42,629 nucleotides of DNA from contig SYHW01000057.1 of the NCBI GenBank assembly GCA_005799065.1, positions 1 to 42,629 on the forward strand, in the 5' to 3' direction. Below, piece after piece: positions 1 to 42,629 of the stretch (within the stretch, counting starts at the first letter, position 1; each line of letters begins with the position of its first letter). This DNA comes from Bacteroidota bacterium (GTDB lineage Bacteria; Bacteroidota; Bacteroidia; UBA7662). The notes beneath the pieces were generated by a model, which was not told the DNA's origin, made no database searches, and saw only the letters and a list, made by a program, of their open reading frames with translations. Made by a program: the position numbers and the translations under genes.

Positions 1-1
1 C

Positions 2-1606
2 TTGCTGCCCGTTTGGGCCACGGAAGGTTGGTATACCTTCGATGGACCGGCGCATCTATACAATGCCGAAGTCATCGGCGAATTGCTGTGGGGTCATGAG
101 CCCCACTTTTTGAATTTCTTCTACGAGATTCGTTGGCCACCGTCACCCAACATGCTCTTTTATGTTTTTGCTGCACCTCTTTCGCGGGTGATGGATATCA
201 TGTGGATCGATAAACTCTGGGCAACACTGCACGTCTTGGTTTTCGGTATGGGGTTTAGGTTTTTTCTGTTGGAGATTGCCGGTGGGGGCCGCGGGTCGGG
301 GGTGGGTCGACTAGCCGCTTGGGCTTCGTGGGTGGGCTTATATGCGGTGTTTCATCGCCATTTTTTCTTAGGTCAATACAACTTCGCTATGGGCATCGGC
401 CTGATGGGGTGGACTCTGGGTTATTCATGGCGTTGGATTATGCATCATCGGCCTCTTTCCTGGCCATTGGTACGCTTAGCCGGTCTTCTTACCCTTCTTG
501 GGGCTAGTCACCTCGTCGGTTTTGCTGCGGCTGGGGTAGTCATCGGGCTGATGCTGATTTGGTTAAATGGCCGGCAAACCAGGCAGTTTTTGACGCGCAT
601 TCTTTGTCTTTTGGCCGTATCCAGCCCCGTTTTAGTCATCAACCTATATTATTTGTGGCAAAGCAAGGGTACGGGCATCACCCGGCACATCGGTCATTAT
701 GACCTCTTAGGGCAGTGGATCCGACTGGAATCGTTGACCTCGTTCAATCCTCCCGTAGAATGGCGGACTATGATCGGACTGTTTGTGTTGGCTATTTTGA
801 CCCTACCCATGGCCGTAATGGCCGTCCATCGCAGACTACAAAGATCGAACGAATGTCGACCACGTGCCGATGGAGCCTGGGCCTTTCTTCTATCGTGCAG
901 CGTCCTTTTTGTGCTGATGTATTTAATCATACCCGATGAAAGCCGCAATTCCGGCTATCTGAGTAGTCGCCTCGCCCTCATCAGTCAGATGTTCTTTCTG
1001 GCAGGGGGCGTATTGCTTTTGGGTGTCGTTCCAAGCGCTGTTCGACGTCTGACATTGGCATTGCTCTTGCTTTTGCTGCCTTTTCGTGTGGCCTACTACT
1101 GGAAGGTCGAAAGAAGCCTAGGACGCGATTTGTCGGAAATGCGGAGGGCAACGGCACAAATTCCCACTGAAAGCACAGTTCATCAGGTTAATTTGAGCAA
1201 CAACTGGATGCACGAACATCTGAGCATGTCTGTTTCCGGTAGGGAGATTGTTCATCTGAAGAACTACGAAGCCTATCTCGACTATTTTCCTTTGGGCTGG
1301 CGAATGGGGTCGCTCCAACCTTGGATGACCCACGCAAACTATTGGAAAAACTGGCCTCCTTGTCCGGATACTGCCGAATTGGCCCAACTTTCATCGGCTC
1401 CAATGCCCGACTTCTTGATCGTTTGGGATGACGGGAGCATGATGACCGCAATGAATGAAACGATAGACTTTGATTGCCGTGAACTACTTTATGGCTGGCT
1501 TTCCCTGAATTATCTCAAACTCCCTGTTTCAGAATCAGAACGCTGTAGTCTTTGGAAAAGAAAATTGAAGTCAAATTCAAGCAGGGGTACGCGCCCGAAC
1601 AAGTAG
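2..1606 (+). CDS. Polytopic membrane protein, GT-C glycosyltransferase-like (5' partial)
   Basis: The frame is open from the left edge, so the true start probably lies outside the window; the first usable codon is a TTG at position 2. The product has about ten hydrophobic segments spread over its first ~370 residues, followed by a soluble C-terminal domain of ~160 residues. Near the N-terminus the motif DGPAHLYNA sits in what would be the first extracytoplasmic loop. GT-C family lipid-linked sugar transferases carry their acidic catalytic residue in this place, and the overall layout (multi-TM core plus soluble tail) also fits. The family assignment rests on topology and this one motif and is tentative. 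The 3' end overlaps the convergent methyltransferase gene by 30 bp. It could equally be an uncharacterised membrane protein. Confidence 0.6.
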   Translation: MLPVWATEGWYTFDGPAHLYNAEVIGELLWGHEPHFLNFFYEIRWPPSPNMLFYVFAAPLSRVMDIMWIDKLWATLHVLVFGMGFRFFLLEIAGGGRGSGVGRLAAWASWVGLYAVFHRHFFLGQYNFAMGIGLMGWTLGYSWRWIMHHRPLSWPLVRLAGLLTLLGASHLVGFAAAGVVIGLMLIWLNGRQTRQFLTRILCLLAVSSPVLVINLYYLWQSKGTGITRHIGHYDLLGQWIRLESLTSFNPPVEWRTMIGLFVLAILTLPMAVMAVHRRLQRSNECRPRADGAWAFLLSCSVLFVLMYLIIPDESRNSGYLSSRLALISQMFFLAGGVLLLGVVPSAVRRLTLALLLLLLPFRVAYYWKVERSLGRDLSEMRRATAQIPTESTVHQVNLSNNWMHEHLSMSVSGREIVHLKNYEAYLDYFPLGWRMGSLQPWMTHANYWKNWPPCPDTAELAQLSSAPMPDFLIVWDDGSMMTAMNETIDFDCRELLYGWLSLNYLKLPVSESERCSLWKRKLKSNSSRGTRPNK

Positions 1607-2374
1607 ATTGGGCGTAAGGATCAGGCCTCGACTGCTTCGGGCCGTAGCAAACAGCTCTAGGCGCCAACGTATCGAAAGAACCTGGTACACCAATCGTCTG
1701 GCGATCTCCTTCCACCAGGGATAGACCCGCATGTGGGAAGGATAAACGCCAACCTCATGGTACCCAGTTGACAACAACAATTGGCGGATAGACGTGGTGT
1801 TAAACAATGTTTCGTGGGTAAAATCGCCTGAGGCATATAAGTGTGGCCAAGGAGAATCCATGTTAGGTGTTCGCAGGTACAATCTACCCTTTGGCCTTAG
1901 GGCCTTTAAGACCATAAGCAGTAGTTCCACAAGTTCAGATTTGGTCAGATGCTCCACAAGGTCCATGCAAAAAACAACGTCGAACTGGCCTGACCGATCA
2001 TTCAAGAATTTTATGGCGTCTGCTTTTTCTACTTCTATAATCCCAGATTGCTGGGCAATTTGGATTTGCTCTTCGCTCACGTCGATTCCATAGGTGTGTT
2101 GGAACCCCATATGCTTAAGAGCCCGGATTAAACTCCCATTGCCACAGCCCACATCCAAAATATGGGCGTTGCGATCCAAATCCTGAAGGATCGGCCCCCA
2201 CTCCCGCTGAAAGAGCTGCGCCTCAGACGACTGCAATGCACGAGCGTCCAATCCGCTGTGCTGGCTTGTGTGCCTGCTGTGGTAGCGCTCGTAGAACAAA
2301 TCCCTATAACCCATGGCCGAAAAATAAGACAGAAGCCGTGAATTGAGATGAAAATCTTTGCTCCCGTTATTCAT
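1577..2374 (-). CDS. Class I SAM-dependent methyltransferase
   Basis: This 265-residue protein has a clear class I Rossmann-type SAM-binding core. Motif I reads ILDVGCGNGSL, the acidic end of strand 2 follows in GIDVSEEQI, motif II lies around DVVFCMDLVEHL, and LRPKGRLYLRTPN is the typical post-core strand. The pattern resembles the Methyltransf_11/23-type enzymes that act on small molecules, lipid quinones or sugars; the substrate cannot be read from the sequence. The ATG start overlaps the end of the MotB-like gene by 8 bp, so it is probably translated from the same mRNA as the motor/pilus operon and is its last gene. Whether it modifies a component of that machinery or simply hitchhikes is unknown. 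Confidence 0.8.
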   Translation of the reverse strand: MNNGSKDFHLNSRLLSYFSAMGYRDLFYERYHSRHTSQHSGLDARALQSSEAQLFQREWGPILQDLDRNAHILDVGCGNGSLIRALKHMGFQHTYGIDVSEEQIQIAQQSGIIEVEKADAIKFLNDRSGQFDVVFCMDLVEHLTKSELVELLLMVLKALRPKGRLYLRTPNMDSPWPHLYASGDFTHETLFNTTSIRQLLLSTGYHEVGVYPSHMRVYPWWKEIARRLVYQVLSIRWRLELFATARSSRGLILTPNLLVRARTPA

Positions 2375-3050
2375 AGTATAAACGGATTACAATTCTTCGG
2401 TTTATATCCTGTTTTTGAGGCAAGAGTTTCATTTCTGCATCACGATCCACCACCAAAGAATGTGCATCTCCAAAGCCTGAGGCCTTCAATTTATCGGGCG
2501 CAAATCCATACTCAATGAATAACCGAACCACACCCGAGGCCCGTGCTGCAGACAGATCCCAGTTATCAGCAAAGCGGTAATTCTTGATGGGTGCGCTGTC
2601 GGTGTGCCCCTCCACATCGATTTTAAAATCGACCGGGCTCATTTGTCGAACATGACTGATAATTCGCTCTACTATTCCTCGGCCATCGGGCAGGAGTTCT
2701 GTTCCGCCAGACGCATACAATGAAGCCCCATTGATGATCGTTCGAATTTCATATTTCTGAGCATCTAACGTCACTTTCTTGTTCTGAATCTCCTCATGCA
2801 ACGCGCGCTCAAGGCTCATTTTGAGGGTTTGGATGGGAAACGAAATGGGCTGAGCGGCTGAATCGCTGGTATGTTCGGAACCAGAACTCATCATGGCATT
2901 GAATCGCGGATCGGATGAAGCAGCGATGAGAATGAAGAAGGTAAGGAGTAGGGTTACCGTATCCAGAAAGGTAGCCTGCCAGGCATCGGGGTTATCGGGG
3001 GGTAATTCCGACTCGGACTTTTTGCGTCGTGGGTTTTTTGATTCAGGCAT
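2367..3050 (-). CDS. motB: MotB-like stator protein with OmpA peptidoglycan-binding domain
   Basis: The 227-residue protein has a short basic, proline-rich N-terminus, a single transmembrane helix (about residues 28-45) and a C-terminal OmpA-like domain. The helix contains FLDTVTLLLTFF; by position D30 matches the ion-carrying aspartate of MotB (D32 in E. coli). The OmpA domain is recognisable from IDVEGHTDSAPI, NWDLSAARA, the KASGFGDA turn and the NRR segment near the end, which are the peptidoglycan-contacting elements. In the MotB family this protein anchors the stator to the cell wall and forms the ion path with MotA. It lies 58 bp downstream of the MotA-like gene and overlaps the methyltransferase by 8 bp. 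No flagellar gene follows, so it probably drives a non-flagellar device. TolR/ExbD is less likely because of the full OmpA domain. Confidence 0.88.
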   Translation of the reverse strand: MPESKNPRRKKSESELPPDNPDAWQATFLDTVTLLLTFFILIAASSDPRFNAMMSSGSEHTSDSAAQPISFPIQTLKMSLERALHEEIQNKKVTLDAQKYEIRTIINGASLYASGGTELLPDGRGIVERIISHVRQMSPVDFKIDVEGHTDSAPIKNYRFADNWDLSAARASGVVRLFIEYGFAPDKLKASGFGDAHSLVVDRDAEMKLLPQKQDINRRIVIRLYYE

Positions 3051-3108
3051 GCCAGTTTTCTATCGGATTTATTTTGTCAGTTTATTAATTCCACCTATTC
3101 CCCTACCA

Positions 3109-3882
3109 TCAATCGCGCGACATAGTAGTTAGTTGATCTGAAATGTACATATCCGGCTTTCCTTCCAAAAGCAACAGAATGGCGGCTAATTCTCGCTCTC
3201 GTCGTCTTGTGTTCAAGCGCGATGCTCTGGTAAATTTTTTAGCCAATGGGAACCAAAAAAACTGAGTGAACATCATCCCATAAAAGGTAGTCATCAGGGC
3301 CAATGCCATTCCGCTGGCCAAACCTGATGTGTCACTGAAATTACCCAACATCACGATGAGTCCCATTAAAGTACCCAGCATGCCAAAAGCGGGCGATGCC
3401 CCCGCCAGCATATTGGACACGAGTACAGGTACGGTCTCTTCTTCCTGGATCATTTGAATCTTGATATCACCCAATACGGCAATCTCTTCGGCTGTATAAT
3501 CCGTAGAGATCAACTCAGCCAGAAAGCATCTGAACTCATCCGTTTGCTGCTCGGCCGTTTCCTTCAACACTTGTGCACGGTTTTTCCTCATGCCCTTCAC
3601 CCAAACCAAGCAATCATCCACATGAGCCGCTTCCGCTGTTTTATGTGCGGAACCTTTGGCTGGGAGTAACCCCTTTAGGGTGTCCAAGACTTGCGCACCC
3701 GGAAAACAAGCGAAAACCTGGAACAAACTCCCCCCCACGATGACCATTAAGCTGGGAATATTCACAAGCATTTTCACAATTCCAGTAAACAAATCGGGTG
3801 GAAACAACGTAAACCCAAAAGAATCAGCGCTCCCGACAAAAAATACCAACAAACTGATCAACAACCCCAAAATACCTTTCAT
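3109..3882 (-). CDS. motA: MotA-like stator channel subunit
   Basis: I place the start at the ATG at 3882, giving 257 residues that open directly with a membrane helix and lie 11 bp after the upstream stop. A longer frame reaches 3948 but would overlap that gene by more than 50 bp. Four hydrophobic segments lie near residues 2-18, 36-60, 164-181 and 191-213, with a ~100-residue cytoplasmic loop between the second and third, as in MotA. The stretch SPAFGMLGTLMGLIVMLG and the later WFPLAKKF carry the two conserved prolines (P164, P212) that match P173 and P222 of E. coli MotA. Charged residues in the loop (R99, R102, E108) lie roughly where MotA contacts FliG; that alignment is by eye. With the MotB-like partner it should form a proton- or sodium-driven stator. 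Confidence 0.88.
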   Translation of the reverse strand: MKGILGLLISLLVFFVGSADSFGFTLFPPDLFTGIVKMLVNIPSLMVIVGGSLFQVFACFPGAQVLDTLKGLLPAKGSAHKTAEAAHVDDCLVWVKGMRKNRAQVLKETAEQQTDEFRCFLAELISTDYTAEEIAVLGDIKIQMIQEEETVPVLVSNMLAGASPAFGMLGTLMGLIVMLGNFSDTSGLASGMALALMTTFYGMMFTQFFWFPLAKKFTRASRLNTRRRERELAAILLLLEGKPDMYISDQLTTMSRD

Positions 3883-3893
3883 GTCATTTGATC

Positions 3894-4451
3894 TTATCTC
3901 GATGTATCGATCCGCGGAACTGTATCTGCAGAGGAACCTGTTTGCCAAGGCTTTCGTGGAATTCTAATGGCACGGCGTTCAACGAGTGAATCCATTTTCC
4001 ATGCTTCGAGCCAACATGAATCCGCCCGTTTTGAAAATCCCTGCACCTCAAATACATTGCCTAAAGCGATGAGTACATCCGGCGAAGACAGCCATGTATT
4101 AGCCTGAAGCAGCAGTTGTTCGGCTTCCCGATAACGCCCCTCATACAAGGATTGCTGTGATTTTACAATATTACCGATCACCAAATTGGCTAAAAGTGCA
4201 TATTCCGCATCGAGTAAATTCATGATTTGGCGGTTAACGGTGTCTGCACGGACCCGGCCTAAAGTCTGAAGAGATGAGTCAGCTGATGCCCCAAAATTTG
4301 TCGTACTTCTGCGCCATCGGAGGTTCCTGGAGCAACCCCAAGTTAGGTACAGCACCGTCAAAAGCACAATAACAAGCATCAACCCATGAAAACGCGGATC
4401 TGGCCATTGAGCAAGTTCGTTGGGGTTAGATTCCACACGGTAAAGGCTCAT
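3894..4451 (-). CDS. Membrane-anchored TPR-like protein of the motor operon
   Basis: This 185-residue protein has a short hydrophilic N-terminus, one transmembrane helix (about residues 22-40), and then a region predicted to be mostly helical. The segment SLYEGRYREAEQLLLQANTW, followed by a second helix pair around VLIALGNVFEVQGFSKRADS, has the size and small-residue spacing of a TPR pair. The start ATG overlaps the stop of the FliF/FliG-like gene in an ATGA, and the MotA-like gene begins 11 bp after its end. It therefore sits between rotor and stator genes. No catalytic motif is visible. A plausible role is a scaffold joining the inner-membrane motor to the TPR-like tail of the usher, but this is inference from position and fold type only. 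Confidence 0.75.
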   Translation of the reverse strand: MSLYRVESNPNELAQWPDPRFHGLMLVIVLLTVLYLTWGCSRNLRWRRSTTNFGASADSSLQTLGRVRADTVNRQIMNLLDAEYALLANLVIGNIVKSQQSLYEGRYREAEQLLLQANTWLSSPDVLIALGNVFEVQGFSKRADSCWLEAWKMDSLVERRAIRIPRKPWQTGSSADTVPRIDTSR

Positions 4452-6400
4452 GCTGCTTGTGCTATTGGTTCAGAACGATCCACTTCCAGCGTTTTCTTCG
4501 TGGTGGCCAGTTCCTTAAGAAATCTACGGCTGGCCTCACCCTGTTTTTCAGGATTTGAATCTAAAAGCTCTGCCATTTCCCATAACATACTCTGCTCTCG
4601 CTCGGGTCGTCCATCGAGAACACGTCTACCCACCTGCTCATCGATTGTTATTAAATGAAGTAATTCCTCCTTGCTTAATATTCGGGCGGCAATAGACAAT
4701 TGATGATTTTCAAATTGTTCTAAATCAGACCATAAAACCGTTCTGCTTCGAAGGAGGTGTGCCAGATCCGAATCGATTAAATTCAAACGCTCCAAGAAAT
4801 CGGCTTGTTGTGCCAAAGGCTGAGCGAACATGAGTCCCTCAGCAAGCTTCGTTAAGTCCGCTTTTGGGTCGATCTGCCCCGACTTTTGGATTATTTGGGT
4901 CGTAATTTCCCATTCCAATGATCTGATTTGAAGGGCATTTGGCTCTGGTGTTTTTTTACTGGCTCGAATCAAGCCAAAGGCCGTTTCCAAACCTAATCGC
5001 CGAAAAACAAGTTGTCTGATGGCCTCTGGTAAGGAAAATACCATAAGCCAACCGTGATCTGCCGTATTCTCCTCGATCAGCCGTACTTTAGAATCTACAT
5101 CGACATGGTGCAAAACAGATAATCGTCCTTTTGCCTCCATGTCATGTAAACGCGCAAACCACTCCTTTGCCGCAGACTCAAAGTCATCAGCCGCTTTGAG
5201 TAATTCCCATCTTCGTTCTTTGAGTCCACGCGTCAACCGCTCAACCGACTCGATGCACATCCACCGAGACAACAGCGCCACCAATCCATCTCTTCTATGG
5301 CCTAAAAGACATAGAATTTTATCAATGGCTGTTTCGCTTTCCAATACCCAAGCGTCGAGAATAAAGGCCACTTCCTCAGGTCGGTTGATGATCCGCGCTT
5401 CCAGTGAAGACCGAGCTCTTTCCGCATACACTGTCGGTTGGCCATCCATGAAGGCTGTCTGCTGCTGGTGCGAAAAAACAGTGCTCGATTCGTGCTGTAT
5501 TTCACCACTCGAAGATGTCTTTACTAAACTCGGTATTGACTCAGACATGCTGAAAGGGGCTCCGATTGTCGCTGCGCCAGCCGTGCTGGTCTGAATTTCC
5601 TTGTTTGCACGCGCCTTTGATAAACGTATTATTGCCCAAAGCATCATGCCCGCCCCTATTAATAGAGCGATGGAAATGAACAAAGACATGGTCTGTCCCA
5701 TGTGCCTGATCGCCTGTAAACTCTTGGAGTGCTGGGTTGAATCGGAGCGCAACTGGGCATCCATCACTCTATTGGTTACAGAGGACAAACTTCGATCGGG
5801 AAATCCCACCATTTGTACCACAATGGCATCACCCCGTTTATCGTCAAGTCCGAGTGTCGTGTGGATCAAAGCGGTTATGAAGTCAACTGCTTTTTCGTTG
5901 ACCAGGCTATCGAACAGCAAATTCACCGTTATTCTGCTGATTGATATAACTTCTCCTGATTGCGTTGTTACTTGAAGAGTTGACTGATCCTCCGGGAACA
6001 AATTGCTTTGCTCAGCGCGGATTTCTTTCGTTTTTTGAATACGTCTATTATAGAATGGCAAAGCAGGCAGCATCTCCATATCGTCCTCATCCGCGCCTGG
6101 ATCAGTCTCTTTGCCCCGAACAACACCTTGTTGTCTTGGGGATTTACCCCGGGCTTCTGAGTTAATATCACCCTGTATGTGTATGCTCAAATGAAAAATT
6201 GAAGGGTCGATGTAGGTGCCAACCAGTCGATTCAAATAGGCTGTCATCGAGCTTTCAGACTTAAACCGCTCCCATTCCGACAATGGTCGGGCGTTGGCTT
6301 CAATAAACACGAGTAATGAATTCAGCATACCCATCAATATGATAACATAACCCCGCTTTGCACGTCCGAACCCTGGAAGAAATTTGGTGATAAGGATCAT
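4448..6400 (-). CDS. FliF (C-terminal part)-FliG-like fusion, rotor candidate
   Basis: The protein has 650 residues. An N-terminal transmembrane helix (~18-36) is followed by MTAYLNRLVGTYID (52-65), which resembles the start of the FliF C-terminal domain. A charged disordered stretch (~80-130) leads to a segment at ~153-202 containing GLDDKRGDAIVVQMVGFP, close to the FliF ring-building signature 'GfDxxRGDxVxV'. A second helix lies at 237-260. The long cytoplasmic part looks FliG-like. Residues ~554-632 align without gaps, by eye, to the FliG C-terminal torque domain; R601 falls on E. coli R281 and E608 on D288, while the position of D289 is M609. The N-terminal YscJ-type rings of FliF are missing. 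Start and stop both overlap neighbours by ATGA. It is probably the rotor ring for the adjacent MotA/MotB-like pair. Homology is remote and needs profile or structure comparison. Confidence 0.7.
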   Translation of the reverse strand: MILITKFLPGFGRAKRGYVIILMGMLNSLLVFIEANARPLSEWERFKSESSMTAYLNRLVGTYIDPSIFHLSIHIQGDINSEARGKSPRQQGVVRGKETDPGADEDDMEMLPALPFYNRRIQKTKEIRAEQSNLFPEDQSTLQVTTQSGEVISISRITVNLLFDSLVNEKAVDFITALIHTTLGLDDKRGDAIVVQMVGFPDRSLSSVTNRVMDAQLRSDSTQHSKSLQAIRHMGQTMSLFISIALLIGAGMMLWAIIRLSKARANKEIQTSTAGAATIGAPFSMSESIPSLVKTSSSGEIQHESSTVFSHQQQTAFMDGQPTVYAERARSSLEARIINRPEEVAFILDAWVLESETAIDKILCLLGHRRDGLVALLSRWMCIESVERLTRGLKERRWELLKAADDFESAAKEWFARLHDMEAKGRLSVLHHVDVDSKVRLIEENTADHGWLMVFSLPEAIRQLVFRRLGLETAFGLIRASKKTPEPNALQIRSLEWEITTQIIQKSGQIDPKADLTKLAEGLMFAQPLAQQADFLERLNLIDSDLAHLLRSRTVLWSDLEQFENHQLSIAARILSKEELLHLITIDEQVGRRVLDGRPEREQSMLWEMAELLDSNPEKQGEASRRFLKELATTKKTLEVDRSEPIAQAA

Positions 6401-9400
6401 GGCTCCTGAGATGTTTGACCTGAAGATATTTTCAGTTGATTCAAAAACGCAGGGTCGGACAATTGAATACTGGGATTTCGCTGTAAAGACAATGCCCAGA
6501 ATTTATGGGCCTCAGATCGTTGTCCCATTAAAAATGAAATGGTACCTCTAAGCGCCAATCCATGATCGGAGGCAAACAGGCTGAGTGATAGATCAAGCAT
6601 ATCAAGCGCTTCGCGGTGACAACCCTGATAAAGCAGTTCCTGGGTTTCTACAAAAGAGGAAACCGCAATACGTGCGCGGGTTTGAAATGAATTGCGCAAA
6701 TCAAATTGATCTTTCAACCAGCCCCTGGATGAATCCAATTCCTCTATCTTGGCTTGATGAACGGGACCGAGTTGATCGTGAGGACTCGACATGGATTCAT
6801 TGGTTTGATGGGAATCAGCACTGGAAATGCCCGAGTACCCCTTGAGGAATGGCAATGCGATGAATGGATTTTGGTTTGAAGCCGTCGTCCAAAATTTGTA
6901 GGCAAGCATAGTATCTCCCTGCATAAAATGGGCTGATCCTTTCAAAGCGAGACCATAATCAGTTGGAAAAAGACCTAAAGAGCTATCAATTGTATTCAGT
7001 GCCAGGAGCCATTCCGAACCGTAGAAATGCTGTTGCGCATCGACAAAAGCGGATACACATATTCGTGCTCGTTGTTCAAGTCGCAACCGATAATCTGTCA
7101 CAAACAAGGGTCGGGTTCGTATTGATTTCTGTGTTGGTAATTCCGGGTATATGATGAATTTCACATTTTCATAATGATGTCCGTCTATGTTGGCACTGAT
7201 CACCAGAACCATAGAATCAAGGTCAACACTACCGCCCAAGTATTCCAATTGTTGTTTGTCGATCTTCAAGCAGTACGTACCCGGTTGAAGACGATCAATA
7301 AAAAAGCTGCCATCTGCATAGCTTCGAATGATTGTAGAATACGGTTTCGAATGGCCCAGAATGGATGAAATCGAAATACGTACTCCCCCCAAAGGCCGAG
7401 TTTGTGTCGATATTTTCTGCAGAACCTCCCCTGAAATGGAACCTGCCCTATATAGGGGCACATCGATACGGTGCGTTTGATTCGGACAAGCAATGAAGGT
7501 GTAACAATCGGTTAGTGCCACTAGATCGGCTTCGGGTAGGGTATTTTCATCGATTTGTAATTGATACCGCCAATAAGATTGAAGTTGAAGGAATCGCAGC
7601 AGATTGTCTTTTCCCAATAAACCTGAATAAGATTTATCCAGCCTCGCCGACGGTACCGGAACAATCAACTCCCCCAAATCATATTTTTTGTTTACATTCT
7701 CATCCATAAAAAACCGAACCGTCAGACCTGACCGACCGACCTGCTCCGCCGGAGAACCCATCAGCTTGCGGGAAGTGGCATCCCACATGACTGAACCCAT
7801 TCCAGCATGTCTTAAATAAGCCTCTGGTCCATCCGATCCCCATTGCGTTCCCCAATCGGTAGATGTTCGCCATGACCTGAAATCGTATTGAATATTCAAG
7901 CCAAAAAGCAAGCCCTGCCCCCGTATGGGTCGTGAAGCGTTGAGTTGAAGTCTACCTGAACGTCCGATATTCTTCGCCACAGAAAATCTGAACTGTCCAC
8001 CGCTACTGCTTTGGGTAGAAAATTTCTTGAAATCAGTGGTTAGGGTTCCTCGGAAACTGAGTCCCTGAATAAATTGGGGTACAAACCCCCATCTGGGCAC
8101 AAGAAACACGGATTGCAAGGCCATTTCCTGGTTGTTTTGCCATTTGTTTCTGAATAGATCTCCTTGCTTGGCTTGTGTACCTATTGCCTTGAAATGTAAC
8201 CGGTTCGTGAAGAGCCCCTGGTTCCAAAGTGCGTCGGCAGACCAAACGACTTTTTGAGCTCCGAGCGTACTCGTTAACTCCCCGTCGATTCTGAATCCCA
8301 ATGGCCTTTGCTTAAAACTTAAAGGCATGATGTGTTGAATTTGTATCTTTTCACCCCTTTCCTTAGATAATTGAACTGAATTGGATCGATTTATTCCCTT
8401 AAAATTATCGTAGGTTATGGTGGTGCTCATTCGGTTGGAGAATATCGTCGCCAAACTCATTCTACTGCTGCCCTGACCATCCAAAGAAACATTCAGCAAG
8501 TATTGTTGCAAGATTCGGGCATGAAGCGAGCCACTGGGTCTAAAATGGTAACCCATTGAATCTATATTGGTGTGCATACAAAGACGAGCGGACATCTCGG
8601 GTATAATTCCTGCTTCGACTTGACCGACGGACGTCCACTTTGTTTGACTTAACTCGCTTTGACCCAATTGGAATTGATAGTTGATTTGTCCCGCCGGCAA
8701 AAAAGCAAAAGGAATATTCAATTGTCGATGTTCAATAATTTCTCTCCCGTCCGGCGTATAAATTTTAAGTTCCACAAGCGATTGTCCGTAATTCATGGGC
8801 AAGCGAAAAACGAACCTACCTAAAGAATCTGCAATTGTGTAGTCGATGAGCCGCCCCGAAAACCAAAGGTCCACATCAGAATGCGGCTCCGTTTGCCCTT
8901 CCAATATATTATCACCCATTGTTTTTCGTGGCATGATCTGCGCATTGCTGATATAAATCCCCTTCACCAAGGCACCTGAAATTCCACTAAATGTTGATTT
9001 GCCAATTAATATTTGGGCAGGCGCCAGTGCGTAGCGATCTGAACTTCCGCGGGAGGTGACATACCGCCAATTCGTCAATTGTCTACCCACTGAAACCCCT
9101 TGATTAGTCTGTTGAATAGACAGACTCCCCGAAATATCACCCCCAAACAATTCAATTCCTCCCGTCAGGCGCCCTTCTAACAATCGTCCGGTAGGGGTGT
9201 AATCGGTGGTATACCTATAATCAATTGCCCCCAATCCCAACCACTTACGGTTGCGCCCCACTTGCAAATCAAGGCCTTGAATTGTGTTTGGCTCAGCTCC
9301 GGTCGACAATTGCCCACGGGCATATGCTCTACGGGCCCGCCATTGAAAGGGTAATTCCACGTCACTGGTGAAACCAATGGCCATAGACGAATGATTCAAG

Positions 9401-9810
9401 GTCCACTTCACTTTAAAAATCGAATCATACAGCTCGACTTTTAAATAGATCATGCTTTCGACCTGCAAAACATCCCCAGCTTGAACTCGTTTATGCGTTG
9501 TATAATTCAGATACTCATTGCTTCTGAGGTCGAGCATCCAAATTGGGGGATCCTGATGGCTTGAACCGATCGTACTCACACGCCCGTTCGTGTCGCGTAA
9601 AATCTTGAATGGCATTTCAAATAAGTTCAACACTTCTGTGAGCGATAGATAGTTTTGATTTTGAATCGACTTGACGTTTAAATACACTTCAGAAAATGAC
9701 GGGTGTATAAGCAGGAATAGGTTTTCATCTGCATCGGTTTGCGCTTGGGATTCAAAGTTGAAAACCAGCACATAAAGCAGCATGAGCAATACAAGGCAGT
9801 TCCAATTCAC
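6397..9810 (-). CDS. Outer-membrane usher-like protein with C-terminal TPR-like repeats
   Basis: The frame extends to a TTG at 9843, but a GTG at 9810 gives a clean signal peptide (VNWNCLVLLMLLYVLVFNFE, cut near SQA) and avoids overlap with the chaperone gene; I use it (1137 residues). A small N-terminal beta domain (YLSLTEVLNLFEM ... YLKVELYDSIFKV) and then many amphipathic strands match the alternative FimD/CooC-type ushers. The plug-like segment GIYISNAQI ... PHSDVDLWFSGRLID ... GRFVFRLPMNYGQSLVELKI is typical. After the barrel come a domain with the calcium-site-like pattern FMDENVNKKYDLGE, a carboxypeptidase-regulatory-like beta domain (GSISGEV ... GSFFIDRLQPGTYCL), and two related ~79-residue helical repeats. 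The gene follows the chaperone and overlaps the rotor-like gene by ATGA. It should secrete and assemble the pilin at the outer membrane. Confidence 0.75.
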   Translation of the reverse strand: MNWNCLVLLMLLYVLVFNFESQAQTDADENLFLLIHPSFSEVYLNVKSIQNQNYLSLTEVLNLFEMPFKILRDTNGRVSTIGSSHQDPPIWMLDLRSNEYLNYTTHKRVQAGDVLQVESMIYLKVELYDSIFKVKWTLNHSSMAIGFTSDVELPFQWRARRAYARGQLSTGAEPNTIQGLDLQVGRNRKWLGLGAIDYRYTTDYTPTGRLLEGRLTGGIELFGGDISGSLSIQQTNQGVSVGRQLTNWRYVTSRGSSDRYALAPAQILIGKSTFSGISGALVKGIYISNAQIMPRKTMGDNILEGQTEPHSDVDLWFSGRLIDYTIADSLGRFVFRLPMNYGQSLVELKIYTPDGREIIEHRQLNIPFAFLPAGQINYQFQLGQSELSQTKWTSVGQVEAGIIPEMSARLCMHTNIDSMGYHFRPSGSLHARILQQYLLNVSLDGQGSSRMSLATIFSNRMSTTITYDNFKGINRSNSVQLSKERGEKIQIQHIMPLSFKQRPLGFRIDGELTSTLGAQKVVWSADALWNQGLFTNRLHFKAIGTQAKQGDLFRNKWQNNQEMALQSVFLVPRWGFVPQFIQGLSFRGTLTTDFKKFSTQSSSGGQFRFSVAKNIGRSGRLQLNASRPIRGQGLLFGLNIQYDFRSWRTSTDWGTQWGSDGPEAYLRHAGMGSVMWDATSRKLMGSPAEQVGRSGLTVRFFMDENVNKKYDLGELIVPVPSARLDKSYSGLLGKDNLLRFLQLQSYWRYQLQIDENTLPEADLVALTDCYTFIACPNQTHRIDVPLYRAGSISGEVLQKISTQTRPLGGVRISISSILGHSKPYSTIIRSYADGSFFIDRLQPGTYCLKIDKQQLEYLGGSVDLDSMVLVISANIDGHHYENVKFIIYPELPTQKSIRTRPLFVTDYRLRLEQRARICVSAFVDAQQHFYGSEWLLALNTIDSSLGLFPTDYGLALKGSAHFMQGDTMLAYKFWTTASNQNPFIALPFLKGYSGISSADSHQTNESMSSPHDQLGPVHQAKIEELDSSRGWLKDQFDLRNSFQTRARIAVSSFVETQELLYQGCHREALDMLDLSLSLFASDHGLALRGTISFLMGQRSEAHKFWALSLQRNPSIQLSDPAFLNQLKISSGQTSQEP

Positions 9811-9829
9811 AAAATTAAACTTCCCTATA

Positions 9830-10660
9830 TTAAGGTATAACAATACTCTCTTTAAAGGTATATGGATGAGCGGCTACGATTTCAGCAGGATCGATGTCCG
9901 ATCTTTCGGTGGTAAAAGACAATCGAACTGAATAAGTCCCTGACTCCATTTTTTTATCACCGAGTTGAAAGCCGAGCTTGCGACAACCGTCGAAATACAG
10001 GGCGACAGGCCTTGAATAACGCAATACAACCTCATCATTGGGTTTGAGCACCTCAGTAACCATGCTCCCTAAAAATGGAGCGTTTCCAGTCCTATTAAAC
10101 TCATATTCCAATTGAAATTGGTTTTCAAAAAATGTCGAACGGAGCTTGGTGACCTCAATACCTGTATTGACGGATCCCGATTTGTAAAAGGCGGCGACCA
10201 CCTGTTCGAACCTCATTGTGATTTGGGTGGCGAGTCCTTCGGATGGATCGTTTTCTCCAATTTCGGCCACCTGCGGTTGGCTGCTGACCTTCACTCGGGT
10301 GAAGTATACCCCTGCTTCAGTAGCTCCTGTTGGGCGAACCTGCATCCGCACAACTTGTTTCCCCCCAGGGGGAATCGTAAAACTCTTAGGATATGCTTTA
10401 ATCATACCATCGAGGGCGTATTTCATTTTTCGAACGCTATCGTCGTACACCATCAACAACCTTCCATCAGGCAACTCGTCGGGATAGCCGAACTGAAATG
10501 AAATACCCACCTCCATGGCTACTGTTCCGGTATTCATGATGGTAGTGGACCCCACCCCTCTGCCATTGATAAAAACTGCTGCGGGGGCAATTCCAACCTG
10601 TGCCTTTGACGTACCCGAAAAAAGCAATACCCCAATCAATACCGGAATGTATGTCTTCAT
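9830..10660 (-). CDS. PapD-like periplasmic pilus chaperone
   Basis: The 276-residue protein has a signal peptide ending near SKA-Q (residue 20), and two immunoglobulin-like beta domains fit its length. The first domain contains AYPKSFTIPPGGKQVVRMQVRP (about 89-110, listed here as two parts: AYPKSFTIPPGG and KQVVRMQVRP), which matches the chaperone G1-strand region 'P..f.l.pgg.q.vri..r'. GVYFTRVKV follows, like the 'E.lf.lr..' strand that closes domain 1. In chaperone-usher systems this protein folds pilins in the periplasm by lending them a strand and hands them to the usher. It lies 38 bp downstream of the pilin gene and directly before the usher gene. The start ATG at 10660 is the only sensible one for the signal peptide. 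Confidence 0.82.
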   Translation of the reverse strand: MKTYIPVLIGVLLFSGTSKAQVGIAPAAVFINGRGVGSTTIMNTGTVAMEVGISFQFGYPDELPDGRLLMVYDDSVRKMKYALDGMIKAYPKSFTIPPGGKQVVRMQVRPTGATEAGVYFTRVKVSSQPQVAEIGENDPSEGLATQITMRFEQVVAAFYKSGSVNTGIEVTKLRSTFFENQFQLEYEFNRTGNAPFLGSMVTEVLKPNDEVVLRYSRPVALYFDGCRKLGFQLGDKKMESGTYSVRLSFTTERSDIDPAEIVAAHPYTFKESIVIP

Positions 10661-10698
10661 ATTCTATGTGCTTGAATTTCTTGTCCTCAGCTTACATC

Positions 10699-11595
10699 TT
10701 AAAGATTATAGCTCATACGAATCTCCAGGGTTCCTGAGTATCTACCTGTTGTGTTGGTCAAGCCCGTAACAGCACCCTGGGCTGCAGTAGTTGCAGCAGC
10801 AGAGGTAGTGACACCGGCCGCATTCGCTGCATTGATCACTGAATTTGCCACAGCATATGTAGGAGATAGCATTCCGCCCAAATACAATGTCACTTTTTCA
10901 GCGTGCGTTGCAGTCCCATTAAAGTCCGTACTGATGAGGTACTGCCCACCAAAACCAGAACCTTGTGGACGAGTAACTTCATTGTATTGATTGAAATCAC
11001 CCGCCAAGGATGGGTTGCCCACCATCACTTGACTGTTGCAATAGGCCGCGCCTTTACTACTGACACCTGTATTCACCGAATCCGTGCTCTGTGTACCCCT
11101 CGCATGTGCCCCTTGGCGGGCAGCTGCGCGAACAACAAAGAAAATCGAATCACTGCTCAGCGTTCCAGCAGATACGATCCGTTGGCTCCGCATTCCCACA
11201 ATGCCATTGTAGTTGGGCGCTGAGGTGGTGCCCGCCTGTTGATCCAATGCCCTGCGACCACCTATTTCCAGCAAAACAGGTTCGTTGGAGGTTCCGTCTA
11301 TTTGAATGATGCCGATGTTCGCTGTCTCTCCGAGATTGGAGTTACCCCCTGAATTTGTCGGTAAACGGAGTGGATCCAAAATAACGGCGGGTCGACCTAC
11401 CCCGGTGAGTACGGTACCAAATTCTACATTAGATTTTGTGGCGTTGTTGATCGATAAAATTTTCGTTAAACGCGCCGTAACCGTTAGCTGGTCGGTTTGT
11501 GACTGATTCTGTGCATAAGATCTTTGGACTTGAGAAAATGTAACTCCTAAACAAATTATTAATAACAATCTAATTTTACTTAATTGAATTTTCAT
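10699..11595 (-). CDS. DUF4402-like major pilin subunit
   Basis: This 298-residue protein has a signal peptide (basic start, hydrophobic core LLLIICLGVTF, cut near YAQ at ~29). The mature part begins with a strand pattern LTVTARLTKILSINNATKSN, then VEFGTVLTG, which fits the DUF4402 fold common in secreted pilin-like proteins ('l.i....l.FG.i..g'). It ends with a strand pair EKVTLYLGGML and GRYSGTLEIRMSYN, also typical of that family. The centre has Ala/Gly/Thr/Ser-rich stretches suited to an extracellular fibre. It lies directly before the chaperone and usher genes, so I read it as the fibre subunit. The upstream neighbour ends 10 bp before its start. Confidence 0.78.
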   Translation of the reverse strand: MKIQLSKIRLLLIICLGVTFSQVQRSYAQNQSQTDQLTVTARLTKILSINNATKSNVEFGTVLTGVGRPAVILDPLRLPTNSGGNSNLGETANIGIIQIDGTSNEPVLLEIGGRRALDQQAGTTSAPNYNGIVGMRSQRIVSAGTLSSDSIFFVVRAAARQGAHARGTQSTDSVNTGVSSKGAAYCNSQVMVGNPSLAGDFNQYNEVTRPQGSGFGGQYLISTDFNGTATHAEKVTLYLGGMLSPTYAVANSVINAANAAGVTTSAAATTAAQGAVTGLTNTTGRYSGTLEIRMSYNL

Positions 11596-11605
11596 AAATT
11601 AAAAT

Positions 11606-12172
11606 TTAAATGATGTAACACAATATTATTTTACCGTTTCTCTCAATTGGATATCCAAGCCACGCCGAATATCGTTCGACTGATTTTTCAAAATATGCAG
11701 GTATAATTCCTGTTTCTTTATCCATTCGGGCCATTAATGTGGTGGGATAAGAACTGATCATAGTGGATTCGACGAGACTTCCCGCCCCATCACTCAAGTA
11801 TCGGATGGTTGGTGCGCGAACCCACCAGGGATCATGTTCTATATCGAGGATAAACTGGACGTTTTCCAACGACCGAATTTCAAGCCACTTCAACGTACGG
11901 AGTTTCCTATGGGCTTGTTGGCTGCGGTCAGCCAAATCACTCAATGCCGTTTGAAGTAAATAATGGCTATTCATTCCAATTGAAGACCGATTTGCCCCGT
12001 CCCAACGGGCTAAGACCATCGAATCCAAAACCGGTTTCAGAAAAAAGTCGCCCGATACTTCCAGGTAGACCCTCATCAACTGAGCGTTCAGGTAATGAGC
12101 TGATACCATGAACATGAAGGTAAATACAACTCCAAAACGACGATACTGACAACCAAAACTGATGTAGGGCAT
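11606..12172 (-). CDS. Small secreted protein, first gene of the pilus/motor operon
   Basis: The 188-residue product starts with a signal-peptide-like stretch (FGVVFTFMFMVSAHYLNAQ, cut after NAQ at ~31). I do not recognise a family. The mature part mixes beta-rich segments with a basic helix near RSQQAHRKLRTLKW, and ends in hydrophobic strand-like segments (YSAWLGYPI, KIILCYII). The terminal strand would suit a pilin-type fold, and the position before the pilin gene suggests a minor subunit, tip protein or assembly factor. None of this is established. The gap to the pilin gene is 10 bp, so the two are very likely co-transcribed. The ATG at 12172 is chosen because it keeps the full signal peptide. 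Confidence 0.65.
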   Translation of the reverse strand: MPYISFGCQYRRFGVVFTFMFMVSAHYLNAQLMRVYLEVSGDFFLKPVLDSMVLARWDGANRSSIGMNSHYLLQTALSDLADRSQQAHRKLRTLKWLEIRSLENVQFILDIEHDPWWVRAPTIRYLSDGAGSLVESTMISSYPTTLMARMDKETGIIPAYFEKSVERYSAWLGYPIERNGKIILCYII

Positions 12173-12333
12173 AAGCTTGCATGAACCCGTTTAGGCCATT
12201 TCGGGCCAGGTTTCGGATGCAAAACTGCGCTGTATAAACTCCTTGATTGCTATGAAAAGAGCCGTACAATGAGGCCGTAGGGGTATTGTCATACTGCCCC
12301 TCCGGGTCGAATCGATTAAATCCTATCCCATTT

Positions 12334-12363
12334 CAAAATAAAGACGATTAAACTGTGCTCAAA
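12334..12363 (-). promoter_or_regulatory. Candidate promoter of the pilus/motor operon
   Basis: On the minus strand a TTTG element is followed after about 19 bases by TATTTTG, one base short of the Bacteroidota -7 consensus TAnnTTTG and with the expected -33/-7 spacing. It would give a leader of roughly 155 bases before the first gene at 12172. The match is imperfect. Nothing else was recognised in the 285-base gap 12173-12457. Confidence 0.3.
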
Positions 12364-12457
12364 AAAGAGTCAAGCCACTTCATTCCGAGTACCGTCCAGT
12401 AGAAGTCAACTCCGAAGCCCAATCAAAAGCAAAACAACATACAAATTCCCATAATTT

Positions 12458-14521
12458 TTAATCCACCAGCAGGCGCAGCACACGAGGCAAACCGTGAGCC
12501 CCTTCTACAAACTGAATCAGGTATGTTCCCCGAGGCCATGCAACAACAGACCACTCCAAACGCCCTTCTTCTACGCAAAGATCGACTGGAATTTGTCGGC
12601 CCATCAAATCAAAGACCCTCAGACTTTGTCGGGTGAATTGAGAATCAATATCATCCAAACCCGTCAATACCACACGGTCACGGGTCGGATTGGGGTACAA
12701 AACAACTTGATTGTCTGCTGTTTCAGCCAAAGATGTTGTGAGTACCCCCCGCACTACATTCCATACGTGGGCGCGCTCGGCTCCCCGATGCGAAGAAGCT
12801 ACATGAGCAGTGGCCGTCCAAACAAGTTCATGTGCTACACCAGCTGGTAAGCCTGAGGCCATCAGAACAGAGTCAATAAACGAATAGGTGAAGGTCAACT
12901 GGGTATCCGGTAACGTATTTCGCCACAAAAGTGAATCGCGATTGGGTGCCGGTCCATACAACACCCAATCGAATCTCAGGCTTCCTGCTGCCGATGGGCC
13001 CGGTGTACTCCATTGAAAAGTTAAATTCTGCGCACCTGAACCTTGTAGGGTTTGGGTGGCCTCATTTGCGGGGGTTACCAAAGAAAACCGGCCCATAAAA
13101 TTCTCGACTGTGGATTGAACCCCTAAGGTATATACCCCACCAGGCTGACCGGCCAAGCCCAATTGAACCGAACCATTGAGTGGCGTTTGACCGCCCGTAA
13201 ACCGTAAATTAACAATTGCAGCAGCGCCTGCTGCTATGCTCAATGGGAATATGGGCGGATTCTGAATGGTTAACCCTGAACCCGATGGCAGAATGGACGT
13301 GATGCGCATCGAATCTGTACCCGGATTGCCCAGAACTACCGGAAAAATAACCGTATCACCTGGCAATACCGACCCCAACTGAATGATTGAATCGATAACC
13401 GCCAGTCGACTATGGGCCGGAACCAAAGACACAGCCCGAACTTGTGTCATTCTATCCAAAAAAGCGGGGTAATCGATAAAGGGATTTCGGTTCAACTGAG
13501 CCGCTTGTATATCATCATTGCGTCGGCGCAAAACACTGTCGACAGGAAAAATTCGCAGCCAATCGCGTAGGTCATTTTCCTGAACCGCGCTGAGGAAAGA
13601 TAAATCGACCCCTGCCTGGTTCATATGCCGAACGGCGAAGTATAGAATTGCTGATGCAGCAGCCGTTTTATGGGCATCACGGGGCTCAAAAGTAGTGCTG
13701 TTGGCCTTAGAACCCCCAGTGTAGGTAAGGGTGGGATTAGGCACCCATCCAAAGGGCTTATTACCCCGCGCTGAATTGGTTGGGCCATTAGAAATGAAAA
13801 TATGATGCAAATCACTCACCATCGGTTCATTGGTGGCGCCTACACTCTGCGGCCAGGTATGTTCAGTATTCATCGAATATGGGGCGTTGTTGAGGGTGGC
13901 CGTACTAAAGTCAGTGGCTGTGTAAGAAATGGTACGACCCGTATACACACATTCGTTTTTATACGGATTGGCATGTCCAGGCTCCCGACCATTCACTTTC
14001 CAGTTATCGATCGTTCCAAACATCCGCAAACGCGCGTTGTTCGTACCGCTGTAGCCCAGCTGGGTGTAGGGAGATGATACCCTTTGGCGCAGAGCCTGGC
14101 GGAGATCCTCTCCCGATAAATTCTGGGTCGAATTGTAGTAGGCTCTTGAATAGGAGGCTTGTCCACCCAAGCCCACAAAGGCCTGTCCACCCCCCGCCCC
14201 AATCAGCAGCGATGATACATTATAAATGTTGTGTCGCGGTTGAAAGCGGATGGGGATTCGGGTTACCTTTCCCGGGGGTAAAATCAAAACAGAACTGGGC
14301 GCATAAAAAGCGGGCGTTCCGAATACACTCAAGGTGTTCAAGCGGATGGGGAGTGAATCACTACCCGGGTTAAACAGTGATACCCAAGCCGTATCATCGG
14401 CCAATTCGGTGGTGGCCATAAACGAAACCGATTGAGGCTGGTCGAACGGAAGCTGTTGGGCCACCAAATCTAAAGAAAAGAGTGTCAAAACGATGAGCAG
14501 AACAGGGAAAGGTGGCTTCAT
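12458..14521 (-). CDS. Secreted endonuclease I family nuclease with T9SS sorting domain
   Basis: The 687-residue protein has a signal peptide (to ~VAQ at 22), then a short beta domain with NPGSDSLPIRL, followed by an endonuclease I (EndA/Dns-type, beta-beta-alpha metal) domain. Diagnostic pieces are NTEHTWPQS (218-226), DLHHIFISNGPTNS (237-250), ARGNKPFGW, and FEPRDAHKTAAASAILYFAV with NRNPFIDYP further on. H221 and H239/H240 lie in the catalytic/metal region. A second beta domain with SILPGDTVIFPVVLGNPGTD follows, then a fibronectin-like region. The C-terminus is a type A T9SS signal (VVLYPNPTRDRVVL ... LRVFDLMGR ... WPRGTYLIQF). It should be exported by T9SS and act on extracellular nucleic acids, for nutrient scavenging or DNA-matrix remodelling. 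It is transcribed in the same direction as the pilus operon but separated by 285 bases. Confidence 0.9.
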   Translation of the reverse strand: MKPPFPVLLIVLTLFSLDLVAQQLPFDQPQSVSFMATTELADDTAWVSLFNPGSDSLPIRLNTLSVFGTPAFYAPSSVLILPPGKVTRIPIRFQPRHNIYNVSSLLIGAGGGQAFVGLGGQASYSRAYYNSTQNLSGEDLRQALRQRVSSPYTQLGYSGTNNARLRMFGTIDNWKVNGREPGHANPYKNECVYTGRTISYTATDFSTATLNNAPYSMNTEHTWPQSVGATNEPMVSDLHHIFISNGPTNSARGNKPFGWVPNPTLTYTGGSKANSTTFEPRDAHKTAAASAILYFAVRHMNQAGVDLSFLSAVQENDLRDWLRIFPVDSVLRRRNDDIQAAQLNRNPFIDYPAFLDRMTQVRAVSLVPAHSRLAVIDSIIQLGSVLPGDTVIFPVVLGNPGTDSMRITSILPSGSGLTIQNPPIFPLSIAAGAAAIVNLRFTGGQTPLNGSVQLGLAGQPGGVYTLGVQSTVENFMGRFSLVTPANEATQTLQGSGAQNLTFQWSTPGPSAAGSLRFDWVLYGPAPNRDSLLWRNTLPDTQLTFTYSFIDSVLMASGLPAGVAHELVWTATAHVASSHRGAERAHVWNVVRGVLTTSLAETADNQVVLYPNPTRDRVVLTGLDDIDSQFTRQSLRVFDLMGRQIPVDLCVEEGRLEWSVVAWPRGTYLIQFVEGAHGLPRVLRLLVD

Positions 14522-14658
14522 GGGGTGATAAAAGGTGGCTTCAGTTGGCGATTAAAAGGGAGAAAAAGACGTTTTTGAAGGAATCAGGTGCTTCCAATAA
14601 GGGGCTAAAATACCATTTTACCACATGGAAATGTCATCCGATTTTCCCCGATATGCCT

Positions 14659-14666
14659 TAATTTTG
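14659..14666 (+). promoter_or_regulatory. Bacteroidota -7 box TAATTTTG before the SLOG-like gene
   Basis: TAATTTTG exactly fits TAnnTTTG and ends 4 bases before the ATG at 14671. Transcription would begin at or next to the start codon, so the mRNA may be almost leaderless. No convincing -33 element was found. In the rest of the 149-base divergent gap (14522-14670) I see nothing else definite. Confidence 0.35.
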
Positions 14667-14670
14667 TAGA

Positions 14671-15279
14671 ATGACTTTAAACGAATTCGTTGCACAATAC
14701 GACCGCGCAGGATCCGTGGTGCTCTTGGAAGGAAAAAGAGATGTTGAAGCGAAGGATGCACCGCTCCTCACTGAATTAGGTCGGATACTGGCATCTAAAA
14801 CGCAACACATGACTTTTCGAAGCGGCAATGCGCCGGGTTCCGATGATCTTTTTTCCATGGGGGTAACGGAGGTCGACGCCAAGCGCCTTCAAGTCGTAAC
14901 TCCCTACGGCGGTCACAGGAGCAAAGCCAATCACGCCTACCAGACCTATTCACTCGATGAAATTGACCTGGCCAATGAACCCGATATTGTGTATCAAAGC
15001 AAAACTGGGGGGCGCAATGATAAACTGATTGACCGATTTGCTGGGGGCAACCGCGACCGTGCCAGCATAAAAGCTGCCTACCTGGTGCGCGATACCGTAA
15101 AAGTGATCGGATCTCGGGCCATTACTCCGGCAAGCTTCGGTATTTTCTACGACAATCTAGATGACCCACGCCAGGGCGGAACGGGCCACACCATGAACGT
15201 TTGCTCCAACAACCTTGTACCCTTTGTTGATCAGTCGATTTGGATGACCTGGCTCGAAATCCATTCAAGCGGTGGTTAG
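14671..15279 (+). CDS. SLOG/DprA-like nucleotide-binding fold protein
   Basis: The 202-residue protein opens with SVVLLEGKRDVEAKDAPLLTELG (helix-strand), then FRSGNAPGSDDLFSMGV around residue 50. The 'RSGgA.GaD..f' pattern is the ligand-binding turn of SLOG-superfamily Rossmann proteins (DprA/SMF, LOG-type). The rest has a second strand-rich part (RLQVVTPYGGHR, GFIFYDN-like segment near SFGIFYDNLDDPRQGGTGHT). No TM helix or signal peptide is seen, so it is cytoplasmic. SLOG proteins bind or process nucleotides or nucleotide-derived signals; the specific ligand here is unknown. It ends 20 bp before the copper ATPase and is probably in the same operon, with no obvious functional tie. Confidence 0.65.
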   Translation: MTLNEFVAQYDRAGSVVLLEGKRDVEAKDAPLLTELGRILASKTQHMTFRSGNAPGSDDLFSMGVTEVDAKRLQVVTPYGGHRSKANHAYQTYSLDEIDLANEPDIVYQSKTGGRNDKLIDRFAGGNRDRASIKAAYLVRDTVKVIGSRAITPASFGIFYDNLDDPRQGGTGHTMNVCSNNLVPFVDQSIWMTWLEIHSSGG

Positions 15280-15299
15280 TGGCACACTAATCGCTGAAT

Positions 15300-17639
15300 A
15301 TGTCGAACCCTAAGCCCAACGAATCCCCCGAACGGTCACCCGCCTACAAGCACTTGGCCATCGAGGGCATGAGTTGCGCAGCATGTGCAGCAGGTGTTAA
15401 ACGGATCCTCGAAAGGCAGGCTGGTATTCAATCGGCCGACATCCAATTGGCCAACCACACCGCACGTATTGGCTACACACCCGATCGGGTGGATTGGGTG
15501 GCAGTAGAACATATGCTTCAATCGGCAGGGTATGGATGGGTTCAATCAGACAATAGTGCTGAGTCGGCCGCTACGGAACTCCTGATTTCGGAAATAAAAA
15601 ATCTGTCGAGCCGCACCATCATGGCCGCCGTCTTGGGAATTCCCTTGATGGCCGTTGGGATGATCTGGATGCATGAAGATTGGGCGCGTTGGCTTATGCC
15701 CGCTTTGGCCACACCCATCATAGTGATTCCGGGAAAACAATTTTTCGTGAAGGCCATACGGCAATTTCGAACAGCCACTTGGGGTATGGACAGTCTTGTG
15801 GCAATGAGTTGCACGACCACCTATGTATACAGTCTTTGGAATACCCTGTTTCCAGATGTACAACGCGAAATGGGCATCACACCCCATGTTTATTATGAGG
15901 GCATAGGAGCCATCATCGGGTTTCTGTTGCTTGGGCGATTGCTTGAAGGAAAAGCACGTTTAAAAGCCATCCAAGGAATAGGCGCGCTGCTGAGCGATCA
16001 GCCAAGCGTGGCGCTTTGTTGGAGAAATAACGCCTGGACAGGTGTTGCCGTGGCTTCCTTGCAATTGGGCGACAAAATACTCATTCAAGCCGGGGCACGT
16101 GTGCCAGTCGATGGCTTGGTTGAAGTGGGTCGGGCCGAAGTTGATGAGTCATGGCTAACCGGAGAGCCCTTTCCGGTAACACGTGGTGTGGGTGATGAAG
16201 TACATGCTGGAAGCCAAACCATAGCGGGAAGCCTTGAGGTGGTGGTCAGGCGAAGAGGGTCAGAAACATTGCAAGGACAAATTCATCAACAAATACGTGA
16301 AGCGCAGGCGGCGCGGGCACCGATCCAAGACCTCGTCGACCAAATCACCCGGTGGTTTGTGCCCACAGTAATTGTATTGGCGTTCATTTCCGCTGCGATT
16401 TGGTGGATGTTCGCTGAAGAAAATGCCTTGTCCATGGGATTATTGGCATTTGTGAACACCCTCATCATCGCCTGCCCGTGCGCTTTGGGACTAGCCACCC
16501 CAACCGCACTGGTTGCTGGCCTCTCAAGCGCGGCTCGAATGGGCATTTTGGTGCGCGACCCCTCCGTTTGGGAAAAAGCCGGAGCCATAAAAGTTATACT
16601 GTGTGATAAAACTGGCACCCTCACTGCCGGTCGCCCAATAGTACGTTTGATTCGTTGGCATCCATCAATCACGCCCGGTCAGCAACGCGATCTACTCAAA
16701 ATGTGGCAAAAGTCGGCCCAACAGTCTACACACCCGGTAGCATATTCCCTCACTCAGTATTCCGAAATCGGAGTAGACGATCTTAACAATGCCCATGAAG
16801 GTGAACCACGATCAAACCAGCTTTTAGAGTGGTCCAATATGGAAGAACATGTGGGGCTTGGCGTTTCATTTCAGGTTATGGATAAACATTATCGCTCGGG
16901 TCGTCGGTCATTTGTAGAAGAAAAAACGCCAGAATCCCAAAAATCGGGGGATTCTTCCCTGCATATTGAAGCTGATCATCGTTCAACGGCACAGGATGAT
17001 TGGGGCGAATGGATTCAAAATCAGGCCGCAGCATCCGCTGAATTGTGGTTGGGTTCGAATGGCACTCTGTTGGCCTGTGCCTTGGTGGATGATCTCCTTC
17101 GCGCGGATGCCCTGGAATTTGTTGAAAGCATGAAAAAAAAGGGGGTCGAATTGATGCTGATCAGCGGTGATCGTGTTGAGCGGGTGGCTTCCATGGCCCA
17201 TGATCTAGGGATCAAATATTGCAAGGGCGACCTGTTTCCGGGCGAAAAGTTGGCGGAGGTTCGCGCTTGGCAATCGAAAAACCAGTCCGTAGCCATGTTG
17301 GGCGATGGGCTCAACGATGCGGGGGCTTTGGCGGCTGCCGATCTCGGGATGGCCATGGGTGCTGGAAGCGCACTGAGCAAACACCATTCGGGATTGGTGG
17401 TCATCCGCAACGACCTCTCGGCCTTAAACCAATTCTTTGAACTGGCCGAACGCACCCACAACATCCTGCGACAGAATCTGATGTGGGCTTTTGCCTACAA
17501 TGTAATCGGCATACCGATAGCCATGGGTCTTCTCTATCCCTTTTTTGGCCTATTCATGCACCCTTCCATCGCTGCATCCGCCATGGCATTCAGTTCGGTG
17601 AGCGTCGTAGGCAACAGCATTCGTTTACTAAAACATTAA
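15300..17639 (+). CDS. copA: Cu(I)-exporting P1B-type ATPase
   Basis: This 779-residue protein has an N-terminal heavy-metal-associated domain (GMSCAAC, C26/C29), the A domain with the TGE-type loop (DESWLTGEPFPV), the membrane metal site CPC (IACPCALGLATPTA), the phosphorylation motif DKTGT (VILCDKTGTLTAGRP), the HP motif in the N domain (STHPVAYSL), and the hinge GDGLNDAGAL. The last helices carry AYNVIGIP and MAFSSVSVVGNS, the YN and MxxSS pattern typical of the Cu(I)/Ag(I) subgroup. It should pump monovalent copper out of the cytoplasm. The insert between HP and hinge is long and hydrophilic (roughly residues 500-570). The next gene, a CopZ-like metallochaperone, starts 2 bp after its stop. 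Confidence 0.95.
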   Translation: MSNPKPNESPERSPAYKHLAIEGMSCAACAAGVKRILERQAGIQSADIQLANHTARIGYTPDRVDWVAVEHMLQSAGYGWVQSDNSAESAATELLISEIKNLSSRTIMAAVLGIPLMAVGMIWMHEDWARWLMPALATPIIVIPGKQFFVKAIRQFRTATWGMDSLVAMSCTTTYVYSLWNTLFPDVQREMGITPHVYYEGIGAIIGFLLLGRLLEGKARLKAIQGIGALLSDQPSVALCWRNNAWTGVAVASLQLGDKILIQAGARVPVDGLVEVGRAEVDESWLTGEPFPVTRGVGDEVHAGSQTIAGSLEVVVRRRGSETLQGQIHQQIREAQAARAPIQDLVDQITRWFVPTVIVLAFISAAIWWMFAEENALSMGLLAFVNTLIIACPCALGLATPTALVAGLSSAARMGILVRDPSVWEKAGAIKVILCDKTGTLTAGRPIVRLIRWHPSITPGQQRDLLKMWQKSAQQSTHPVAYSLTQYSEIGVDDLNNAHEGEPRSNQLLEWSNMEEHVGLGVSFQVMDKHYRSGRRSFVEEKTPESQKSGDSSLHIEADHRSTAQDDWGEWIQNQAAASAELWLGSNGTLLACALVDDLLRADALEFVESMKKKGVELMLISGDRVERVASMAHDLGIKYCKGDLFPGEKLAEVRAWQSKNQSVAMLGDGLNDAGALAAADLGMAMGAGSALSKHHSGLVVIRNDLSALNQFFELAERTHNILRQNLMWAFAYNVIGIPIAMGLLYPFFGLFMHPSIAASAMAFSSVSVVGNSIRLLKH

Positions 17640-17641
17640 AC

Positions 17642-17863
17642 ATGAAAAAACTCATCTTTCAAACAGACCTCCATTGTGGGGGATGTGTGCGAAAAATCGA
17701 AACAGGACTCAATCAGCTTGGGGGCATTGATCGTTGGGAGGTAGATCTGCAGCACGAACAACGGCTGCTCAGTGTTTGGGGGCATGAAATCGACCCCAAG
17801 GCCGTAGAATTGGTTTTTGAAACCTGTGGGTTCGAGGCAAAACTAAGCGATTCTCAAATATAG
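17642..17863 (+). CDS. CopZ-like heavy-metal-associated domain protein
   Basis: A frame reaching back to 17483 exists, but the ATG at 17642, 2 bp after the copA stop, gives a 73-residue HMA domain with no spurious extension. The metal motif is LHCGGC, and the fold pattern (strand, CxxC loop, helix RKIETGLNQLGG, strand, helix AVELVFETCGF, strand) is intact. It probably carries Cu(I) to the adjacent CopA. The Met normally preceding CxxC in copper chaperones (MxCxxC) is replaced by L-H here. Confidence 0.88.
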   Translation: MKKLIFQTDLHCGGCVRKIETGLNQLGGIDRWEVDLQHEQRLLSVWGHEIDPKAVELVFETCGFEAKLSDSQI

Positions 17864-17892
17864 CAGATGATGCTGGTTCGAATCAGGTGAAG

Positions 17893-17994
17893 CCTCCAAA
17901 TGAGATGGCTGTTCGAACGGATCAGACATCCAAATGAGATGGCTGTTCGAACGGATCGGACATCCAAATGTGATGGCTGTTCAAACGGATGGGG
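17893..17994. repeat. Three tandem copies of a 34-bp unit
   Basis: Units run 17893-17926, 17927-17960 and 17961-17994. The first two differ in a few bases; the third has several more changes. Each unit contains the core ATGGCTGTTC and ends near ACGGAT. They fill most of the 149-base gap between the copper genes and the end of purE. They are contiguous with no spacers, so they are not CRISPR. No hairpin strong enough for a terminator was found in the unit. Confidence 0.9.
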
Positions 17995-18012
17995 CACCCA
18001 AAAAGGGTTCAA

Positions 18013-18858
18013 TCATCCAAGAAACGCTTGCCAACCCTGATTTTCTAAGCTCGCAGCATCTGTTTCTACTTGCTGCCGAAGACGGGCCCGGTATTGTGCA
18101 AGGCGCTCCGCCAAATCCGAATCGGAGATCGCCAACATTTGCGCGGCCAGTAGTGCCGCATTCTTAGCTCCATTCAGGGCCACCGTAGCCACAGGGATTC
18201 CACCAGGCATTTGCAAAATTGATAGCACCGAATCCCAGCCGTCCATGCTCTGGGATGATTTCACCGGAACGCCCACAACCGGAAGCGGACAAATCGATGC
18301 GATCATACCCGGTAGATGCGCCGCACCTCCGGCACCCGCAATCACCACCTTTATGCCCCTAGATGCAGCGGTTTCTGCATAATCAACCATGCGTAAAGGC
18401 GTACGGTGTGCGGATACAATACGCACTTCACTCGAAACCCCTAACTCTTGCAGCACCTCTGCGGCCTGCTTCATGATAGGAAGATCCGACTTACTCCCCA
18501 TAACAATTCCCACTAATTTCACCGATTGGGTTCCACCACTTATACCACCCTGAGCAACTTCTTTCTCTGTATTCGACCCAATCGAAGTTGTCCTATTTTC
18601 CTTTGTATCTGAAATAAAATCTACCGCCGAGGACACATAGGCCGTATTGTCCTTAATCTCGATATTTCCCTTGCAGTTGATGTGCCATTTATAATCGCTG
18701 ACTTCTTTTACCCAGTCTTTGGAAGTTGCGACGCGTCCGTCGATCACCACGCCGCCAACGAGATGTTCTCTGCCATCGATAATTAATCGCCAACGATTGG
18801 CATCATGTGTTGATTGCGTGTTAAATCGAATAAGGATATTTTGCGGGACATTTGTCAT
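18013..18858 (-). CDS. purE: PurE (class I N5-CAIR mutase) with unusual N-terminal domain
   Basis: The C-terminal ~165 residues are a complete Pur[15 protein letters not shown] with GSKSD at 121-125, SAHRTP with the catalytic histidine, [28 protein letters not shown] and [10 protein letters not shown]. This is the class I form that interconverts N5-CAIR and CAIR in purine synthesis, consistent with purK upstream. Residues 1-~112 are extra. They include [18 protein letters not shown] and [13 protein letters not shown], a beta-rich domain, joined by a Ser/Thr/Gly-rich linker ([16 protein letters not shown]). I do not recognise that domain with certainty. Standard PurE is about 160-170 residues, so this is a fusion. 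purK starts the pair and ends 64 bp upstream. Confidence 0.93.
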
Positions 18859-18922
18859 AAATAAAAGCTACTGGATTGAAACTCTTGTTTTGAGTTTATT
18901 TTTTTTGCCATTTTGAATTACA

Positions 18923-20092
18923 TCAAGTGTTGGTTCGGTTAGTAACTACCCTGATTTGTTTCTTCAGTGCCCTTGCACGGCAGATGAGATCCTCAGGATC
19001 GCTCCCCACTACAGTAAAGTGCCCCATTTTCCGCATAGGACGGGTTTCTGCCTTGCCATAAGCATGCAAATAAACGCCTGGCTCTCCCAATATTTGATCA
19101 GCACCTTCAAAACAAGCGGGGCCGGAATGACCTTCGGCACCGACTAGGTTCACCATGATTCCTGTATGCAAGGATTCCGGGGTATGCAAGGGCAAATTCA
19201 AAATGCCGCGGAGGTGTTGCGCATATTGCGAATAATTACAAGACTCCATGGTAACGTGCCCGCTGTTATGCGGCCTGGGAGCCATTTCATTCACCAGCCA
19301 ACGGCCATCACGGGTGTAGAAAAACTCAACAGCGAGCAGCCCACATACATCCAATTCTATGGCGATCTGTTTGGCCAAATCTATGGCCTCCTGCATAAGT
19401 TTCGGAGATAAACGCGCGGGCATCAACACCTCCTCCACCAGATTGGCATCGGGATGAAAGACCATTTCACAAGGGGGGAAGGCGGTGGTTTCGCCCCTCA
19501 GGTTCCTGGCAACCAAAACGGCCACCTCACAAGCCAAGTCAATGGCCTCCTCCACGATGCAAGGAACATCAGGCAAATCAAAGAGGTCATCGGCCGACCG
19601 AAGGGCACGAACGCCCTTCCCATCATAGCCCAACCGACAAGCTTTCCAATAAGACAGCAAAGGCTGACGGCCTGCAGAAAGGGCATCGCGCAAGGGTTGA
19701 ATTCCGCCATAAAAGTGTACGGGCGCCGTTGGGATCGCCCGCGCCATCAACCACTGCTTTTGCAGCGATTTATCCTGTATGGTCATAAGCGCCTCTGGAT
19801 TGGGGTGTACCACCACACCGGCATCACGCAGTTTGCGAAGGGCGCCTGCATGAACGTGCTCAATCTCTATAGTCAGGACATCGCAGGAGCGTCCGAACCG
19901 AATCACATCTTCCTCATGCAGCAGGTTACCCAGAACATATTCATCACACACATGAGCACAAGGCGCGTCGGGCGAAGAGTCAAGCACACGGGTCTTTAAA
20001 TTGTATCGGCGCGCCTCATCGAGCAACATTCTTCCGAGCTGACCGCCCCCCAATATCCCTAAAACAAAATCTGAAGAAAAGGGTGATTTCAC
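18923..20092 (-). CDS. purK: PurK, N5-carboxyaminoimidazole ribonucleotide synthase
   Basis: This ATP-grasp enzyme makes N5-CAIR from AIR, ATP and bicarbonate, the step before PurE. Landmarks are GILGGGQLGRMLLDEARR at the N-terminus, IEIEHVHAGALRKL, the ATP-grasp segment GYDGKGVRALRS, EEAIDLACEVAVLVAR, and the metal/phosphate region EFFYTRDGRWLVNEMAPRPHNSGH. No ATG is available near the start: candidates are GTG at 20092 or TTG at 20107. I use the GTG, five codons further in, because a candidate -7 box (20097-20104) lies just upstream of it. purE follows 64 bp downstream. Confidence 0.93.
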   Translation of the reverse strand: MKSPFSSDFVLGILGGGQLGRMLLDEARRYNLKTRVLDSSPDAPCAHVCDEYVLGNLLHEEDVIRFGRSCDVLTIEIEHVHAGALRKLRDAGVVVHPNPEALMTIQDKSLQKQWLMARAIPTAPVHFYGGIQPLRDALSAGRQPLLSYWKACRLGYDGKGVRALRSADDLFDLPDVPCIVEEAIDLACEVAVLVARNLRGETTAFPPCEMVFHPDANLVEEVLMPARLSPKLMQEAIDLAKQIAIELDVCGLLAVEFFYTRDGRWLVNEMAPRPHNSGHVTMESCNYSQYAQHLRGILNLPLHTPESLHTGIMVNLVGAEGHSGPACFEGADQILGEPGVYLHAYGKAETRPMRKMGHFTVVGSDPEDLICRARALKKQIRVVTNRTNT

Positions 20093-20096
20093 CAAA

Positions 20097-20104
20097 CAAA
20101 AATA
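20097..20104 (-). promoter_or_regulatory. Bacteroidota -7 box TATTTTTG before purK
   Basis: On the minus strand TATTTTTG fits TAnnTTTG and ends 4 bases before the GTG at 20092. A TTG lies 16 bases upstream of the box, somewhat short of the usual -33 spacing. If used, the purK mRNA would be nearly leaderless and the TTG at 20107 would not be transcribed. Confidence 0.3.
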
Positions 20105-20147
20105 CAAGATAGGCCGTTACCAATAGACAGAAACTTTTAACACCAAG

Positions 20148-20173
20148 GAAACTTTTAATACTAAAATAGTTTC
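20148..20173. promoter_or_regulatory. Candidate TetR operator (inverted repeat GAAACT/AGTTTC)
   Basis: A 26-bp interrupted palindrome has perfect 6-bp arms GAAACT and AGTTTC around a 14-bp AT-rich centre. A direct copy of its left part, GAAACTTTTAA, occurs 18 bp upstream at 20130-20140. The palindrome lies 19-44 bp before the TetR start and immediately upstream of its -7 box, which is where a TetR repressor would be expected to bind its own promoter. Confidence 0.45.
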
Positions 20174-20175
20174 TT

Positions 20176-20183
20176 TAGTTTTG
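20176..20183 (+). promoter_or_regulatory. Bacteroidota -7 box TAGTTTTG before the tetR-type gene
   Basis: TAGTTTTG exactly fits TAnnTTTG and lies 8 bases before the ATG at 20192, directly after the inverted repeat at 20148-20173. It would drive the regulator and efflux genes. A -33 TTG is not obvious. Confidence 0.4.
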
Positions 20184-20191
20184 CACCCCGA

Positions 20192-20803
20192 ATGGAAGAC
20201 CCACACAAGCCCCTATTGCTGCGCATCAGAGACCTTTTGTTCCTGTATGGAACAAAGAGCATTACGCTCGATGACATAGCGTCTCGAATGGGTATTTCCA
20301 AAAAGACGATCTACAGTTGTTGTCCGGATAAAAAAAACCTCGTGGACCGCATAGTGGTCGATTACCTCTCTTCGCATCGAGCGGATGCCGAACGGGTTCG
20401 TGCTGAGTCGCGGCATGCGATCGACGAAGTGCTGCAAATGGCCCGTTTGGCCCGTGCACGCATGGAACAAGTGTCGCCCGCTTTTTTGTTCGACCTCAAC
20501 AAGTACTACCCCGATATATGGGCGCGTTTCGAGCAATACCGCACCCATGAGATTTTCGGGCAAGTGGTGGACGTAATTAAGCGTGGCCAACAAGAGGGCT
20601 TATTCCGCATGGATCTTGACACTGAAATCGTGGCGGCCATGCACTTGCAGCACATTCGGTTGCTCACCGACCCCGGACAACAGCCTCGACCAGAGCGTCC
20701 TGTAGGTGAAATGATCCACCAAATCATCAGCGTTTTCTTGCAGGGGATTGTGACCCGAAAAGGACTGGATGTCATGTGCCAGTTGGAAAAAGAAACATCA
20801 TAA
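20192..20803 (+). CDS. TetR/AcrR family transcriptional regulator
   Basis: The 203-residue protein has an N-terminal helix-turn-helix typical of TetR: RIRDLLFLYGTKSITLDDIASRMGISKKTIYSCC (read as RIRDLLFLYG, SITLDDIASRMG and ISKKTIYSCCPDKKNLVD), with the rest a helical ligand-binding/dimer domain (for example FDLNKYYPDIWARFEQYR). It is the first gene before a TolC/MFP/RND set, ending 27 bp before the TolC-like gene, the usual arrangement for a local efflux repressor. The inducer cannot be deduced. A Cys pair (C34/C35 region) occurs in the recognition part where most family members have Tyr-x-Tyr/His-Phe. Confidence 0.9.
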   Translation: MEDPHKPLLLRIRDLLFLYGTKSITLDDIASRMGISKKTIYSCCPDKKNLVDRIVVDYLSSHRADAERVRAESRHAIDEVLQMARLARARMEQVSPAFLFDLNKYYPDIWARFEQYRTHEIFGQVVDVIKRGQQEGLFRMDLDTEIVAAMHLQHIRLLTDPGQQPRPERPVGEMIHQIISVFLQGIVTRKGLDVMCQLEKETS

Positions 20804-20830
20804 TTTTATAGTTATAACATATTAATACTT

Positions 20831-22288
20831 ATGGCATCAGGCAGCAGAATTTTCTACTTTAGCTTTCTTTTGGGGCTCCTTTCCTCAGGACTTCTCGCTC
20901 AAACTTCATCCAACCCCGTTCACTATACATCCAACCTCGCTCAAACTTCATCCAACCCCGTTCACTATACATCCAACCTCGCTCAAAATACATCTAACCC
21001 CAACTTGCGCTTTAGCCTCAGGCAGGCGGTCGATTTTGCCCTCGAACAGAATGTATCAGTAGAGAACGCTCGCTTGGATGAACAGGCAGCGGATTTGAAG
21101 GTCAGGGAAATAACCTCCATCGGGTTTCCCCAAATTAGTGCTTCCTATGGCGTGAGCGACAATTTTATCATCCAAAAGGTGATTGTTCCGGATGGATCGC
21201 TGTTTAATCCCGAAATTCCTAAAGGACAACCCCTTGCGCTTCAGTTTCAACCCCGATACGGAGGCAATGCAGCTGTTACCGTACGCCAGCTGCTCTTCGA
21301 CGGGAGCTATTTGGTTGGGCTACAAGCCGTGAAAACCTACCGCGAACTGGCGGTTAAAAACAGCGAAATGACACGGACTCAGGTGGTGGAGCAGGTGAAA
21401 AAAGCCTACTTTGGTGCCTTAGTAAGTTTCGAGCGGTTACGCACCCTCGATGCTGCCCTCCAAAGAATCGGAAAGAGCCTTGCGGAACTGGAAACCTTGA
21501 ACAAAGAAGGCTTTGCCGAACAGCTCGATGTGGACCGCCTTAGGGTTCAACAAAACAACCTTCGTTCGCAACGGGAAAAAGTGGCCGCATTATGCGACAT
21601 CAGCCTCAACCTACTCAAATTTCAAATGGGATACCCCGTGGCGCAGTCGATCGAATTGAGCGACAGCCTGTCTATGTTGGTAAACCTGCGCGCCCTTCCG
21701 CTCGAATCGGGCTTCGATATCCGCAAACGTCCAGAAATGCAACTCCTATTGCTGCAACAAACCGGGTTAAACCTCGAAATCAAAAGTCTCAAATCGGGAT
21801 ACCTGCCCTCACTGGCCCTTCAAGCCCAACGGGGCGCTTTGGCAGGGTCCAATACGTTTAGTCAGGTCCGCGACCCAGGTGGTTCATGGTTTGCCTATGG
21901 TTCTGTGGGGTTGGGGGTGAACTGGAATGTTTTCGACAGCTTCACCAAAAAATCAAAAATTCAACAAAAAAAGATTGAGTTGATGAAATCGCAGCACCTG
22001 ACCGACCAATTCCGTCAGGCAGCCTGGATGGAAGAAGCCCATGCCATTACCCAGCTGCGCAACCAGATTCGATCGCTCGAGGCTCAGGAAGACAACCTCC
22101 GCTTATCGCGCCAGGTCCTTTCGGTCACCCAAACCAAATACCGCGAGGGGGTAGGATCGGGATTAGAAGTCACCGCCGCTGAAGGTGCGCTCACCGAAGC
22201 CGAATCGGGCTATTTCGGTGCGGTCTATGATTGGCTGATGGCGCGGGTTGACCTCGAAAAAGCCCGTGGCAGCCTCCTGGAAAAATAG
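20831..22288 (+). CDS. TolC-family outer membrane efflux protein
   Basis: This 485-residue protein has a signal peptide (LGLLSSGLLAQ) and the two-fold repeated helical-hairpin/beta layout of TolC channels. The first half begins with FSLRQAVDFALEQNVSVENARL, and the second carries the repeat-equivalent segments around VGLGVNWNVFDSFTKKSKIQ and VLSVTQTKYREGVGSGLEV. Long amphipathic helices (VKKAYFGALVSFERLRTL, EEAHAITQLRNQIRSLEAQ) form the periplasmic tunnel. It provides the outer-membrane exit for the MFP and RND pump encoded next. The start of the mature chain contains a 14-residue tandem duplication (see repeat). The ATG lies 27 bp after the regulator. Confidence 0.92.
   Translation: MASGSRIFYFSFLLGLLSSGLLAQTSSNPVHYTSNLAQTSSNPVHYTSNLAQNTSNPNLRFSLRQAVDFALEQNVSVENARLDEQAADLKVREITSIGFPQISASYGVSDNFIIQKVIVPDGSLFNPEIPKGQPLALQFQPRYGGNAAVTVRQLLFDGSYLVGLQAVKTYRELAVKNSEMTRTQVVEQVKKAYFGALVSFERLRTLDAALQRIGKSLAELETLNKEGFAEQLDVDRLRVQQNNLRSQREKVAALCDISLNLLKFQMGYPVAQSIELSDSLSMLVNLRALPLESGFDIRKRPEMQLLLLQQTGLNLEIKSLKSGYLPSLALQAQRGALAGSNTFSQVRDPGGSWFAYGSVGLGVNWNVFDSFTKKSKIQQKKIELMKSQHLTDQFRQAAWMEEAHAITQLRNQIRSLEAQEDNLRLSRQVLSVTQTKYREGVGSGLEVTAAEGALTEAESGYFGAVYDWLMARVDLEKARGSLLEK
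20897..20980. repeat. Two perfect tandem copies of a 42-bp unit inside the TolC-like gene
   Basis: Units 20897-20938 and 20939-20980 are identical and encode AQTSSNPVHYTSNL twice. A degenerate third start (AQNTSNP) follows. The length is a multiple of three, so gain or loss of copies keeps the frame and only changes a linker right after the signal peptide. Confidence 0.95.
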
Positions 22289-22366
22289 TTATGGCATCCA
22301 TTTGAATAAAATCACCCTTTTATACCCCATCCTAACCTACAACCCATCCCAATATTAACTGATCAT

Positions 22367-23518
22367 ATGTTGCCCAAATACACCCACCCCATCTTAAGAA
22401 TCTGCGTTTTTCTGCTCGCCTCGATCGTTGCTCCCTCCTGTGGCGAACAAAAAGCCGCTGATCAGCCTGCGGAGCGCTTGGCCGAACTGCGTGCGAAATA
22501 CGCTGAAATCGGAAAGGAAATTAAGGCCCTGGAGGCCGTACTGTCGAAAGCAGACAGCAGCGGCGGAAGTGGCCGCTTGGTGGTGACAGAAGCCATCGAA
22601 ACTGGATCTTTCACCACTTTTATCGAAGTACAGGGTCGGGTCGATGCCCGTCAAAATGTGGAAGTCACCGCCGAGGCCATGGGGATCATACGCTCCGTTA
22701 AGGTCAAAACGGGTGATGTCGTGCGCAAAGGAGCGGTCTTAGCCGAGCTCGACCCGAGCGTTTTGCGCAAAAGTATGGAGGAACTTGAAACCCAAATTGC
22801 CTTCGCCGAACAAATGTACCGCAAGCAAGAACGGCTGTGGAATCAGAAAATCGGTACTGAAATGCAGTTTCTTCAGCAAAAAACACAGTATGAGGCTTTG
22901 GTCGCCCGGCGTTCGACCCTCGAAACCCAAATCGATATGACCCGCATTAAGGCCCCGGTCGACGGCACGGTCGATGATGTGTTTTTGAAAATCGGCCAAG
23001 CGGTCAGTCCTGGACTCCCTGCCTTTCGGGTGGTGAACTACAACGATATGCGTGTGGTGGCCGAGTTGTCGGAGGCCTACATCGCCAAAGTTCGCTCGGG
23101 CGACGCGGTTAAGCTTATGTTCAAGGACTACAACCGCGAAGAAGAAAGCCGCCTCAGCTATGTGGCGCGCAACATCAACGCCATCAACCGCACATTCAGG
23201 GTTGAGTCGGATTTGCCTTCGGGTGGGCGCTACAACCCCAACATGGTGGTGGTCATGAAAATACGCGACTACAACAACCCGAAGGCCATTCGAATTCCGG
23301 TGAATCTGATTCAAAGATCCGAACAAGACGCTTTTGCGCTGGTGGCTGTAGCCCAGGGCAAACAGTGGGTAGCCGAAAAGCGAATTCTAAAACTCGGGAG
23401 CAGCTATGAAGGCTTTTGTGAGGTGCTTGGCGGACTACAAGCGGGCGACCGATTGATCACTGTTGGGTACCTCGATGTGGCGCCCGGCCAAGCCATTCGT
23501 ATTTCAAGCTCCAATTAA
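22367..23518 (+). CDS. RND efflux membrane fusion protein (periplasmic adaptor)
   Basis: The 383-residue protein begins with a lipoprotein-type signal (VFLLASIVAPSCGEQ; cysteine as lipobox residue, though Pro at -2 is unusual). A short coiled coil follows (AERLAELRAKYAEIGKEIKAL). The HlyD/AcrA core is visible: the barrel-sandwich half IEVQGRVDARQNVEVTAEAMG with VKVKTGDVVRKGAVLAELD, an alpha-hairpin (MEELETQIAFAEQMYRKQERL), and the returning half TRIKAPVDGTVDDVFLKIGQAV. The C-terminal beta-barrel and membrane-proximal domain follow. It joins the RND pump, whose gene starts 7 bp after its stop, to the TolC-like channel. Confidence 0.93.
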   Translation: MLPKYTHPILRICVFLLASIVAPSCGEQKAADQPAERLAELRAKYAEIGKEIKALEAVLSKADSSGGSGRLVVTEAIETGSFTTFIEVQGRVDARQNVEVTAEAMGIIRSVKVKTGDVVRKGAVLAELDPSVLRKSMEELETQIAFAEQMYRKQERLWNQKIGTEMQFLQQKTQYEALVARRSTLETQIDMTRIKAPVDGTVDDVFLKIGQAVSPGLPAFRVVNYNDMRVVAELSEAYIAKVRSGDAVKLMFKDYNREEESRLSYVARNINAINRTFRVESDLPSGGRYNPNMVVVMKIRDYNNPKAIRIPVNLIQRSEQDAFALVAVAQGKQWVAEKRILKLGSSYEGFCEVLGGLQAGDRLITVGYLDVAPGQAIRISSSN

Positions 23519-23525
23519 GCGCACC

Positions 23526-26500
23526 ATGACTGCAGAAGATAAACCTAAGGGATTCGGCCCCAGCAATTGGGCGATCGACAACCGCTTCACCATTTTCATC
23601 ATCACAGCCATCCTGATTTTCGCGGGGGTCTCGACCTATGAAAGCATCCCAAAGGAGCAATTCCCCGAAATCGTGATTCCAACTCTGTATGTGAGCACGG
23701 TTTATCCCGGAACCTCTCCCGCCGACATGGAGAATTTGGTTACAAGACCCCTGGAAAAACAAATCAAAGGCATAACGGGCATCAAAAAACTGACATCAAC
23801 TTCGATTCAAGACTTTTCGAGCGTAGTGGTGGAGTTTGGCACCGAAGTAGACATTGCTGAAGCCAAACAGAAGGTCAAAGATGCCGTCGATAAAGCACGT
23901 CCTGATCTGCCGACAGACCTTCCCGCCGACCCCAATGTGATTGATGTTGATCTCTCTGAAATTCCGGTCATGAATGTGAACGTGTCGGGAAACCTGGAGT
24001 TGAGCCGACTGAAAACCTATGCTGAGGAAATACAAGACCTCATTGAAGGCGTAAAGACGGTGAACCGGGTGGACCTTGTGGGGGTCCTCGACCGGGAAGT
24101 GCAAGTGGATGTGGATATGTTTAAGATGCAGGCGGCCAAACTCACGATGGACGATATCGAACGTGCCATTCGGTTTGAAAACATGACCATTTCGGGAGGC
24201 GCTATCAACACGGGGCAAATGAAGCGTTCGATTCGTGTTGATGGTGAATTTGAACGGGCCGACGAAATCGGGAACATCTATGTGGCCTCCATGTCGGGTG
24301 CTGGGGTCTATTTGAGGGACATTGCTCTGATTATCGACGGCTATAAAGAACAGGAATCGTTTGCCCGCCTCAATGGTCAGCCCGTTCTCACACTAAACGT
24401 GATCAAACGCTCCGGGGAAAACCTCATATCCACTTCCGACGAAATCAACGCCCGATTGGAAGAGGCGAAAAAAAGATTCCCCAACGAGTTGAAGGTCACC
24501 ATAACAGGCGACCAAAGCACCCGCACACGGACCACCGTGCACGACCTCACCAACACCATCATCATTGGTTTCTTGTTGGTGACTTTGGTTTTGATGTTCT
24601 TCATGGGCACCACAAACGCCATGTTTGTAGGCCTATCAGTGCCCCTATCGAGCTTTTTGGCGTTCCTGATTATGCCTGGCATCGACTTCACCATGAACAT
24701 GATCGTGCTGTTTGCCCTTCTCATGGCCCTTGGGGTGGTGGTCGACGACGCCATTGTTGTGATTGAGAATACCCACCGATTGTTCGCCAACGGCAAAAAA
24801 CGAATCGATAAGGCGGCCAAAGAGGCAGCGAGCGAGGTCTTTATGCCCGTTTTGGCGGGCACCCTCACCACCATCGCACCCTTTTTGCCCCTGGCATTCT
24901 GGAACGGAGTAGTCGGCAAGTTCATGTTCTTCCTACCCATTACCCTAATTCTAACCCTTTGTGCGTCTTTGATCGTAGCCTATCTCATTAATCCAGCCTT
25001 CGCGGTTCAATTTATGAAGCCAGAGCTTCGTCATCCGAGTCCCGCCCAGCTGAAGCGCCGCAACAAATCACTGTATCTGGTTTCGGGCGGATTGGTGCTC
25101 GCCGGTATCATGGGGCACCTCATGGGATCGCCGGGTCTCGCTAATTTCCTGATTGTGGTGGCCTTGTTGCTGTGGATCAATCGCTACGTCTTTACGCCGC
25201 TCATTATGGGTTTCCAGGAGCGTCTTTGGCCCGCTGTTCAGTCGGCCTACGACCGCTTTTTACGCATTTGCCTGAAGGGTCGTAACCCCGTGAAAATCGC
25301 CGTTGGGATGGCGCTTCTATTGCCCATTACCCTGTTCATTACGGGATGGGCGGCCAAAAACGGCCGTTTGAAAGTGGATTTTTTTCCCAGCGGTGACCCC
25401 AATTTTGTATACGTCTATTTGAGTACGCCTGTGGGATCCGATCAGCGGTACACCGATTCGCTCACCCGGTTGGTTGAGGCCAAAGTGGCTCGTGTTTTGG
25501 GCAAAAACAACCCTTTGGTGGAGTCGGTGATCGCGAATGTGACCGTTGGCGCTGGCGATCCGATGGCCGGTGATCAGGCAGCTGCCACCAACAAAGCCAA
25601 GGTGACGGTAGCCATGGTCGAGTATGCTCGGCGCAATGGTGTATCCACTAAACCCCTTCTCGATTCGATCCGTTTGGCTGTGCGCGACCTCCCTGGCCTG
25701 GAGGTATCGGTCGACCAAGAGCGTGGGGGGCCTCCAACGGGCAAGCCGATCAACATTGAAATAGCGGGGGATGATTTCAGCATTCTGGCTGCAACATCTG
25801 TACAGCTCAAGAAGTATCTCGATTCGCTGGATATTGCAGGGGTTGAGGAACTGAAGAGTAATTTGGAACTCAACAAACCGGTGATGACCATCAAGGTTGA
25901 CCGGGAGCGTGCACAACGTGAGGGGATCAGTACGGCCCAAATCGGCTCCGAAATTCGGGCAGCGGTTTTTGGCAAGGAGGTTAGCCAGTTGCGCGTGGGC
26001 AATGACGAAATCCCGATTCAATTGCGCTACGATGCCATGAGTCGGAGTCAGGCCGATCGCCTGATCAATGCGCGGATCACTTTCCGTGATATGAACAGCG
26101 GTGGGGCCATCCGGCAAATTCCGTTATCGTCGGTCGCCACCCTCGAGTTTGGCAACAGTTATGGCTCCATTCGACGCAAGAACGAGAAGCGCGTCGTCAC
26201 GATCAGCTCCAACGTGCTCAGTGGCTATACCGCCAATGAGGTTGTGGCAGAGATTACCGAGGCACTCGAAGGATTCCCGGCCCCTGAGGGCTATTCAGTG
26301 GTACTCACGGGCGAACAAGAGGAGCAGGCAGAGGCGGCCGCGTTTTTATCGCGCTCCCTCCTGATCAGCATTGGACTCATATTTCTGATTTTGGTGTTTC
26401 AATTCAATTCGCTCAACAAAACCTTGATCATTATGAGTGGTATCGTACTGAGCATCATCGGGGTATTGTTGGGCTTTGTGGCCACAGGCATGAATATGTC

Positions 26501-26975
26501 GGTGGTGATGTCGGGCATCGGATTGGTGGCTTTAGCGGGTATTGTAGTGAAAAACGGTATTTTGATGGTGGAGTTTACCGATCTGCTCCTAAAAGATGGG
26601 CGAATCAGTGTTCGGGAAGCCATCATTGAAGCAGGTAAAATTCGAATGGCGCCGGTCTTGCTCACCGCATTTTCGACGGTATTGGGACTCGTTCCGCTGG
26701 CGGTGGGTCTCAACATGGATTTTGGCAAACTTCTTACTGAGTTAAACCCCAGTATCTATTTTGGGGGTGATAGTGTAGCCTTTTTTGGTCCACTGAGCTG
26801 GACCATCATTTTCGGGCTCACCTTCGCTACTTTTCTTACCTTGGTTTTTGTTCCTGTGCTGTATTATATTACGCACAGGAATCAGATTCGTCGGCGCTTC
26901 CTCATGCGCAAAATTGAGCGGGCAACTTTTGGCGTTGAAAAAGCGAGGTCGACGGTGGAAGGGCTGCCCGCCTGA
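23526..26975 (+). CDS. RND family efflux permease (HAE1-like)
   Basis: I place the start at the ATG at 23526, 7 bp after the adaptor stop; the frame is open further upstream but would overlap the adaptor. The 1149-residue product has the standard RND architecture: helix 1 (FTIFIITAILIFAGVSTY), the porter domain beginning with PGTSPADMENLVTRPLE, helices 2-6, the proton-relay helix with VVDDAIVVIENT, and a second copy of this half. The sequence SIPKEQFPEI at the end of helix 1 matches the HAE1-type multidrug pumps rather than the heavy-metal HME type. Substrates are unknown. A hydrophobic insert occurs between the two halves (about 24,990-25,210). Confidence 0.94.
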   Translation: MTAEDKPKGFGPSNWAIDNRFTIFIITAILIFAGVSTYESIPKEQFPEIVIPTLYVSTVYPGTSPADMENLVTRPLEKQIKGITGIKKLTSTSIQDFSSVVVEFGTEVDIAEAKQKVKDAVDKARPDLPTDLPADPNVIDVDLSEIPVMNVNVSGNLELSRLKTYAEEIQDLIEGVKTVNRVDLVGVLDREVQVDVDMFKMQAAKLTMDDIERAIRFENMTISGGAINTGQMKRSIRVDGEFERADEIGNIYVASMSGAGVYLRDIALIIDGYKEQESFARLNGQPVLTLNVIKRSGENLISTSDEINARLEEAKKRFPNELKVTITGDQSTRTRTTVHDLTNTIIIGFLLVTLVLMFFMGTTNAMFVGLSVPLSSFLAFLIMPGIDFTMNMIVLFALLMALGVVVDDAIVVIENTHRLFANGKKRIDKAAKEAASEVFMPVLAGTLTTIAPFLPLAFWNGVVGKFMFFLPITLILTLCASLIVAYLINPAFAVQFMKPELRHPSPAQLKRRNKSLYLVSGGLVLAGIMGHLMGSPGLANFLIVVALLLWINRYVFTPLIMGFQERLWPAVQSAYDRFLRICLKGRNPVKIAVGMALLLPITLFITGWAAKNGRLKVDFFPSGDPNFVYVYLSTPVGSDQRYTDSLTRLVEAKVARVLGKNNPLVESVIANVTVGAGDPMAGDQAAATNKAKVTVAMVEYARRNGVSTKPLLDSIRLAVRDLPGLEVSVDQERGGPPTGKPINIEIAGDDFSILAATSVQLKKYLDSLDIAGVEELKSNLELNKPVMTIKVDRERAQREGISTAQIGSEIRAAVFGKEVSQLRVGNDEIPIQLRYDAMSRSQADRLINARITFRDMNSGGAIRQIPLSSVATLEFGNSYGSIRRKNEKRVVTISSNVLSGYTANEVVAEITEALEGFPAPEGYSVVLTGEQEEQAEAAAFLSRSLLISIGLIFLILVFQFNSLNKTLIIMSGIVLSIIGVLLGFVATGMNMSVVMSGIGLVALAGIVVKNGILMVEFTDLLLKDGRISVREAIIEAGKIRMAPVLLTAFSTVLGLVPLAVGLNMDFGKLLTELNPSIYFGGDSVAFFGPLSWTIIFGLTFATFLTLVFVPVLYYITHRNQIRRRFLMRKIERATFGVEKARSTVEGLPA

Positions 26976-27002
26976 AAGGGATAACTCCTATTTTGCGCTG
27001 CC

Positions 27003-28007
27003 TTGAATAATCGTTCAAACCGCAGTAGTCGCTCATCCACCAAGTCCCGCCCAGGGCGTCATTCTGCGGATGGCGGTCGGGCTGTGTCTGTCCACTATGT
27101 TCGGCCCAAAAAGCATCTGGGCCAACATTTTCTGACCGATTCGGGAACAGCTGCCCGTATTGCCGGTGGATTAACGGGTTTTGGTGCTTATACGCACCTC
27201 GTTGAGGTGGGGGCGGGAACGGGCATCCTCACACGGCACTTGCTCGATTTACCCTATCATTTGTGGCTTTCGGAGGTCGACGAACAATCGATCGCGCACC
27301 TCATCCATCATTTGCAGGTTGACTCATCCGTTATTCTGGGCGATTTTCTTCGGCTGGATTTAGGGAGCTTGCTTCGGAGCCTTGGGCCATCGGGCGGCGA
27401 TTCGGCCGATCATCGAGCTGCTGCGCAGGAAGAAATGCCCGAGCGATCGCGAATTGGGGCTGCGAAAGACGTTATCGGCGCATCTACCGAGGTGCCCACT
27501 GCGCCCCAGATAGGGGTAGTTGGTAATTTTCCTTATCACATCAGCAGCCAGATTCTGTTTAGGGTGCTCGAACAAAAGCAATACATTCCTGAAATGTGCG
27601 GCATGTTTCAGCGCGAAGTGGCCCAACGCATCTGTGCGCCACCGGGCAATAAAACCTACGGTATTTTGAGTGTGCTCACGCAGGCCTACTACCAGACAGA
27701 GTATTTGTTTACTGTAAACGAAGGAGTTTTCAATCCCCCTCCTAAGGTGAAGTCGGGCGTAATTCGCCTGCAACGCCTCCCTCAACCGGCCGATTGCGAT
27801 GAGTCGCTGCTTCGCCGCTTGGTGAAGGCCGGATTCAACCAAAGACGAAAGCGGTTAGGCAACGCTTTGAAAACCGTATTGCCTGTCGATTACCCCGATG
27901 CACTTCGGCTCATGGATCTGCGCGCGGAGCAATTATCAGTCGATCTGTTTGTGGCACTTGCCCGCGACCTGGCCCAGTTTATTCAGGATTCGTCCGATAA
28001 TATTTAG
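27003..28007 (+). CDS. rsmA: RsmA (KsgA) 16S rRNA dimethyladenosine transferase with internal insertion
   Basis: RsmA dimethylates two adjacent adenosines near the 3' end of 16S rRNA. Landmarks are KKHLGQHFLTD, motif I VEVGAGTGILTRHL, EVDEQ, motif IV NFPYHIS, and VFNPPPKVKSGVIRLQ with AGFNQRRKRLGNAL at the C-terminal domain. Between GDFLRLDLGSLL and GVVGNFPY there are about 40 extra residues (~125-168, positions ~27375-27506), a hydrophilic low-complexity stretch absent from typical RsmA. The start is unclear: TTG at 27003 gives a Ser/Arg-rich tail, while GTG at 27084 would start just before HYVRPKKHLGQ. No ATG is available. The gene follows the RND permease by 27 bp. Confidence 0.93.
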   Translation: MNNRSNRSSRSSTKSRPGRHSADGGRAVSVHYVRPKKHLGQHFLTDSGTAARIAGGLTGFGAYTHLVEVGAGTGILTRHLLDLPYHLWLSEVDEQSIAHLIHHLQVDSSVILGDFLRLDLGSLLRSLGPSGGDSADHRAAAQEEMPERSRIGAAKDVIGASTEVPTAPQIGVVGNFPYHISSQILFRVLEQKQYIPEMCGMFQREVAQRICAPPGNKTYGILSVLTQAYYQTEYLFTVNEGVFNPPPKVKSGVIRLQRLPQPADCDESLLRRLVKAGFNQRRKRLGNALKTVLPVDYPDALRLMDLRAEQLSVDLFVALARDLAQFIQDSSDNI

Positions 28008-28122
28008 ACTTTTGTGCGTTAGAAAACTCATGTTCTTGTTGTTGATTCTGTGCTGTCCTATTCTTGAAAACCGCATCGATTTTTTTTCTTTGGATAACTA
28101 ACCAGAGTAGATAACCACCGCT

Positions 28123-29115
28123 ATGCCTTGCGCGAACAGTTCCACGAAAAACGATGGCTTCCGGCTCTTGGTGGTGGATGATGTTCATCCCGTTTTGTTC
28201 GACAATCTACGGCAAATCCCGAAATTGGAATGTGTTTACCGGCCCGATTTATCGCCTTCTGAGGTCTTTAATCAGCTGTTTGCCTTCGATGGACTTTTGT
28301 TGCGCAGTAAAATCAGATTGGATGCGGAGTGTCTTCAGGGGCTGCCACGACTCAAATTGATCGCCCGGGCGGGGGCGGGGCTCGACAACATCGAGCAGTC
28401 AGCGGCCATGGCTCAGGGCATTACCTTATTGCATGCCGGAGAAGGGAATCGCACCGCAGTGGCCGAACATGTGGTGGGGATGTTGCTCGGTCTACTCAAC
28501 AGGATTCCCCAATCGGATGCCCAGGTTCGTACGGGCTTATGGGATAGGGTGGGCAATCGGGGCCGGCAATTGAGGGGGATGACCGCTGGGATTATTGGCT
28601 ACGGCAACAACGGATCGGCAACGGCTGCATTGCTGGCCCATTTGGGCTGTCGGGTTTTGGCCTACGACAAATATGTACATGGTTTTTCTACCCCCGAAAT
28701 CAGCGCGTGTGCCTTGGAACCTCTGTGCCAACAAGCCGATATCATCAGTTTACATGTTCCTTTAACTTCGGAAACGCGCGCTTGGATCGATGCCGACTTT
28801 TTGCAGCATTGCCTGATGAAGCCAATCCTGGTGAATGCTTCGCGTGGCGAGGTCGTCGTGTTGGCAGATGCCGTTTCTGCCCTAGAATCGGGTCAACTGG
28901 GGGGGGCTTGTTTGGATGTATTGCCTGTTGAGGATCCCCTAAAATGGGATCAATCGCTGATGAACCGCTTGTTTGCGCTACCCAATGTTGTTTTGAGTCC
29001 GCACACAGCGGGCTGGTCGATCGAATCCTATCAGGCCATATCAGAGGTGCTGTCAAATAAAATATCGGAATTCTTGCGTAATTTGGAAGGTTCGTTTTAC
29101 GAATCCTATTCTTGA
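28123..29115 (+). CDS. D-isomer-specific 2-hydroxyacid dehydrogenase (phosphoglycerate dehydrogenase-like)
   Basis: The 330-residue protein is an NAD-dependent D-2-hydroxyacid dehydrogenase. The dinucleotide motif is GIIGYGNNGSATAALLAHLG (GxGxxG at 159-164), the family motif LIARAGAGLDNI precedes it, and the catalytic triad fits R241 (VNASRGEVV), E270 (CLDVLPVEDP) and H294 (SPHTAGW). No ACT or ASB regulatory domain follows, so it is the short form. It may act as 3-phosphoglycerate dehydrogenase for serine or on another 2-hydroxyacid; the sequence does not decide. A gap of 115 bp follows rsmA. Its TGA stop overlaps the first base of the 23-bp tandem repeat downstream. Confidence 0.88.
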   Translation: MPCANSSTKNDGFRLLVVDDVHPVLFDNLRQIPKLECVYRPDLSPSEVFNQLFAFDGLLLRSKIRLDAECLQGLPRLKLIARAGAGLDNIEQSAAMAQGITLLHAGEGNRTAVAEHVVGMLLGLLNRIPQSDAQVRTGLWDRVGNRGRQLRGMTAGIIGYGNNGSATAALLAHLGCRVLAYDKYVHGFSTPEISACALEPLCQQADIISLHVPLTSETRAWIDADFLQHCLMKPILVNASRGEVVVLADAVSALESGQLGGACLDVLPVEDPLKWDQSLMNRLFALPNVVLSPHTAGWSIESYQAISEVLSNKISEFLRNLEGSFYESYS

Positions 29116-29205
29116 TTTACCGTACAGAAGTTATTTGATTTACCGTACAGAAGTTATTTGATTTACCGTACAGAAGTTATTTGATTTACCGTACAGTAGT
29201 TTTTG
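29114..29205. repeat. Four tandem copies of a 23-bp unit
   Basis: Units run 29114-29136, 29137-29159, 29160-29182 and 29183-29205. The first three are identical; the fourth differs at its 3' half, turning the end into TAGTTTTTG. Each unit contains ATTTACCGTACAG with a central GTAC. They fill most of the 138-base gap between the dehydrogenase and the AlkB-type gene, which has no other recognisable feature. Confidence 0.95.
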
Positions 29206-29253
29206 CTCCAGCCACTTGAAGTACAGAGCGGTTAAAAAATAATACCGACCCCT

Positions 29254-30267
29254 ATGCTGCATTCCCGAAGCCTCTCCTACTTTTTCGCTTATGTGCCCAC
29301 ATTACTCTGCTTGGTGGGCTTCAGTTTGGGTGGTCGGTGGGCCGCCCTCAATTTGGTCTTTGTGGTGGTATTCCTCGGCCTCGCTGAATGGCTGCTGCCA
29401 CAATCGCGGAGCAACGAGGAGGCACCTGAGTCGGACATTCCTAAGCTGATCCTCTGGTTATCGCTTCCGGCCACCTTGCTTGTGCTGGGTTCACTGCTTT
29501 GGGCGGCAGCCACCGGTACCGTACAGGGGTGGCATCTGGCGCTTGCTGCATTGTCGGCCGGTTTTCACGGAGGTACCGTGTCGATCGTTGCCGCGCACGA
29601 GTTTATCCATCGCCCCGACCGAAATTCAGTGGCCGCTGGCAATTTTCTGCTCTTGCTGCAAGCCAATCCTTATTTCTTCGTCGATCACCTCAGGGTGCAC
29701 CACCGCTATGTGGGCACACGACGTGATCATGCGACGGCGCGTTATGGGGAGGGTTTTTATGTCTTTTTGTTGAGGAGCCTGTGGGGGCAACTCTCAGAGG
29801 CCGTGCAGCTTGAGGCGGAGGCGGCCCGCAAGCAAGGGCACCTTCCCTATGGGATGTTCAACTATGTGGTGCGGCAAATTGTCGTGTTCGTTGCCCTACT
29901 CACCTTTTGTGGATGGGCCTTGGGCTGGATGGCCGCTGCCGCATGGCTTTTGTCGGCTCTTACCGCGAATGTCCTTTTGGAGTATACCAATTATCTGGAA
30001 CATTATGGCCTGGTGCGACCCGATGATGCCCGAGTGGCTTACCGCACTTCTTGGCAAAGCGATACCTGGTTTAGCCGATTTCTGTTGTATGATTTAAGCC
30101 GGCACAGCGACCACCACGTGCATGGCGCTCGCCCCTACCACCGACTGAGGAGCATGGAGGACGTCCCGGTTTTGCCCGGCGGATATGCGGCTCTTTTGAT
30201 CCCTGCCCTATTTCCCCCACTCTGGTTCCGACTTATGCACCCGCGAATCCCAAAAAATACCGGGTAG
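29254..30267 (+). CDS. alkB: AlkB-type integral membrane alkane/fatty acid monooxygenase
   Basis: This 337-residue polytopic protein shows the full histidine set of the membrane di-iron alkane hydroxylases: HEFIHR (115-120), HLRVHHRYVGT (145-155), NYLEHYGL (246-253) and RHSDHH (283-288), followed by the conserved LPGGYAAL. These residues bind the two irons that hydroxylate terminal methyl groups. Helical hydrophobic segments surround them. The usual partner rubredoxin is not encoded next to it. Its substrate could be n-alkanes or a lipid-like molecule. It starts 48 bp after the 23-bp repeat and is convergent with the PfkB kinase gene. Confidence 0.9.
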   Translation: MLHSRSLSYFFAYVPTLLCLVGFSLGGRWAALNLVFVVVFLGLAEWLLPQSRSNEEAPESDIPKLILWLSLPATLLVLGSLLWAAATGTVQGWHLALAALSAGFHGGTVSIVAAHEFIHRPDRNSVAAGNFLLLLQANPYFFVDHLRVHHRYVGTRRDHATARYGEGFYVFLLRSLWGQLSEAVQLEAEAARKQGHLPYGMFNYVVRQIVVFVALLTFCGWALGWMAAAAWLLSALTANVLLEYTNYLEHYGLVRPDDARVAYRTSWQSDTWFSRFLLYDLSRHSDHHVHGARPYHRLRSMEDVPVLPGGYAALLIPALFPPLWFRLMHPRIPKNTG

Positions 30268-30277
30268 CAATGAGGTA

Positions 30278-30313
30278 ATTGGCGCTAAACGAATGGATCC
30301 GTTTTCGGCCAAT
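30278..30313. terminator. Candidate bidirectional hairpin between convergent genes
   Basis: Outer arms ATTGGC and GCCAAT and inner arms AAACG and CGTTT form a nested hairpin in the 61-base gap between alkB (+) and the PfkB kinase (-). It lacks a U-tract on either side, so rho-independent action is uncertain. Confidence 0.35.
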
Positions 30314-30328
30314 CGGCTGTAGGCTGGG

Positions 30329-31252
30329 TTAATCTAAGGCAATATCAAATTGAACCAGATCAATAAACAGTTGTAAACGAGCGTCGAGGTCCTCGCGCGA
30401 TAAATTCTCCAATCGCTCGATTCCGAATCGTTCCACACAAAATGAGGCCATGGCCGAACCATAGATGAGGGCGCGCTTCATGTTTTCAAAGGATATATCG
30501 CGCGATTTGGCCAGGTAGCCAATGAAACCACCTGCGAAAGTATCTCCAGCACCAGTGGGGTCGAAGACCTCTTCCAGGGGCAAAGCAGGCGCGTAAAATA
30601 CCTCATGCTGATTGAACAAGAGTGCCCCATGCTCGCCTTTCTTGATGATGAGGTATTTCGGCCCCATCTCTAAAATACACTTTGCCGCCTTAACCAGTGA
30701 GTATTCATTAGACAGCATCCTTGCCTCTTCATCGTTAATCGTGAGCACGTCGATTCGGGGGAAAGTGCGTTTGAGATCCTCCAATGCCGTCGTCATCCAA
30801 AAATTCATGGTGTCGAGCACGACCAATCGCGGGCGCTTCTCGATGCGATCCATTACGGCATGTTGTATGGCGGGCGTCAGATTGCCCAACAAAAGGAAAT
30901 CGGGGTTTTGACAAGAATCAGGTATCTGGGGGTCAAAGTCGGCCAATACATTGAGTCTCGTTTCGAGGGTATCGCGACTGTTCATATCCATGTGGTAGCG
31001 GCCCGACCAAAAAAAAGAATCTTCACCCTGTTTCACCAGAATTCCACTCGTGTCCATACCACGCGCCCTAAACGCGGCCAACTGCGTCTCAGGGAAGTCA
31101 CTTCCCACCACAGAAACCATGTGCACCGGCTTAGTGAGGAACGATGCCGCCATTGAAGCATAGGTCGCCGCCCCCCCTACTATTCGCTCAGCTTTACCAA
31201 ATGGCGTTTCAATTGAATCAAATGCAACTGTACCAACAACCAATAAACTCAT
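30329..31252 (-). CDS. PfkB family carbohydrate/nucleoside kinase
   Basis: The 307-residue protein has the ribokinase fold signature. N-terminal LLVVGTVAFDSIETPFG and GGAATYASMAASFL (substrate/dimer part) are followed by the C-terminal signature DPTGAGDTFAGGFIGYL, with the catalytic aspartate in GAGD and the anion hole next to it. LTINDEEARML, typical of the family's central segment, is also present. The phosphorylated substrate (sugar, nucleoside or other) cannot be fixed. It stands alone on minus and starts 28 bp downstream of a perfect small palindrome (31280-31293). Confidence 0.9.
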   Translation of the reverse strand: MSLLVVGTVAFDSIETPFGKAERIVGGAATYASMAASFLTKPVHMVSVVGSDFPETQLAAFRARGMDTSGILVKQGEDSFFWSGRYHMDMNSRDTLETRLNVLADFDPQIPDSCQNPDFLLLGNLTPAIQHAVMDRIEKRPRLVVLDTMNFWMTTALEDLKRTFPRIDVLTINDEEARMLSNEYSLVKAAKCILEMGPKYLIIKKGEHGALLFNQHEVFYAPALPLEEVFDPTGAGDTFAGGFIGYLAKSRDISFENMKRALIYGSAMASFCVERFGIERLENLSREDLDARLQLFIDLVQFDIALD

Positions 31253-31279
31253 AACATAAAATATTTAACTTCTGCCGCA

Positions 31280-31293
31280 AATATCGTGATATT
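31280..31293. promoter_or_regulatory. Palindrome AATATC-GT-GATATT upstream of the PfkB kinase gene
   Basis: Perfect 6-bp arms with a 2-bp spacer lie 28-41 bases before the ATG at 31252, a position suited to an operator. No regulator gene sits next to it. The remainder of the 31253-31352 gap shows nothing I can name. Confidence 0.35.
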
Positions 31294-31352
31294 CATCGTG
31301 CAATTGTGTTTTCCCAGGTTATTGGTGCGGAAAAGGACCCGTTTAAGTACGA

Positions 31353-31715
31353 TCAGGCTTGGACATTCGTCTGGCTGTGCTCAGCCTTGTGATGGTAGCG
31401 TTGCGATTCAACCCGCGCCATCAGCGAATGATAATACTTATACCACCGACTTACACCCAGCGCCTTCGCTTCTAGGTGCAGCGGATGCATTGCCCATGCT
31501 GAAAGGTCAGCATCACTTCGCCAATAGCTGATGAAGGTCCCGCGTCCCTCATGTTTAAAACTCTCATAGCCTAAAAAACCCTCCTGACTCTTCACCGCGT
31601 GAAGCGTCATTTCGTCATACTCAGCATAACCTTCAAGGTCATCCGACAGATAATAGTTAAAAATCGACGCCCAATAGGGCGTAGGGGGCACCTGACCCAT
31701 TTGCCATTGTATCAT
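31353..31715 (-). CDS. Antibiotic-biosynthesis-monooxygenase-like (dimeric alpha/beta barrel) protein
   Basis: This 120-residue protein resembles the ABM/DUF3291-type dimeric ferredoxin-like barrel. The pattern is a first strand (YWASIFNYYL), a helix with EYDEMTLHAVKSQEGFLGYESF, then GTFISYWRSDADLSAWAMHP and HLEAKALG, close to the family's '...G.....yW.s..al..w...p.H..a...g' signature. Related proteins include small oxygenases and haem-degrading enzymes, and many are uncharacterised. It overlaps the DUF1801 gene by ATGA, so the two are translationally coupled. Confidence 0.8.
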   Translation of the reverse strand: MIQWQMGQVPPTPYWASIFNYYLSDDLEGYAEYDEMTLHAVKSQEGFLGYESFKHEGRGTFISYWRSDADLSAWAMHPLHLEAKALGVSRWYKYYHSLMARVESQRYHHKAEHSQTNVQA

Positions 31716-32086
31716 GTCTTGGTCATTGGTAGTTTCATCGAAAGAATATGTTCATTCTCTGTTTTTCGAAATTGCACCATTTGTCGGATCAGGTCAAAAG
31801 GCAATGGCTCATCCATTGGAAATTGTACGGATCCCTTCCCATGTTTGTAGTGTGATAGTTCTTCCCGAAATGTACTGTGGCCAGAAGGAGTCGCATAAAA
31901 ACCGATATGTTTTTGGAAAGCGGCATAATAGACTAGCGGCTTTCCGCACCACCTATAAGCAGGCATCCCGTAAGAAAAATACTCCTCTGCATCCGGTGCC
32001 TCGTTCAAAATTATTTGGCGGATTTGCCTCAGAAAATCTTGGGTTGCCTCTGGAAAACGGTTGATATACTGATCGACTAGATCCAT
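31712..32086 (-). CDS. DUF1801 (YdhG-like) protein
   Basis: The 124-residue protein fits the DUF1801 family: MDLVDQYINRFPEATQDFLRQIRQIIL (read as YINRFPEATQDFL and RQIRQIILNEAPDAEEYFSYGM), the PAYRWCGKPLVYYAAFQKHIGFY core, and a C-terminal segment GKGSVQFPMDEPLPFDLIRQMV. These proteins include the Bacillus frataxin-like iron chaperone Fra, though most are of unknown role. It is followed by the ABM-like gene through an ATGA overlap. It lies 36 bp after the pilin-like gene and may be co-transcribed with it without being functionally linked. Confidence 0.85.
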   Translation of the reverse strand: MDLVDQYINRFPEATQDFLRQIRQIILNEAPDAEEYFSYGMPAYRWCGKPLVYYAAFQKHIGFYATPSGHSTFREELSHYKHGKGSVQFPMDEPLPFDLIRQMVQFRKTENEHILSMKLPMTKT

Positions 32087-32122
32087 AACGCCACAAAATG
32101 AGAAAAAAGTTGAATATTCTAA

Positions 32123-32794
32123 TCAACCAGGGTATCCAAAAGAAATATAGACCTGCCCCGTGTATCGGCCCGCTGATATCCGCCCCATCCAAGGTAGAAT
32201 TTCGCCAAACACAAAAAAATACAATTTAGCACGATCAGCCGCAATAGATTCAGAGGAAGGAGCAGGTGGTAGACCAGGTGGGCTGCTCACATGACTGCGA
32301 AGAACAGGAAGCACTACGCTGGAAGCATGTGGGGGCAGTTCCACAACCTGACTGAGCGCCTGTGCGAGGGAAGTCGCTCCACGATTTGAATACGCAGCCC
32401 TAATATTCAACAATAATGAAGGCGTCAGATTATTGTAGGGCGCATGAGATCCTATTCTCCTGAGTGGCGTCCACTCGTAGCTGATGAGAATATCCATCTG
32501 TTTCGGTGCTTCAATTTCATAAACCACCAACTCCGGATCATCTAATCCAATGCGCACATGACCAAATGATTCCTGAAGGATAACTCGATTTCGGGTGTTA
32601 AAATTCAGTTCCTGAGGCCCGAGTTTACGTACTTGAATGCTGCTATCGGGTTGAAATTGCCCAAAGTTGATTCGACCTTGGGCATAAATTATTTCATCTC
32701 GGAGCATAACTGATAGGAATGCAAGCATTGATATCATTTTGTTCTGTTTTATTTTAATATATGGATTCATAAAAGAAGATTGGGAGAACCGCAT
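32123..32794 (-). CDS. Secreted pilin-like protein (DUF4402-like features)
   Basis: The 223-residue frame begins at the ATG at 32794, 2 bp after the stop of the preceding gene; internal ATGs at 32770 and 32737 would also give a signal peptide (MISMLAFLSVML, cut near YAQ). The mature part starts with INFGQF and QELNFNT strands and ends with GRYTGQVYISFGYP, the terminal-strand pattern shared with the DUF4402-like pilin at 10699-11595. I read it as a minor fibre subunit or adhesin-associated pilin, with family membership inferred from these ends only. It is the third gene of an operon led by the giant MBG/YDG protein. Confidence 0.65.
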   Translation of the reverse strand: MRFSQSSFMNPYIKIKQNKMISMLAFLSVMLRDEIIYAQGRINFGQFQPDSSIQVRKLGPQELNFNTRNRVILQESFGHVRIGLDDPELVVYEIEAPKQMDILISYEWTPLRRIGSHAPYNNLTPSLLLNIRAAYSNRGATSLAQALSQVVELPPHASSVVLPVLRSHVSSPPGLPPAPSSESIAADRAKLYFFVFGEILPWMGRISAGRYTGQVYISFGYPG

Positions 32795-32796
32795 CT

Positions 32797-33318
32797 TTAC
32801 AACTCGTCAATGGTTAGAACAAACTGGGATTTATACCGTCCGGATCGGGCATTATTCAAATTGAAGTTTCCGCCTATCCAGAGAAAATAGGAACCGCTTA
32901 TCTCGTGGAGTGTAACCGTTGAATTTGGTGTTTCAAAGGGGACGGATGCGCTTTGATTTTCGATCGAACAACCACTCACTTTGTATTCTACCTCTACTTT
33001 GCCGCTGTCATTTTGATCAGAATATATGATCTCATAAGGGATAAATGAAATTCGAACGACTCTATTTGACGTACTGCTGATTTTCATCAATCCAGCATCC
33101 GAGCTACACACAGGATCAACGCTGAGCTCTGTTCCACTTAATCCAACCGTACTAACTGTGAGGTTTCGGATGGTCAAAAGGCGGGCATCTGCAATCAATT
33201 CCGACCCTACACTAACAACATCTACGATAAACTGACGACTACCCGACTGGCACAAACCCCATGAGACATGAAAGTTGAATAACAAAAAGACCAAGAAGGA
33301 AGCACATGAATAAGACAT
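32797..33318 (-). CDS. Secreted pilin-like protein after the giant surface protein
   Basis: I use the ATG at 33318 (173 residues), because it gives a proper signal peptide (SYSCASFLVFLLFNFHVSWG) and no overlap; a GTG at 33345 would extend it by nine residues into the end of the giant gene. The mature part has alternating strand-like segments (FIVDVVSVGSEL, LLTIRNLTVSTVG) with a possible Cys pair, and closes with SGRYKSQFVLTIDEL, the same type of last strand as the DUF4402-like pilin. It sits between the giant protein and another pilin-like gene, 18 bp and 2 bp away. Function as a fibre subunit is inferred. Confidence 0.65.
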   Translation of the reverse strand: MSYSCASFLVFLLFNFHVSWGLCQSGSRQFIVDVVSVGSELIADARLLTIRNLTVSTVGLSGTELSVDPVCSSDAGLMKISSTSNRVVRISFIPYEIIYSDQNDSGKVEVEYKVSGCSIENQSASVPFETPNSTVTLHEISGSYFLWIGGNFNLNNARSGRYKSQFVLTIDEL

Positions 33319-33335
33319 AAATGAACAATTAGTGG

Positions 33336-36300
33336 TTACTCGCACAATACAAAGCGCTGAACAGCCGAATGATCCGGGGTGAGTAGTTTAACCAGATAGA
33401 TACCCGACGAAAGCCCATAAGCTTCAAAGCGCATTTGTCCAAATCCTGCTGCGCTCGAAGGAACAGAGCTCTCCCAAATCAATCTGCCGCTCAAATCACA
33501 AACCTCAATTCGTAATTCTGTCGATTCAGGTAAGAAATAACGAAACCAAACATAGGAGCGAGCCGGATTGGGGAAGGGCGGGTAAAGCTCCGGGGCATCA
33601 GGTCTGTAGAAATACTCCGGCTCCTGTTCAGATTCCATGATCACGATACTATAAGGCCAACGTGTACTGAGATTCGGCCTACCTTTACTTGTGCGCAGAC
33701 CCGATTGATGTTGACCTGCTTCAGGTAGCTTCAAATTAAAAAGAGCCGAATGCTGATCTTTGAGCAGTGTTTTATCCCAATCCTTAGCATTCGCAGCCTC
33801 TATTTTGTATTCTGTCTGTCTGCGCATCGGAATTGCCCTTCTATGGGTGTGATCCATTAGCACTGGATACCAATGATTGGGCCACCCTTCTGAGAATTGC
33901 CAGCCGATATGGCCAAACTTACCTTTAATGGGCATACCTGACCTGCCTGCCTGAACAAATAATGGAATGCTTCGATAAGGAATTGGGGTGATCGGCAAAC
34001 AATTGATCGACAAGGGCCAAAATGAACCGGGTGCCGATAATGTGTATAGAGATATCCAATCATCACCCTGCGGGGGCAAAAAATAGGCATCGGATTCATC
34101 GCGACCTAATTTTCCTCCATCACTGAATGAAACATACCCTTGAGTGGACATACCACCTATGGAGTATGTCAGGTTGATTTGAATGGGAGAAGATCTTCTA
34201 ACAACTGCACCGACCTGATTCAACAATTTGGAATCGCCTCGAAATTTCAATATCGGATTCGGTGCATTCGCATGTATCCAGAAGGCTTGAAAGGGGCGGA
34301 TGATGGCAACACCACCAGCGGTATCCTTGTAATTTCCGGTTTGCCCATTCCAATAGCGGTAACCCCCAACTCGGTCGTTCATCAAGGGATCCCAAGAATA
34401 AATTGTTTCATCAACACGCGTTCGCTGCCACAAATTAGAATTGGGGGCCCAATAAAGCGGACTGGCTGTAGGGTTTCCGAGTAAATTCCAACCCGCATCT
34501 GATTCCATCATATCGGTATAAATGGAATCTGGGGTTACCTGATTATTGGCATAGATTAATCTGGGGGTGAATGTCAGTTCTGGCGCGTAGTTGAACCATG
34601 TTTCCCGGTTTAAAAGAGGTTCAAAACCATTAATTAACAGGGATTTGGGCAGTGAATCACGATAATTTCCTTGTATTCCATTTGGAAATAGAGCCCCATC
34701 GAATACATAAACAGCCTGTCCCCGACCGCTAACTATTGAGTCGAACGGCGTTTGAATAGTCCTCCATGATTGAAGGTGGGTGCCCGTATCCGATTCCAAA
34801 AAATGGAGCACATTGGGCTGCCAATTGGGGAATTCAGACCCCGAAACACCTTGGATCACCACACTGTCCAAGAAGTCTCGAAAGGAAGATCGTACCGGCG
34901 CACTGATCAACCTCCAACCACGTGTTCCTGTTAACTGTTTTTCAATTCGCAAGTTGGGTTGGGATGATCCCATATTCACATAATGCCCCCCTGAGCCGAT
35001 GTTTAAAAAACCTGAGCCCTCAGTCGAGATCACCCCTCCGTCATTGACGAGAAGACCGATACTTCCTGGAAAAATACTATCAAACGATGTCGCCCCCAAT
35101 GTACAAGAACCGCCGTCCAAGATGCGCATTGTACCCGGTTGACTAATTTGGACACTGTTCATACCTATGCCCATGGGTTGCTGAATTATAGGCTGATCCC
35201 TACGTCTTGGCACCCATATCTGAGCAGTATCAGTGGGTACCTTTCGACGGCTCCAGTTCAGCGGCTCGAACCAGGTTCGTGCTTGATTGGGCCATCCACC
35301 TACCCAAACATCCGCCAACCCCCCATCAAGGCCCTGTGTATAAACACCACTCGAATTGGCCCCCACCCCAATAGGCTTGTTTATCCCAGGATACTGATTC
35401 TGCCAAGACAAGGACTGAGAATCGATTCTTGGGCCTGAAATATCACACGATGAGATTACCAGTTTGTGTGAGCCAGGAGAAACGGGCATCTGTACATCGC
35501 TAAACAACCCACCACCTCTGTATGGATGCGCACGAAAGTCCCTTGGCATCCACAGCGCTGAGTCAAGTTCGGAATAGAATTTCAGGCGCACGCAATCAGG
35601 ACCCCACGGAACTGATCGATTAAGTGCGTCGGTAAACCTATACGATACATCCAATCGGTTGGATGCCGTATTTATGGTTCTGATCTCTTCGACCACGAGT
35701 TGATGGGGCGTCACAACGCTTCCATCAGATACAAATAAGGTGTCCGTGACCTTAAATCCCGATCTTGCGCCGGGTCCAGATGCGTAGGTAGGCGCGAAAA
35801 TAGGTCCAAGACCTGCAGGAAGTCGGCTTCGATCAAGGCGGTAACGAGAAGAATGGCTACCCTGAAATTGAATTTGTTCGACTTGCATGTTTTTTTTGTC
35901 GCCAGGGTTGGCCGACAAAAATCGAGCTGTTAGGGATCCCAATGTGAGCTGGTGTCCGGGCCGAATTCCGGTTATAGTAATATCAGCCATATTTATTGGA
36001 CCCGAGTAGGCGACTTGCCCATTAAATTCTCTTCCTGAAGCTGTAAAACAACCCTCGACAACCACTGCCGTATCGCCCGAAAAAAACAACAACCCGTTGG
36101 TGTCGAGATCCGACCCCTGGCCCCAAAACCCTCTACGATTTTGCGATATAATTGAAGCTGTGGTTGTTGGCGCACCGAAAAACGCGAGCCGATATTTAGA
36201 CGCATCACGACCAATTAAGCGCAATGCGGTATCCAACACGACCTGTTTTTGGTCGCCAGGATACTTGGAGCGAAAGTTTGCCCGAACAGAATCCAAAAAG

Positions 36301-39300
36301 ACCTGATCGCCCGGATTTTGACCGATGATCTGCAGGTTAAAGGCAGAAATTTGGGCGTTCCTGCTCCCGTCATACAACTTGTTTTTGACACTGAAGCTTC
36401 CAGATATACCAATAGACACACTTCTTTGTCCGCTCAGGTCTACACCAGATAGAAGGGCGCTGCGGTGAGAAGACGATGTTAATCCCATTACACAGGGCAA
36501 AATCTGGAGGCTCGGTGCGTTAATTTGGGTTGTTAAAATACCCGAACTTAACCCCAATGAACCAAGAACAGCAGTCTCGGGTCTTAGGTTCAAAATCCGA
36601 GTTCTTCCGGCTTCCATAAAATAACCAATGTCACCCCGGTATTGATTTCCATAAAAATCAGGAAGCACCCGAATATCATTTCCCCAGTCTTTGATCACCC
36701 TTTGGTTAGCGTTGATTACCGATATCTCTAAATCTGGGATTTCGTCGCCGCAAGGCAGGGAGTAATAGTTCGACGACCGAGCCGACAAAAACATCACCCC
36801 AATGCTTGAGTCACCCAAAAAACTACCTGCTTTTTGAGCAAATCCAATCGTAGTCGTTGACTGCCCACCCAAGGCCGAGGGTGAGAATATATGGGCACGC
36901 CCCAGAACCGAGCTTCCCGCCACCACGTCATAATGAACAGCGTCTCTTCCCCCGAGCACCAAAGCTGTTGGTCTTATTCGTTTGTTTAGGCCAGTTGCTG
37001 ACGATAGAAATTCAGCGGTTACCGATTGAATGGTCAATTCATCTTGGGTGAAAGTCAATCTGCTGGCTTGTAGCGATGAGAAATCGGCGACTACCACTGA
37101 TTTGGTACCATTCCAGACCCTGTCTTGCCCATTCAGGAAGCCGGAAATCACTGACAGCGGTTTTTGAACAGAAAAGACCGATTCAATTGCCCTCCATCTT
37201 TGATCCGTACCAGGAGCCAGCCGCAATCGGTATGAACCCGATCGACTCACCGACCAATAATCCGATGAGTACTGCCCTCTGATGAGTAGTGCAGAGTGGG
37301 GAAGTTCATAACCCAGCCAACCAGAAGGGCCTTGGGTCATTTGAACATTCAACCTAACGGTATCAATATGTTCAGCCCACTTTCCTCTATTGGTCTGAAG
37401 CTCAGCCTTAAACCGAAACAGCTCACCAGCCCGCTGTTGTGCAGATGGCATTCCCAAACAGACTATTCTTCCTGAATCGATGGTCGACCAATCCAAATGT
37501 CGACAAATCGTAGGACTATAGCCCAATGAACTGTCGGATCCGCCCATCTTTCCCTCAGTAACAACTCCTGTACCGTTAATTCTATAGCTATATTCATACT
37601 CTGCTGAAGCATGACCTGCAACATGATAATTCCACAACACTGCCTTTTTTCGGTCACCAACCGAAGATGATCGAAAACGTGCCTCGATCGGTTGAATCAC
37701 AAGACTATCTCCGCCGACGGGTAGGGACCTCACAAACCAAGATTGAGAAAATATACCTCCTAAGGCATTTCCATCATATTTTTTCGTGGTCATCTGAAAA
37801 TCTCCCATCAGAAGTGCGATGGGCTTTTCTAAATTGAAGGTATCACTTGCCGCTGAGAAGCTATCCAGTCCAAGACGCAAACCCGCCAGCAGCCGAAAAC
37901 CTTGTCCACCTCTATTGAGGGAAATGGAATCTAATCGTGCAGATCCCCTATTCAACGGGATTCGCATACTACCGAATGCGATTGGGTTCTTTGGGTGACC
38001 AGCAGCTACCCCCACCAAAATGAGTGAATCCGAAAGATGTTCTAAAAGGCGGTAACGGTGATTGAATACCCCGACACCAGGTCTACCGGATCGGGCCCCC
38101 GTAAAAGGCGTCCCCGCTCGATTTCCCCATGGAGCGGGAGAATTTAACCATCCAATTGAGAATGGCATCGCAGAACCCCCATCAAGTAAATATCCTAACT
38201 GAGATTGAACATGAGCCCCACTACTTTGTCCGCCGCTGTTGCCCGAAGCACCTATTTCTCCGACTAAAATTGGATTGACTACCCCCAATTCGTAATGCAT
38301 GCTATCCGGTCCCCTAATAGAAAATGAGTTGATGAATAGTTTTTTCTTTGTTCCAATGCAAGGTGATCTATAATTCAGAACAAGATTGCCCAAATAGATC
38401 TGGTCTGAAGACATAATTCCTGAAATGACCGGCAATCGCGTATATCTCAACCCTGTGGTATCCATCCCAGTAACCTGAGTCGTTCCATCAAACACTTTCG
38501 GAACATCCCTGATAAATCCGGAAATATTTAAGACTGCCTTTTCAAGATTGAGCGTGCTGCTGGTACAAGAAAGTGATTGTCCACCCGGAATTTGTGAGAA
38601 AGCACGCACCATCAAAGCTGTACCTGGCCTGTTGAATGCCAGGTGCACGGCAGTCGCGACAGAATGTGTCAGGTTTTTTATCGTATCACCATACAATCGC
38701 GAAGGGTATGCGGAAGGATAGAGCGCTGAAAAGCGCACAGGAAGTTGACCCATATAATCCGCAATTCGGTTGCGTTGCGTGAAGAGTTTGACCTCAAATT
38801 GAAATGTGTCGCCTGCACGATTGAAAATCATCGGATGCACCGGCAACCGCAAAAAAACGGGTTGCTGACTCACCCGGAGGCTAAATTGCACGGTTGATCC
38901 TTCCATAAAAACGCCCGGCTGCGACAAAAGGTGGCTCCCAGTGCTGTTTCCACCTCGGGTGAAAGGTGGATCAATTTTCCCATACCCATACAACAGCACA
39001 GGGCTAAGATCATAGTGTATGGCAGAATCGCCCAATACCATGGAGGTATCCGATAAATATGCCCTCCTTAACTTACCAGACGCAGGGGAAAAATAATAGG
39101 GCCTAGAAGACAGCAAGCGGATGAAATCGTTGCCGTAGGGTAAAGGATGAAATCTAATGGAGTCGCTGTGACATAAAACCGCCTCTTTACTTCCATTGTA
39201 CATTTTATCGCAGGTTCTGAATGTGCCGGTTACGGTGAGAAGTGGCCGATACAGAATTAGCGTATCCGATGTTAAGCCCGAAGTCGGAAATGGCGGATTT

Positions 39301-42300
39301 TGAGGCCATTGAACACTGAGTACAATCAGACTCGATCTATTCAGCGTAATATGAGGAAAGACGGCCTCTCCGCGCGTAAACATAGACAACGGGTTTCCGT
39401 ACAGTCGATTCGCTGCTGATGAATATTGAATTTGAATCCGGGCGGCAATCTGATCGAAAAATTCGGCCTTCACCCCCCGTTGGTTGATCGCTTGGATTGC
39501 GCAGGTCAGCGAGTCACCGGCCCTTATGATGCTGGAGGTAATGTCTCGAGGCGATGGCATTCTACTCCATTGAAGCTGAATGATTGGTGAAGCGCCATCT
39601 AGAAGAATGCCCGAATGGGTCAGTAGATTGTCTCCCCTGCCCTGACTTCCCAATCCTACCGCGCTATGAATTTCAGCTGTTGAACCATATCCCGCAAAAA
39701 CCAGCGTAAAAGCCTCTTCAATTGTTGGGTCATACTGGATACTTGTTAAATGGGTTCGTCTTCGCGTACCAACAGACGCACTGATAAATGAAGCCTCACA
39801 TGCCAACGGAGGGAAACTATCGTTAAACGGTGAAGGCAGATCCACGATACCTATAAGTTCGGTTACATCCGATACTTGAGCATTTTTGTTGCCATCATAA
39901 TCTTTATTAGCCACTTTGTACAACCCACTCAGCTTAAGAAAAGGAGGAAGTAGATTGAACGTGACCGTTGTATCATGGAGCCAAATTCCATCAACGTAAC
40001 TTCTAACCCCCAGTCTGAGATTATCACCCCCTTTGCCAATCCACAAGCTTAAGAACCGTGAACATCCACGAATAACAGTATCTTGCGTATCTCCTTGCAG
40101 ATAGGAATATCCTCTTGGATTGAATGGCGTCCCAATCAGATAAAAATGGGCCAAGGAGGGGCTAACATAATCGGCCCTCCTGTTTCGAATGGTCAGGAAT
40201 TCCACCTGTAGGGAAATTGTATCCCCTGAGCGCAATAGAGCAGAATTGAACAAAACTGAATCCACAATATTCATCCTCGGAAGCAAATCATGACCATCGA
40301 TATGGGAAGATTCTCGAGAAAGGCAATCGTTTCCTCCGTAGTCACCATTCCTAACAGTCCAGCCAAAAACATCTCCGCTCGAATATATATTACCCAAGAA
40401 CAGATCATAATACCCTGACAAGGGACCTGCGAGTACACAATAGACCAACTTTACGTTCTTACTGACGCCCACTGAAGCACCCACGTACTCAAGCCTTATA
40501 CTGTCAATCCAAACCAATCCTGAATCGGAGGGTAAAACCAACGCACTTAAATGGTTGGCCCCCATATTTGCAAGGGTCGACCCATCAAATGCCTTAGGCA
40601 ATACCCTGAAACTTCCCTCCACTCGAGCGATGGGCCTTCTGACCATGAACGTATTGGATGTAACCGAGACAGAATCCAATGCTGATCGGAACCATGCATG
40701 AATACTGTATTGACCGCCCCGATCAACTGAAACATCCGCCAAAGCCATTCCACGGCTCAGCATAACGATGGATGGGGTTAGTAAACGAGCCGCAACTGGA
40801 GCGGTAAACAAACGCAAGTTGAGCGTATCATTTCGGTAAAATTCGGCCAGGCGTCCACGAATATCTCTGAGCGAGAAGCTACACAACATTGAATCTCCAG
40901 CCAAAACCGTGTCATTCTCCAAGCTAACCAGCAAATCTAGCCCCACCAACAACTGGGAGCCACTCAAAAATTGACTTGAATCCGAAACAATGTCAACCCC
41001 GCTGCCCTCAGAACCCAATGCAAATTGGGGGTTTATTGAAGCAGATGATGACAAGAACTGGGAACGATCCACCATATAATGAATCAGGTCTGGTCCATTT
41101 ACCTCAAAGTCAACAAGGTATACCTTTTTATTGACGCCATAACCTCCACTTATAAACACTGCAGTTTGTTGTGATACATTTAATGCTTGAAAGCCTGGAA
41201 TGAGGTTATCAAATTGAAGTTGGGAAGATATAATGTTGGCCTGAGCCGAACCATCGAACAACTTTGATTCAGCTTCGAAGCTCCCGATCATTCGGATGAC
41301 CCTGGGTGTAATCATGACTTCTCCGCTCAGGCCATTCAGGGTATAATTTGTTGCTGAACGACCCGTCAATACCAAGTTTCCGGAAGAGGTGATTCGACGA
41401 TTCCCCGGAAAAATAGAATCGATGAAGGCCTGTCCCGATTCCAGAATGAGCTCATCACCCTGAATCATATTCATAACATTCAAAAATTCGTAAGAAATCA
41501 AGGCGGTTCCATCAGCCATTCTTGAGCCTGCTACAACCAACGAACGGGACAAAATATCGGCATATAGCGCAGGCTGAACCACAACGTAATTTGCATTTGA
41601 TGACAGGTAGAAACCCGATTGAACGAGTACTTTATTCAATCCAACATTCATGTCTTGAAATCGCCACAATGGACTCCCTTCAGCCCGCGCTGTATCATCG
41701 TTCTTTAGTCCTATGAAAACAGGAATTCCAGAAATATAGACGCTATCGGTCCCGTCGTAGGTTTTAGGGAATGCACTTAATCCTTGAATCGTTAGCGGTG
41801 CAGGGTTCACTGTCAAACTTCCCGTGTCCGATTCAAAAGTATAGTTGTACCAATCCAGTGGATGAGCAAATGATATGGAATCCAAACGAACTGAGTATTG
41901 GCCCACAGCTGCCATCCGATGGTTACCCGGTGGATTTCCGCCGACATGAACGCTCAATCCAATGAGTTGATCATCCCCCTGTAACCCGTAAAAATGGGCC
42001 AGCTCATTCGCGGGCCCAAAAGTCGCTGTAGAATCGCCATACACCTTGTTCAGCGGGAAGAGACTAAATCTTAATGTCCGTTTTGTGATGGTCCCTGTTA
42101 ATTCAGGTTGTTCGACCCAATAGTTAACCGATGCAAGGGTATATGTCCCGTTTCTGTATAAGGGTTTATGCTCACCCACCTCTGCGCCATTAAAACTCCA
42201 GGTTACATTTCCATCCACAGAATACTGGTCTTGATTCACAAGACCAACAAATTCGGGATTACCTGAAATGAACACATTTAAGGAGTCATTGTATTCCTTG

Positions 42301-42629
42301 ATTAAGGCAACCAATCCTGTTACTTGTAGCCGAGCAGGAAAAATAATAATCGAATCAGTTAATTCTACGATCTGGTAATTACTTGCCTGCGTTCCCGCAT
42401 GAAATTCTATCGAATCGATTTGGACATGGTAAGATCCAACATCTTGAACAGGTCGGTGGGCACCGAATGAGCCCGAATAGGATAGACAAACGAACGACCA
42501 GGCATCCCATACGCGGAGGCCCGTAACCTCAACCCGTGGATCGCCCGGCGAAGCCAAGGGCGACAGGCTATCGCCATAGACCTTACTGTGGCGCAGTACC
42601 CTCACAAGAAGTGGCGCCGGGATCACTTC
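33336..42629 (-). CDS. Giant MBG/YDG-repeat surface protein with T9SS sorting domain (5' partial)
   Basis: The frame is open to the right edge, so the N-terminus is missing; at least 3096 residues are in the window. The N-terminal part has MBG-type beta domains (VYGDSLSPL near 42570, VYGDSTATFG near 42035). Ten YDG-type repeats follow, seen as KTYDGTDSVYISG, KLFDGS, KAFDGS, DYDGNKNAQ, MYNGSKEA, KVFDGTTQ, KYDGNALG, VWNGTKS, LYDGSRNAQ and EFNGQ, at about 41750, 41250, 40580, 39890, 39190, 38490, 37770, 37110, 36365 and 36025. Most alternate with a second module (RGRLAEF, RNRIADY). Further on a WVGGWPNQARTWFEPLNW element appears (~35250), and the end is a type A T9SS signal (PPFPNPARSYVWF ... 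GIYLVKLL). It should be a very long cell-surface or secreted adhesin. Confidence 0.9.
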   Translation of the reverse strand, partial: EVIPAPLLVRVLRHSKVYGDSLSPLASPGDPRVEVTGLRVWDAWSFVCLSYSGSFGAHRPVQDVGSYHVQIDSIEFHAGTQASNYQIVELTDSIIIFPARLQVTGLVALIKEYNDSLNVFISGNPEFVGLVNQDQYSVDGNVTWSFNGAEVGEHKPLYRNGTYTLASVNYWVEQPELTGTITKRTLRFSLFPLNKVYGDSTATFGPANELAHFYGLQGDDQLIGLSVHVGGNPPGNHRMAAVGQYSVRLDSISFAHPLDWYNYTFESDTGSLTVNPAPLTIQGLSAFPKTYDGTDSVYISGIPVFIGLKNDDTARAEGSPLWRFQDMNVGLNKVLVQSGFYLSSNANYVVVQPALYADILSRSLVVAGSRMADGTALISYEFLNVMNMIQGDELILESGQAFIDSIFPGNRRITSSGNLVLTGRSATNYTLNGLSGEVMITPRVIRMIGSFEAESKLFDGSAQANIISSQLQFDNLIPGFQALNVSQQTAVFISGGYGVNKKVYLVDFEVNGPDLIHYMVDRSQFLSSSASINPQFALGSEGSGVDIVSDSSQFLSGSQLLVGLDLLVSLENDTVLAGDSMLCSFSLRDIRGRLAEFYRNDTLNLRLFTAPVAARLLTPSIVMLSRGMALADVSVDRGGQYSIHAWFRSALDSVSVTSNTFMVRRPIARVEGSFRVLPKAFDGSTLANMGANHLSALVLPSDSGLVWIDSIRLEYVGASVGVSKNVKLVYCVLAGPLSGYYDLFLGNIYSSGDVFGWTVRNGDYGGNDCLSRESSHIDGHDLLPRMNIVDSVLFNSALLRSGDTISLQVEFLTIRNRRADYVSPSLAHFYLIGTPFNPRGYSYLQGDTQDTVIRGCSRFLSLWIGKGGDNLRLGVRSYVDGIWLHDTTVTFNLLPPFLKLSGLYKVANKDYDGNKNAQVSDVTELIGIVDLPSPFNDSFPPLACEASFISASVGTRRRTHLTSIQYDPTIEEAFTLVFAGYGSTAEIHSAVGLGSQGRGDNLLTHSGILLDGASPIIQLQWSRMPSPRDITSSIIRAGDSLTCAIQAINQRGVKAEFFDQIAARIQIQYSSAANRLYGNPLSMFTRGEAVFPHITLNRSSLIVLSVQWPQNPPFPTSGLTSDTLILYRPLLTVTGTFRTCDKMYNGSKEAVLCHSDSIRFHPLPYGNDFIRLLSSRPYYFSPASGKLRRAYLSDTSMVLGDSAIHYDLSPVLLYGYGKIDPPFTRGGNSTGSHLLSQPGVFMEGSTVQFSLRVSQQPVFLRLPVHPMIFNRAGDTFQFEVKLFTQRNRIADYMGQLPVRFSALYPSAYPSRLYGDTIKNLTHSVATAVHLAFNRPGTALMVRAFSQIPGGQSLSCTSSTLNLEKAVLNISGFIRDVPKVFDGTTQVTGMDTTGLRYTRLPVISGIMSSDQIYLGNLVLNYRSPCIGTKKKLFINSFSIRGPDSMHYELGVVNPILVGEIGASGNSGGQSSGAHVQSQLGYLLDGGSAMPFSIGWLNSPAPWGNRAGTPFTGARSGRPGVGVFNHRYRLLEHLSDSLILVGVAAGHPKNPIAFGSMRIPLNRGSARLDSISLNRGGQGFRLLAGLRLGLDSFSAASDTFNLEKPIALLMGDFQMTTKKYDGNALGGIFSQSWFVRSLPVGGDSLVIQPIEARFRSSSVGDRKKAVLWNYHVAGHASAEYEYSYRINGTGVVTEGKMGGSDSSLGYSPTICRHLDWSTIDSGRIVCLGMPSAQQRAGELFRFKAELQTNRGKWAEHIDTVRLNVQMTQGPSGWLGYELPHSALLIRGQYSSDYWSVSRSGSYRLRLAPGTDQRWRAIESVFSVQKPLSVISGFLNGQDRVWNGTKSVVVADFSSLQASRLTFTQDELTIQSVTAEFLSSATGLNKRIRPTALVLGGRDAVHYDVVAGSSVLGRAHIFSPSALGGQSTTTIGFAQKAGSFLGDSSIGVMFLSARSSNYYSLPCGDEIPDLEISVINANQRVIKDWGNDIRVLPDFYGNQYRGDIGYFMEAGRTRILNLRPETAVLGSLGLSSGILTTQINAPSLQILPCVMGLTSSSHRSALLSGVDLSGQRSVSIGISGSFSVKNKLYDGSRNAQISAFNLQIIGQNPGDQVFLDSVRANFRSKYPGDQKQVVLDTALRLIGRDASKYRLAFFGAPTTTASIISQNRRGFWGQGSDLDTNGLLFFSGDTAVVVEGCFTASGREFNGQVAYSGPINMADITITGIRPGHQLTLGSLTARFLSANPGDKKNMQVEQIQFQGSHSSRYRLDRSRLPAGLGPIFAPTYASGPGARSGFKVTDTLFVSDGSVVTPHQLVVEEIRTINTASNRLDVSYRFTDALNRSVPWGPDCVRLKFYSELDSALWMPRDFRAHPYRGGGLFSDVQMPVSPGSHKLVISSCDISGPRIDSQSLSWQNQYPGINKPIGVGANSSGVYTQGLDGGLADVWVGGWPNQARTWFEPLNWSRRKVPTDTAQIWVPRRRDQPIIQQPMGIGMNSVQISQPGTMRILDGGSCTLGATSFDSIFPGSIGLLVNDGGVISTEGSGFLNIGSGGHYVNMGSSQPNLRIEKQLTGTRGWRLISAPVRSSFRDFLDSVVIQGVSGSEFPNWQPNVLHFLESDTGTHLQSWRTIQTPFDSIVSGRGQAVYVFDGALFPNGIQGNYRDSLPKSLLINGFEPLLNRETWFNYAPELTFTPRLIYANNQVTPDSIYTDMMESDAGWNLLGNPTASPLYWAPNSNLWQRTRVDETIYSWDPLMNDRVGGYRYWNGQTGNYKDTAGGVAIIRPFQAFWIHANAPNPILKFRGDSKLLNQVGAVVRRSSPIQINLTYSIGGMSTQGYVSFSDGGKLGRDESDAYFLPPQGDDWISLYTLSAPGSFWPLSINCLPITPIPYRSIPLFVQAGRSGMPIKGKFGHIGWQFSEGWPNHWYPVLMDHTHRRAIPMRRQTEYKIEAANAKDWDKTLLKDQHSALFNLKLPEAGQHQSGLRTSKGRPNLSTRWPYSIVIMESEQEPEYFYRPDAPELYPPFPNPARSYVWFRYFLPESTELRIEVCDLSGRLIWESSVPSSAAGFGQMRFEAYGLSSGIYLVKLLTPDHSAVQRFVLCE

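Follow-up and report, generated by a model that had tools for sequence, protein, structure and literature searches.

A conserved Bacteroidota operon that joins chaperone-usher pilus genes with genes for a flagellar-type motor

Introduction

Why would a bacterium encode a flagellar-type ion motor in the same operon as a chaperone-usher pilus? Few bacterial fibres have been studied as thoroughly as chaperone-usher pili, which are considered passive. An earlier note on the 42,629-nucleotide stretch of DNA analysed here (the window) had proposed that a single operon joins genes for such a pilus with a rotor and a stator of the flagellar type. This proposal is supported by a conserved gene set, by the FliF/FliG identity of the rotor protein, and by the joint exchange of an usher tail and the motor. 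If a chaperone-usher pilus is truly motorised, it would be an organelle of a new type and might give cells a new way to move on surfaces or to adhere actively.

Results

The window corresponds to one contig (C49) of a 1.86 Mb genome that is 85% complete. Nine minus-strand open reading frames had been described as a nine-gene set, and all nine are present where the earlier note had placed them, either overlapping or separated by gaps of no more than 58 bp. From the gene for a small secreted protein to that for a methyltransferase, the intergenic distances are +10, +38, -14, -4, -4, approximately +11, +58 and -8 bp. The distance between the genes for the TPR lipoprotein and MotA is approximately +11 bp with the MotA start used by relatives (position 3882), and -55 bp with a TTG start. 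Promoter and terminator scans gave results near chance level, and the TANNTTTG search was uninformative.

Eight adjacent genes of this set (2367 to 12172) constitute the conserved portion, and their order is kept in relatives. The ninth member did not stand. The methyltransferase gene (1577 to 2374), whose product was recognised by Pfam and which overlaps motB, is missing after motB at loci L014, L015 and L017, and was therefore dropped as a ninth part; it is a neighbour that probably lies outside the system.

Conserved synteny in related genomes, a check that had been named beforehand, was found in families f1, f87 and f85. Across the genera of f1, the order secreted protein, pilin, chaperone, usher, FliF-FliG fusion, TPR lipoprotein, MotA and MotB is kept at usher and rotor identities of 20-30%. 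The usher, the fusion and MotA are all present in eight of 17 f1 genomes and all absent from the other nine, with genome G010, where MotA lies on a separate contig, counted as having all three. The cassette also occurs in f87 (14 genomes) and f85 (two genomes, one with the locus at a contig edge), which are distant families of the same phylum. In our phylum survey, which covered a sample of 395 genomes and a sample of their loci, full-length FliF-FliG fusions (approximately 488 bits or more) were found in 23 genomes, exclusively from f1, f85, f87 and f94. Ordinary FliG proteins score no more than 120 bits, well below the fusions. Gene order is conserved far above chance, median gaps across the conserved loci are 1-13 bp, and dN/dS values for the operon range from 0.03 to 0.22 (0.025 for MotA and 0.07 for the pilin candidate). 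The operon is under purifying selection. A scan of genome contigs yielded a single near relative, a Bacteroidetes MAG contig with 94% identity in the rotor protein, and a search of viral contigs with the fusion and MotA returned nothing.

The FliM/N switch (PF01052) and FlhA of the type III export gate (PF00771) are absent from all eight f1 carriers, from the two carriers in f85 and from several of those in f87, and genes for rod, hook and flagellin are missing from the operon. Separate flagellar genes do occur in other genomes of f87 and f94. Because the f1 carriers lack FliM/N and FlhA, the operon is not part of a flagellum, in agreement with the earlier note, and a flagellar remnant is ruled out on the same grounds. 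Zorya-type defence systems combine the MotAB-like proteins ZorA and ZorB with ZorC/D effectors; no nuclease or helicase was noticed in the conserved cassette.

The 650-amino-acid rotor ring protein (4448 to 6400) is a natural fusion of FliF, represented by an RBM3-type domain, with FliG. Used alone against Pfam, its sequence yields weak matches to YscJ_FliF_C (1.2e-4) and FliG_C (0.078). FliG_C is matched by all eight members of its family (best 1.7e-7), an eight-sequence family profile retrieves the middle and C-terminal domains of FliG from the PDB at 2.7e-11, and a profile of 23 fusions reaches PDB FliG at 9e-42. Among these 23 fusions, Pfam detects FliG_C in 21, FliG_M in 15, FliG_N in 15 and YscJ_FliF_C in 10. 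The protein begins with a hydrophobic N-terminus (residues ~15-37), followed by a periplasmic RBM-like domain (42-198), a transmembrane segment (~234-262) and a cytoplasmic FliG portion (~320-640). An AF2 model (mean pLDDT 64, with the individual domains better) places an alpha-beta-(insert)-beta-alpha-beta fold in the periplasm, a membrane helix, and an all-helical part in the cytoplasm. When searched with Foldseek, this model retrieves FliG at the top and then FliF S-ring/RBM3 structures, with probabilities of ~1. A FliF/FliG relationship, on which the earlier note had made its reading depend, is thus upheld, and the profiles and the fold rule out a chance weak match. The position of E. coli FliG R281 is basic in all 23 fusions (R in 19, K in 4), and most of the usher-linked fusions and of those of type B have an acidic residue at the position of D289 (type B loci are described below). 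Usher-linked rotors form one clade (97/95) that is separate from flagellar FliG.

Likewise, the stator subunits carry the hallmarks of a flagellar motor. MotA (3109 to 3882, in an open reading frame that opens at 3948) matches MotA_ExbB at 9e-17. MotB (227 amino acids, 2367 to 3050), the stator axle and peptidoglycan anchor, matches OmpA (6.5e-13) and MotB_plug (5e-8) and carries a peptidoglycan-binding motif. The channel aspartate at the MotB D32 position is invariant (25/25), and residues at the MotA positions P173, T209 and P222 are kept in 27 of 27 sequences. At the MotA A180 position, nearly all of these stators have threonine, which we take to resemble the sodium-type PomA. Together with the torque domain of FliG, the system possesses the channel aspartate of MotB, both channel prolines of MotA and a peptidoglycan-binding domain, as expected for a flagellar motor. 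The gene between the rotor and MotA encodes a 185-amino-acid protein (3894 to 4451) with a lipobox, which reads LTWGC in the window, and conserved TPR units, and this protein is proposed to serve as an envelope linker. It had been described as a TPR membrane protein; the TPR assignment holds, and TPR lipoprotein is the better description for most relatives, since 16 of 22 carry a lipobox by a strict pattern.

The outer-membrane usher (1148 amino acids, 6397 to 9843) was placed by its predicted fold alone, as sequence profiles against the PDB placed neither the usher nor the chaperone, and the usher of the window has no significant usher match in Pfam. In its AF2 model, an N-domain is followed by a barrel into which a plug domain is inserted, by C-terminal beta domains and finally by two helical TPR units (residues 905-991 and 1040-1140). 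FimD and PapC fill the first 18 places among the Foldseek matches (best E 5e-25, ~930 columns matched). The barrel, plug and periplasmic domains of a chaperone-usher pilus usher are thus all found, and this body is conserved. The TPR tail (usher residues ~905-1148, 6400 to 7128) and the TPR lipoprotein encoded by the same operon are homologous, and the tail is proposed to couple the usher to the motor.

Upstream of the usher lie genes for a predicted periplasmic PapD-like chaperone (276 amino acids, 9830 to 10660), a major pilin candidate (298 amino acids, 10699 to 11595) and the small secreted protein (188 amino acids, 11606 to 12172), a candidate minor pilin or tip subunit. The chaperone and pilin of the window have no informative match in Pfam, and the small secreted protein has none. 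PapD_N is detected in just two of 13 members of the chaperone family (7e-4), and the profile matches of this family adjoin every usher. Homologues of the pilin candidate precede the chaperone in f1, f87 and f85, and the small secreted protein keeps its operon place within the family at 21-69% identity. Pilins of chaperone-usher pili polymerise by donor-strand exchange, and the small secreted proteins that are conserved upstream of the chaperone may do the same.

An usher profile search also returned many ushers that lack a motor, and 51 usher loci were compared. The TPR tail is present in all 22 ushers that reside beside a FliF-FliG-type protein and in none of the 29 motor-less ushers. Included among the 22 is L048, a second locus with an interrupted usher frame, where a tailed usher accompanies a FliF-only protein. 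No FliG or MotAB is encoded nearby, so the function of the tail may lie with the ring and not with torque itself. On a tree of usher bodies, the motor label switches at least 7-8 times, and this number is the same after removal of two doubtful loci. Tail and motor switch jointly in seven of seven independent pairs (sign test p = 0.016).

The motor-less ushers end differently. A domain scan of 28 of these proteins revealed SPOR domains in 19, OmpA domains in two and other TPR repeats in two. SPOR and OmpA-type domains bind peptidoglycan, and one or the other is found in 21 of the 28 motor-less ushers versus none of the 22 motor-linked ushers. In the motor systems, the wall anchor is located on the stator, in MotB. 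One natural pair consists of L110 (motor) and L089 (motor-less), whose ushers are 81% identical over 867 residues, with the likeness ending at the end of the body, where the tail or SPOR starts. The joint switching and the distribution of SPOR and OmpA domains indicate that the usher has traded a static anchor in the cell wall for a motor-linked tail. The co-exchange of tail and motor lends independent support to the predicted coupling, for which the case is strong.

Discussion

Sequence and fold show which parts are present, how they are ordered and conserved, that key residues are kept and that tail and motor are exchanged jointly, and it is very likely that the parts function together. We infer that they assemble into one complex that is coupled through the TPR parts and rotates rather than pushes and pulls. 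The operon would then encode a single machine that spans the envelope, in which an ion motor of the flagellar type drives the base of a chaperone-usher pilus. MotB, by its OmpA domain, would fix the MotA/MotB stator to the cell wall. As ions flow, MotA would rotate and push on the FliG part of a FliF-FliG ring in the inner membrane, and the periplasmic RBM3-like side of this ring would act by way of both TPR parts, the lipoprotein and the usher's tail. The usher and its finished pilus would thereby be turned or otherwise actively driven.

That a MotAB-driven FliF-FliG ring turns or works the usher and pilus through the TPR parts is the explanation we consider probable. Because motor-less relatives anchor the same fibre to the wall and the motor operon is conserved, the pilus is probably turned or driven by the cell. 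A FliG ring would most naturally rotate the fibre, and this output has a somewhat better than even chance of being the true one. Surface movement, active adhesion or stirring may be the use. The boldest reading, to which we give about an even chance, is of a rotary pilus: MotAB and FliF-FliG would spin a fibre outside the cell, distinct from both flagellum and archaellum, in whose evolution a wall anchor was repeatedly swapped for a motor coupling, and the same motor would also serve other outer-membrane parts (types B and C, below). Against the best explanation stand a symmetry mismatch between a many-subunit ring and one or two ushers, the fact that known ushers build pili without an energy source, and the tailed usher of L048 with its FliF-only neighbour.

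In a rather unlikely alternative, the task of the motor is something other than spinning the pilus: ion flow opens the usher, speeds or regulates subunit secretion, or pulls on the pilus base, in the manner of Ton/Tol motors. Powered secretion would share the gene set and the tail-motor link, envelope-spanning coupling is expected either way, and the 29 motor-less loci imply that ushers can work without a motor, such that the motor could modulate secretion. However, a FliF/FliG ring that keeps the residues of the torque interface is what marks the delivery of torque to a large rotor, Ton/Tol-type systems have no such ring, and close motor-less relatives retain the same fibre genes. Less probable still is a load sensor, in which forces acting on the pilus reach the stator by way of the ring and the stator signals contact with a surface, as in flagellar surface sensing. 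One operon does hold both an adhesive fibre and a stator, and flagellar stators are load-sensitive (PMC9389320), but the operon has no conserved signalling gene, and sensing might arise as a side effect of driving the pilus.

A patchy distribution in f1 (8 of 17 genomes) is what might be expected if the genes were clustered by accident, or if a decaying flagellar remnant lay beside a passive pilus. This is very improbable, since gene order is the same in three distant families, presence is all-or-none, dN/dS is low, f1 lacks FliM/N and FlhA, and tail and motor are exchanged together. Accidental clustering in particular is ruled out by the three-family conservation and the all-or-none presence.

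Comparison with known systems places the operon between several of them. It shares with the type 1 (FimD) and P (PapC) pili a pilin candidate, a predicted PapD-like chaperone and an usher of the FimD/PapC fold, whereas the known pili of this class are passive and motor-less and the system of the window adds an usher TPR tail, FliF-FliG, MotA and MotB. Its rotor and stator are homologous to those of the bacterial flagellar motor, including the channel aspartate, the channel prolines and the FliG torque charges, but FliF is cut down to an RBM3-type domain and fused to FliG, and the f1 genomes have neither FliM/N nor the export gate. GldLM, which functions in type IX secretion and gliding in Bacteroidota, is likewise an ion-driven envelope motor that acts on outer-membrane parts and surface adhesins. 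The motor here is instead MotA/MotB, and GldL is encoded elsewhere in the f1 genomes tested, which rules out the type IX secretion motor as its identity. Ton, Tol and Agl systems (MotA/ExbB/TolQ family) also use a MotA-superfamily channel to pass energy across the envelope, but possess neither a FliF/FliG ring nor an usher. The building blocks are therefore known families, and we could find no described counterpart of the machine they form in the open-access literature, consistent with the earlier note, which knew of no system with this composition.

A conserved and selected use of FliF, FliG, MotA and MotB that dispenses with FliM/N, export gate and filament makes questions about the minimal rotor and the evolution of flagella testable. 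Pairs of near-identical ushers, one motorised and the other wall-anchored, constitute ready-made natural experiments. Related motor loci of type B (f87) and type C (f94) encode the FliF-FliG fusion, the TPR lipoprotein, MotA and MotB, but no usher, which suggests that the compact FliF-FliG motor is adaptable to different outer-membrane partners. The partner protein at these loci (~365-390 amino acids) has a hydrophobic N-terminus and a C-terminal phenylalanine or leucine, and is perhaps a small outer-membrane barrel.

Motor loci without an usher and ushers without a motor

Families f87 and f94 carry the motor genes in loci from which the usher is absent. Both type B (f87; loci L043, L045, L050 and L057) and type C (f94; loci L051-L054, of which L052 is a contig fragment) comprise a FliF-FliG fusion, a TPR lipoprotein, MotA and MotB, accompanied by a secreted protein of ~365-390 amino acids that is possibly an outer-membrane protein. 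Types B and C are sister motor systems to the usher-linked one. Conversely, the chaperone-usher loci L089-L108 and L118-L126, spread across the phylum, are without a motor; most of their ushers have SPOR repeats or OmpA domains at the C-terminus and are thus apparently anchored to the wall.

Incomplete loci

Genome G437 has a second locus (L048:9357-14149) encoding a chaperone, a tailed usher with an interrupted frame and a FliF-only protein of 343 amino acids; neither FliG nor MotAB was found near these genes. This locus is a degenerate or motor-less version of the ring. At L016 of genome G010, motA and motB are absent directly after the TPR lipoprotein gene, where the DNA is repetitive (11884-13727), and the MotA of this genome sits on a different contig. 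This gap is a rearrangement or an assembly join.

Coupling ion

All aligned stators other than that of E. coli, including the window MotA (3109-3882), carry Thr at the position equivalent to E. coli MotA A180. This residue resembles sodium-type PomA and, given this resemblance, Na+ may be the ion used by the motor.

Other genes

A gene for a secreted endonuclease I (12458-14521) with a weak match to a type IX sorting tail lies upstream of the pilus operon and shares its strand. Running to the contig edge is a secreted protein of 3096 amino acids (33336-42626) that contains YDG repeats as well as a type IX sorting tail. In locus L128, an ORF of 2246 amino acids (12097-18837) that adjoins a partial usher match also matches the chaperone profile, and possibly represents a fusion between a chaperone and a giant protein.
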